A DNA stretch of 64,000 bases from Onthophagus taurus (lineage: Eukaryota > Arthropoda > Insecta > Coleoptera > Scarabaeidae). Position 1 is the stretch's first letter, and the number at the start of each line of letters is the position of its first letter. Below, piece by piece: positions 1 to 64,000 of this stretch. The stretch spans positions 1,433,501 to 1,497,500 of the forward strand of contig NC_091971.1 in assembly GCF_036711975.1 (NCBI RefSeq). Reading direction: 5' to 3'. A program made the translations under genes and the position numbers. The notes beneath the pieces were generated by a model, which saw only the letters and a program-made list of their open reading frames with translations, did no database searches and was not told the origin of the DNA.

Positions 1-2205
1 TAGCCGTCTTTAGAGACGTGCGGCTAAACCCAAATGATTCTAGTTTTAGGTATAGTGTTAGTTCTACATAGTAACAGTGCTAGTGTAATACTAGAACTAA
101 CACTATATCTAGAACCAGAATCATTTGGGTTTAGCCGTCTTTAGAGACGTGCGGCTAAACCCAAATGATTCTAGTTCTAGGTATAGTGTTAGTTCTACAT
201 AGTAACAGTGCTAGTGTAATACTAGAACTAACACTATATCTAGAACCAGAATCATTTGGATTTAGCCGTCTTTAGAGAAGTGCGGCTAAACCCAAATGAT
301 ATAGTGTTAGTTCTACATAGTAACAGTGCTAGTGTAATACTAGAACTAACACTATATCTAGAAATAGAATCATTTGGGTTTAGCCGTCTTTAGAGACGTG
401 CGGCTAAACCCAAATGATTATAGTTCTAGGTATAGTGTTAGTTTTACATAGTAACAGTGCTAGTGTAATACTAGAACTAACACTATATCTAGAACCAGAA
501 TCATTTGGGTTTAGCCGTCTTTAGAGACGTGCGGCTAAACCCAAATAATTCTAGTTTTAGGTATAGTGTTAGTTCTACATAGTAACAGTGCTAGTGTAAT
601 ACTAGAACTAACACTATACCTAAAACTAGAATCATTTGGGTTTAGCCGCACGTCTCTAAAGACGGCACGCACGTCTCTACCGCACGTCTCTAAAGACGGC
701 TAAACCCAAATGATTCTAGTTCTAGATATAGTGTTAGTTCTACATAGTAACAGTGCTAGTGTAATACTAGAACTAACACTATATCTAGAACCAGAATCAT
801 TTGGGTTTAGCCGTCTTTAGAGACGTGCGGCTAAACCCAAATGATTATAGTTCTAGGTATAGTGCTACTTTTACATAGTAACAGTGCTAGTGTAATACTA
901 GAACTAACACTATATCTAGAACCAGAATCATTCGGGCTTAGCCGTCTTTAGAGACGTGCGGCTAAACCCAAATGATTCTAGTTTTAGGTATAGTGTTAGT
1001 TCTACATAGTAACAGTGCTAGTGTAATACCAGAATTAACACTACATCTAGAACTAGAATCATTTGGGTTTAGCCGTCTTTAGAGAAGTGCGGCTAAACCC
1101 AAATGATTATAGTTCTAGGTATAGTGCTAGTTTTACATAGTAACAGTGCTAGTGTAATACTAGAATTAACACTATATCTAGAACCAGAATCATTCGGGCT
1201 TAGCCGTCTTTAGAGACGTGCGGCTAAACCCAAATGATTCTAGTTTTAGGTATAGTGTTAGTTCTACATAGTAACAGTGCTAGTGTAATACTAGAATTAA
1301 CACTACATCTAGAACTAGAATCATTTGGGTTTAGCCGTCTTTAGAGACGTGCGGCTAAACCCAAATGATTATAGTTCTAGGTATAGTGCTAGTTTTACAT
1401 AGTAACAGTGCTAGTGTAATACTAGAACTAACACTATATCTAGAACCAGAATCATTCGGGCTTAGCCGTCTTTAGAGACGTGCGGCTAAACCCAAATGAT
1501 TCTAGTTTTAGGTATAGTGTTAGTTCTACATAGTAACAGTGCTAGTGTAATACTAGAATTAACACTACATCTAGAACTAGAATCATTTGGGTTTAGCCGT
1601 CTTTAGAGACGTGCGGCTAAACCCAAATGATTCTAGTTTTAGGTATAGTGTTAGTTCTACATAGTAACAGTGCTAATATAATACTGGAACTAACACTATA
1701 TCTAGAACTAGAATCATTTGGGTTTAGCCGTCTTTAGAGACGTGCGGCTAAACCCAAATGATTCTAGTTTTAGGTATAGTGTTAGTTCTACATAGTAACA
1801 GTGCTAGTGTAATACTAGAACTAACACTATATCTAGAACCAGAATCATTTGGGTTTAGCCGTCTTTAGAGACGTGCGGCTAAACCCAAATGATTCTAGTT
1901 TTAGGTATAGTGTTAGTTCTACATAGTAACAGTGCTAATATAATACTGGAACTAACACTATATCTAGAACTAGAATCATTTGGGTTTAGCCGTCTTTAGA
2001 GACGTGCGGCTAAACCCAAATGATTATAGTTCTAGGTATAGTGTTAGTTTTACATAGTAACAGTGCTAGTGTAAAACTAGAACTAACGCTAGACCTAGAA
2101 CTAGAAACATTCGGGTTTAGCCGTCTTTAGAGACGTGCGGCTAAACTCAAATGATTCTAGTTTTAGGTATAGTGTTAGTTCTACATAGTAACAGTGCTAG
2201 TGTAA
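1..2205. repeat. Palindromic satellite array A, 131-bp unit
   Basis: About 17 head-to-tail units; unit starts at 1, 132, 263, 381 and 512 show a 131-bp period (the 118-bp step lacks 13 bases). Each unit holds two dyad symmetries. One is a short junction hairpin around TAGCCGTCTTTAGAGACG. The other is a long inverted repeat with arms of about 41 bp, beginning AAACCCAAATGATTCTAG, separated by a roughly 24-base spacer reading CATAGTAACAGTGCTAGTG. Units differ by a few substitutions (for example CATTTGGG versus CATTCGGG). The array starts before the window edge. No gene is seen in it. Confidence 0.95.
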
Positions 2206-3183
2206 TCTAGTATTGGTTTCTGTTGGTATTATCTAAGACCCTTATAAAATTTATGTTGTTTTCCTAATTTTTAGTAACATTTTCAGTAATTAAATAGTTG
2301 AGGTTAAAATACTAAGAAATTTTTGGATAAACACGGTTTTAGCGAAGTACATATTTGTTGTAAAAACGTGCTACAAAGTAATTAAATAGAACAAAACACA
2401 TTTTATAGGTAAATAAATGGCAAATAAACACCCCACAACATTTTTTATGCACCTTTTCCTTTTGAATACCGAAAGCTCAAACGTCAGTGTGACATATTTA
2501 TTTCAAAACATGATAAAACAAAACTCCCTGTTAATTTTGCCAACTTTACAATAATTTGGCAGGTATTATAGAAAAAAAATAAACTATAGATATTAACCTT
2601 TTTATTCAAAACTGACAAAATAAGTTAAAATGGAATTTTATTTCAAGCCATCCATATATTTTAAACAGTAGGAGATTTCCATAACTTTACATTGCCTGCT
2701 ACATATTATTCCATAATAATTAGATATTTCATTTAATAAAATGGATATAGAAAAAAGTTTAGATTACTCACCGATGATCACAACAAAGTTACAAATAATA
2801 TTAAAACGATCACGTTTAAACCTTCAAAACATTTGAAAATAAAACACATTGAACTTGGCACATTTTAAAACATTCTTTAACTCTAATCTCAAAGAAGTAT
2901 TGTTTCTTTTCAAAACATAAACAACAATACCAATATCTGGAATAACGGACTACCGTGACCGTGTACAATATAAAACGTTTTCAATCAATCAATATCAGGC
3001 CAAGGCCAATATCGGATGAATAACAATGTTATTTAATAGTTCCGCGATTTAGAAAACGACTACAATCGCCGATTTGAATCGAAAAAAGCTAGTAAATTAT
3101 AAATAGCGGAACGAAACGGGAATATTTTTGAGATGATTTATAAATCGATTTTTTTATTGATTGATCGTGATTTAAGAACTCAC
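2206..3183. other. AT-rich spacer, no gene recognised
   Basis: No convincing coding exon on either strand. A strong-looking donor on the minus strand lies near 2766-2772 (G followed by GTGAGTAA), but the sequence before it has stops in all frames without a recognisable start, so it is not called as an exon. If the minus-strand first exon at 3184-3204 is real, this stretch would be its first intron. Confidence 0.5.
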
Positions 3184-3204
3184 CAAAACCACCTTGAAGT
3201 CCAT
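3184..3204 (-). CDS. Candidate tiny first coding exon (MDFKVVL)
   Basis: On the minus strand an ATG in a good context (CACGATGG) opens seven codons, MDFKVVL, followed at once by a consensus donor GTGAGT in phase 0. A well-placed TATA box and initiator lie upstream. Very short first exons that interrupt a signal peptide are known in insect cuticle and other secreted-protein genes, so this could be the start of such a gene. No matching second exon was found between here and position 1, and the rest may lie left of the window. The identity is unknown and the exon is inferred from signals only. Confidence 0.35.
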
Positions 3205-3288
3205 CGTGGCCGAGAAATGCACCGAACTTGCTAGACTCAAGTATTAATACATCCGCAATATAGTTCAGTCGGACTACAGCAACACACC

Positions 3289-3320
3289 TGACGTCACGGG
3301 ACCCCACCCGGAATTTTATA
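3289..3320 (-). promoter_or_regulatory. Candidate TATA/initiator core promoter
   Basis: On the minus strand TATAAA (3320 to 3315) is followed by an initiator-like TCAGG whose A is at 3289. That is 31 bases downstream of the first T, the spacing expected for RNA polymerase II. The predicted 5' UTR of about 85 bases runs to the ATG at 3204. Confidence 0.45.
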
Positions 3321-3892
3321 AATATTCTCCAATCTGTGGAAGAGTTGAGAGGAGAAGTATTTGTAGATGTTGTGGTCTCACACCAGATCAGAGCCTTGGC
3401 ATTAATAAATTACAATACGAACAGTAAACAGAAGTAAAAAATTTCTTTGAAAATTTGTTCAATTTCAAAAAATAAAATAATAATAAATCCTGAAAAAGTT
3501 TAAGTAAACAACATGACTTGCCCAAGAAGATTTAAAACCATAAAACCCAGAAAAGTCAGCTAAAATAGAAACCCGGAAGGGTTTTATCAAACTTTACTAC
3601 TTCTACAATAACAATTGTTACTGAATTCTTTTTAGAGAGGCAAAAATCGTTACGACATCCTATTAGACTACTCCTGGTGCTAACAACCTCGGGCTCGCCG
3701 CGGTCTCAATTGCTGGGGGTTACTATAAATACTTTTTACCTCACGTCGACCGCGTCAATATTTAGGCAAAGTCTAATTTTGGACGTAACGAGCTCTTTCC
3801 TCAACGAAACGAGCTCCTCTTGAAATGTTTAAAGGCCGTATAGATGCAAAATTCGTTTGTAAATTGCGGTAACTACTTGTGGACATAAAAGA
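3321..3892. other. Intergenic sequence, no gene recognised
   Basis: AT-rich with a short CG-containing patch near 3690-3840. No ORF or RNA gene could be supported. Confidence 0.5.
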
Positions 3893-4176
3893 GCTAATAT
3901 TTTAGAAAGTTTTTTGTGATACTTTAAAAGTAAATTGGGCAAAAATCTTTCGATAAAACCTGTTTGAAGGAGATATTTTGGCTAACATTAGTCAATCAAC
4001 GTGTTATTTCGAGATCAAGAAGTTGTAAAGAGGTAATTACTTCTGGTAATAAACACGATTTACGTCAAAGTTTTTTTTTTAAGTATTTTAATGGTTAAAT
4101 TAATTAATAATAAACAAGAAAATCTTAATTTAAAAGAATCCAAAGTTAATTAAAATATTATAAAGGGGAACTGTAA
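3893..4176. repeat. Direct repeat copy 1 flanking satellite array B
   Basis: About 284 bases beginning GCTAATATTTTAGAAAG, repeated almost exactly at 5226-5511 with an offset of 1,333 bases. The two copies differ by scattered substitutions and poly-T length and directly bracket satellite array B. Confidence 0.9.
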
Positions 4177-5225
4177 ACTAGAATCATTTGGGTTTAGCCG
4201 TCTTTAGAGACGTGCGGCTAAACCCAAATGATTCTAGTTCTAGATATAGTGTTAGTTCTAGTATTACACTAGCACTGTTACTATGTAGAACTAGAATCAT
4301 TTGGGTTTAGCCGTCTTTAGAGACGTGCGGCTAAACCCAAATGATTATAGTTCTAGGTATAGTGCTAGTTTTACATAGTAACAGTGCTAGTGTAAAACTA
4401 GAACTAACACTATATCTAGAACCAGAATCATTTGGGTTTAGCCGTCTTTAGAGACGTGCGGCTAAACCCAAATGATTCTAGTTTTAGGTATAGTGTTAGT
4501 TCTACATAGTAACAGTGCTAGTGTAAAACTAGAACTAACACTATATCTAGAACCAGAATCATTTGGGTTTAGCCGTCTTTAGAGACGTGCGGCTAAACCC
4601 AAATGATTCTAGTTCTAGATATAGTGTTAGTTCTAGTATTACACTAGCACTGTTACTATGTAGAACTAGAATCATTTGGGTTTAGCCGTCTTTAGAGACG
4701 TGCGGCTAAACCCAAATGATTATAGTTCTAGGTATAGTGCTAGTTTTACATAGTAACAGTGCTAGTGTAAAACTAGAACTAACACTATATCTAGAACCAG
4801 AATCATTTGGGTTTAGCCGTCTTTAGAGACGTGCGGCTAAACCCAAATGATTCTAGTTTTAGGTATAGCGTTAGTTCTACATAGTAACAGTGCTAGTGTA
4901 ATACTAGAACTAACACTATATCTAGAACTAGAATCATTTGGGTTTAGCCGTCTTTAGAGACGTGCGGCTAAACCCAAATGATTATAGTTCTAGGTATAGT
5001 GCTAGTTTTACATAGTAACAGTGCTAGTGTAAAACTAGAACTAACACTATATCTAGAACCAGAATCATTTGGGTTTAGCCGTCTTTAGAGACGTGCGGCT
5101 AAACCCAAATGATTCTAGTTCTAGGTATAGTGTTAGTTCTACATAGTAACAGTGCTAGTGTAATACTAGAACTAACACTATATCTAGAACTAGAATCATT
5201 TGGGTTTAGCCGTCTTTAGAGACGT
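4177..5225. repeat. Palindromic satellite array B
   Basis: Eight units of the same palindromic family as array A. The spacer between the hairpin arms is reversed in the first unit (near 4260) and again near 4636, and forward in the others. This gives a higher-order repeat of about 375 bases (compare 4231 with 4606). No gene is present. Confidence 0.93.
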
Positions 5226-5511
5226 GCTAATATTTTAGAAAGTTTTTTGTGATACTTTAAAAGTAAATTGGGCAAAAATCTTTCAATAAAACCTATTTCA
5301 AGGAGATATTTTGGCTAACATTAGTCAATCAACGTGTTATTTCGAGATCAAGAAGTTGTAAAGAGGTAATTACTTCTGGTAATAAACACGATTTACGTCA
5401 AAGTTTCTTTTTAAAAGAATTTTAATGGTTAAATTAATTAATAATAAACAAGAAAATCTTAATTTAAAAGAATCCAAAGTTAATTAAAATATTATAAAGG
5501 GGTACTATAAA
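5226..5511. repeat. Direct repeat copy 2 flanking array B
   Basis: Near-identical partner of 3893-4176. It starts abruptly inside the junction hairpin of the last satellite unit. A third, strongly diverged copy of its middle part is recognisable around 5570-5680 (shared run GTTGTAAAGAGGTAATTA and similar flanks). Confidence 0.9.
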
Positions 5512-5775
5512 GATTTGATATTATTTTCTTAGAAGTACCAATAAGGGTGTTTGCTCAAGGCGAAAATTGGCAGGTCATCCAAACATCAATCAACCAACGA
5601 CGTTATTTCTGGATCCAAAGGTTGTAAAGAGGTAATTATCCACCGACGGTAATAAACACAGACTTGCGTCAAAGGAGTTACAAAGACTTTAAAATTTAAC
5701 ACATCCTAAAAAAACACTTTTAAATCAACAATATGAAAAAACAACCCGAAAACTTTCAAAAATCGTTACTCACCT

Positions 5776-5998
5776 TTTAATAAAATAGCCATTTCAATTT
5801 GAAAAACGAAAACAGTTTCGTAAGATTTTATTTTTAACTTAAAATATTTGGCTAGAACCATAATCTTTATTTCATACGTAACGCCAAATTCAGGTGGTAC
5901 ATGAGTCATTTTAATGGATTTTAATGTTCTTTGGATTTTAGCCAGAAAATTTTGGTTTCTAATAAAATCAATAACATTTTTTAAAGTTTCATTTAACA
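5776..5998 (-). CDS. Possible exon of unknown gene
   Basis: An open frame on the minus strand reads about 74 residues (starting MLNETLKNV) and ends in a consensus donor, AAAAG followed by GTGAGTAAC (phase 2). It is lysine/isoleucine rich, has no recognised domain and matches no family known to me. AT-rich DNA can produce such frames by chance, so the donor is the only real support. Confidence 0.2.
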
Positions 5999-6425
5999 CT
6001 TATTTTTTTTATTTAATAACTTTCAACTTTTTAAATTTTTTTGATTCTATACTTGATAAATTTTAAAAATCGAACTCGAATAATCCATGATCTAAATCGA
6101 AAATTAAAATCGTTGTAATCCTCGAAGATATCAGCAGATTAAAATTTGTTGATGTCAGAATATATTAGTAATTTTAAATGATTCCATTTATTTTTAGATG
6201 TAGGTATTATTTACGATTTTAATTAAGAAAGTTTAATTAAGCTTACAGTGAAAATGAAGGTCGGGTTTAATTATGAGGAAAACATTCTAGAATGTAGGAA
6301 ATGGAAGTGATACGACAAAGAAATCAATTATGTTGTTTTATGAACGAAGAAAATATTAAATTAATTACCAAATAATTATAATAAATTTTTAATTATAAGT
6401 ACGAAGGGAAAAAGCCTGTGTTAAT
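5999..6425. other. AT-rich spacer, nothing recognised
   Basis: Low-complexity A/T sequence; no ORF, RNA or transposon signature seen. Confidence 0.5.
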
Positions 6426-6720
6426 TAAACCAAAACGAGAACTAACACTAGCACTATCACTAGAACTAACACTAGATCTAGAACTAAAAACTTTCCGGTT
6501 ATCAGTGCGCCTCTCAAGACGACTAAAACCCGGATGATTCTAGTTCTAGGTCTTGTGTTAGTTTTAGTGCTAGCGCAAAACTAGAACTAATACTAGACCT
6601 AGAACTAGAAACATTCGGATTTAGCCGCACGTCTCTCAAGATGGCTAAACCGGAATGATTCTAGTTCTAGGTATAGTGTTTAGCCGTCTTTAGAGACGTG
6701 CAGCTAAACCCAAATGATCA
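6426..6720. repeat. Diverged satellite-family fragment
   Basis: Carries the CTAG-rich arms and the AGCCG junctions of the palindromic family but with substitutions and a truncated last unit that ends at the junction hairpin near 6715. Confidence 0.8.
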
Positions 6721-7454
6721 AGAAGAGAGAGGAACTTTATATCAAACTTGGCAAAAGTCTTTAACTATTAAAAGTAGCAATTGATCAAAATTTCATTTGT
6801 ATTACTCAAGGATACTCACTATTCTGAAAGTATTTTTAGGGTTTTCTAACAATTTAAGTAGGTGTATGTTTTACGAGATTTTGTTCAGTTCTTTATTGTT
6901 TTCGTTTTTCCAGTTTAATTCAGGGTGTGAGGATGCCTAGAGTGGAAATTACCGTCAATTATGTGAATTTAACAGAAATCTTAACAACAATGCTTCAGAA
7001 AAAGTGTCAACCAGAATCAATCCATCGACATGCGATGAGCAGAGCAGAATAAGGATGTGGGGTGAAGAAGAACAAATGAGATGTAGGACCTCCATCTTCT
7101 CACCTAGCTTCTAAATCTACTATAAATCTACTAGCAGTACCTAGTTAGGTAACAAAAATCGTTCATCGTTCTGTAACATTTCGAATGTTTGTAATTTTGT
7201 CGGCCATATCTTGCGTTATCACTAACGGCTCAACATCAACAACAACATTTGGAGTGGTGCACGTTACGGCTACACTGGAACTTAGAGTGACATAATGTGA
7301 TGTTCATGATAAATCCTGATACTGTTTGAGAATGTATGGTTTCTGTATAAGTGTCAGACGAAGGCGTGGGTTGCAATGTTGAATTATCTTTTGAGAGGCA
7401 TGTGCACCAAATTGTGAAAATTATAGACTGTTAACTCTATGGATGACTTATGGA
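6721..7454. other. Unique sequence, no gene recognised
   Basis: About 730 bases of moderate AT content between two satellite blocks. No coding exon or repeat was recognised on either strand. Confidence 0.45.
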
Positions 7455-9600
7455 AGCCTAGCCGTCTTTAGAGACGTGCGGCTAAACCCAAATGATTCTA
7501 GTTCTAGGTATAGTGTTAGTTCTAGTTTTACACTTGCACTGTCACTAGAACTAACATTAGACCTAGAACTAGAAACATTTGGGTTTAGCCTTACGTCTCA
7601 TAAGACGGCTATACCCGCATGTTTCCAGTTCTAGGTCTAGTGTTAGTTCTAGTTTTACACTAGCACTGTTACTATGTAGAACTAAGACTATACCTAAAAC
7701 TAGAATCATTTGGGTTTAGCCGCACGTCTCTAAAGACGGCTAAACCCGAATGATTCTAGTTCTAGATATAGTGTTAGTTCTAGTTTTACATTAGCACTGT
7801 TAATATGTAGAACTAACACTATACCTAGAACTAGAATCATTTGGGTTTAGCCTTACGTCTCATAAGACGGCTAAACCCGCATGTTTCTAGTTCTAGGTCT
7901 AGTGTTAGTTCTAGTTTTACACTAGCACTGTTACTATGTAGAACTAAGACTATACCTAAAACTAGAATCATTTGAGTTTAGCCGCACGTCTTTAAAGACG
8001 GCTAAACCCGAATGATTCTAGTTCTAGGTATAGTGTTAGTTCTAGTTTTACACTTGCACTGTCACTAGAACTAACATTAGACCTAGAACTAGAAACATTT
8101 GGGTTTAGCCTTACGTCTCATAAGACGGCTAAACCCGAATGATTCTAGTTCTAGGTCTAGTGTTAGTTCTAGTTTTACACTAGCACTGTTACTATGTAGA
8201 ACTAACACTATACCTAAAACTAGAATCATTTGGGTTTAGCCGCACGTCTCTAAAGACGGCTAGTATACGTAAAGAGGTATAGTCTTAGTTCTACCTAGTA
8301 ACAGTGCTAGTGTAAAACTAGAACTAACACTATACCTAGAACTAGAATCATTCGGGTTTAGCCGTCTTATGAGACGTGCGGCTAAACCCAAATGATTCTA
8401 GTTCTAGGTATAGTGTTAGTTCTAGTTTTACACTTGCACTGTCACTAGAACTAACATTAGACCTAGAACTAGAAACATTTGGGTTTAGCCTTACGTCTCA
8501 TAAGACGGCTAAACCCGAATGATTCTAGTTCTAGGTCTAGTGTTAGTTCTAGTTTTACACTAGCACTGTTACTATGTAGAACTAACACTATACCTAAAAC
8601 TAGAATCATTTGGGTTTAGCCGCACGTCTCATAAGACGGCTAAACCCGAATGATTCTAGTTCTAGGTATAGTGTTAGTTCCAGTTTTACACTTGCACTGT
8701 CACTAGAACTAACATTAGACCTAAAACTAGAAACATTTGGGTTTAGCCTTACGTCTCATAAGACGGCTAAACCCGAATGATTCTAGTTCTAGGTCTAGTG
8801 TTAGTTCTAGTTTTACACTAGCACTGTTATTATGTAGAACTAACACTATACCTAAAACTAGAATCATTTGGGTTTAGCCGCACGTCTCTAAAGACGGCTA
8901 AACCCGAATGATTCTAGTTCTAGGTATAGTGTTAGTTCTAGTTTTACACTTGCACTGTCACTAGAACTAACATTAGACCTAGAACTAGAAACATTTGGGT
9001 TTAGCCTTACGTCTCATAAGACGGCTAAACCCGCATGTTTCTAGTTCTAGGTCTAGTGTTAGTTCTAGTTTTACACTAGCACTGTTACTATGTAGAACTA
9101 AGACTATACCTAAAACTAGAATCATTTGGGTTTAGCCGCACGTCTCTAAAGACGGCTAAACCCGAATGATTCTAGTTCTAGGTATAGTGTTAGTTCTAGT
9201 TTTACACTTGCACTGTCACTAGAACTAACATTAGACCTAGAACTAGAAACATTTGGGTTTAGCCTTACGTCTTATAAGACGGCTAAAGCCGAATGATTCT
9301 AGTTCTTGATCTAGTGTTAGTTCTACTTTTAGTTCAATAAAAATATACAACAATCTAGCACTGTCACAATTAAAACTAGAACTAACACTAGACCTAGAAC
9401 TAGATTGTTTTAGGTTTAGCCGTACGTCTCCAGAACACTTCAAAGTAAACACTTCAAAACTTGTTTCTGAAGAAGGTTGCAACATGGCATGCAAAACGTC
9501 AAACATTTTTTCAAAAGACGTACGACTTAACCCGAAAGTTTCTAGTTCTAGGTCTAGTATCAGTTCTTGTGATAGTACTAGCGTTAGTATCTCAAAACTA
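7455..9600. repeat. Palindromic satellite array C (dimeric)
   Basis: Units alternate between a junction of the GTCTCTAAAGACGG type and one of the TTACGTCTCATAAGACGG type, giving a mostly 250-270-base dimer (TTACGTCTCATAAG junctions near 7586, 7858, 8106, 8486, 8754, 9002, with a variant at 9260). Most spacers are in the orientation opposite to array A. One unit near 8280-8340 is forward. The right end (9290-9600) is degenerate and includes a TATTTTTATTGAACT module on the minus strand. The open frames in this block are by-products of the repeat. Confidence 0.93.
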
Positions 9601-11360
9601 ATTACATATTTAAGTAGCATTTTGGTGATGATATAACAAAGAAATCGATTTGAAAGTAAAGTTATGAGTACATTTAATGATAAAAAAATAATTCATTATT
9701 AATAAAGATATAATTTAGATTAGGTTTACTTTGAGATTATATATTATGTTAATATTGATTAAAAAAATTACTTTAATAAAAAAAAAATAATATGGTAATA
9801 ACAAAGTTTATGGTTATATTGCTTATAAACATAATTCATTGCTTTAATGACCGATTAAACAAGGCCAAGTGAATTATAATCTATATTTAGAAAGAGAATT
9901 CGTTGCATATAGCACTTATAGATCAAACAAATCGGAATTTCGTGGTGCTTATTGATTTTCACGTGACCGGAGTAGTTCCGGGTGGTCTTCAAACTCAATA
10001 TTTACGACGAATTTATAGAAACCCGTTTTTCATTCATTGAAAGCTGCAACCAACAACGTATCAACGAGAAAGTTATTTACTAATCTCTCCATATTGTTGG
10101 AGTAATTTTTTTAATAAATCGTGTTGGAAACATAATTGAACATAAAACATAATTAATTTTTAACAAAATAAAGAATCACCTTATTTATTTATTTTTTGTA
10201 AGAAAAAATTAATTAATATTTTTATTTTAAGATGTTTTTAGATTAATAATAATTTTTGAAAACGTGTAAGAATAAGTTTGAAAAAGTTTTACAAAACATA
10301 CCCTCGCTGGTATCCATTATGTGATGATGCAATTTTTCGAAATGGTGTCCCAAAAAGAAATCAAAGAAGAAGAAAAAACCGCGTACCGGAAGGTGTAATG
10401 GTGTAGGTAAACAAAACGGTGCTCACGTGCCCCACAAGAACCGGTACAACACGTACACTGGACGTTCTCGGTCTGCGTGTATGAGTAACCGAGTTAGAAT
10501 GTCGCGAGTTCAAACCCTGTTTCTATCGAGCGGCACATTACTCTTCTTGGCCCAGTTCTCTCTGTTTGCTGGTGCTGCTTTTACTCTGTTCTATGTGTGC
10601 GTGTTCGTTCGACGCCCATTCGTTTGTTGGGGAGCAGAGGCGATGCCCCTTTAACACAACCCTGGTTGGTTGTGGTAGAGTTGCAATGCGCAATTTCAAA
10701 CGGATGACCGAGGACTTTTAGGATTTTTTTTTCAAGGAATGCATTTTGTAATTTAGATTCTTTATGTGACTTTCCAATTATTTCTTTTTTGCCAAAAATG
10801 TTGGACATTTTGCAAATTTTTATTATAAAAGATATTAATCAAAATCACCATTAATAATATTAAATGTGTTAACACATAATATCCCTAAAATAGTTCAAAA
10901 TATCTATGTTGAAATTTTCCATGAATAATATTCTCGATATGATGAGTAATTCCGAGAAAACACATTTAAATTGCACTGTTATGACAAACATGTTTGCAAT
11001 TCAAGAACTTTTTTTAATTGATGACTACATTGTGTAAATTTGAAAAAAAAATGTGTCCAAACGCAGCTCTATTAATAAAAAATCGATGAGCATCGTCACA
11101 GCATGTCAGCATTCTGATTATATCACCAGATTTTATCCAAAAAACGTAAATATTTCACAAACAATAACTCAATTTTGCATTGAGATGTAGTTAATCCTTG
11201 TTCATTCTCTCACCGCCTTTATTCATAAAATTTCTTGTTTTGGCCTTCATAGATATTATCATTACCGGATTCAAAATTGTTTATGTATCTAAGTTTTCAA
11301 AGTACTAATTTATTTTAAAGATTTTCTATGTGCACATGACACAATTCATATTTTTTCTTG
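9601..11360. other. AT-rich intergenic region, weak gene signals only
   Basis: No recognised protein. On the minus strand an ATG at 10316 opens five codons (MDTSE) plus one base before a donor GTATGTTTTG at about 10301, a possible first exon. The plus-strand frame at 10427-10654 has no recognised domain. The rest is low-complexity sequence. Confidence 0.4.
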
Positions 11361-11576
11361 ATTTGAGTGTTTATGATCTAATTCGTATTTGCACTGTTAC
11401 TAATCGCTTACTTTCTGAATTGTAATTGACACAAAGTGACACATCTAACAGAATACTACCAGAATTTAGAAAATTTGCCAAAAAAGCGATCTGATAAATA
11501 ATTATCTTGGACAGAAACTATTCAATTATTAGAAAACCCTAGATACAATAGGGATGTAGCTCTAATTTTAATTGTT
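11361..11576. repeat. Interspersed repeat R, copy 1
   Basis: About 215 bases starting GATTTGAGTGTTTATG, repeated at 13722-13936 with few differences and partly at 14817-14895. Copy 1 is followed by a transposon insertion. Copies 2 and 3 are joined directly to satellite units. Confidence 0.88.
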
Positions 11577-13537
11577 GAGAACCACCATTTTCTAAATATG
11601 CAGCTATCCTTCGTATTATAGAATGTTGCTAGTTAATTTCTTTAGCGAATTAGTAGCTTCAACTATTCGGTCAATCAAATCTTCGCGTGTATCTGGTTTA
11701 CCATTACTACTATACGTACGAGATTTAAGGCAACCCTATAGAAAATAAACTAGAGGCGACAAGTCAGGTGACCGAGCTGGAAATGTACAGGACCACCTCG
11801 TCCTTAAGAAATGCCGTGACTTGTCTCCGAAAATGTGATGGTGCCCCATCTTGCTGGAACCACATGCCACGACGAGCTTCTAGAGGACTATCTTCTATGT
11901 AATTCGGCAATTCTTCTTCTAAAAAATGAAGGTAACTTTCTGCACTATTATTATTATTATTATTATTATTAGACCTATAAGATCTATTGTAACTTTAGCC
12001 CTCCAAAGGTTTAGGGCAAATGTAGGTCCTTAATGAACCTTAGTATTGTCCTGAGGTCTTGAACCTTTATGTCGGTAGGTAACAGGGGAGTTTTACCGAA
12101 GACGTTGTGCCTTAGACGTCCTCTGGCGACGCAATTGCACAGTATATGTTCAGCAGTTTCTGACTCGTCGTTGCATAGTCGACAAGTTTGATCCTCAGCT
12201 TGTCCAATGTGGAAGAGGTGGTATTTTAGGGGCACATGGCCGGTTAGGTAGCCTGAGAGCGTTCTTAGATCCCCTTTGCTGAGGCATAAAACCTCTTTGG
12301 TTTTGTTTTGCGACGGAGTTATCATACTCTTCGCTTGTCTGTGACCTGGAAGTTCTTTCCAGCGTAAGGCTATCTTTGAAGCCTCCCAGTTGTTGATTAT
12401 TTGTTTTAGGTGGCTTTTTTGTAGTCCACATCCAGGTTGGGGTCCAATGAAGGGCGTGTTTGCTGCCTCTTTGGCCAGCTTGTCGGCCTTCTCATTGCCC
12501 TCAATGTTGCTGTGACCTGGAACCCACCATAGGGTAACATCATTACCCCTAACGAGTTCTCTCAGGTTGTTGGTGCACTCTCTGATCAGTGCGGAGCCAC
12601 ACGTGTAGGCCTGAATTGCCTTTAAGGCGGCCCGACTGTCTGTGAAAATGTTTATGGATGCACCTTTTTGTCCCTTCTGTAGGTTCAAAGAAGTTTATAG
12701 CAAGAACTTCTGCTTGGAAAATTGTTAAGTCCGAGCTGAGGGGCAATTTGATGTGGCTATTTGGTCCACTGATGCCCATGCCTACTCCAGATCTTACTGT
12801 CTTTGAAGCATCGGTGTACCAGGCTAGGGCTCCTCTTTTTAGTTGAGGCCCTCCTTTCGCCCAATCATCCCTGCTACTAAATATGACCTTATACGGTTGG
12901 TTGAAATTGTATTCCGTCGGTATAAGGCCCGTTTTAATTTCAATCAGGTGATTTAGACATGGGTCTTTGAGGATCTCGAGGTGTCCTCTGAGGTTGCCCT
13001 GCCTTTCTGCACTAAGACGTCTTTCATAAAAATGAGGCCCAACAAGTTGATTATTTAACAAGCCGCACCACACCTTGACGAAAAAACGATATTGATGGTT
13101 AACAACGATTACTTCGTGTGGGTTTTGATCCGTCCAGATATGAGAATTACGTGTGTTGTTAATACCATTAATTGTAAACTAGGCCTCATCCGTAACGCAG
13201 GAAGTAAATGCTGGACTTTGTATAAATCATAGGGATAAAGTCCATCATAGTGCAGTATTCTCCATAGGTTGGGTTGAGAAATTCCCGTTGTATGGGATAT
13301 TCTACGAATACTGGTAGAAGGACTTCGTTCAACTGCAATTGAAACTGCTTCAGACAGCATAAAAATCATTAATTTATCAAACATTAAATCGTCAAGACTA
13401 ACTATGACTTTTTTTAATTCTTTCTATATCTCAGAAATGAAGAGGAATTCACCTATACGTGATATACCATTTTTTGATCGTAATAACCCCTGGAATATAT
13501 GATATAAGTTTATCGGTCGAGTCACGGAACACCCTGT
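11577..13537 (-). mobile_element. Degraded Tc1/mariner-like transposase element, interrupted
   Basis: Minus-strand translation gives a DDE transposase in two pieces. The first (about 13384 to 13003) includes an N-terminal helix-turn-helix-like part and the segment NGINNTRNSHIW, with frameshifts and an in-frame stop. The second (about 11947 to 11760) includes the catalytic-region text MWFQQDGAPSHF. The pieces are separated by a non-LTR insertion at 11948-13002. A terminal sequence CAGGGTGTTCC (minus) is seen at about 13536, next to TA. The opposite end was not located. This is a dead copy. Confidence 0.8.
11948..13002 (-). mobile_element. 5'-truncated non-LTR retrotransposon (RNase H end)
   Basis: Minus-strand frames encode the C-terminal part of a non-LTR ORF2: RNase H start (WYTDASK), FTDSRAALKAIQ, WVPGHSNIEGNEKAD, then a CCHC-like tail (CRLCNDESETAEHILCNC), ending at 12011. 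A frameshift separates the first RNase H strand from the rest. A (ATT)n tract at 11945-11970 is the 3' tail. The 12-base direct repeat CTTTCTGCACTA (11936-11947 and 13003-13014) is the target-site duplication, showing insertion into the mariner transposase. Confidence 0.92.
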
Positions 13538-13552
13538 ATATTTTTGTTGAAT

Positions 13553-14816
13553 TAAAAGTAGAACTAACTCTAGACCAAGAACTAGAATCATTCGGCTTTA
13601 GCCGTCTTTAGAGACGTGCGGCTAAACCCAAATGATTCTAGTTCTAGATATAATGTTAGTTCTACATAGTAACAGTGCTAGTGTAAAACGTAGTAGATTA
13701 TGTAGTAGTAGTAAAAGTAGATTTGAGTGTTTATGATCTAATTCGTATTTGCGCTATTACTAATCGCTTACTTTCTGAATTGTAATTGATACAAAGTGAC
13801 ACATCTAACAGAATACTACCAGAATTTAGAAAATTTGACGAAAAAGCGATCGGATAAATAATTGTCTTGGACAGAAACTATTCAATTATTAGAAATCCGT
13901 AGATACAATAGGGATGTAGCTCGAGTTTTAATTGTTATACAGCGTTTGATTGTTATATATTTTTATTGAACTAAAAGTAGAACTAACTCTAGACCAAGAA
14001 CTAGAATCATTCGGCTTTAGCCGTTTTATAAGACGCATGGCTAAACCCAAGTGATTCTAGTTCTAGGTATAGTGTTAGTTCTACACAGTAATGGTGTTAG
14101 TATAAAACTAGAACTAACACTATACCCAGAACTAGAATCATTCGGGTTTAGCCGTCTTTAGAAACGTGCGGCTAAATCCAAATGATTCTAGTTCTAGGTA
14201 TAGTGTTAGTTCTACATAGCAACAGTGCTAGTGTAAAACTAGAACTAACACTATATCTAGAACTAGAATCATTTGGGTTTAGCCGTCTTTAGAGACGTGC
14301 GGCTAAACCCAAATGATTATAGTTCTAGGTATAGTGCTAGTTTTACATAGTAACAGTGCTAGTGTAAAACTAGAACTAACGCTAGACCTAGAACTAGAAA
14401 CATTCGGGTTTAGCCGTCTTTAGAGACGTGCGGCTAAATCCAAATGATTCTAGTTTTAGGTATAGTGTTAGTTCTACATAGTAACAGTGCTAGTGTAATA
14501 CTAGAACTAACACTATACCTAGAACTAGAATCATTTGGGTTTAGCCGTCTTTAGAGACGTGCGGCTAAACCCAAATGATTATAGTTCTAGGTATAGTGTT
14601 AGTTTTACATAGTAACAGTGCTAGTGTAATACTAGAACTAACACTATATCTAGAACCAGAATCGTCACACAATCGTTTTAATTGTCACACAACGCTAGAT
14701 TGTTGTATATTTTTATTGAACTAAAAGTAGAACTAACACTAGATCAAGAACTAGAATCATTCGGCTTTAGCCGTCTTATAAGACGCATGGCTAAACCCAA
14801 GTGATTCTAGTTCTAG
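13553..14816. repeat. Palindromic satellite array D
   Basis: Units of the same family, broken by repeat R copy 2 (13722-13936). Several units are preceded by the module TATTTTTATTGAACT (near 13539, 13965 and 14708) that also borders dispersed family members elsewhere. The array ends at 14816, where repeat R copy 3 begins. Confidence 0.9.
13722..13936. repeat. Interspersed repeat R, copy 2
   Basis: Direct repeat of 11361-11576 without the transposon, so it shows what the uninterrupted locus looks like. It leads straight into a TATTTTTATTGAACT module and satellite DNA. Confidence 0.88.
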
Positions 14817-14895
14817 AGGAAAAGCGATCTGATGACTAATTGTCTTAGACAGAAACTATTCAATTATTAGAAAACACTATATACAATAGAGATGT
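14817..14895. repeat. Interspersed repeat R, partial copy 3
   Basis: Matches the second half of repeat R (AAAGCGATCTGATGACTAAT and following) and then diverges. Confidence 0.8.
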
Positions 14896-15857
14896 TAGAA
14901 TTATTCAATTATGATGAAGTTAAAGTTGCTTTCCTGTTGTTGATAAAATATTTTTCTGATTACTTTGGTATTGCAATAAAAAAAAATCATATATCTAACT
15001 AAACATATTAATTTTAGATTACCCTCATATTTCAGAAGGTGATCCAAATAAAACCAGAAAATATTTACTTCACTAGATTTATGAATGATAATCTGTTAAT
15101 AATTCGTTTGTAACAACCTAGATAAAACGTAAACACGTCAAAAAAAAAAGATAATAAATTCTCATTCAAATCCCTAATCCAAACAATAAACTCCATTCAA
15201 AGGCCTAAATAAAAAAAAAGTTATATTCATTCACTGTAAATATTTCTACCTGTTCCATTTCTACTCATAAAATACTTCTTAGAATCCTTAAGAAAGTCTA
15301 TTACTGTAAAAGGTAGTTCGAGGAATTAGCCGCTACCCATCTAAACGAGTCCAGACTAGTTGGGCTTTAACGCGCAAATCCAAACAAAAAGTCGAAACGT
15401 TGCGTTTAAGGTCGATGGTGCTGTGAGATTTGGGAGTAATTTCAACCTTAAAGACTGAACGGCGGTCGAATCGATATCTGCTTTGGACCGCAACACGCGT
15501 GCGTTCTATCGATCTTCTCTGGTTGAAAGGGATATTTGCCATAGATTCCCGGTTTTAATGGGATAGAAAAATGTGTCAGCATGGATTTTGTTGACAGATT
15601 GAGTCGATAACTAAATTATTTCGATTTGATAAAAAAGATTGCTTTTTTTATTTGGGAAAAATTGAAACAAGAGTTAATTAATTAATAGAGGCTTTTATTT
15701 CTTTGCTCGAAAAGAAAAAAATTAAGATTAATATAATTAATATTAATTAATAAAACGAAATAATTTGCAACTAATCTAAAAAACACAATTCTATATTTTG
15801 CTTTTTTTTTTAATTTATATTAAGGATAACTTTATTTTTAATTTTTATTTTTATTAT
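14896..15857. other. Intergenic region 3' of the MADF gene
   Basis: Mostly AT-rich. A patch at 15333-15545 is richer in CG and has a 69-codon minus frame (starting MANIPFNQRR) without a recognised domain; it could be a conserved noncoding or UTR segment. The 3' UTR of the minus-strand MADF gene should lie near 15700-15857. Confidence 0.4.
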
Positions 15858-16962
15858 TCAATTTCCGGACGGTTCCGGAAATACAAACGATTGATTCGCG
15901 TTCATCTCCTCAATAATAATCTTCAAAATCTTATTCCTGACGACCAACTTTTGAACTCTCGTGAAACTTTTCATAATCGGCAACAAACTCTTCATAAAAT
16001 ACAAATCGTCTGAATTTTCCTGTTTCGCTTCATCTTGTGCCAATAAAATATCCACCTTCTTTTGTTCCAACTTCACCAAATAAGCCAATAAATCCTCGTC
16101 GATATCAAATTTTGTTCTTTTTCGTTTCCTTTCTGGTGACTCCTCATCGTATTGCATTCGAGTTGATGACGATGATGATTCTTCTTCGAAAAAATTCGTG
16201 GGTGTACTGATATTCGGAACTTCACCACTACGTTCTGGGACGCAATGGGCTTTTTCAATTTTTGCATTTATCTGTTCAACCAAAAAGAAAAGGAGATGAT
16301 AATATTTCCAACTTGGCTCATAAGCCATCGCTCCTAATGATGCCGATTCTGCTATCTTTTTTACTTCTCTCCGATGTTGATCTCGGAGATATTTCCATTT
16401 TTGACGTACGTCTCTTACTGTAATTTTAAAAAAATATTAACTGAAGATTATGCAACCCAATTTACACGTTTTTAATAATGTCTTATTTTTATGAGAAATC
16501 ACTTTTTATTATTAAAATTTGATGTTTATTATTAAATATTAATGAATTAATAATGATTATTAATAAAGTTTCGAATGAATGTTGAAGGAGTATTTAAAAA
16601 ATAAAAAAAAATTTTATCTTTTTTTAGTCACCTGTAGATGACCTTGATAATAATAGAAAAATATAAAAATATGTGGTGGGGGGTAAACCAACGCAAAGCC
16701 TCTAAATGACGGGTAACCATGACAACGGGTTGCGACATACATACATACTGAGTTGAGGTAGAGACCACACCACAGACATACAGACTACGAATACAGGAAG
16801 TGGAGTAAAGATACACAACATACCGTGAGCGTCCAGGACGGTGGCTACTTCAATCCAGACGCGTTCCAATAGGAACCTGTTGGCGTGGTCCTTGTGGGCT
16901 GTGTCCCAAAGAATCGGTCGTTTGTGAACCTCTCTTATTAAGCTGCGTACGTTGACGCTCAT
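15858..16962 (-). CDS. MADF-BESS domain protein (putative transcription regulator)
   Basis: Two exons, 16962-16824 and 16417-15858, join in phase 1 to give 232 residues. Residues about 7-95 form a MADF (Myb/SANT-like) domain: LIREVHKRPILWD near the start, RVWIEVATVL, then VRDVRQKWKYLRDQHRREVKK across the splice. A basic patch (ERKRKRTK) lies near residue 150. The C-terminal segment DDLYFMKSLLPIMKSF followed by LVVRNKILKII is a BESS motif, used for protein-protein contact. In insects this architecture marks sequence-specific nuclear regulators (the Adf-1 and stonewall type). The start was chosen as the ATG just before the domain. The frame is open upstream, so a longer N terminus is possible. 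No specific orthologue is recognised. Confidence 0.88.
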
Positions 16963-17984
16963 GTCGTAAGAACGCCAAACCCGAATGTTAGAGGGTCTCC
17001 CTCTATTATACGGAGGAGACGGTCGACGGGACGCCGCACAACCAGCAACAACACGAACACCGTACTCGACGTACTCTGCTTTTGGGAAGCATGCGCTCTT
17101 TGGATCTGCAAAGCGAAAATCCGAAGCGAAGTTACCGGTGAAGGTAGGCAGGCAAAGAAGCAGGACAACGAACACGGAGGACGTAAATAGTAGACTGGAC
17201 GTCGATTTCGATGTCGATGGGAATAATAGTTCTAAAGGGCTTCAAGTTCCAAAGTAATTCCTGAAAGACAAAGAGGGAAGAAAGATTAGGGTAAGAAAGG
17301 AGGGAGTGAGATGGATATGAGGATTATGGACTGACCGGAAGCATCATTCTAAAGGGGGTTGAGTTTAAGAAACACTAGAAATTTTTAGATAATCATCGAA
17401 TAAAAAATGAATTAAACCTGTGTGCTTTTCAAAAATTTTGAAAAGAAAATCTGAGGGAGTCTTAAAAACAAGACAATAATTAATTGATGCACAACTTAAT
17501 GCATGAACTATACATAGTTTTGTCATGGATGATTTTTTAGAATTTTGATTTTTACAAAAATTAATTATCCCATTATTATAGAACATTTCTTCATACGTTT
17601 ATTACTAAAGAATCAAAAAACGAAATTATTTTATAGAAATATAAAATAGAACTTTAAAAAAGTTATAGAATCAATATAATTATTGCACGAGTTACTCAGT
17701 TAACTGTACACAGTGGAATTTATAATATTTGAATTAATGAATGAAAAGAAATGAATGAATTTTTACTAAAATAATTCGATGCCAAGTGGGTTGCCTATAC
17801 GAACCCGCTTTCACACGAACACATTTCAATTTTAACTTTCACCCCATGTACAGGTTTTTCAAAAATAAGGAGTGATTCTACCCAAATATGACATCATTGG
17901 ATAGAACAGAGTTTTCTAAAGCAACTGAAACTAAAGTTACATATTCGAAAACTTTAAATAAAAATATGTAGAGTTTGATAAGAA
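16963..17984. other. Upstream region of the MADF gene and spacer
   Basis: 16963-17260 is CG-richer and probably holds the MADF promoter and 5' UTR. Overlapping frames on both strands there look like by-products. 17260-17340 is purine-rich. The remainder is AT-rich with no recognised gene. Confidence 0.4.
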
Positions 17985-19252
17985 TGGTTGGTTGGACAAA
18001 GGACTAACTTGGACATCACACATTAGTTGCAAAACCAAAAAAGCGACGATTGTACTGACCCAGTGCCGAAGGGCTATTGGGAATACTTGGGGATTAAATC
18101 CGAAAGTTACAATGTGGATCTACACTTCTGTGATAAGACCCATGGTAGCTCACGGAGCCATAGTCTGGTGCTCAGCACTAAAACATGCATATAAAGCTAC
18201 ATTGCTACATCAATTGCAACGACTGGCCTGCCTGCTAATCACAGGCGCTATGAGATCTACACCTACGATTGCAATGGAGACTATGTTAAACGTGCTGCCC
18301 CTAGATATTTTTATCAGGGAGGTGGCCGTGATGGCATTGCTTCGGTTGCGATCAGTAAATGAAAAGCAGGTTGTTAAAATGGGAATAGTCCGGAGCAGCT
18401 CGCACAGACTACATTACACCTACTTTCTTAGGCAAGCCACACTTTGGCATTGAAACGATACCCCAGAGTAACTCAAGCTCGAGCAAAACGCTGACCATCT
18501 ACACTGATGGATCAAAGAAGGTTGGAGGTTCCGGAGCGGGAATCTTCTCGCACGATCTCCAGCTGCACCTTTCCACTTCGTTAGGATCGTATTGCACGAC
18601 TGCTCAAACCGAATTAATTGCTATAAACATAGCAGCCGATGCGATTATCGACTCCGAAAAAGTCGGCAGAAACGTTGTAATCTGTACTGATAGCAGACAG
18701 GCTATGCTGGCGGTTGGCAGGCATCATACTGCATCATCGTTGGTGAAGTCCTGTCGGCAATCACTCGAAGAGTCAAACGTATACAACAACGTCACGATAA
18801 AATGGCGAAAAGGACACATCGGAATTAAAGGACATGATCATGCGGACAGGTTGGCGAAACGGGCGGCTAACAAGTCACCGATCTCCCCTGAACCGTTTGT
18901 ACCACTAGCTGTTAATACAGCATCAAAACTGATAAACTCCATCTCCCACCGAGCTTTTTGCGATAGATGGGATGGGACAGCAGTAGGTGCCTTTGCTAAG
19001 AAAACTCTGCTCTACCCTGACCGGAAGACATCTACTCAGTTTCTGGGAAAATCGAAAAGTGACTTGAGGCTTCTCACCCACTTCCTGACCGGACACTGCA
19101 GGTTACGTAAGCACATGTTTTACATGAAGCTGGCGAATACACCCCACTGTAGAGGGTGTGAAATAGAAGACGAGACGGTAAGTCATATTGTTTGTAACTG
19201 TCCAAACCTTGTGTACTTAAGGGGCTTAAGGGGCTCCAAATTTCGAATATAA
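17985..19252 (+). mobile_element. Non-LTR retrotransposon fragment (RT tail, RNase H, zinc knuckle)
   Basis: The plus strand carries the end of an ORF2: LDKGLTWTSHI and VIRPMVAHGAIVWC (post-RT thumb region), then, after a frameshift near 18430, an RNase H domain with TIYTDGSKK, ICTDSRQAML and the H-bearing segment HADRLAKRAA, then FLTGHCRLRKHMF and a CCHC-like CRGCEIEDETVSHIVCNC. It is 5'-truncated near 17985. The 3' UTR probably continues to about 19450. The frameshift makes it inactive. It is a different lineage member from the copies at 11948 and 39484. Confidence 0.9.
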
Positions 19253-19586
19253 GGAACCTACCTTTCTGTTCTATATTAACGTTCATGAAATGATTGGGCT
19301 GCTTTTCTGACCCTTGAATGAACAGTAAATTGTGGGGACGTACAAAGGGTCCGCTGGGGCCTAAGTGCTGTGAGTAACTCACCCCCACGTGAAACTACAT
19401 ACATAGAATACAAGAATGGTTGGTACCTACTTGTACCAGTTTTTTGAGTTATTTTAAGTTTGTTTAGTAGTTCTGTTTAGTGCTTTTTAAGTATGCATTT
19501 CTTTGTAATCGATCAATCTATAAAAATAAAAATTGGTACAGTTACTCCTCAAATATTCCCAAATGGAATAAATTAATCTACTTCAG
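19253..19586. other. 3' part of the non-LTR element and spacer
   Basis: Likely retroelement 3' UTR up to about 19450, then AT-rich sequence. No gene is seen. Confidence 0.4.
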
Positions 19587-19750
19587 TTATAACGCTGATA
19601 TTATTAAGCAGTTTTTGGTGTAACTGCAAAAAAACTCAAAAGGTGAATTGGATGAAACACTTCAAATTGGATTACTCTATCAGATAGAGAATTTGTGTTG
19701 AGGTTTTTAAGATATTAGAGAATTTGGCAAAAACTTATGAAAAACGTGAT
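19587..19750. repeat. Direct repeat, left copy
   Basis: Starts TTATAACGCTGATATTATTA and is repeated at 21380-21529 with small deletions. The two copies bracket the mariner and RTE remnants. Confidence 0.85.
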
Positions 19751-19989
19751 GGGCGCTGGGTAAATAACCGTTCATAGGTCTTCATTTAGTATTGGTCCCT
19801 TAGGATTACACCCAGCATCGACCTCTCCATCTATCTTTGCGTTACTTTGAGCCTCCTGGCAGTGACTACCGTTAATGTTAAAGAATCGGAGCCGTATGTC
19901 ATAACTGGGAAAACGCATTGATTGAAAGCCTTTCTTTTCAAATACAGGTGTACCATTTTGTTGTAACCGATGTTTCTTTTGAATAACTC

Positions 19990-20766
19990 GACAACCAGCT
20001 GTCAAATCGCCAAGTTTGATGTCACATTGGAAATGTCATTGTTGTAAAATTTTAACCACACATCTAAAGAACGTTCCTCTATTACGCTTGCTCAACGCGT
20101 GTACAGAGCAAAATACCGCGGTCGTCCAACGCCCACAGCCAAGACAATTCGAAGTTTTAAGGGGAAATTCAATGCCAGTGGTTCTTTGGTAACATCGAAA
20201 CCCAAAGTTAACCCGTACACGCCCTAATAATGACTTTATAGCTGCTGTAAGTATCGATATTCAAGAGCGTGACAACGGCTGAATGACATGGAGGACTACG
20301 GGTTCCAGAAAGATGGTGTAACATGCCATACTGTTCGATTAACAATGGATTTGCTGCGTACCATGTTTCCAAATTGATTGATATCGAAAAGTGGCGATTA
20401 TGAATGGTCGGTGCGTTCGCCTGATTTAACGCCTCCTGACTTTTTCCTGTGGGGATACCTTAAGAACCAGCTTTATGTCAACAAGCCAGACACTCTCGAG
20501 CAATTTAAGGCCAACAAACGCCAAGAAATCGCCGAAATAACGCACGAAACACTCGCAAAAGTGATGAAAAACGTCGAAAAAAAAGGCCGATTTTGTGGTG
20601 ACAGCTAGGGGGAGCCACCTACTAGACATCATTTTCAAAAAGTGACTAAACAAATTGTACAAGTCCAAATTTCAATGAAATGATAGAATCCAAACAAAAT
20701 ATTGAGTTGTTTTCAAGTTATTAAAAAAATATGTCGTTTACAACATAATAGGACACCTTGTATATA
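19990..20766 (+). mobile_element. Internally deleted mariner-like element
   Basis: Plus-strand pieces of a DDE transposase: an N-terminal part near 20075-20200 (TIRSFKGKFNASGS), then after a deletion FQKDGVTCHTVRLTMDLLR (20300-20360), a stop, and SPDLTPPDFFLWGYLK with its C-terminal tail to about 20650. The 3' terminus near 20750-20762 reads GGACACCTTGTA. Stops and deletions make it dead. Confidence 0.85.
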
Positions 20767-20769
20767 GCA

Positions 20770-21222
20770 ATATAGCCTTTAAGTTTCCCATAGGCTGCCC
20801 ATGCGAGTGTGATCTTTCTGTTTAGCTTGTTTGATTATCTCTTGATACACGAACCTCGTAGCCAAGATATACATAGCTGAATCTCATTATCCCCAATGTT
20901 GGTGTTAGAGCTGGGAACAAGATTTATCACAAATTTCGCCTCATTGATATTTAGCCCGACTCTTGCACACACCTCCTTTAAGTCGTTCAGCATTAGTTTT
21001 AATCTCTCCAAGGCTATCCGAAATAAGAACTATATCGTCCGCGTAACGCAAATTACTTACGCATTTGCCATCAATGTTTATGCCTTTTTGGGTCCAACCC
21101 AGTTGTTTAAATGCACTCTGAGGACTGTGATGAACAATTTGGGTGTATCGCCTTGTTTTACTCACAATCATTACTTTACTACTTCTACTCTCTTCAGTAC
21201 TTTCATGCAATTTTACCGTCAT
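20770..21222 (-). mobile_element. RTE-type reverse transcriptase fragment
   Basis: Minus-strand frame with WTQKGINIDGKCVSNLRYADD (RT catalytic block with YADD), then after a frameshift near 20975 KFVINLVPSSN and, past a stop, KLNRKITLAWAAYGKLK. The order and wording match RTE/BovB-like reverse transcriptases. It is truncated at both ends. Confidence 0.8.
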
Positions 21223-21379
21223 TATAGCATTCTTGTAGATGTTATAAATAAGTTTGGTATAGCGATAATCGATTCTGCATTCTTGAAGTGCTTATAACTG
21301 CCATCAACTCAATTTAAATTAAATTTTATAAATAGCTCTAAATACCCCTAAGTATATGTATATCCAGGAAATTTACTGG

Positions 21380-21529
21380 TTATAACGCTGATATTATTAA
21401 GCTGTTTTTGGTGCAACTGCAAAAAAAAAACTCAAAAGGTTCAGATGAAACACTTCAAATTGGATTACTCTATCAGATAGAGAATTTGAGGTTTTTAAGA
21501 ATTTGGCAAAAATTAATGAAAAACGTGAA
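21380..21529. repeat. Direct repeat, right copy
   Basis: Partner of 19587-19750, with short internal deletions. Confidence 0.85.
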
Positions 21530-22068
21530 CACGATAATCACGTTTTTAAACAATTTTAAATCACAAGATTTATGATAACACGTCCTCGAGAAAATTAAAA
21601 TTTAATTCGGTTTCAATCGTTATCGCAAAAAGTGATGTATCCGTTATACTAGAAACCAATTTAAACCGGACGTATTCTTGGTTACATAACCTCAAAAAGA
21701 AAAAAGACCTCAAAAAAGAAATAAAAGTCGTCGTAAAAGTAAACCCACACGAAAATGTGGTCGTACAAATTTTCGAATTACGAATTTTTAGCAACAACAA
21801 TCGCGACTAAAATAAACCTCGCGGTTGTGACGTAAGAAGAATCGTCCCCGGTACGGCCCATGCCATACTCAATGCGGTACATTTTGCAGTACATAACAAA
21901 TTGTTGGGTGAATCACTAGCACGTTCTAATCCATACAGTAGTTAAATTCTAACCTGCTAAAAAATTTATCAGAATTAAGTTTTTAAAAAAAAATTACCAA
22001 ACAAAGGAGTTTTCTATTAAAGTGTGTGTGTATTTTTTAAGTTTAATTTTTAAGGAAATATATTTGTG
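21530..22068. promoter_or_regulatory. Upstream region of the Bmcp carrier gene
   Basis: No other gene is recognised. 21790-21910 has more CG than its surroundings and may hold the promoter. The 5' UTR is probably in the last 100-200 bases before the ATG at 22069. No clear TATA box was seen. Confidence 0.35.
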
Positions 22069-25000
22069 ATGGGACTGAGTGATTGGCGGCCGTTTATCTA
22101 TGGGGGTCTAGCTTCTTGTGTAGCAGAGTTCGGTAAATAATTAATTTATCCAGTATTCAATTCATTTCGAGATTATGTGATTTTTAGGTACATTCCCGAT
22201 TGATACATCTAAGACTAGGTTACAAATTCAGGGACAGAAAGTTGATATTAAACATGCCAAGCTTAAATACAGGGGGATGCTTGATTGTCTTTTGAAAATT
22301 ATTAAGTACGAAGGACTTCCTGCTCTTTACGCCGGGTAAGTTAATAAGAAATTTATTAAATGAAATTGTTAATGTAATGAATAACAACCAGGTAATTTAG
22401 AGATTAGATAACTTTTTTCTGTTTAAAAACTACTATAACAATATTTGTTTTCACAGTAAGGGTTTTTAGATTAAAATATTTTCATCATTTACATGATAAT
22501 CACTAATTAGTAAGCTGATATCTATAAATTCCCCATTTTTCAATATAATGTTCTACTTAAAAGTTATTGCAATTATTATTGTAAATATATTATATGCATG
22601 AAACTTAAATATGCATATGCAAGTTTAAGATTGATTTCATCATACAATTTAGTTTCTATTTTAAGAGATTAAATCTCAACTCATCTTTAAAATAACTATT
22701 TTAAATCCTATGAATGCATAACCTGAAATCATCCACCATGAATTCTGCACTGCTTAGTTGTGTAATTTATAATAATATTAACTTATTGAGTTCTTCCAAA
22801 AAGTATTATATACTAAATTTGAACTAGCTAATCTTGAACTCCATCAACAATCAAAAGGATCAATGACCTGCAAAGAATATTGGATATATACTGCTAGCAA
22901 GCAATATATTATATTAACTTTTGCGAATATATTAATCTTTCAATAGTGTAACTATTTCATTCCATTTAAAGGAAGAACATCTGTTTATTCCAGATTTTCA
23001 TTCTTGCTTATATCCATATTGAGTACATGCTAAAAATTCACCACAAATCCATCATACAGCTTCAAACCAAGCGCTGATATGCTTTTATTAACTTCCACAA
23101 GACATTTTACTTCTATCAGGGCTAAACTAAAATTAAAGAGACTGCATTTAGGTATCGAACAGTGTTAACTAGAAAATATAGTACTGGATAAAATTGTTTA
23201 GAAATTACAACACGAAGAATAAATGTACGATATCAATTAATTTATTTTCCAAGTTGACATAACCTTAAAAAATATTTTGACATTTAAGGTCAAAACTGAC
23301 AAACAGCTGTCTCGCTTTATTGATCAAAATATATCTATTCGAATTTATAAAGCACATTTAAAATACTTTCTATTTTAAAGTTTACAATTTACGTATGTAT
23401 TTTGTGATTACATAATCAAATATACTGAAGAAGTAGAAATTAATTACAGGGAATTATTAAATTTGAAATTCATAGGATAAACGTCAAATTGACAGCTAAA
23501 TATGAAAAGTGATACTTCGAAGTTAATCATGAATTAATAAAAAGTTTTTTTACAAGTTAGCTTAATGTTTACCAAGATCAATAACCTGCAACACGAAGAA
23601 TAAATGTACGATATTAATTAATTAATTTTCCAAGTTGACATAACCTTAAAAAATATTTTGACATTTAACGTCAAAACTGACAAACAGCTGTCTCGCGTTA
23701 TTGATCAAAATATATCTATTCGAATTTATAAAGCACATTTAAAATACTTTCCATTTTAAAACAATTTACGAATGTATTTTGTGATTACATAATCAAATAT
23801 ACTAAAGTTGTAGAAATTAACTACAGGGAATTATTAAATTTCAAATTCATAGGATAAACGTCAAATTGACAGCTAAATATGAAAAGTGATACTTTAAAGT
23901 TAATCATGAATTAATAAAAAGTTTTTTTACAAGTTAGCTTAATGTTTACCAAGATCAATAAGCTGCAACACGAAGAATAAATGTACGATATTAATTAATT
24001 TATTTTCCAAGTTGACATAACCTTAAAAAATATTTTGACATTTAACGTCAAAACTGATAAACAGCTATCTCGCGTTATTAATATTTTCATCAAAGTATTT
24101 TATAGATTTAAAATACTTTCCATTTTAAATCTAACAATTAACGAATGTATTTTATGATTACATAATCAAATATACTAAAGTTGTAGAAATTAACTACAGG
24201 GAATTATTAAATTTCAAATTCATAGGATAAACGTCAAATTGACAGCTAAATATGAAAAGTGATACTTTAAAGTTAATCATGAATTAATAAAAAGTTTTTT
24301 ACAAGTTAGCTTAATGTTTACCAAGGACAGTAGAATCTAACAGGACTGCTACATCCATTGTATTTTTGTAGTCCACTACGGGTTGGTTGCCCGCACTCTA
24401 CGTCACACTATTTGCCACGCCTGGTAACTGTCTGTGTTTTTAGAGGTTATATGATAGACATTAATATGTCTAAAAACATAAAACTTCAAAAATAATATGA
24501 ATAAGTCTAGGATATAACCTCTAAAAACACAGCAAACGCATAGACCATAACAACAGCTGGGCGTGGAAAATGGTGTGACGTAGTTTGCGGGCAGGTTGTC
24601 ACAACAATGGATGTAGCAGTCCTGTTAGATTCTACTGTCCTTGAATGTTTACCAAGATCAATAACCTACAACACGAAGAATAAATGTACGATATTAATTA
24701 ATTTATTTTCCAAGTTGACATAACCTTAAAAAATATTTTGACATTTAACGTCAAAACTGACAAACAGCTATCTCGCCTTATTAATATTTTCATCAAAGTA
24801 TTTTATAGATTTCAAATACTTTCCATTTTAAATTTAACTATTAACGAATGTATTTTGTGATTACATAATCAAATATACTAAAGTTGTAGAAATTAATTAC
24901 AGGGAATTATTAAATTTGAAATTCATAGGATAAACGTCAAATTGACAGCAAAATATGAAAAGTAATACTTTAAAGTTAATCATGAATTAATAAAAAGAAA

Positions 25001-26460
25001 ATAGTTTTTTAAATGTTGCTTAATATTTTCCATTAATTGTTTAGATTCCGACCCAATGAAATCATTGATAATCGCTACAAATTATCATTATTGATTTCAA
25101 AAATTGTTTTGCTTGTTAAATGAACGTTTTAAATTTAAACCCAACAATCGCCTGATTTTATTAAATACGATTACAACAATCTTAATAGTTTTTCAATATT
25201 ATTACAGTTAGCAACTGATAACGTCATTTAAACATTTCTTAAGCAACAATCAAAACAAGTTTATACGTATGTGGTAGATTTCCGTTCTTTTTATTATCGT
25301 AATGCGATCCCTAAAAGAATCAATAAAAACAGCACTCATCTTTGTAAAATTAAATTTTATCCGCCTTTGTTGTTATTGTAATCTTTACGTTTTGTTTTGG
25401 TACTTTATGTATCAAATGACTTGCAATAAATTAATCTAAAGAATCATGTCTAGTCATCCTAATCAGTTTTTTATTTCAAGAACAAAGAGATTAGTTTTGG
25501 AAATAATTATTTAAATTTTTTTTTTAGAATTTGGCCTGCAGTATTAAGACAATCAACATATGGCACTATAAAATTCGGTACTTATTATTGTTTAAAAGAC
25601 TTTTTCGTTAAACATTACGGACGCGAATCCGTCCAATTAAATGTATTATGTGCTGTGATTGCTGGTTCGTTTTCGAGTGCCATCGCAAATCCAACTGATG
25701 TCCTTAAGGTTCGGATGCAAGTCGAAGGCACAACAGGAAACATTTCGTTATTTGCATGTTTTAAAAACGTTTACTATCAAGAAGGAATCTCCGGATTGTG
25801 GCGTGTAAGTCTTTAAAAAAATTCATAAAAAAGTTATCTTAATGAGTAAAGTGATACAATACTTTTGAACTTTGATTTGAAGGAATCGCCTTTCACAATG
25901 CGTTTAATAAACGATGTTACTCAATCTTTGTTTGATAATAATTTTTTAATGTTTCGTTTTAGGGTGTTAGTCCAACAGCACAAAGAGCTGCTCTTATTGC
26001 AGCTGTTGAACTTCCGGTTTACGATTTTTGCAAAAGTCATCTTATGATATACTTAGGAAATAACATATCAAATCATTTTATGTAATATTAACACAAAAAA
26101 ATTGATTAACTTTTAATAATTTAATTTAATTTTAGTTCTAGCTTTACAGCTGGATTTGCAAGTGCGCTAGCATCGACCCCAATCGATGTAGTAAGGGTGA
26201 GTCCCCAAAAAAAAATTTATTAGCAAATTAATTAACATTATTTCTTTTAGACGAGACTGATGAACCAAAGAAAATTAAAATACTGTGAGCAAAGGATACC
26301 GGCACATTTATATGCTGGAACTTTAGATTGTTTTGTTCAAACATTCAAAAACGAAGGAATTTGGGCGTTTTATAAAGGTTTTGTGCCCACATTATTTCGT
26401 ATGGGACCCTGGAATATAATTTTCTTTGTTACTTATGAACAACTAAAAAGGATTTATTAA
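22069..26460 (+). CDS. Mitochondrial carrier, Bmcp/SLC25A14-SLC25A30 type
   Basis: Six exons: 22069-22132, 22188-22335, 25528-25804, 25963-26081, 26136-26196, 26251-26460. The joins keep phase and give 292 residues, close to the roughly 290 of human SLC25A30. Three mitochondrial-carrier repeats carry the signature P-x-D/E-x-x-[22 protein letters not shown] and PIDVVRTRLM. The order and wording ([51 protein letters not shown]) match the brain/kidney mitochondrial carrier subgroup of the uncoupling-protein-like family in the inner membrane. The exact substrate is unsettled for this subgroup. Intron 2 (3.2 kb) holds tandem repeats and a miniature transposon. The polyadenylation signal is close to that of the convergent neighbour EMC5. 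Confidence 0.95.
23208..25010. repeat. Tandem repeat of about 380 bp in Bmcp intron 2
   Basis: Four units begin CAACACGAAGAATAAATG at 23208, 23589, 23966 and 24669. The first two steps are 381 and 377 bases. The third is 703 because a transposon sits inside. Units 3 and 4 share a shortened middle segment. Confidence 0.92.
24322..24643. mobile_element. Fold-back miniature element with 9-bp target duplication
   Basis: A 322-bp insertion in repeat unit 3 with perfect 40-base terminal inverted repeats beginning CAAGGACAGTAGAATCTAAC. Imperfect pairing continues inwards to GTTTTTAGAGGTTATAT, so almost the whole element folds back. The flanking direct repeat AATGTTTAC (24313-24321 and 24644-24652) is a 9-bp target-site duplication, a length typical of Mutator-like elements. 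It has no coding capacity. Confidence 0.88.
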
Positions 26461-26594
26461 ATTAATTGTTTCTAATTAAATTTTTGCACAGCATGTGGCT
26501 TTCCTGTTAATAATAGTACAATTGAAACGGTGTATTATCACTTTAATCTATTTATTTATTTATAAATTTAACTGTTTATTCTTAAACAAACAAA

Positions 26595-26600
26595 AATAAA
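26595..26600 (+). terminator. Polyadenylation signal of the Bmcp gene
   Basis: AATAAA, 135 bases after the stop codon, inside the 213-base convergent gap to EMC5. The reverse signal for EMC5 (TTTATT on the plus strand, 26575-26580) lies just left of it, so the two 3' UTRs probably overlap. Confidence 0.55.
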
Positions 26601-26673
26601 AGCATACAAACCTAAAAATGATTATTATTTACTTTATAAATTAAATTTACAACAAAACTAATAATTATGTAAA

Positions 26674-27134
26674 TTAATCTGCTTCATCCAGACTAGATTT
26701 TGAAGTGATCGGCCGATAATAAGGGGATAAAGATTTCCCCCTATGATTAAACACGTAAAATGATGCAACATTTCTAAAAGTCTCCCAGCTTTTATTTTCC
26801 AACTCCGCAGCCGCTTTTATTTCCTTAAAATCACCAGCGATGTGTAAAACACCATACATGATCGTTAATAAACTAACCAAAGCTTGGATTGTTATCTAAT
26901 CATAAAAGAAACGTTTATTTCATTAATTAATAATCATTTTTACTTACATCATAAGGTAAACCATCGAAAGTTAATTCATTTAAACGCAAATAAGATCGAT
27001 CTGAAATTTTTTGAGGTTAGGATTTTGATTAAAATATATATTGATTACTTACGTTGGGCGGCTGAATAAGCTGCGTGAAAAAGGGATAAAAATCCTAAGG
27101 TCAATATTAATCTGTGAAATCCTGTCGCTGGCAT
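26674..27134 (-). CDS. EMC5: ER membrane complex subunit 5 (membrane magnesium transporter)
   Basis: Three exons, 27134-27053, 27000-26948 and 26895-26674, give 118 residues, slightly shorter than the 131 of human MMGT1. The sequence MPATGFHRLILTLGFLSLFH is the first membrane helix, followed by AAYSAAQHRSYLRLNELTF, the short middle exon and LPYDITIQALVSLLTIMYG (second helix), then a cytosolic tail with SFYVFNHRGKSL. These are diagnostic for EMC5/MMGT1, a subunit of the EMC insertase of the endoplasmic reticulum, also described as a magnesium transporter. It is divergent to Tango11 across a 557-base shared upstream region. Confidence 0.95.
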
Positions 27135-27691
27135 TTTAAAATCCGGATTTAATCGTTTTATTTTAATTAATTCAAGTGGATTTTGACGTTTGTTTAAGTC
27201 ACGCTTATTGACGTTAACAAGTTAACCTAACTATGTCAAACATGTCAAATGATCTAAATTTCATGTAAAATAAATTGTGAAGTTTTGTAAAAATGATTTA
27301 AAGATATCGATTTAAATTTATGTTGATTATATAATCGTGGTAAATAAATATTTTTAGTGTTTTAAGTATAAATTTACCTAATGACCCATTTTCTATTTCG
27401 GTTGGTAATCAGTAGCTATCAACGTGAAAAACAAAAAGTCACAAAATGTCAGTTTCTTAATAAACGAAAAGCCGTCGAAATTGTACTACTTTTACCGTAT
27501 CGCTAAAGATTTACAAAAAGAAAACAAAACTTTCCTTTCGTCTCTTCATTGTACTCAGGTATGAAAAGAATTTAGCGGTTTTTTTAACTTTATTTTTTGT
27601 CTCACATTCCGGAAGATTTTAAGGTTAGTTAACTGTCATTGTTATTTTCAGCCGTCAGTTTTAATTGTAAAAGAAACGTACGTAGCTTGAA
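27135..27691. promoter_or_regulatory. Bidirectional promoter region of EMC5 and Tango11
   Basis: 557 bases between two divergent start codons. A possible noncoding first exon of Tango11 ends near 27558 at CTCAG before GTATGA, with an acceptor CAG near 27650. No TATA box is evident. Confidence 0.5.
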
Positions 27692-28600
27692 ATGTCCGCA
27701 AATACATCTCCTTTACATTACAACGACTTAGAAGAAGCATACATAACAGATGCTAACTTTAAAGTAGACATAAGTCAGAAAATGAAAGTGCCCCATAAAA
27801 TCAGTTTTAATTCGGAAACTCCTTTGAACGGAGGCAATCATGCAGCTTGGCAAGAAAATATTAATATGCAAGTACCTGAAAGGATATTAGTTGTTGGAAG
27901 TGATCAACATTTAGGTAAACTTTCTTATTAAAAAAATGGTGTGCTTTGAATGAATGATGTAAAAAAAATCAAAAAATTTCATAAATGTCAAAAATTGGTG
28001 ATATGGATCATTATTTTTTTGGTGTTATGCTACAACAGACTTATTTTCATACAAAAATTGTTGAAAATATAAATTATTTAAAGAGATTAACTAGTATAAT
28101 CTCCACAGTTATGTAATTAATAAATAGATGGCAATATTATTTTTTTTTTAGGTACAAAAGCACCTCCACGTGAAATAGTCTTTGATAATTCCCTTTTACA
28201 ACAAAACGATCCTTACCCAAGCGATCCAAGAGTTGGAACACCCCCAAGAACATTAACTTTGGATAAATACCCATTCCCAGGAGTTGAAGAATTTGAGGAA
28301 CCCATGAAAGATCAACTCCCCGTTGTTAAACCCAAACCAAAGATGTATCAAGACAATTTATTGAACGATTCTAGAATAATCGGTCGAGAAATAACCCCTC
28401 CAATTGGCGCAGGGGGAGATGGATTAACAACAGCCGAAGAAGTAATTCATTTGAGAAAACAAATGGCTAAATTAAACAGGAGGGTGATGGCCTTGGAGTT
28501 GGAAAATTTAGGTCGTTTGCAAAAAGAGAAGATTTTATATGGATTAGGCATTGCTTATTTCTTATTAAAAACCATAATTTGGTTGAATCGTAGTAATTAA
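27692..28600 (+). CDS. Tango11: Mitochondrial fission factor homologue (Tango11/Mff)
   Basis: Two coding exons, 27692-27914 and 28152-28600 (phase 1), give 223 residues. The N-terminal part has the Mff-type blocks ISQKMKVPHKI and NMQVPERILVVG. The middle is disordered and proline-rich (SDPRVGTPPRTLTL). A coiled coil follows (EEVIHLRKQMAKLNRRVMAL), and the C terminus is a single hydrophobic helix (ILYGLGIAYFLLKTIIW) with a short basic tail, the layout of a tail-anchored outer-membrane protein. Mff recruits the dynamin-like GTPase Drp1 to mitochondria and peroxisomes for fission. AATAAA lies at 28740. Confidence 0.93.
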
Positions 28601-28739
28601 AGCGAACATTTTGAGGATTTATTTATTTTAAAAATCTTCAACAAAAAAAAAATGTTTAAGAAATAGTGAATTTTAAAAGTTAAGATAGACAAGTTCAAGA
28701 TAAACCTTGAATCGGGATGGAGAAATGATTTTTAAAATG

Positions 28740-28745
28740 AATAAA
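28740..28745 (+). terminator. Polyadenylation signal of Tango11
   Basis: AATAAA 140 bases after the stop. The convergent Dtwd2 signal (TTTATT on plus, 28923-28928) lies 29 bases after its own stop. Confidence 0.5.
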
Positions 28746-28956
28746 ATTTTAATTTAGACCGATTATTATTGTACTATGTGTAATATATGATCATTCTGTA
28801 CTGTTTTAAGATAATTAATGATCAATTTAATTTCTTTATTTTCTTTAATTTACTTGTTAATAGGGTTTGTCAAATTACGAATACTTGAATTAAAAAGAAA
28901 AATGTATGTTGATTCATGTTGTTTTATTAAAAAAAATCGTTTTTAGTTGAGATATA

Positions 28957-29782
28957 TTAATCTGATTTTTTTAAATTAATTTGATCAACGGATTTTAACA
29001 TTTTATTTAATCTTTTTCCAATTAATTTTGGGTATAAATTATTTTTAATCCTATACTCTTTACTTTGATGAGATACAGCTCCATTTTCTAATTGAAACTC
29101 GCAAAGTAACTTTAACGGTCTCACAAGAACACCTCTATAACTTTCATCATCTTCCAAATAAGTTAAAGCTTTAGCTACAGTTTCCAAAGTGCTTAAACAA
29201 CCATCTGTGGGTTGTGTTCGAATTGTATAATCACTTACAGTGTTAGAAATTAATTTAATCTGTTTCAAGGTGTGTAATTTTGGATTACTCGCATAAATAG
29301 CTTTAGCCTGTGGCCAAGTTCCATCAATAACTATAATATTAAATGGGTTTAAAACGTTTTCCTTTAAATTTATTTTAGTTATATCAATAGCTTGGGGGCT
29401 GGGATATAAAAGAAGTGTGTTTGCATGTTCTAATATATTCTTTAAATCTTCATTCGTTGTAGGGAAACGCTTCCCTTTAAAAATTAGGCACTTTTCTTTT
29501 GCTAAACCTAATTTGAGCATTGGAGCCGTTCTAAGGCAACGTTTTTCTTCTGCGGGGTGTTGTAGGATGATCACTCTTGAATTGGGGTTTAACGGGGGAT
29601 CTGGGAGGGCTGAACACCAACATACTCTTGTGGGTCTTCTAAAAAATTAGATTAAAAATGAGAGTTAATTTTTTATATGATAAAACGTACTCGCATTTTT
29701 CGCATAGATCTCGCATTTCTGGTGGTTCAGCTGGTAAACAACCGAGTTCATTAAAAAAATCGTTTTCTAATTCTAAATCCAT
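28957..29782 (-). CDS. Dtwd2: DTW-domain tRNA-uridine aminocarboxypropyltransferase
   Basis: Two exons, 29782-29691 and 29638-28957 (phase 2), give 257 residues. An N-terminal zinc-binding part has CEKC followed by CWCSAL, then the DTW core: [35 protein letters not shown] (the D-T-W motif), and a C-terminal stretch with [11 protein letters not shown]. This layout matches DTWD2/TapT enzymes, which transfer the aminocarboxypropyl group of S-adenosylmethionine to a tRNA uridine (acp3U). The length is close to the family norm. It is head-to-head with the PTB gene at 30245. The choice of DTWD2 over DTWD1 rests on the wording around the zinc site and is fairly secure. Confidence 0.92.
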
Positions 29783-30244
29783 TTCATAAGCACGGTTTTA
29801 TTCTTAATTAATATTAATAAAAACATAACCTCAATTCGAAATGTAATTGTCAAATTGACAGATTTTTTTGGGGTTTTTTTATAAAAAGAAATTTATTTTT
29901 AGTTAATGTGTTTAATAAATGTAATGTATTAAACTTTATGTAAATAAGAAATTTTTTTTAATTTAATAAAGCAAAATATTTATTTGCTTTTAAAGTTACA
30001 ACAGGTTTCTATTTTTTATTGTAGATTATTTCTATTGATAATAGATGGAGACTCATTTTTTAATCAATAGTAAATTAAAGTAAATATATATGTACTTGAT
30101 GATATATATTTACTTATAGACTGATAAGCTTATCAATTGGTTTATCAATCGTTGCGCTACGCCTACGTTCAACGCGCATATCAGCTTTAGTTTTTTTTAT
30201 TATATTATACCATATAATGTGTTAGTGTGTTCTTCTCCTAACAG
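29783..30244. promoter_or_regulatory. Shared upstream region of Dtwd2 and the PTB gene
   Basis: 462 bases, very AT-rich, between divergent start codons. An ATATATTTACTT tract near 30080-30115 is imperfectly symmetric. No defined promoter element was recognised. Confidence 0.4.
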
Positions 30245-31177
30245 ATGGAATCTGACAAGCTTTCCATTAAACCGGTATTCTTAAAATACAGGTAAAATTC
30301 ACTATTTAATTAATTACCACTAACATCTATTCGGCAATACCACATAGATACATCGATTTATTAATGATGTCATTTCTTGTGTTTAGGTGGCCTCCAAAGA
30401 AAAATATTACAAACACCACTAAAAATATACCAGATAGTATACCACAGAGATACAAAAAAGAAGAAATTATTATAAACGATATTTATCAAGGACTAGATAA
30501 CAATCAATATGATCCGTAACTTAATAATAAAAAATTATTTCTCTGAATACTCTATTTGATTAAAATTTTAGTTCCTTAACATGTTGCGATAGTTCGAGTG
30601 AGCCACTTGATGTGGTTACAACGAACAATGATGCAAGGAAATCGTTTATCATACTCGACGAAATTGAAACATACAAAACAATCGTAAATAATATTCTAAA
30701 TGATCAGGGGGCCGCTACGAAGCTGCGTTATTTGTATAAAACCGACACCGAAAGATTAACGGGGCCCGAAGCCGTTAAGAAAGCGATGAATAGATTCATG
30801 GAATTGAAAGTATCCCCTATTTATGACGTAGAGTTTTTTGTTAATAATTCGGGAATTACTTTAACGAATAATTCGCGTAGAAATTTTTTTAGACGACATT
30901 ATCCCAAAAAATCAGTTTCTTACTGCGGATTGGTACGAGAATATCAGAGTGTAGATGTTAGTCCTAAGTAAGAATAATGATTTAAGTTAAAACTAAATAA
31001 CTTGGTGATTAATTTAAAATTTGATGTGTTTTTAGGGGAATATTTGCTTTAATAACAAGAAAAATTTCAGGAAAATCTAACGAATGCCATTTAATTCGTC
31101 AAGCAGATGTTAATGAAAGTGTGATTAATATTGTTAAGTTTATCAATATTGGGTATGAGCTTGAGAATATTGACTAA
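30245..31177 (+). CDS. Small protein with a tensin-type PTB domain
   Basis: Four exons, 30245-30291, 30387-30515, 30572-30967 and 31036-31177, join in phase to give 237 residues. The first 60-80 residues are polar and basic (WPPKKNITNTTKNIP). From about residue 95 to the end the sequence follows a tensin C-terminal PTB domain: TERLTGPEAVKKAM, then GITLTNNSRRNFFRRHYPK, a CGLV strand, GIFALITRK and ECHLIRQADV. Tensin PTB domains bind NPxY tails of integrins and phosphoinositides at adhesions. The SH2 and phosphatase-like parts of tensin are absent, so this is either a stand-alone PTB adaptor or a divergent relative. No orthologue name is known to me. Confidence 0.82.
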
Positions 31178-31217
31178 TATTAATTTATTTTTTATTTATA
31201 TTTTAATACTAACATGT

Positions 31218-33241
31218 GGATAGCGCTTATCAAAATGGAACCAAGCGCCAAATTTAAGTTTTGAGATAATTGCTAATAAAGATTTAGTAATATGGAAAAA
31301 AATTTGCAGTTTGAATCTAGTGGTGGTTTCAATAAACTTATTCTTATTTTCATTCTATTCTGATAAAAATGAAACCAAAAGAATGCTCTTTATGTCGGCA
31401 AGTTTTTTGTCAAAAATTTTTTTCCCTTCAAGATACAAAACACTCAAGTTTGCCCAGGGATCACTCGTGGAAGGCCATCCTCGTGCCCTCTTAGTGATAT
31501 CAATTTCGCGATAATTATCACCTTGATGGGAATCCTTCAGAAAGATTTTATATGGTTGGGATTTTTCAAAAGTAACTTCAACAGCCTTTTCGCCTGTTGA
31601 AGTTACTTTCCTGTTGGTAATGAATTTTTCGATATCCTGTACACTTACAAAATGATGTGTCTCTATTTTGGAATTTTAAAGCTCTTTTTATATTTCCAAA
31701 GATATTTGAAATAAAGTGTCCTCAATGATGGATGAGAGCTTAGAACTGCCTTTAAAAGCAAAATAATTTTTATGTTCCGGTTTTGTCCTCTACAGGAGTT
31801 AGACCAAAGTATTAGTTCTTCAGTGCCAAGAGGTAAGTGCTCGTCAATGTGTCTTTTTATACATGATCCAACTTCCTGCTCTCCTCTTTCCGCTATTCCT
31901 TCTTTCCAAACGTAATAGTATGAGGTTTTTGAAGAACCTGAATGGATGCCTTGATTATATATAGAAAGTTTTCTTTTGTAGTAAATAATATTGGTTGGGA
32001 GCTTTGGCAAACTTAAAACCTTCTCCATGTCATAAGTTAATACTTCCAATTTGTTTAATTCAATAGCACCTTTGAGGTCAGCGGCCATAGCATTACGAGC
32101 CTTAGATTGTAGCTCTAGATGTCGTTTGTGCTTATCTGTTAATTCATTTTTCGTATTTAAATCTACGTTATTGTTAATTTTAATATTCAGTGTATCGCAA
32201 ATATTACAGCTGTCTTTAATGGGTGGCTTTCTTCTTAAATTAAACTGTTCATAAAATATCTTCTGACTATGAAGTCAAGCGAAGTTTAGGATTTCCCTCA
32301 TCTAAACAAAGTTTGATCTCTTTATCCAATGTTAAATCAGTGGCCAAGAATGTTGAACTGGTTTCAGTACGCGCATAATGCGAAATGTATGTAACTTCTT
32401 AATTTGACAAATCACTCTATTAATCGTTTCTTCTGGAATTTTATTCTTCTCTTCGCATTTCTTTCCGCGTTCATCGTTTAAATTATCGATTCTTAGTTTC
32501 TTTAATGCTGTTTTGATATTCACGACTAAAATTTCTCTTGCTACTGTCTTCATTACGTTTCCTTTTTAATCTTTTTTCGTTAACAGTGGCGGCAATAAAA
32601 CCAGTTTGCACATCATAAAGCTGAAGGACTTAAAAATGGTAGCTTTTGCCGATAGTTTTGTATTGCATTTCATGGGGCAATGGCAGTTGAAAACAATAAA
32701 TTTTCTAGGCTCTTTAAGAATCCTTTTAACAGTGTAGTGTCTTTTATTTGAATTTTTTAATTCATTCCTGCTTTTAAATGTTTGACCAGGAAACTTATTT
32801 TTGCGCCCCTTTTCTGCTCTACCGTTCCTATTTTTCTGTTCATGCATCAGTTCTCTATTTCTAGTAGTTAAATCACATTCATCACTTGTGCTTGGGTTGA
32901 ATTTATTTCCAGATTCTTCGAAATCTAAACCGCTTTCTGGACGTTTTGGATGTCCTTACTTTTTCCTACATTTATATCCCTATCACTAATTTCTTCTTCC
33001 AAATCGTTAATTTCCTGGTTAATCAAAATAAAATGTAGTTTTACTGTTTTTAAAAACAAAACCTCATTATATGACCAGTCTTTTTGTGTGCCATTTTAAG
33101 TGCCAGTCGGTTTGGCATTTAAAATTAAGTTAGCCCTTGGATCTTTTGAGAGTATCGCAAGAGCATAATTTCTAGTCGCTTGGTACCTTTAACTCAAAAT
33201 TCAGAAAATGGCGCTTGGTTCCACTTTGATAAGCGCTATCC
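31218..33241 (-). mobile_element. DNA transposon with 4-bp target duplication, degraded transposase-like ORFs
   Basis: The ends are inverted repeats of about 32 bases (GGATAGCGCTTATCAAAATG at left, its near-complement ending GATAAGCGCTATCC at right), flanked by ATGT on both sides (31214-31217 and 33242-33245). Minus-strand frames inside are pieces of one broken protein: RKFIVFNCHCPMKC near 32700, VKIKTALKKL-like text near 32500 and YYVWKEGIAERG with LILWSNSCRGQNRN at 31800-31920. The latter segments recur in a widespread group of uncharacterised insect proteins. The superfamily is not assigned with confidence. Several stops make it inactive. Confidence 0.85.
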
Positions 33242-33478
33242 ATGTACTAGTCAAAAAAATAAAAAATTATAATAAAAGGATAATTTATCAATTTTTTCTA
33301 ATGCTAAATCAAAAGCGTTATCTGGAGGAATGAAAAGAAAACTATGTGTTGGAATTGCATTATGTAGTAACTCAAAGGTGTGTATGTTCGATTAACCAAC
33401 GAGTAGTATGGATCCAGCTGACGGAAGATCAGCGTGGAAAATTTATCTTATTTATCCTGTCTTAACATTATCAGACTT
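33242..33478. other. Spacer between transposon and tandem repeat
   Basis: AT-rich; nothing recognised apart from the start of the repeat family near 33470. Confidence 0.4.
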
Positions 33479-33966
33479 CCTTCACGCTTTAATTAGGGCT
33501 TCTTCACGCTTTAATTGGCGTTTCAAACGAAAGCTACCTGTCTTAACATTCCTTCACGCTATAATTGGGGTACAAAAGAAAACCGACATGCCTTCACGCT
33601 ATAATTAGGGATTCAAAACAAAACTGACCTATCCTAACATTCCTTCACGCTTTAACTGGGGTTTCTTCACGCTTTAATTGGCGTTTCAAACGAAAGCTAC
33701 CTGTCTTAACATTCCTTCACGCTATAATTGGGGTACAAAAGATAACTGACATTCCTTCACGCTATAATTAGGGATTCAAAACAAAACTGACCTATCCTAA
33801 CATTCCTTCACGCTTTAACTAGGGTTTCTTCACGCTTTAATTGGAGTTTCAAACGAAAGCTACCTGTCTTAACATTCCTTCACGCTATAATTGGGGTACA
33901 AAAGAAAACCGACATTCCTTCACGCTATAATTAGGGATTCAAAACAAAACTGACCTATCCTAACAT
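33479..33966. repeat. 163-bp higher-order tandem repeat
   Basis: Three copies start at 33479, 33642 and 33805. Each holds four sub-repeats that begin CCTTCACGCT or TCTTCACGCT followed by TTTAA or ATAAT, separated by GTTTCAAACGAAAGCTACC or related spacers. Sub-repeats at the same position in different copies are more alike than neighbours within a copy. Confidence 0.93.
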
Positions 33967-34631
33967 CTCCAAAATCCAGCAAAATTTTTTGCTGCCAAAT
34001 TATGTGGTATTTCAATTTAATCTTTTGCATATGTTTTCATAATCTTTATATTGTCCCTCAACCAAGTTGGTGCGTGGATTGTCCTAGTTGCTGGTTGACA
34101 CAATATCTATCCTTGAAATGATCTGAAACTCAAAAATCAAATGATGTTGTTTTCTATATAGTTATGATTATCGTTTGAACTAGAACTAAGCAAAAAAAAA
34201 CATTATTGGTAAAATGGCGCCTAGTCAAATAAAGATAATCGGTTTTGTTCTTCAAATCGATAAGTTTATCGCAAAAAAAACATGTATATATCGTATCAGT
34301 TTCTTTGTAGGTCACACGATAGAAAGATGCTATTTGAAAGTGTAGTTCAAATTTCAACTCAATCGAATGAGTAGTTTTTTATGAATCGTATTAACCAGAT
34401 GTAAAAAGGATGTTTCGAGAAAAATGTACTTACAGTTTCATGTACTACAATGTTATGCGTGTATACGCCTTGTTAATAATTCTGTGTAAAGTATATTGAA
34501 CACTTCCATATCTGAAGCTGCTAGTTTTCCATATGTATATATAAATAGAATAATCATGCAAAATAATTTGATATTAAAATAGGATTATTTAAGTGTTTGC
34601 CTAACCTATCTCTTGATATGGGGTCCCTCCG
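33967..34631. other. AT-rich intergenic region
   Basis: No gene or known repeat recognised, apart from a weak CTAG-family trace (TGAACTAGAACTAAGC) near 34177. Confidence 0.45.
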
Positions 34632-34636
34632 CTGAT

Positions 34637-34867
34637 GGAATGAGTCACTCGGCTTGCGCATAGTACATATCAATCCTATTATTCCACGTGGAAAATAACC
34701 ATGATGCTCTGATCGCAATGAGAGTTAGTACTTTCATGGAGGCATTGTGGTCAGCGAGGCTTACAAACCCTCCAGCATGCCTATGAAGTGGGTATATCTG
34801 CATTATGGTTATTTTCCACGTGGAATAATAGGATTGATATGATGTATGCGCAAGCCGAATTACTCTC
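34637..34867. repeat. Inverted repeat / fold-back element
   Basis: Arms of roughly 68 bases (34637-34703 and 34800-34867) pair with few mismatches, including TTATTTTCCACGTGGAATAA, around a loop of about 95 bases. Small open frames here on both strands follow from the symmetry. It may be a miniature transposon, but no target duplication could be fixed. Confidence 0.82.
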
Positions 34868-35428
34868 ATTCTATCAGCAGAAGGAGTCGACATCAAAGGA
34901 TAAGTTCGGCAAACACTTAAATAATATTATTTTAATATTAAATTATTCTGCACGAATGTTCTACTTCTCATTCTATGTTCTTAAAATTTTAAAATAAACT
35001 ACTTCCCTGCGAAAAATGATCCTATTATACATATTTAGCCATCCACACTCTTTTAACTTATGCCAGATAAGATATCCATAAATTAGTCTTAAAAACCCAT
35101 TTTGGACATACTGCACCCGTATCGATTGTCCTTAGTTATGCAAGCACCATAGATTGAGTTACTGTGATTAAAATTGGATAAAATCAAAGAATCAGTTAGT
35201 AATCTTTTACTGTTCTATTTAATACATTCCGATATGGATCAAGGGATTTTGATACGCAATATGGTTTCTGTACTAGAACGTTGGTGCAAAATAATTTGAT
35301 GTGAAGAATAATGTTGCGAAATGATTTAAATTGTCATAAAAAGTATAACAAAAAGAAGATAAATATATTCTAAAAAAAAATATAATATTATAAAATAAAT
35401 TATTTTTGTATCATTATTTGTTGGCGGA
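34868..35428. other. Intergenic region 3' of the aquaporin gene
   Basis: AT-rich; probably holds the aquaporin 3' UTR at its right side (TTTATT signals on plus near 35216). Nothing else recognised. Confidence 0.4.
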
Positions 35429-36504
35429 TTAACCATCAACATCATCGTACCCAGGTTCTGGCGTTTGAAAAACTATTCTGTAAAGCAAACCTCCCGTTAT
35501 TCCAGCCATAAAAGGTCCAACGTAATACACCTGGAAATTAATTAATTAGTAATCATAAAAAGTAATCATGGAAGTTTATTTATGTACCCAATGATAACTT
35601 AGGAATTCGCCGTTGTTTATAGATGGTCCTATTGCTCTAGCCGGATTTAACCCAGCTCCAGAAACATCTCCCTAAAAGAAACAAATTTATAACAAAATTT
35701 TTTTATTTAATAAAAAGTTTACCCCAGCAAGAATCAAGACTGCAATTAGAAAACCAAACCGAATACCGAGAGAATCAATTTTCCTATTTCGCCAATCCCA
35801 AACGGCGGTGCATACGATAACAATTAAGAATGTTAAGATGTATTCGCAAATGCACACTTGCCAATCCTCCAAAGATCCCCGTTTCTTCAACGTGAAAATA
35901 CCAACGCTTTTCTCGTTAAAAAAGGCCTCTTGCATTTCTTTCGACACAATCGCCTGAAATAAAATTTTTGGTTAACTCATTTTAAATTAATTACTTATTA
36001 ACTAACCAATGCCGTCGCATGTCCAGCTATACTACCAAGAAGTTGAGAAATCATATAAATACATAAATGTATTAAAGAGAGGTAACCCGCTAAGAAAGCA
36101 CCGAGAGAAACTGCCGGGTTAATGTGTGATCCAGAAATATGGGAGACGCACTTAAAAGAAAAGATTTTTGATGACAATGTCAGGATATTTAGAAAGAATT
36201 AACAAGACTTATTTACCTCCACCGAAACTGATATAGATAGAGCTACGGCGAAAGTAACTTCAAGTATATTACTTAAAACACCATCAGCTAGACTAGAAAG
36301 AAAAAGTAAAATAAAAGTTCCAGTAAATTCTGCGATAATGAGTTCCACATATCTATAAAAAGGTACTTTTTCGTATATGATGAATTTTCGACCTAAAAAA
36401 TAAAATAAAGTGATTTAAAGTCATAATCTTAATACAGGTTTAATTTTACCAAGAGGTTTTATACGGACATACACATTTGATGACTTAGTTTGATCATCCG
36501 CCAT
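35429..36504 (-). CDS. Aquaporin (MIP family channel)
   Basis: Six exons, 36504-36450, 36392-36217, 36150-36007, 35953-35723, 35671-35588 and 35530-35429, give 263 residues, the normal size. Both pore signatures are present: SGSHINPAVSLGAF in the first half and SGAGLNPARAIGPS in the second. Hydrophobic segments fit six membrane helices (ELIIAEFTGTFILLF is the first). The arginine after the second NPA, part of the aromatic/arginine filter, is kept. The residue in the loop-E position of AQP1 Cys189 is Ala, and the position of AQP1 His180 aligns with a hydrophobic residue rather than His by residue counting, which would suit a wider, glycerol- or solute-permeable filter. The subfamily is not settled. 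It is head-to-head with mib1 across 584 bases. Confidence 0.93.
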
Positions 36505-37088
36505 TATAAAATTAATGACAATGACAATTTTAAAAATGTTAAAATTTTAATTAGACAGATGATTTGATTTTTTTTGAAATTAAATCAAAATTTTTTTGAA
36601 AATTTTAATAATATTATTTTATAATTTTTATATCATATCATCAACATTAAGGTTCAATTTAATATATGATAGAGTCGATGTGATTTTTTGTAAATTTAAA
36701 TTTATAAATTATGTGCCATCTAGTGGGGAATAGTTATACCCAAAAATAATTACAAACAGGTCGTCTCATACCATTTCATATTATAATTGTAAAATGATCT
36801 ATATTTTACATAACATATACAGATAAAGTAATAAAATTCAAATAAAATATTAAATTAATTACATACGCCTAACTTCACATTGATTTTTCAAAACACTTTT
36901 TTTAAAATAATCTTTTCAAGGTTATATTTTGACATCGATTGGTATCCTTGCAAATACCGAACACATCCGAACGTTCCAGATTCGAGGCCGAGCACACCCG
37001 ATCATACGAAAATAAATGTTCTCTGTATTTTAAGGTGGCCCTAAAGAAAGTTTAAGTTTAGAGTTTAAAACTCGTAAAAGTTTTAAAT
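36505..37088. promoter_or_regulatory. Shared upstream region of aquaporin and mib1
   Basis: Very AT-rich on the aquaporin side. A CG-richer stretch at 36945-37010 is the likely mib1 promoter and 5' UTR. No TATA box is clear. Confidence 0.4.
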
Positions 37089-40000
37089 ATGGAAATAGCT
37101 AACGTCGTGGGGGCGAATCCTGGTGCCCCACGAACGAGTAAGGTTATGCTGGAGGGCGTAGGCGCTCGCGTTATTCGAGGACCTGACTGGAAATGGGGAA
37201 AGCAGGTTAGCTTTCAATATTTATATTTTTAACTACAAATGGATTACTGTTATATGGAAAATGTAGATTGTTTAAAGTATTGAATTTATGGTCTTTATAA
37301 AAAATATGTAGGTTAGAAATTATTTTGAGGTTAGGTCTATAATAAAAAAAAAAAATTCAAAAAATTAGAGATTACTAAAGATAAAAGATGTTTTTTGTTA
37401 TTTTTAAATTAATTTTATGATTACAAATAATTTTTTCTACATTAACTTGTTTATATTGAAAAGTATTATAATTTTATTTTGTTGAACATAACCTTACTTT
37501 TAATACTTAATTTTTATTTGTTAATAATTTGAATATTGTAGGATGGTGGTGAAGGTCATGTTGGTACAGTTCGCAATTTTGAATCACCAGATGAAGTGGT
37601 AGTTGTCTGGGATAATGGAACAGCAGCAAATTATCGTTGTTCTGGTCAATTTGATTTAAGGATCTATGACAGTGCCCCAACGGGTATAAAACATGAAGGT
37701 ACAATGTGCGATACATGCCGTCAACAACCAATTTTTGGAATTCGATGGAAATGTGCTGAATGTGGTAATTACGATCTCTGCTCAATTTGTTATCACGGCG
37801 ATAAACACCATTTGCGCCATCGTTTCTTCCGGATAACTACACCAGGTAGCGAAAGGGTTTACTTGGAGACTCGTCGTAAAAGTAAAAAGATTGCTGTAAG
37901 GGGTATTTTTCCGAGTGCGAGAGTTGTTCGAGGCGTGGATTGGCAATGGGAGGATCAAGATGGGGGAAATGGTCGTCGTGGAAAAGTTCAGGATATCCAA
38001 GATTGGTCAGCAACTAGTCCAAAATCCGCTGCTTATATCGTTTGGGATAATGGCACAAAAAATTTATATCGTGTTGGTTTTGAAGGAATGGCAGATTTAA
38101 AAGTTGTAAGCGATGCAAAAGGACAAACTGTTTATCGGGATCATTTACCTTGCTTGGGAGATCAAGGCTCAGGACGTTCTGGACCACCAGATTTGAAAAT
38201 AGGCGATCAAGTTAGCGTTGATTTGGAGTTAGAAATCGTTCAATCTTTGCAATTGGGGCACGGGGGATGGACAGATGGGATGGTGGAATGTTTAAGTACT
38301 ACAGGGACGGTAGTTGGGATTGATGAAGATCACGATATTGTTGTCGCTTATAATAGCGGAAATCGGTGGACTTTTAATCCGGCCGTTTTGACTAAAATTG
38401 CTGCTCCACCTGTTGGAGAAGGTTTCAATGAAACTCCGCAACAGCAGTTTGCCGTTGGCGATGTTGTACAGATTTGCTCTGATTTAGAACGTATTAAAAT
38501 GTTGCAGAGAGGACATGGAGAATGGGCTGATGGAATGACTCCTGTAAGTGATTATTTTTCTATTTAATTATACAGGTGACCCATTTGAAAGCGGAGCACT
38601 CTCGTAAAATTTGTATTTACTATCCGATTTCGACAATTTTTTTTTTGAATTGTAGACCATAAAAAACTGTACCTTTGGACAAAGAGTCATATTTTTCTTA
38701 AAAAAAGCAAGGCCTACTATTTCACTTTTTATGTGAAAAAAATGAAGAAATCATATTAGGAAATTTTTTACAAAAAATCTGAGTACACCACTGCATTAAG
38801 CGCCTTTTGAAATGAGCATATACCAAATTTCATCAAAAATGGTTAGAAATTAAAACCGTTATAGATAATTGAAAAATATCATTTTTATGAATTTATTTGA
38901 TCTGATCTGATCTAGTAAACCATGACAAAGAAGGTAATAAAATACAGATAATAATACAAAAACTATTTACATTTGCTACAGATGAAATTAATTGATAAAA
39001 AATTATATTTTTCAATTAACGGTGTTAATTTGTAACCAGTTTTGATGAAATTTGGTATATGCCCATTTCAAACGGCTCTCAATGCAGTGGTGTACTCAGA
39101 TTTTTTGTAAAATATTTCGTAATATGGTTTCTTCTTTTTTTGCACATAAAAGGTGAAATATGACTCTTTGTCCTAAGGCACAGTTTCTTACGCTCTACAA
39201 TTCAAAAAAGAATTTGTTGAAATTGGGTAATAAATACAGATTTTATAAGGGTGCTTCACTTTCAAATGGGTCACACTATAGGTATGTATTAATTCTAGCT
39301 ATTAGAACTAACGCCAGACCTGGATCTATAAACATATACATAGAATAATAGTAATGTTGGACCTTATCATTAAGTATAACCTAACCTCAATCGTTCTGTT
39401 ATAACCTCAAAAAGTTTCATTGTTTAAATCCTTCCTGTTTTGGAGAAAACAATGTTTTCCTTGACATCACTTTACATTACATTACATTACATAGAATACA
39501 TATCGGGTAGGCGGACCAACCAACCTTGCACCGCGACCCTAAGGATCTATTGTACCCCGATAGATATCGTTATCAAATTTCACCGTGCAGTCCAATGCTC
39601 TTAACGAACATTAATACCTTGCTCGGCGAAAGGTCATTCAGATCTTTTGAGGAGATAAACTGCGACCCAAAAATCGAGAATCTGATACGGTTAACGGCAG
39701 GGAAAAAAACATGCTCAACCGTCTCTGCTTCCTCCGCACATAGTCGGCATTCAACATCGTCGGCTAAACCCAACAAGTTGAGGTGTGCTTTTAATCGGCA
39801 GTGCCCAGTAAAAACACCCATTAGAACTTTTATGCTACTACGGGCAAGTCCTAAAATATTCCCGGGTTTGACAGTGGCGATGTTAATAAACACCTTAGCA
39901 TGTCTCATTCCAGGAGAATTGGTCCACAGTAGGCGAAGTCTCTCTTCAGTCCACAGTCCAATCCTATATTTGGCCATCGCAAATGATACACCAACTGCTG

Positions 40001-43000
40001 GTTCCGGTCCCACAAACGCTTCAGCGCTGCCATCTCGTGCTAGCTTATCTGCCGCTTCATTGCCAGCAACCCCAGAGTGACCCGGGACCCAGATCAGAGA
40101 GACTCTGTTATCACAACTCAGTGTGTTTAATGTTCTCTTACAATCATTAACCAGAGCCGACACCGTTTTCACGGCTTGCAGCGCCTGGAGAGCGGCTTGA
40201 CTGTCTGAGAAGATTCGTACTGTCATGTTCTTCACCCCTCTTTCAAGAAGGATTTTAGCACCCATGTCAATAGCAAATACTTCCGCCTGGAATACAATAC
40301 AGTACGTACCCAGGCTGTAGGCTTGCTTAATTCGAGGTGTCTGGCAGTATACTCCTGCTCTTACCCCTTCAGGCGTTTTTGATCTATCTGTGTACAAGCA
40401 AATGTCTGCTCGAACCAGAGAATTTTCATTTTCGATCCAGGACTGTCGCTCAGGCAGTACAATCTGGTATCGAGCATTAATCACTGATAGTGATACCGCC
40501 AAATCTGACGGCATTGATAGCACAGTATCAGTGCTTATAATGTCTTCCGCAGCCCATTGGTAGGACATGTCGGAACAGTTTTGAGCATATTGCTTAAATC
40601 TGTAAATGGTTGTTCTAGCCACTTTCTCTATATGTAAATGCAGAGGAGATAGGCCAAGCAGAACCTCCATTGCTAGAGTTGGCGTTGTGCCTATCGCACC
40701 AGAGATTGCCAATCCAGCTACTCGTTGAATTCGTGAAAGTTTACTGATAACTGAAGTCTGTCGGACTTTCCTATACCAGGCTGCTGCTCCGTATGTGATC
40801 ATAGGTCTAACCACAGTCACATAGAGCCAGTACAGTCTTTCAGGGGTAAGACCCTAACTTTTTCCACAAAGACTGCGATGACATCACTTTGATGAAATAT
40901 TAAATTAAATCGGCGATTTTAAAAACTATATACATATAAATTAAAACTGTAATGTTGGAACTTTATCATTAGGTATAACCTAACCTCAAACGTTCTTTTA
41001 TAACCTCAAAAAGTTTTATTGTTTAAATCCTTACTGTTTTGGAGAAAACAATCTTTTCCTTAACACCACTTTAAGGAAATATTAAATTCGCCATTTTTCA
41101 AATTATATATAAAATAAAATTGTAATTTTGGAACTTTATCATTAGGTATAACCTAACCTCAAACGTTCTTTTATAACCTCAAAAAGTGTTATTGTTTAAA
41201 TCCTTACTGTTTTGTAGAAAACAATCTTTTCCTTAACACCACTTTAAAGAAATACTAAATTAAATCCGCCATTTTTCAAATTATATATAAAATAAAATTG
41301 TAATCACCCCTTGAAGTTTGTTGTAGTCATTCAGATACACCCTGTATATTATATACAATATATACAACAAAATTGTAATGTTGGAACCTTATCATTAGGT
41401 ATAATCTAACCTACCTCAAACGTTCTTTTATAACTTCAAAAAGGTTCGTTGTTTAAATCCGTTTTGGAGAAAACAATCCTTCCCTTAACATCACTTTAAA
41501 GAAATATTAAATTAAATATTAATACAAATTGTAATGTTGGAACCTTATCATTAGATATAACCTAACCTCAAACGGTCTGTTATAACCTCAAAAAGATTCG
41601 TTGTTTAAATCCTTACCGTTTTAGAGAAAACAATCCTTCCTTTAACATCACTTTAAAGAAATATTAAAATAAACCAGCGATTTTTCAAATTGTATACAAA
41701 ATAAAATTGTAAAGTTGGAATCTTATCATTAGGTATAATCTAACCTCAAACTTTCTTTTATAACCTCAAAAAGTTTAAACAACGATTAAATCCTTACCAT
41801 TTTGGAGACAACAATCTTTTCCTTAACATTACTTTGAAGAAATATTAAATAAAATCGACGATTTTTAAAGTTGTATATAAAATAAAATTGTAATGTTGGA
41901 ACCTTATCATTCCGTATAACCTAACCTCAAACGTTTTTTTATAACCTCAAACAGTTTCTATATGTTGATAATTTATAACATATGCAGTAGGTCTAATGTT
42001 AGTTCTAGTGCTAGTTTTTAGTTCAATTATTTTTCCATTATTAAAATTTATTAATAAATTTTTTTTTTTTTCAGACTTTAGGAAAAGTTGGTCACGTTCA
42101 ACAAATCTACAACGATAATGATTTAAAAGTGGAAGTGTGTAACACCACTTGGACTTACAATCCTCTCGCCGTAACTAAAGTAGCAAGCAGAGATGGAACG
42201 ATGCACGGTACAACTAGCGGAGAGCGTTTAAGCGCTTTACTTAAAAAGCTATTTGAAACACACGTATCGGGCGATGTGAACGAAGAATTAGTAAAATCCG
42301 CTGCGAACGGGGATGCCCAGAAATGCGAGGAAGTTCTTAAACAGAGTAGTTCAGCTGGGGCTGGAATAGGTCCCGACGTAAACGGGGTTTTTGCCGGCCA
42401 CACCGCCTTGCAAGCTGCCAGTCAAAACGGCCATTTGGAAGTTATTACAATACTGTTACGTTTCCACGCTGACGTCGAAATCGAGGACAAAGATGGCGAT
42501 CGTGCCGTCCATCACGCTGCGTTTGGTGATGAGGCCGCAGTTATGCAATTATTGGCGCACGCGGGTGCTGATTTAAATGCGCGTAATAAACGTCGTCAAA
42601 CTGCTTTGCATATTGGTGTGAATAAAGGACATATTGGTGTGGTGAAGATGCTGTTGGAATTGGGGTGTCATCCAAGTCTACAGGTAAGTTTTTTTTTTGT
42701 ATTTTCAATTTCAATTTACATTTTTATTAATAACTGTTTAACATTTTATATTTAAAATTATTGCGGTCTTACAAATATATTTAATATCTGCAACAATATC
42801 AACATTCCATAATATTCCTTAGAAATTAAGATAAGGAAGGAGCATTAACTAAAACGAGGCGATGGCCATGAACAAACACTTGGTCAATATCCAACCAGAA
42901 ATGTTCCTTATTTGTTAAAACTTGAAGTATAAAATGTTGGTGGAAATAGTTTTCATATTAACTGAGTTGTAACTCACAACACAACTTTTTGGGAGATATT

Positions 43001-46000
43001 TTCATTAATTTTGTTTAATTACCATGTTTCTAGATATGACTTTTCTGTCCATCTCATTATCTGATATATTTCTAGTTCTATTCTTAATTTTTACATTTCA
43101 ACGTGTTTCTCGTTGTGTTTTCTGGCTTTATGTTGTTGACTTCATTTATATTTTTCTCATTTTTAAGATTTTCATTAATCTTAAACCAGCCAAAACGTGG
43201 AAACAGTAGGTAATAGTAGAGTTTTCTGCATTTTTATCAGGTATCTTCTTAGACTTGAGAGAGACTTGTTTGTAGCTCCTTTTCCATTCTGATTTTATTC
43301 TGATTTTGATCTATCTTTTCTCCCATTTTGTTTTTGGCTGTTTCCATATCACTGACCTTTTCGCTGTTTATTTCTGCCATAATTCTAAAACTACTGCATC
43401 TGCTATATCGTTGGGCACTTCACTCTATGAGTTAGTATAGAAATCAGTTGGGAATGGTCATGAATTAACTGGGTACAAAAGAGAGGTTTGAGATGGTTTG
43501 ATTTTCCGTTACGCATGGAAGAAGAGAGATTACATAAACAAAGTTACCAATGAATACCATATCTTTACAAAGTCTAAACGTTTTAAATATTGATTAAATA
43601 TTATATTTATTTTATCAGCTATTATTCCAAATAAATTAATTTCTACTGAAATTGATATCATTAGCTATTATATCATGTTTCTCTCTCCCTCTAATACCAG
43701 GTATTACTTTTCAAAAAGACTAGAAAGACATCACTTGGGTAAAATATGAGACGATGAGATCAGTGTATTATCCACGGCGAAATTGTGTTCGTAATTGATT
43801 AATTAATCTACCGGTTCCGGTTTCTTTTATCTCCACTTTTCTTCCCTCCTCGTCTAAGCTTTTCAACTCTTCCTCCCCAACACCGTCGAGGTCCACAACT
43901 GCAGCGATCAATTACTGTCAGACTTGTATTACTTTACTTTAAACCGGCGGCGCAAACTTGATCCTAATATAACGAACGTCGTAGTCAACGCGTGCCTTTT
44001 TGCGATCACTTTTTAGCACGCCTTCGTAACCCCTTTAAAGGGCGCTTGTTTTTTTTGTTAGTGTCGCTCGATTACTTTTCGGGTCCCGTGTTGACAAAGT
44101 TTTCTCCTCGTCGACGTCGTCGTCCCTTTTTTTTTTGTTAGACTTGTTTATTTGATAACTTGACTTGTATATTTTCTGATTCAAAAAATTGTTGTTGAAT
44201 TTACGTCTTTTATTAGTTCCGTTTAAAATTTTATCTATAGAATATTTTATTACTCACAGAAAAAACTTTTCAAGTCACGTCATATTTAACACAAAGCATC
44301 GCCTCTCAATAATATCGATTGTAGTCGCTGAAAATTGAACCTGTCCCGAATCTAGACGTCCATTGTCGACTTGCGAATAATGCGACTCGCCCAGCAGGTG
44401 AGAGGGATTATCTCGTGGAACTGAGTACGACGACGTCGCCGTCGTCATTGTGCACACGGACGATTCCCGGGTCGGTAATTAGCTTCAGCCACAGAAGCTG
44501 ATTGTAGATTTATGTCTCTCGCCTCCTTATCGTTCGTTCGCTGGATCCCCAGCGTTCGTCGCATATCGGAGATGAATTGACGCCATCGTAGCTTTGTGCA
44601 GACGTTCTACGCCCGGCAGTTAGCGCAGACAATGCGTTTTTGTTCGGTTCCGATTAAGCAGAGATGGCAAACATCCCGCTTACCGGCTTCGTAACGATCG
44701 TGTCCCGTGATAATGAGGTAATTGGGATCGCAAGAGAAAATTGTAGGCGTTTGAATGTGAATTAAGAGCTCTTGTATAACGATCATTTTATAGTTCAAAA
44801 TGACAAACATTTTATTCGTACAACTTACCTAGAAACATTCGGGTTCGTCTCTCATGATGGCTAAATCCGAATATTTCTAGTTTTGGATCTAGTACCTGGC
44901 GCTGAATAATAACTAAAACTAGAATTAATATTAGTATGAATATTCTAAAAGAATTTGTGTTAATAATAAGAGAGTAATTTGATTCATATCTATAAAATAT
45001 TTTAGCTTAATTTTCATGAGTCAAAATCCAAAGCCAATTGCCATGATATTTCATCGTAAACAACTCATACTTGTGTTACTAACCTACGAGAGTTTATGCC
45101 CCCTGTGTTTTATAACTTCATAATAACATCAATTAAGCGGACTAATACAAGTGTACCAATAAAATAATGCCAGAGCGTTTTCACCGTTTACGGCGCCTGT
45201 ATAAATTTAATGTACGTGAAACGGAGTTACGTGGGGTTTATGGTGGTGCAGAACGATATGTTTCATTTATGGTAATTGTTGTCGTAATTGAACGTCGCTT
45301 GGGGAATAATTAGGAGTCCCCGATGTAACTAATTAATCCACCGTCCTAATTACAAAATCAAAGTTTAATTAAGAAAAACAATACAAAGCTTTAAAAAATC
45401 GTTGGTTTAAATAAAGATTTTCTGGGAAGTTAATGGTCCGTTTTCTGAAGTGATAGTTCTAAACAAGTGTAAATGAGTCCTAAACAGAAGTGTGAGGACT
45501 ACTACTAGGAAACCAGAAACTTATTTACCGAACAGTAAGGGCGTGGTAGTAAAATTTTATGGCTTATCGTGAAATCGGCCGTTCCGAGTACAATAAATAA
45601 GCGAATTAACGAAAGTACTGCCGACGAACGATAAACTTTTCCCCCGAGGTTGCCGGACTACAACGGCAACCAGCGAAAGAATTTTATTCGACCCTCGGTA
45701 AAAATTGTTGTTTGGCAGTTTTATGTAAGCGTAGGCTGTACTTTTCGATTACAAACTCACGGGGATGAAATGGGAACTTGGATCGTTTCAATGGAGAAAG
45801 TGATATTAATTAAGGCAACTTTTCGCATAAACTTAATGTCTTACTTATTTTAGGGCTATGATCAAATTTATATGGACCCCTATTGGTTCACGTTGGGAAG
45901 CAATAAAAGGCTTTCATGGGGGTCGTTAAAAGAAAAGACAGTGATAAAACGAAAAATGAGAGCTAAGGGAAAGTTGAGTATGATAACGATATAAAATCTC

Positions 46001-49000
46001 GGAGATTAATCAAGTTTTTTTTTATAAATTTTAGATGTTGCAATAAATAATTAGTTAGTTATGTTTATCTATTCGTATTGATTGATTATGGGGATATAAT
46101 TCTGTTGAATTGCATCACAATTTATATTTCCCCCACCAGTTAAACCGCCGTAATTAATGTAGCAGAAGTTTTCCGTTATTCCTCGGTGCAGATGGTCGAA
46201 ACTGGAGCGGTTTAAATTATTTATCTGCGGCATTATGTTAATAGGCGCGAATATTCGAATAAATTGCAGTTTTTAAATCGCGCCGAGGCGTCAGGTGCTG
46301 GCTAACTGATTTATATCCTGTTGACGGCGCTTATTCCGCTAAAATATTTATGTTATTCTGGACTGTTTAAATCGCGTCCTGCTGCGGAATTAAATTTCAA
46401 TTTTAAACAGTAATGTCACTAGCTTGTCAAACTTGTGGATATTTTCGGCATACAAATATTATAATAGCTAACAATTAATAATACTAAATATTAGCTTAAC
46501 ATTAAGATTTGTGTTAACTTTACTTAATCCTAACAGACGGAGATGGTCCAATTAAACATTTAACATGCAGTACGTGATAACGGTTATTAAAAGCTGCGGA
46601 CGTACTGCGAATAGAAATGGGACGTCCCAACCCCGCTAATTTAATATATCGTCGGTTGGAGTTGGGAAAGGGCTAACTTTCATTCGATTTTTTTTTTCAT
46701 AAATCCCGCGGGAGTACGTGCCCCTTTTGCGGCGAGTTAAACGGAATTGCGACCGCCTTCGATTATAAAATTAGTGTTATCCTCGTAATTGGATTCTCTC
46801 AACTAATGGAATTCAGCGAGTGGTAACAAAGCGGCTACTGTTGCGGTACGTTCTGCATGAAATGCGGTTTTAGCCGCGTCGTACGTCGTCCCTCTTTCAA
46901 TATTCATAGACCAATAATGCAGTCAACCCACTTGTATGGACTTGTAACTATTTGATTAGCTTCGACCTGAAATTCGATGTTGTGGTATTAATTTGATAAT
47001 CGGCCAGAGGCGAGAAGGACTCGTGACAGAATTTAATAAGCATATGAATAGATTGATTTTATAAATTGAACTAAAACTATAACGAACACTACAAATAAAA
47101 CTTAGAACTAGAACAGGCCGTAGATATTTTAATTATGTAAGAAGCGATTTTTTTTTGATTATTTACATGGGATTTGTTTTCGGTGCTTAATCAAGCACAA
47201 TGGTTTGAACATTTTCTTGTTTCCACACGTTTCAACGTTCGTGATCAATATCCCCATCAATAATAACGACTGTTCCGTTTCGCGCGGACGTCCTCGTCGC
47301 GGCACCGGAAAAGTATCCCATTACCGGAATTAGGGGGATACTTGAGATGACGAACGGCTGTGTGCACGATCGGCCACTCGCAATGGGAAACAATAAAAAT
47401 GTCCGCCGAGAACTGGTTCTCATATAATCCGACGATTTGTTAACCAGAGACGTGGATACAATTTCGAAAGTATTACGAATAAATAGAAAAAATAACTAGA
47501 ATATTTGAAATGTTAAAGAAAAATCTTTAAAATAATAAGAACGGAAGTAAATTTGTGTTGTATTGAATGAAAAATGATGCCACACGTCAGTAGCCGTAAC
47601 GCTGTAGGTTCGTGTTTTTGCACGTCCGTCGTGTGAAAGATGCAAATTCGGTCCCTCCGGCTGACGGTAACGACATCTAGAGGGAAATCTGACCGAGGCG
47701 ATAAAATCGGAGTGGTCCGGAAACGTATCGGTCGGGAAATCGTTGGGTTTTACTACCACCACCATCGGTCGACGTTTTCCATTATTCGGAAAAGTCGTCG
47801 TTTAAATGGAATCCGTGCGGATGTTTCATTATATTATTGCTGAATGTAAAAACCCGCGTTATTGTTGTACGGAAACGTTAAAACTAAAATATATTCTAGA
47901 ATTATTTTAAATTATATTAAAACTAGACCTAAAGGTACAAAGAGAGTTAGAGGCTAGACAATAAATAAACAACATACTGAAATAATCCCAGAAAAACGGT
48001 TAAGTGCCTTACTCGAAAATTTGTTTGGTTATCCTCGGTTTATAACTACTACCCCTATTCTGTTCCAGTAATACAGCCAGTGCGCCCTTAAGTGAGCACG
48101 AAAAATAAAAAAAATTGGGGATGCAGAAACGGTAATTGCGCTCGAGCAATAAATTTAACCCGGGGTTGGTTTTGGACGTATTTTTTTAAGTGCCGGCCCA
48201 TTAACTGTATATATTTATCTCGGCTGGTCTTCGGGAGTGGTTTGCCGCCACATATTTTCGCCCTCTTCTCGTTTAAACTGCACTACCAACATTCGTTAAC
48301 TCTTCTTCTCTGTACGGGCGACGTCGCTAACGACCGAGACCCTCGCATGTACAGGTGAATTCGAACGCAACCCAAGAGGTAAATAAACACAGTTACTGAA
48401 AGGGGTACAATAGGCACACCCTTTAGAAATATGTCGTTTTGCTTCCCCCCAGGTTGCCGCATAAAAGGCTATCGCTTTTAATTTGGAACTCGGTCCTAAA
48501 CCTTCACCTCTTCACCCCCTTTTTTTCCGGAACTGCGCGCTTTGTCTTCCGTCCGAGATGTCGAAAGAGGAAACAAGTTGTTGGAGAGTCGGGCACTAGG
48601 ACTTCCACTCGAAAAAGTTCACACAGTACTTGAAAAGAAGTTGTGTTTTTTCTTGTGGTGCTTGCAAAGGAAGTTGGAAAACTTTTTCGGTATAATTTTT
48701 GTTTTTATTTGGTTCAGGTGGAGTTTTTTTAATGGCTTAGCTTTCATTTAAGGATATAATTTAGGTTAAACTATAGTTGGTTGTCGGAAGCCGGTGTGAA
48801 TCGGTTCGAAAACAAGCCATTACTGAAGTTTGGAGACGTCGTAAGTTACGGTGGTGTCGCCGACACCGCGAACGCTACAAAATTTGATAAGTGGGATGTG
48901 CGAACGCGCCGAGAGAGCCTCCGCTCTTTCAGGGCTCTTTCGGCGAAAGATAATGGGCACTAGTTCGACCTAGTTTCTAAGCGCGGGATTGGTTAATAGC

Positions 49001-52000
49001 TCGGTAGTATCGCGAACTCGTAAACATTCGAGTTATGTGCGGTCTGACGGCGATAGTAACGGAGTCCTATTACAACTCTACGCATAACTCTTAACAGAAA
49101 TTTCACATCTCACCACATTGTTAATATTCCAAAATGTTAATAAAGTCGTAATCATAAAAATTGAGTAAAAATTATATGAAAAGAACTCCAAATAAAAGAC
49201 ATTACCCGAATAACGTAAAGTTCTTTTTGAACGGAGTTAATGGCATGTAAAGCCGCTTGGCCGTCAGGTAAGTTATTAAATGGGGTGTCTTTCATGGGGG
49301 TTCCTGTATTTGCGACGTATTTTGCATGCGAGAAGTGCTATTCAAGAGTTACAAGATAAAAACAGGTCTCTCTTGTAAACAAACTCCACGCAATAATTTT
49401 ACTGAAAACTGCTTTTACTTGATCTTATTCATACGAGGAATAAATGTTAAATCCTTTTATGTTACTTTAAAGTTTCTTTCATTTTCCTCCCAAAACAATT
49501 TTTTCAATTTCACTTTTAATAATTATCTTTTATTTTCGATTTTTAGTTTACAAAAACGTGGGGATTTGATTCAAGAAAAAACGTTAAATGCTTAAGTCTA
49601 AATTAATTATCTGCAATGATAAACGGTAGTTGTAGGGATTTCGTTTAGAATATAAAACAGTTGGTTAATGGCGCGGATGGGGTTGGAAAAGGTCGCTAGA
49701 AATAGCGTCAAGGGATATAAAACCGTCAGAAAATATTAAGCGGGACAACCATTTAACGCGAAGAGGACTAAGTAGAGATGTTTGCCTCCGCCGTAACGAA
49801 CAATGGCACAATCCTTCCTTTGGTCCGAGATCGGCAATTATCCGCGCGTCGCGACGTCGACGTCGTCAACACGACACCTCGTGCCCTAACGACCAGCCTC
49901 GCGAATAAATCTTAATTAAAAATTAATTTAATGGAAACTCGTCCTGTTTCGACGATTTTAAAGGGTTAACATTCCCAGTTTTGTCAACCGTTTCAGAGTC
50001 AATTTCTTTTTAATCATTCTTGCATGAGCTGATCCGAAGAGAAGTCTATGTTTGTGGTAGTATTTGTTATTAAATTTCTAGATACAAGGAAAAAGAAGCT
50101 CATTAGAAACAAAGCAAAGTAGTATTAAATTTTCTACTCAAAACTTCTTAAAGAAAGGGCTACATTTCAATTCCCCTTTAAAGTCCTCTTGAGGCATTTC
50201 TCGTTCTTAGAGTAAGACAACTCAAAATCATTACCATAAGTTGTTGAGGGATACAATGGAGAGAAAGAGAGTAGGGGATTCGGGGCCGAGCCACAAAAGA
50301 GCTTCGAATCCTTACGTTTACCCCCCACAGTTGGGTCCGAGGGCGTCGTCGTTGGAGGGTACCATTCAATAACAATTACCGCAAACGACTGCCAGCTTCC
50401 CTTATGTTTACGTTTGTGACGTCGTTTGCAAAAACAATCCTCACAACACCGGCATTTTCGTTGTTGTTATTGCCCCCGTGAAAGGGGGGAAGAACGTCGG
50501 GAATCAGACAGGTGCTACTACCGTTGGTAAAGATGGGGTGTTGTGCTGCCTACGCCCAGACGCCCTCGCCTTTTAATGTCACACGCAGGGGAGCTCCAGG
50601 AACCCGTACACGTCTCAACCGGCCGTAATGGTGATTTACACCACCGTTAGATGAATTTAATGACGGCGTTTTAGACATACAACGTTCATTCTAAGGTGGT
50701 AGTGTGCTTACATTCCGTGTGAATTAAGTTTATTTCCGAAGTATTGTGTGTTAATTATGGTGAGAATGCATCACCTAAATTACTGTAAATGGAATAATTA
50801 AAATGATTAATTGAACTCGAAATGTTTCTTCTTTTTTTTTAGTAGTTTTGTTTATTTCTTGGTTTGCCAATTAGGCGCGTATTATCGTCATAGGTCGTTC
50901 TTTGAAGCGAAATCCCAAATCCTCTTTAAATCCTGCCGGTCGGGGACGTAATCTCGCTCCGTGGGCTAATTACCGCGGGATTGCGCCGTTCCCAATTATC
51001 CTGTATGGACGTGTATGTTATTTAATCTGTGCGAATTGTCCCCTCATGGCCATTTTGAAGTCAACGTGCCTCGGGCGTACGATATAGTACCGCGCTTTGC
51101 AACCACCGCCATAGGGGGTTACAACCCGTATTATCTCTACAATTGATTTTAATACATCGATTGAGCAAACATCACCGTAGCTTGATTCTCATCGATCGAA
51201 CGAACAATAGAGAGTTGATTGTGATGTTGATTATTTAGTTATGTGTATTTAATTTAGTTGTGCAGTTTTATGAACTCAAATACTGTTAGTTGATTGATTT
51301 CCACGTATTGCAGTGTGTTAAAATAGCATGCTTCCAAACTTCTCTAACCAATAAACTGAGTTCCTTGTAATTTTAACTACACATGTTGCATGTCAAAGGG
51401 TAAACGAAAGGGGGTTAGAACGAGAACCCTAGCAATTCCGGGGCGTTTCCAGTTTTGAACTGACCCCATACCGCACAAACTTGTCAGCTGAATAGAGTAA
51501 ATTGACCGTGGTTAAATGTAATCATTCCAAAAGTTTATACCACTCTAGGAGGGTGATGGTATCTCCATTCCAAATTTTCCTATTTCAAAGATATTATAAA
51601 ACATTTCCTTTTTTATGGATCAAATCAAACTTTGTAAATTTAATGCTTTCATTGACGAGATCGTTTTTTAAAAGGAGATGTTTTAAGGAACGACGAGAGG
51701 TTTATTGGTATGAACAGTTGCCGATGAAATGCACCGTTAAAAAACGTCTCGCCGTCAGTAGAAAACCCATTTCATTCGCAAGATCAATATTGAAACAGAT
51801 GGGCAAAGTAGCTTCTTTCGCTGAGAGAGCGTTTTGACAAATTCTTTTATCGCCCGTCCGGAATAAACTTCCGGGAGGAAGTTCGTGTTGATTTATTCCT
51901 GTTCGGGATTTTTCATTAATTCTCTATTACTCGCGCTGGGAAATTAATTAAGGCAAATTCGTTGTATGGCGAATGGCAGCCCGACCTAACGAATCTCCTT

Positions 52001-55000
52001 CGGGGAGGGGCAAGAAACTGAGAAATGGTGGAAGAGATGTTGAAGTATCGATGTCTTTCGAAGCACTTTGCAAATTAATCGCAATTGTTTGTGAAACCAC
52101 AAGAAACTTTGTAGTGTAGCTAGGGGCAATGTTCGTTTTCTTTGTATTATTTCATTATCTTTTAAATAAGTTAAATAAGAATTTCCTTTTAAATATTTGT
52201 ATATTATCTTTGAACTACAACAACAATTACATTAGACCAAGTACTAGGTTTAGTTTAGATAGTGTTTGAAAGATTTTTTTTTTAAACAAACATTTACGAT
52301 CTGAGATGAAGGATGAAAAGGTCGAAAATTTTATCGGCTGGGAAAACCGGGTTATTGAATTTTTTATGCCTGACGAGTCAGAACACGTTTGTCTTTTGCG
52401 CGATTGTCTCCACACTCTCGGACTAAAACCGCGGGGAACCCCCCGTCGTCGGTTGAGTTATGTAAATAGACCGCTGGCGTTGGGATGGTGGCGGCGCCAT
52501 CGGCAAGAGGGCGAAAGCCGGCCTACGCCCCTCGGCCATTTGCATAATGCCTATTCTAATGCAACACACGGGACCGACCAAACTAGAGAGCTCGGGTAGG
52601 GTTCGCTTCTTCCGCACAGAGTAGTGCCTCTTTATCTCGCTTTTCCTATGACTACCGCTTTTTGTAGAGTTACTTCGTCAGGAATAACTAGACCATTCTG
52701 AATGGTAATGAACTAAGTAATTTTCTCTATAAAGTCTACCGAACCAAAGATTAATGCATATGAAATACCGGCACTATTTAACTGATTTGGAAGCGATGAA
52801 ATTTAGTACCATTTATAAAAAGGGCATCGACAATAAATACGGAAAATAACGCCAGTGCACAGGTGCGATAGTTTTTTATCTATACAAGCTGGAAGTACGA
52901 ACGTATAAATAAATTGGGGTTGCGGTTGGCCAATGTTTAAAACGACCCGCCCCATAATTGGTGTCAATTCAACGGACCACCAAATGAATTGAGATGGAAC
53001 GCGCGGGTCCAAAACAAATTGGCCAGTTCAAAAAAAAATATCTACATGCGGATTGTACTAAAAACAAAGTGGGACAACGGGGCTAGAGGCCGACACGCCG
53101 TTGCCCAGTTACAACCAGTAAATTTTTAATAATGCCACGGATTAACGTTTACGCTTCGCGCAGAGTTTTTGCAGAGATTTTTTACGTACCTTTGATTTAG
53201 CACCGTGAAAAATCGCATTCCGTTAATCGGATTTTATATTTGTATTTGTCCAAACACTTTTAGCACGCACAACAAATTGTACTTTGCCAAAGAATAACAT
53301 AGAAATTCATCGACAACAATTGTATTGCTCAAATTATCTAAACTAATTACACGAAATCGTATAAATAGATTCAGAACTAATTTACAAAGGGGTTTATTAA
53401 CTACCAAATTAAGCCCTTAATCACTCTTCTCAGAGATGTAAATTAATAATTAGTAGGTCGACATTTATTAAGTATTAATCCAACTTCTTCATTGTACACG
53501 GTAACGAAGAGAAACGTTATTTAGTAAATTAAACTTGCTTGAATATCTCAATAAGATGTATATTTATAAGTACTAACACTAGCACTATCACTGGGACTAA
53601 CATTAGACCTAGAACTAGAAATATTTGGGTTTAGCCGCCTTGAGAGACGTGCTAGGTTAGTTCTAGTTACAGTGCTAGTTAGCACTTGATATCATTATGT
53701 TGTATATTTTCATTGAACTAAAACTAGAACTAACACTAGACCTAGAACTAGAAAGTTTCAGGTTTCAAGACGCACGGCTAAACCCAAATTTTTCTAGTTC
53801 TAGGTCTAGTGTTAGTTCTAGTTTTAACTATCATTCACCGCTAATATCATAGCGCTAACGTTAATTCTAGTTTTAGTTCAATTAACATCGGCCGTGAAAG
53901 CCTACGTACTTATAGAAAAGGAAAGGTTGACATGATATGGACATGATAGATTTGGAAGTGGATCCTGTCAGGAAAACATAGAAAAGGAAGACTTCGTAGA
54001 ATATGGGCGCAGGGCGTGAAGGAGACTACAATTATGATGATATTACAAGATAAGAATGTCATATCCATTTCTTCTATTAAGAAATAAAAGATAGATAAAA
54101 TTGAAATGTCAACGTACTGTATATGAGGTTATGGATGTCGTTACAGAAGTGTAAGAGTAAAGTAATGGATAGGGTAAAAAGTTTTTAATGGGACATGGTA
54201 TAGCCTATAAACCATTCCAAGTACGGCTCTTTATCACAATTTCATAAACCCCCCGGAAAAGTACCGGCGTAACGATTTCGGATTGCAATAGACGCGAACA
54301 AGGGAGAGAAGTTATAGTTTATCGCACGTCGTAAAGCAAATTGGCGGAGGCGCCGCGTCTGCCACAAATCGTTAATACCGGAACTGCATCCGCCTCGTCT
54401 ACCGAGAGATACAGGACAATAAATTCCGCTTCCGTTCATAAGCGTCCTATTTGATCGTATCGCCGGTGAAGAACGGATAGGAGATATCATATTTCACCTG
54501 TTTTCTCTACGGTATCTGTTTCGACGTCATCCCAAAAATAAACGTGACCGCGACGCGGCGCTATATGAGGAAAATATGGACGGGCTTCCGTAGCTTCTCC
54601 GCATTGAATATTTAAGAAGATAAATTGGCAATCTACTTCAAAGTATATTGGTTCGTGCGCGTTGAGATTAAAGGAGGCGCCGCCGGAATACCGATTGAAA
54701 GGAGCCGCGTCGCGACGCCGCTCATTTCATACATTTTCATTACATCGACCTGGCGATAATTTGACGCTTTTGCTTTATACCGCACCAATAAGTATTTTTG
54801 CTGGAAAAACAAACCTGTGAATAATGAAGTAATCAAAATTCTCATATTGGTTAATTTTTATTCAAGCAACCTTTACAAAATATAAAGTTTTATAACGGCA
54901 TCTGTTTATATTTAACTATAACAGTATACATATCGTTACCTGTTATTGGCGGGCAGTTGTAATTTCAGTAATTTGATCTAAGAGCAAACGCAAGGCCTCA

Positions 55001-58000
55001 ATGGTCTTCTCCGTAGGATTACGACCGATCCTGGTGATTCCTGAAACTGCCTTTCCCTAATAATCCCGCTTTCGGCACCTTTCCGTAACACTATCGTAGC
55101 ATAATAGGCCATAAAAATTCAATTCGACTCGCAAACTGATATCGTGCGACGATAAACATACAATTTATTCAACCGTGGCCCTTCGATACGGCCCATGGAT
55201 TTCCCTCTCTCTCTCTTTGCCGTCTCATTTTCGACTTTAACGTTCCATCTTTAACGGTGCTTCAGTCGCCCTAGAGGTTCGTCGAGTAGTACGAACTCAT
55301 CGTGTACGTCTCGGTTATGCGCTAAAGTTATATAGTCTGCATATTATTTACTTGGAAATTGTTTCGAGTTTCCACCGAACTTCGCTTTCCTGAAAATCAT
55401 TATCTACGATGACATTAAAGTCTGGTGATTAGATGTTTCGTTTTATCATCTTGTCTATATGAATATAAATACGATTGCTTTATAATGTTTCTGGAGTATC
55501 AAACAAATTGGATTGCTAATAAGTTCATTTGCAAGTAACGAAGTTAAAGTATCGTATCTAAATGAACGCAAATTTAATAATGAGACGATGAAGTAATAAA
55601 GTCAATATTAACCCCTCAACTGGGTTGAAACTTCAGCTGCAATCCGTTGGGAAAAGGGCATTAAGTGAGGATGGAAATCTCGTAATAACGTGAGGCTTTT
55701 TCTCTTCTCGTACCTACCTCGAAGCACAGCAGCCCATTCCCGTTATTGTTCTATTCTATTTAAAACTCATAGCGCGAGCTTTTCGTAACGGGCAATTCGG
55801 GCCGGGTGGGGCGAATAGGGCGCCTATGTTCGGAGGCCCCGGGCACACGGGATAACAGAAGATTGCGTCGTTCCGCCGATGCTCTGATTAAATTGTTTTC
55901 GTTCCTAGGCAAGCAACGGCCGATATAAAGAAGACCGACCGCCGTCGGAGCATTCTTGATCTTCGTGGAATCACAGGACGGTTGGGTCTTTTTCCGTTCC
56001 TCCCTTCAGAACAATTACGTCCGCTTCATGACCCCCAGGTCTATGGTGAGCTCCAGTTGATATCATCTCTTAATTGGACCAGGAATCCGGTCTTTTTAGA
56101 TGATGGCAGATACCGTTTCTCGATTAATAGCTTATCCGACGAAAAAATAGCTCTAAGGGAAATTGAACGTGATATTATAGTTTAGAGGAAATTGTAGGAT
56201 CACGCCGTTATGAAACAAATTTTCATATCTTACAAACACCCTCCCTACTTATTATTCAAGCCCCACTTTTGGGGTTTCAAAAGGGCATTATCTCATTTAA
56301 AAATCGTTAGCGAGAGGTCATTAGTGAAATGGTGTTGTAAAATTTTCTGCGATATAATTCAAGTATAATTTTAAACCTAAACCAAGATTTATTCTTACTA
56401 GAAAATGATAACAAAAATTTTTGGAAATTTGGAAAATATTTTTTTAACTAACACTAAAAGCTAAACATTTGGGTTTTGCCATGCGTCTCTTAAGACCTAA
56501 ATTCTTTAATTCAATAGAAGTGTACAATAATCTAGCGCTAAATATCAACTAAAACTAGAATTAACACGTTCTATTTTTGGTACAAGAATGTATATATAGA
56601 AGGAAGCTCTTAAAGAAAATCATGGATGAACTAGGCTGCTCAGATTAAATGATCCCATCAAGTCCAGGCATCTGTTTCCAGGAGAGACACAAAGGACGCC
56701 GAGTATCTTCTTACTCCCGGTAAACTTACAATGTTCTCTATCGCATGATTCGTATCCTTGGAAACACCCTGAAAAGGGAAGTAATACATTAAGTCGTTCT
56801 TTATCTATGCTGAATTTTGCGAAATAAGGAAATAACTTTCAAAATATTTTTATTGCTATTTTCTTTGGTAACATTTACTAAATTGATTAAGTTTGTCTGT
56901 AAAAGAAAAGTATTCTCAACGGAAGTATTAAGAAACGTTGATATAACGCAACTTTCAGTCTATACAAAGGGAACCACGTTCCCACCCAAGAAGCTCATTG
57001 CTCCCTCTGCTTATGATGTCGAGACACGAACCAGAGAAAATGCCTTCATTTCGATTCCGCCCAGCCAACACTGACTCTTTGTCACAACTTTTCATCCTGA
57101 CGCTTCGGTTTCGCTCGCCGCCGCCACCACCACCACTACTACCAGCATATAGCAGCCGAATCGGGGGCGCCCCTCACGCTTTAACCACCGGGATACATAA
57201 GTTACGGCCCCGCCACACATCCGCGTGCACGTGTGCGCGTGGATATTGAATGCAACACTCACATGTACACACACAGTTCCGCGGACACGTACGAGGCCCC
57301 CTTCGAATGGGCTCACATATCGCACACATACACGTACTACCGCCGCCGACCGGAACACAGAAGCGGAGGTCAAAATGAAACAGACTCCGTGACTTGGTTA
57401 AATTGCCCCCAGTTTCCAATAGAACGGGCCTTGGCGTCCCCTTAACCAGCAGTGGTGGAGCGTGGTGGGTACCTCCTAGCATTGTATTGGCCGACCGTCG
57501 ATATCGGAAGGTACATTACTAACTTTAATAGAAAACGCCAAGCTGGTCCCTAATATTGCGAGAATGGACAAACATTGCCAAAGTTACGAAGACGAAGATG
57601 ACAACAGATATGGAAGGAAGTTTTGACAGGTGATTTTAAACATAACCCAACTAAATATGGTGTTACTTAAATATCACCATTCGGAGCATAATGTTCACTA
57701 AGGAGTCTTTGAGTCTTTGAAATATTAGAAATTTCAATGAAATCTAGGAGTAGTTTGCCATCGCGGGATATTCCATTTCTATTCCGCGGGCGTCCCTTTA
57801 AAATTATTTATTAGCGGTATCCAGAGGAGTAAAAGGAGGAAGAGAAGGCGGCGGAACCCCATTCGGGCTGCCTCTACTGCAATCTATTACTCGCATATTT
57901 CCATTTCCAATCTCGCTTTGGCGTCCGCGGGCGCCGGGCGACTTTGCCGCTCATTTGCAATTTAAAAACGGGAATCCGAGGTATCTGGAGCGGCAGAACT

Positions 58001-59706
58001 TCTGGGGAGGTGCGAGCACTTTCAGCCGTCATAAAGAGTAACCGCCACGGCAAGGCGGTGGCGTTTATTAAACGAAGAACGTCCAGGTGGGATAATCAAA
58101 AGGAACACTACCCGGATTCTCATTGAATCGTTAAGAGTCCTTCGCTTTGTACCACCCTCCTGGAAAGATGCGAAGTTGTCCCGTTATCCCGGACGATTTT
58201 CTTATTTCGCCCGCGAAAGGGATATGTATAATTACATTTCGCTAGTAATTTACATATTCATTAAAAGTCTCGGACTGGATTTTTTCTTGTAGTCAGTCGT
58301 TTACATATTCTGTTATGTTTCTACTCCATGTATTTAAATTGGATTTCTTGGCAAAGTTAAATGCGTTCAATATGGTAATGCCGAATGCGACTTATATGTA
58401 TGTAAATAAATAATTGAGCAGATTTTTACGATCCGTCTTTTCTCTATATGTATCCGTCTATTTATATCTATCTATTTCATGCGGAGATCAATATGAAAAG
58501 AGTGGGATTGGCGCTGGCGTTTACGCCCGCTGCACTGCGGAAAGGGATTATACTTGTTTGCATGATGAATTGCAAATACATATTCATTTAGTTCCTTTTT
58601 CGTTATATAAATTCTTGATAATCCAAACATTTGAATAATCTCAATCATGTCGGTGCTTGTAATATAATAACACATTACACGTAGTCTATGGGAAAACAGG
58701 GTATCACTATAATTATAACATTGGACCTAGAATTATAATAAGGCTTAAAATTTTAGTTCAACTAACATCAGCCGTGAAAGCCTGCGTACTTATAAGGTTA
58801 TATCATGAGTACCTTTTTACGCTTGTATCGCTGAGAGGTTTATAATAACGGGTTAAAAAACGCAATATTTGAAAGAACGCGAGATTCTACTTTAAAAACA
58901 AAAACAGCTCGAGTTTTTGCTTATTAAGATCACGAGCATAGCATCCAGTGGCCATCTGGTACAACCACAGTAACTGGCTTTTGGTGCGTCCATCTTGTTT
59001 CAGCTTCGTTGAATGGGTTTTCAGGATCCGAGCTCGCTTCGTTATTACAGCTTGTAAATTATACCGGGGGTGGTACTTAACCCCTTAAAAACGGATTCAG
59101 GCGCCCCTAGTCCCGAAAAGTGGGCCAGTTCGCCTCTGACCACCGTCATCCCGTAATATGAAATGCAATAGATTCAGAACGGGACGGGAATTTTTTTCCG
59201 AATGAGGGTTCAGGCAATAAATTAATGTGTGCGGGGGGCGGAGACGCAATTACAACCCACCTAACCGATTTATAACGGCGCTAACAAAAACGCGACGTTC
59301 TACGATCGGGGCGACCGTGACGCGTAGTTTTCGGTCCTTTTCAACTTTTCAAATAATTGGATGACCGCCGTAAATTGGACGGGCGGTCGACGTAAATTGC
59401 GGCGTATCGTAAAAAAGACGAAAGTTATGGGGCTCTAACGAAATTGCCACATCGCGGAGGCGATATATCTGTTCTGTATGCGATGAGGTTCTTTTGTAAC
59501 GAAACTCTTACTCGACTTATTTTTTATTTTTGAACAAGTTATTTTTTTTTGCAGGATTCCGAAGGTGATACTCCTTTGCATGATGCCATATCTAAAAAAC
59601 GCGATGATATGCTGACACTTTTATTGGATCACAATGCGGACATTACTCTCACCAACAACAATGGATTCAACGCCCTTCATCATGCAGCATTACGAGGAAA
59701 TCCAAG
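37089..59706 (+). CDS. mib1: Mind bomb E3 ubiquitin ligase, 5' part
   Basis: Four coding exons are seen, 37089-37205, 37542-38543, 42075-42683 and 59555-59706, covering about 627 residues of a protein that is roughly 1,000 long in other animals. In order: MIB/HERC2 domain 1 (from about residue 25, [14 protein letters not shown]), a ZZ zinc finger (residues 90-141, CDTC, CAEC and CSIC cysteine pairs), MIB/HERC2 domain 2 (from about 158, [17 protein letters not shown]), two MIB repeats (GHGGWTDGM and GHGEWADGM), then ankyrin repeats from about 440 ([47 protein letters not shown]). The remaining ankyrin repeats and RING fingers lie beyond the right edge. Mind bomb ubiquitinates Delta and Jagged/Serrate ligands to trigger their endocytosis and Notch signalling. 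Introns 2 and 3 are large and repeat-bearing. Confidence 0.96.
38573..39278. mobile_element. 706-bp miniature element with long inverted repeats
   Basis: In mib1 intron 2. The ends GTGACCCATTTGAAAG and CTTTCAAATGGGTCAC are the tips of inverted repeats about 300 bases long (the arms contain ACCAAATTTCATCAAAA and TTTTGATGAAATTTGGT). TA lies on both sides, as for Tc1/mariner-derived elements. No coding capacity. Confidence 0.85.
39344..41960. repeat. Tandem repeat of about 150-190 bp in mib1 intron 2
   Basis: Units begin near TAATGTTGGAACCTTATCAT at about 39353, 40951, 41122, 41378, 41530, 41708 and 41892. They carry TATAACCTAACCTCAAACG, two TATAACCTCAAAAAG blocks and a CCTTAACATCACTTTAAAG box. 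One spacing is longer because a fragment ending CACCCTGTATA (a mariner-type tip) sits at 41305-41350. The unit near 39480 is split by a retrotransposon. Confidence 0.9.
39484..40878 (-). mobile_element. Non-LTR retrotransposon 3' half, intact RNase H frame
   Basis: Minus strand; a single open frame of 415 codons (40820-39573) carries the RT thumb ([14 protein letters not shown]), RNase H ([37 protein letters not shown]) and a CCHC-like tail ([13 protein letters not shown]). YTDRSK replaces the usual YTDGSK. A (TAATG)n tail lies at the left end (39484-39500). The 12-base direct repeat TGACATCACTTT (39472-39483 and 40879-40890) is the target duplication, in a unit of the intronic tandem repeat. 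It is 5'-truncated but recent, since the frame is unbroken. Confidence 0.93.
42684..44817. other. mib1 intron 3, left part
   Basis: No exon recognised. 42700-43700 is AT-rich. 43780-44620 is richer in CG, with short minus frames at 44275-44457 and 44607-44810 that lack recognised domains. Possible regulatory DNA. Confidence 0.4.
44818..44945. repeat. Dispersed fragment of the palindromic family
   Basis: A diverged single unit with CTAGAAACATTCGGG, a GTCTCTCATGATGGC junction and ACTAAAACTAGAATTAA. Confidence 0.75.
44946..53560. other. mib1 intron 3, central TE-poor stretch
   Basis: About 8.6 kb with frequent CG dinucleotides alternating with TAATTAAT-type AT motifs. No transposon, tandem repeat or exon was recognised on either strand. 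The open frames seen here overlap each other and have no recognised domains. Candidate for cis-regulatory content. Confidence 0.4.
53565..53914. repeat. Dispersed copy of the palindromic family with defined ends
   Basis: A roughly 350-bp copy. It begins TATAAGTAC and ends GTACTTATA, an inverted 9-base match. Inside are the CTAG-rich arms, a TTTAGCCGCCTTGAGAG junction, a TATTTTCATTGAACT module and the tail GGCCGTGAAAGCCT. This may be close to the founding dispersed element. Confidence 0.7.
53915..56446. other. mib1 intron 3, TE-poor stretch
   Basis: CG-containing unique sequence. A short CT run lies at 55200-55218. No exon recognised. Confidence 0.4.
56447..56575. repeat. Dispersed fragment of the palindromic family
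   Basis: Carries AACATTTGGGTTTTGCC, a GCGTCTCTTAAGACC junction and ACAATAATCTAGCGC. Diverged. Confidence 0.7.
56576..58717. other. mib1 intron 3, TE-poor stretch with simple repeats
   Basis: A CCACCACCACCAC run lies near 57120-57140 and CA/CAC-rich sequence at 57220-57340. No exon recognised. Confidence 0.4.
58718..58800. repeat. End fragment of a dispersed palindromic-family element
   Basis: TTTTAGTTCAACTAACATC, then GCCGTGAAAGCCTGCGTACT and TATA; the same end module as at 53880-53914 and 61495-61530. Confidence 0.7.
58801..59554. other. Last part of mib1 intron 3
   Basis: CG-containing unique sequence that ends with a polypyrimidine tract and the GCAG acceptor of mib1 exon 4. Confidence 0.5.
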
Positions 59707-61295
59707 GTACGTGATAATTAAAATTAAAAGAGTTGCATTTCTCAATTTACATAAATCATTCGAGTGTCTCATTAAATCCATTTCTTGGTAACGCTTGTTT
59801 TCGAAGGCAGTCGTAACCGCAACTTCCGTTACTCCTCCCCCATTCAATTACAAAGTGTCTATTGCATTAAAATTTGATCACTCACGTCGACAGCGCTTAG
59901 TCTTCGCATCAACATAGTATATGTATACTATGGATGGAGAGATACATCGATAGATACATTCACGTTGGCGGCGGTCTCGTCGACAATTTCGAGAACTCGG
60001 AGCCTCAGTGTCAGTTGCGGTCCTGCAGCTGTCAGGATCCGATGCGACGCCGCGCTAGCGGAACCGGAAGCAGGCGCCGACTGCGCCAATTTCCGGCGCT
60101 CCCGGTTGCAACACGTACCGCGTCGCAGCACCGCCTAGCGCTCGATGCAAAACTATTTTCCCTTAATGAGATTATTATAATATGAAAACTAAAATTTAAA
60201 TTTATTTACAATGATAAATGAAATGTTTCTACACCACTTTGTTATCATAAACTTAGATCATTTCAGAAAGTATCTATTAATCACACGTTTTGACTAACAG
60301 TTCCGTCCGTCGAGTATTTGTAAGTCTGTGGGCGTTCCTTGCAGTTGCAAATACCTTTCGTTGGGGAACGAAACCTCGATATCTACCGCGCTCATCTGGG
60401 CGGCTCGCGATTTTTCACGGCAACTTTAATTTCACGACTTATACATCACTGTCTATTCGGACGCGTGGGGATCGTTTCTTCCGTTCCTTCCTCGTTCGTA
60501 AGCCGGGCTGTCTACTCCTTCTACTTTCCCGTTTGTGAATACCGCGTATACGGTACGAGATACCGTCTGCAAGGCGTTTTTCACTCGCGAAGCTGTCTGC
60601 CGGCGAATTGACGTTGACTTTAACTGGATTTCTTGAGAATACCCCGTTTTGTTAACACCGAAGTGAATCTGTTAAGACTTGTATGGATCTTGGACGTCTG
60701 AGGAAGATCGGTGAGAATCTTTTTTACTATGTATCTTCTTTAAGTAGTTTTTTTTACAACCGAGGAATAAGGAAATAGAAAAATAAAAACAAATAAAAAA
60801 AATTGTTACAGGTAACAAGACCCGGAGGTTGCCTGTGTGTGATTCGAGTAACTAAGCGGCCATTTGAATTTCAAATAAACGTATTATGAATCCGGTCGAT
60901 TCGGTCCGTGTCGGGACTGAGCCCATTCGTCGTAATGAAAACTTTCCCGGGTAACTCTAAATTGCGGCCGGGAATGCGAGCATTTGTCGAAATCTTACAC
61001 CGACGCTGCCGGGACTTGCCGGGAGCAGCCCTCTTTGCAACGTCGGCGGACATAAATCATTGCGTCGGAACTAACTGCGGGCGTCTTTCGGCTTGCAAAA
61101 GCTCCGAGAGAGCCGTCGACTCCCCAACCGTCGTGTCGCTTCCGGAACTTTTGTAATTACAGAAGTTCTGACCGGACGCGTACTGTGACAGAACTAGTTT
61201 TCTGTAGATATGATATTCTGAACTAAGAGAAACGTCGTCATGCGTTCGTCTTAAAGAGGTGCTACTTTAAATTAACTCATACCTTTTAAATTTGA
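59707..61295. other. mib1 intron 4, left part
   Basis: CG-rich patches at 59960-60140 and 60900-61130. Frames there have no recognised domain and none continues the ankyrin sequence, so no further mib1 exon is called. Confidence 0.4.
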
Positions 61296-61545
61296 CCAAT
61301 TGAACTAAAACTGGAACACTAGAAATATTGAGGTTTAGCCATGCACCTCTCAAGTCGGATAGTGTTAATTCTAGCTTTATTAGTATTATTTACAACCTAA
61401 CCTAGGTTGTGGTATATTTTAAGCACTACCAACTTGTTTCTGAAGATAGCTTACCCCGAGTTTCTATTTCTAGGTCTAGTGTTACTTTTAGTTTTAGTTC
61501 AATGAGCACCGGTCGTGAAAGCCTTCATAGTTACACTTTTAAGTA
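61296..61545. repeat. Dispersed diverged copy of the palindromic family
   Basis: Starts AATTGAACTAAAACTGG and holds a diverged CACCTCTCAAGTCGG junction, CTAGGTCTAGTGTTACT arms and the GGTCGTGAAAGCCT end module. Confidence 0.75.
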
Positions 61546-61736
61546 AAGAATTATAATCGAAATCCATTTTATCCGTATTTCAATTTTATATTTAGATTCA
61601 GAACGTTCTAAGCTTTTAAAATTTGTTATCTATTATTATCTATTAAAATTATTTACAAAATTTGATATCTTAATCTACTTCACGACATTATAAAATTAAT
61701 GTTTTCACAGTTTAAAAGTACAAAAACTATTATATA
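61546..61736. other. AT-rich spacer
   Basis: Nothing recognised. Confidence 0.4.
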
Positions 61737-63575
61737 CAGGTGTCCCGTTAAGCGTACTGAGCGGCTGTATCTCTAGAACGGTAAGCCCAAGAGGTTTGGG
61801 AAAAAAATCCTTATAAGCAAAGTGACCAAGAGAAATAGCTGGAAATTATTTTGAAGTTCGTAATTCGACCGCTAGGGGGCGTAACTACCATTGAGAAACA
61901 TAAAGTTGCTGCTATCTCAGAAACTTAGACGATGAGCTATAACTTTGACAACATCATTTAATAGCTTGGATAATACCGCATCGCTTTTGTTTTGCGATAT
62001 TTCTCATATCTGTCATAATAAGGGAGGGGGAGGCCAATACGTTTTCATATGTTTACATTTTAATATCTCCTGGACCATTCAACCGATTTGAATGTTTTCG
62101 GTGTTGTTTGAAAGAGCATTTTATGCTCTTTTTAAAGATATTTTCAGTAAGACCGTCTGCTTTAAAACAAATGAGCTAGAGGACGTTATCTGCAGCGATT
62201 ACATATTTTTGTGATTTTTGAAGAAAAGTTAAATGGAACGATACTATTTACTTCACAGACCCTTAGTCACCTTAAAATTTGCTAAATTTTAGTGAAAACC
62301 GCATCTCGATATCGCCACCCGTTCTCGAGTTATAGAAGAAAATGTTAAAAACTCGAGTGCCATCAATCGGATTCAGTTACCTCATCGAGAAAAGCAAATC
62401 ACATTACCATGGTAACTGTAAACATGTCATTTACTAACGCAGAAGCGTATGATAGAGCGTATGATGATTTATTTTCAATGTTTCGAATACGATGCAACTG
62501 CATGGCAAAAATGTGCAATGCAATTACGACAAAGAAAGACATTTTTCTCTAGAAGTGTTTTTAAGATTGACTTAGCGATTACGGAAAACTGGCAACGTGT
62601 AGCCCATTCAGACATCTCTATGAATTCGTAAATCATATTGGTGCGCAATGTGATCCCACATAATCTGGGAACTCCGAAAACAATTGTCCACAAGAGTTCT
62701 CAAGAGAATAATATCTCCACCACGTTGTTTTACATCAGGCCTTAACAGATACCGATTATGATAACAGACTGAACTATTACCATTGACTTTTAAATATGAT
62801 TTGGGCAAATCCAAACCTTTTATCACAAATGCTATGGATGCATGAAGCATCTGTCCACAAGCTGATGTAAACTTGCATAATATGCATTCCTGGTTCGAGA
62901 AAAACCCACATTGCTTTCACCCCTTTATCTATTGGGTAGACTAAACGACCTGACTTTTCAAGAAAAACCAATAACCAGAGAAAATATGACAAAACACTAA
63001 ATACCAGTAGAAACGTATCTAGGGCCGAGACTTAAGCAGCGCTTTTTTTTCGTCGAAACTAGATTAAATAAATGCATCGAGGTTTATGAAAGGCATTTAG
63101 CACATTAGTGAGTTATTTTTGCCAAAAATTTAAGTTATTCTAAGTGTTTTGGTTTATTTTGTTTTATTATCATTGTTGATGTCTCATTGATCCGTTGGCT
63201 TTTCAACACGCCTCAAAAGTAGTTTTGAAGCAGTTCTAAGCTTGGATAAAGTGTTCTAGAAGGTTCTAGATAATAAAATGATTGTTCTCTCTTATTTGTT
63301 TCTTAAGGTAACTTGATCCGATTAAGATAAAGATACTAAATAAAGAGATACTAAATGATGTTGTCAAAGTTATAGCTCATCGTCTACCTTTCTGAGATAG
63401 CGGGAATTTTATGTTTCTCTATGGCAGTTACGCCTCCTAGCGGTCGAATTACGAACTTCAAAATAATTTCCAGCTATTTCTCTTGCCCACTTTGCTTATA
63501 AGGATTTTTTCCCAAACCTCTAGGCCTTACCGTTATTGAGATACAGCCGCTCCGTACGCTTAACGGGACACCCTG
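61737..63575 (+). mobile_element. Mariner-like element with about 225-bp terminal inverted repeats
   Basis: The element is 1,839 bp, flanked by TA on each side (61735-61736 and 63576-63577). The left end CAGGTGTCCCGTTAAGCG and the right end CGCTTAACGGGACACCCTG start inverted repeats reaching about 61962 and 63352. Inside, the plus strand has transposase fragments: MSFTNAEAYD-like text near 62425, IYFQCFEYDATAWQ, ANPNLLSQMLWMHEASVHK near 62810 and KTHIAFTPLSIG. Many stops and frameshifts; dead copy. Confidence 0.9.
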
Positions 63576-63577
63576 TA

Positions 63578-64000
63578 CATATATTTTTTCTCCTTATTAA
63601 AAATATAAGGAGAAAAAAGTGGTTACAGTTATTATTCAAATAAATAAATTCAAAGTATTTATAGAATTGTAATAAAAAAGTTAACTGTGTACGGCGTTAG
63701 AGCGTATCCCTTCAAAAAGACAACAACACACCCGCACCGAAAAAAGTTTTGATGCGCGATTGCCTCATAAAGCAACAACTATCCAATTTCCTGGGAACTT
63801 TTCAGACCAGTGACCTGGAAACTGGCTTGGAGAAATTGGAAGACAGGAAGAAGGAGCTGGAAGACCGAGACGAAAGGCACGGGACTGTAGGCCCAGAATG
63901 ACCGCCCTCGTTCTCGAGGTAATTCAATGTCGAATTATTTTTATTTTCCGAAAGTTACGGATGGGCTAGTCTCTCCCTTTGTCCCACCTAACCGTTGGGA
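63578..64000. other. mib1 intron 4 continuing to the window edge
   Basis: No ankyrin-coding exon found. A short palindrome TTTTTTCTCCTTAT/ATAAGGAGAAAAAA lies at 63585-63618. A small open frame is listed separately. Confidence 0.4.
63752..63901 (+). CDS. Small open frame, unknown
   Basis: An ATG opens 49 residues with a charged, possibly coiled-coil segment (GLEKLEDRKKELEDRDER) and a stop at 63899-63901. It is out of context for mib1 and resembles fragments of retroelement gag or ORF1 proteins in composition only. It could be chance. Confidence 0.2.
   Translation: MRDCLIKQQLSNFLGTFQTSDLETGLEKLEDRKKELEDRDERHGTVGPE

Follow-up and report, generated by a model that had tools for sequence, protein, structure and literature searches.

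Hairpin repeat arrays in the window and their relatives in the genome

The window, a stretch of 64,000 nucleotides from the genome of Onthophagus taurus, contains open reading frames that match Pfam Mib_herc2, ZZ, and ankyrin (a mind-bomb-like gene), mitochondrial carrier, Mff, and DTW. It also harbors the arrays A to D of a repeat whose units are arranged head to tail, are of nearly constant length, and recur at many loci, as in a dispersed satellite-like tandem repeat. The unit measures 131 bp (127 bp if its S loop is of the shorter class) and comprises an arm (45 nt), the S loop, an inverted arm (45 nt), and the J loop (16 nt, GTCTTTAGAGACGTGC). S corresponds to the spacer and J to the 16-bp junction of the original prediction; both loops are linked by the 45-nt inverted arms. 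The S loops belong to two related classes of 67 and 71 nt, the 71-nt class being that of the originally described spacer. S and J are both placed in hairpins. The arms, which were parsed by a mismatch scan, displayed an identity of 0.877 within S hairpins (245 pairs), and the outer arms within J hairpins one of 0.895 (384 pairs). When folded as a single strand, the whole S unit at 153–267 reached −38.5 kcal/mol (z −14.2), and four folded single-strand stretches had z values from −14.2 to −5.7. Because the arms are inverted copies, a whole unit that has been turned resembles one in which the spacer alone is reversed, and only variants distinguishing left from right arms can separate the two cases.

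Array A (1–2210, plus strand) runs on upstream of the window (L039, about 7860–9000). All 17 of its S loops are forward, as predicted; 15 spacers are exact copies of CATAGTAACAGTGCTAGTG, and the remaining two, at about 1660 and 1922, have ...CTAATA. In array B (4177–5227, plus strand), every junction and six of the eight spacers are forward, and the reversed spacers at 4267–4285 and 4642–4660 agree with the reversals predicted near 4260 and 4636. Array C (7480–9422, minus strand) contains both S classes, mainly in reverse orientation, and ends with a different loop (about 9303–9399). Thirteen of its S loops are reversed (seven of the 71-nt class and six of the 67-nt class, the latter oriented by alignment), and a single forward spacer with one mismatch is located at 8294–8312, close to the position of about 8290 where one had been expected. 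The junctions of array C, which had been described as unchanged, are mainly reversed as well (13 of 14 internal junctions); an additional junction at the left edge (7464–7479) is forward. Array C is thus mainly a reverse-complemented array, and an origin of its reversed spacers by 13 separate flips was rejected for the same reason. Array D, together with one separate unit ahead of it (13582–14810, plus strand), has only forward S loops and two junctions without a clear orientation. Subarrays of opposite orientation are found close to each other in A/C and in L040.

The search for further copies covered one assembly (290.8 Mb, 33 contigs). The spacer was found 1305 times (662 + 643) with at most one mismatch, whereas the same pattern read backwards gave no match in the genome, so that chance matches are not an issue. 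Two junction-arm patterns gave 10,352 and 9,120 matches with up to two mismatches, spread over several contigs; the two numbers overlap because an intact junction matches both patterns. One exact arm pattern had no match in viral contigs. At the start of contig C2 stands (CCCAA)n, which resembles a telomeric repeat of the TTGGG type; according to the accessible parts of the sources, TTGGG is reported for some scarabaeoid beetles (PMC8233369) and for a lacewing (PMC12564400).

Of the 57 arrays tested, 6 (B and D of the window, L048, L049, L013, and L031) had marked direct copies of at least 50 nt in both flanks, so a long target duplication was discarded as a rule. The copy at L031 was marked as repeat-derived, that at L048 lies inside the repeat, and that at L049 resembles a separate tandem repeat. 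A third loop type containing GTATATTTTTATTGAACTAAAA recurs, often at array ends, with 51 fuzzy matches (up to five edits), some of which are plainly due to chance. A foldback or Helitron-like parent element was considered in view of this loop, yet neither element ends nor a transposase could be established.

Inverted blocks in arrays A, B, and C

The window contains three inversions of differing blocks, namely S in array B, J in array A, and S together with J in array C. The reversed S units of array B (4216–4312 and 4591–4687, minus strand) are identical to each other, and the second lies inside a 375-bp duplication. Both are embedded in 300-nt copies with 100% identity, which indicates one flip followed by the 375-bp duplication and excludes two separate flips. 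The arms of these units are altered, in contrast to the prediction that arms stay the same. Their left arm represents a right-arm variant, with 1–4 differences from the six forward left arms of array B and 0–1 differences from its six right arms after reverse complementation. At position 29, it carries the A present in all six forward right arms and not the G of all six forward left arms, from which it follows that spacer and arm moved together. On the right side, 18 bp between AGAACTA repeats are missing from the arm.

The J inversion in array A (648–697, minus strand), which was absent from the original prediction, comprises two complete reversed copies that enclose a partial one. Both flanking arms carry the base of the other side at position 29. 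The right arm ahead of 648–697 is closer to left arms (nearest 0, mean 1.5 differences) than to right arms (nearest 3, mean 4.0), and the left arm after it has on average 2.1 differences from right arms versus 2.6 from left arms. In array A, the base at position 29 is as expected in 14 of 15 left and 13 of 15 right arms; the exceptions are the two arms flanking 648–697 and the right arm ending at 2122, which has no adjacent flip.

The inverted block of array C (8258–8379, plus strand) comprises the forward spacer at 8294–8312, a forward junction at 8364–8379, and a broken left arm. The inner part of this arm carries a GTCTT variant common to three of the seven reversed units of the 71-nt class, and unrelated filler (about 8262–8275) replaces its outer part. 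The split of arm variants between S and J and the mostly retained unit lengths (see below) agree with loops that were inverted between flanking inverted repeats, with the ends in these repeats; the untidy ends are exceptions. The 18-bp deletion in array B and the filler in array C, one untidy end each, indicate that homology was not at work at every end and suggest microhomology or end joining as an occasional final step.

The original prediction also implied that arrays B and C had undergone several spacer flips. Array B is explained by one event and the subsequent duplication, and array C was reversed as a whole. Spacer flips with unchanged arms were ruled out by the arm variants in the window and across loci. 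The proposed independence of the spacer from its arms is not supported; as a tendency, the inner arm accompanies the spacer and the outer arm the junction.

Arm variants and orientation phase across loci

For the linkage of arm variants to either loop, only units with an S gap of 67 or 71, a J of 16 bp, and a clear orientation were used, and any given arm sequence was taken once per locus, which reduced 395 arms to 228. In this screen, the outer positions 11 and 16 were linked mainly to J and the inner positions 34, 40, and 43 mainly to S. Positions 25, 27, and 28 leaned to J, a link to both loops was present at positions 1, 33, and 45, and the other links were weak. After the addition of 37 arms, labels were flipped locus by locus (265 arms, 34 loci). 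The observed difference was reached in none of 1000 flips for 11 with J, 16 with J, and 34 with S, in contrast to 200, 431, and 139 of 1000 for the opposite links 11 with S, 16 with S, and 34 with J, respectively; this test is not independent of the screen, since the three positions were picked post hoc and the two sets have 228 of the 265 arms in common. Among the 37 added arms alone (12 loci), position 16 agreed with the link to J, position 11 deviated from its link in 5 of 7 arms (three loci) of one opposite-phase class, and position 34 showed the marker in none of 7 opposite-phase arms. Outer variants that follow J and an inner variant that follows S point to exchange in the middle of the arm and, hence, to inversion through arm homology. 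In our reading, S and the inner arms probably form one block and J and the outer arms another, each acting separately, and exchanges would on average be located somewhere between arm positions 17 and 33, with variation among single events as seen in the window.

The phase of S and J was determined for 25 sources, the window and 24 regions. Among 268 units with a junction on both sides, 151 had S and J in the same phase, 68 were in opposite phase, 42 had mixed neighbors, and 7 could not be assigned; these proportions are not genome averages, because the loci were picked from pattern matches, mostly on contigs C1–C3, and L059–L062 were chosen as dense arrays. Nearly all units of L059, L060, and L061 are in opposite phase. 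In L062, the S orientations are mixed and J is constant; each loop allele keeps one orientation there, so that we regard this mixture as inherited. Unit length was mostly preserved: 63 of 77 opposite-phase and 139 of 164 same-phase units had standard lengths (S gap 61, 67, 70, 71, 74, or 75; J 16), and 56 of 77 and 118 of 164, respectively, passed the stricter count (S gap 67 or 71).

Trees of the S blocks were built on 67–71 columns and excluded units whose neighbors were mixed or unknown (31 and 5 of 244). The phase changed 9 times among 121 units of the 67 class and 6 times among 87 units of the 71 class, compared to means of 32.4 and 19.0 changes with shuffled labels. The minimum was 6 changes in both classes over 60 trees each (one full and 59 resampled; 88 and 64 distinct rows). 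The full tree of the J blocks had 16 changes versus 32.0 with shuffled labels. None of 152 S blocks occurred in identical form in both phases, S blocks one mismatch apart were found in both phases at different loci, and 2 of 116 J blocks were identical in both phases. The clonal distribution of orientation in the S trees, together with arms that are no more alike within one hairpin than elsewhere (see below), argues for rare inversion. Trees and lengths together suggest repeated but rare inversion, mostly without a change in length, followed by clonal spread. The flipped loops thus seem to document rare events of the past rather than a switch in constant operation.

Origin of the inversions and comparison with known systems

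We consider it probable that the repeat is a dispersed two-block hairpin satellite, the loop blocks of which have been inverted by template switching or conversion between opposite arms. One block of its unit would be S plus the inner arms, and the other J plus the outer arms. Similar arms are present in both orientations along every array, so repair or replication can switch template between opposite arms. Such a switch, either short-tract conversion or strand switching, would copy a loop block backwards, and the reversed units would then be multiplied by tandem duplication, as seen in array B. Both the retained lengths and the linkage of variants to the arms speak for homology inside the arms. 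The exchange was presumably made by template switching or conversion rather than by a reciprocal crossover. If exchange inside one hairpin were frequent, its two arms should be alike. When the arm of the same hairpin was compared with other arms of the same array, it was closer in 4 and farther in 16 of 24 loci for S, and closer in 16 and farther in 14 of 34 loci for J. Own arms are thus not more alike, and the comparison gave no sign of frequent exchange inside one hairpin. This favors any opposite arm as the donor, which may be nearby or elsewhere and need not be the partner in the same hairpin.

That the loops are actively flipped by recombination between the arms of a single extruded hairpin had been proposed originally, and the strong hairpin potential in folding as well as the location of the exchanges in the arms are in accordance with it. 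Several inversions of loops, mostly retained unit length, and exchange within arms bear out a local inversion by way of hairpin arms; the part played by the partner arm was not recovered in the arm comparison, which is an indirect test. Together with the clonal orientation and the lack of identical S blocks in both phases, the lack of extra similarity between the arms of the same hairpin makes such active flipping within one hairpin quite improbable. A few old variants, perhaps two (S and J in same or opposite phase), could instead each have arisen once and been spread by duplication and dispersal, with no recurrent inversion. The strong clonality, the single orientation of each L062 loop allele, the single event behind the two reversed units of array B, and again the lack of identical S blocks in both phases would all be expected. 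Duplication of old variants, which had been named as the observation that would contradict an active process, does explain the multiplication of reversed units, but not their first origin. Both loop classes include opposite-phase units and show no fewer than 6 changes each in any of the 60 trees, the window alone contains three structurally different inversions, and near-identical S blocks and two identical J blocks occur in both phases, which makes this explanation unlikely, although it still deserves consideration.

Hairpin repeats are difficult to assemble. The sequence derives from one assembly, and the inversions could be artefacts of a palindromic repeat; this is very improbable in view of the consistent arm variants on flipped blocks and of both phases recurring at many loci. 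Least probable of all appears a site-specific DNA inversion system working on the arms: it would be compatible with the unit length kept in most opposite-phase units, but the three events in the window inverted different blocks, two of them with one untidy end. Template switching between opposite arms remains our preferred reading. A stronger form of it, in which S and J blocks would invert independently via the shared arms and often enough that unit orientation still varies between individuals, seems doubtful; if it were true, the S/J phase would provide a natural count of the template switches that a nuclear genome has undergone.

The closest process found is that of small inversions in chloroplasts (Kim and Lee 2005, cited in PMC12928735), where the loops of stem–loops likewise flip-flop through inverted-repeat arms; widespread inversions of 5–50 bp with inverted repeats of 11–24 bp are reported there. 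The present satellite differs from what is cited of these cases in being nuclear, in its thousands of tandem hairpins with two loops per unit, and in its clonal spread by tandem duplication. A literature search, with most subscription journals outside its scope, yielded no report of this satellite or of the flipping of single loops in a nuclear satellite, and the closest cases described within that scope come from plastids. Each unit would partly record its own inversion history, with the loop orientation marking the event and the arm variants the position of the exchange. The thousands of units in one genome may permit a count of how often short inverted-repeat exchange takes place in a natural nuclear repeat, and of its breakpoints.

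Among beetles, the satellites of Tribolium madens (PMC13081366) likewise form arrays with orientation switches and hairpin potential, including inverted subarrays and macro-dyad symmetry, and for one of them its authors suggest ectopic recombination between similar subunits. As far as the accessible text of that study goes, orientation changes there over kilobases, in subarrays at putative pericentromeres and conserved sites, whereas single blocks of roughly 50–120 bp in small arrays are affected in the window. TIR-220 of Drosophila virilis is a dispersed tandem array that also stems from an inverted-repeat sequence, the foldback element Tetris, and demonstrates that such an element can seed a satellite; its repeats of about 220 bp lie inside the terminal inverted repeat, and loop flipping is not described in the available part of the source (PMC4079207). 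The Cg_HINE Helentron elements of the oyster likewise form short satellite-like arrays dispersed across an assembled genome. According to the available part of their description, the Cg_HINE repeats keep one orientation relative to their flanks with no exception (PMC7492417), whereas the orientation of the present satellite varies within arrays.

Sequences flanking arrays B and D

Array B of the hairpin satellite (4177-5227) is flanked by a direct duplication of ordinary sequence, the two copies of which (3893-4177 and 5226-5511) are 96.9% identical over 286 columns. The array looks as if its arrival had duplicated a long stretch of the target. At array D (13582-14810 together with one separate unit before it), a 76-bp stretch of the flank (13842-13917) recurs directly on the other side of the array (14820-14895) with 88% identity. 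The left flank (13720-13936) is itself repeated, with a second copy located 2.4 kb upstream (11360-11576; 217 bp, 95% identity).

Third hairpin loop and genomic distribution

A third hairpin loop, which includes GTATATTTTTATTGAACTAAAA, was found at about 9327, 14705, and 53702 as well as at many other loci, and is frequently located at array ends. This loop may be left over from a parent element. The 60 exact spacer matches listed for contig C1 (44.24 Mb) of the O. taurus genome are concentrated towards its two ends: the first 8 Mb contains 34 of them, the part beyond 37 Mb has 19, and only seven fall in between. The start of contig C2 (region L064, 1-800) carries a long (CCCAA)n tract, corresponding to a TTGGG telomere-like repeat.

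Other repeats in the window

Retroelement fragments with Pfam RNase_H matches are located at 12011-12694, 18389-19252, and 39573-40853. Three further tandem arrays, with periods of 377 bp (23208-24325), 163 bp (33477-33966), and about 157-181 bp (40881-41958), differ in their consensus units.
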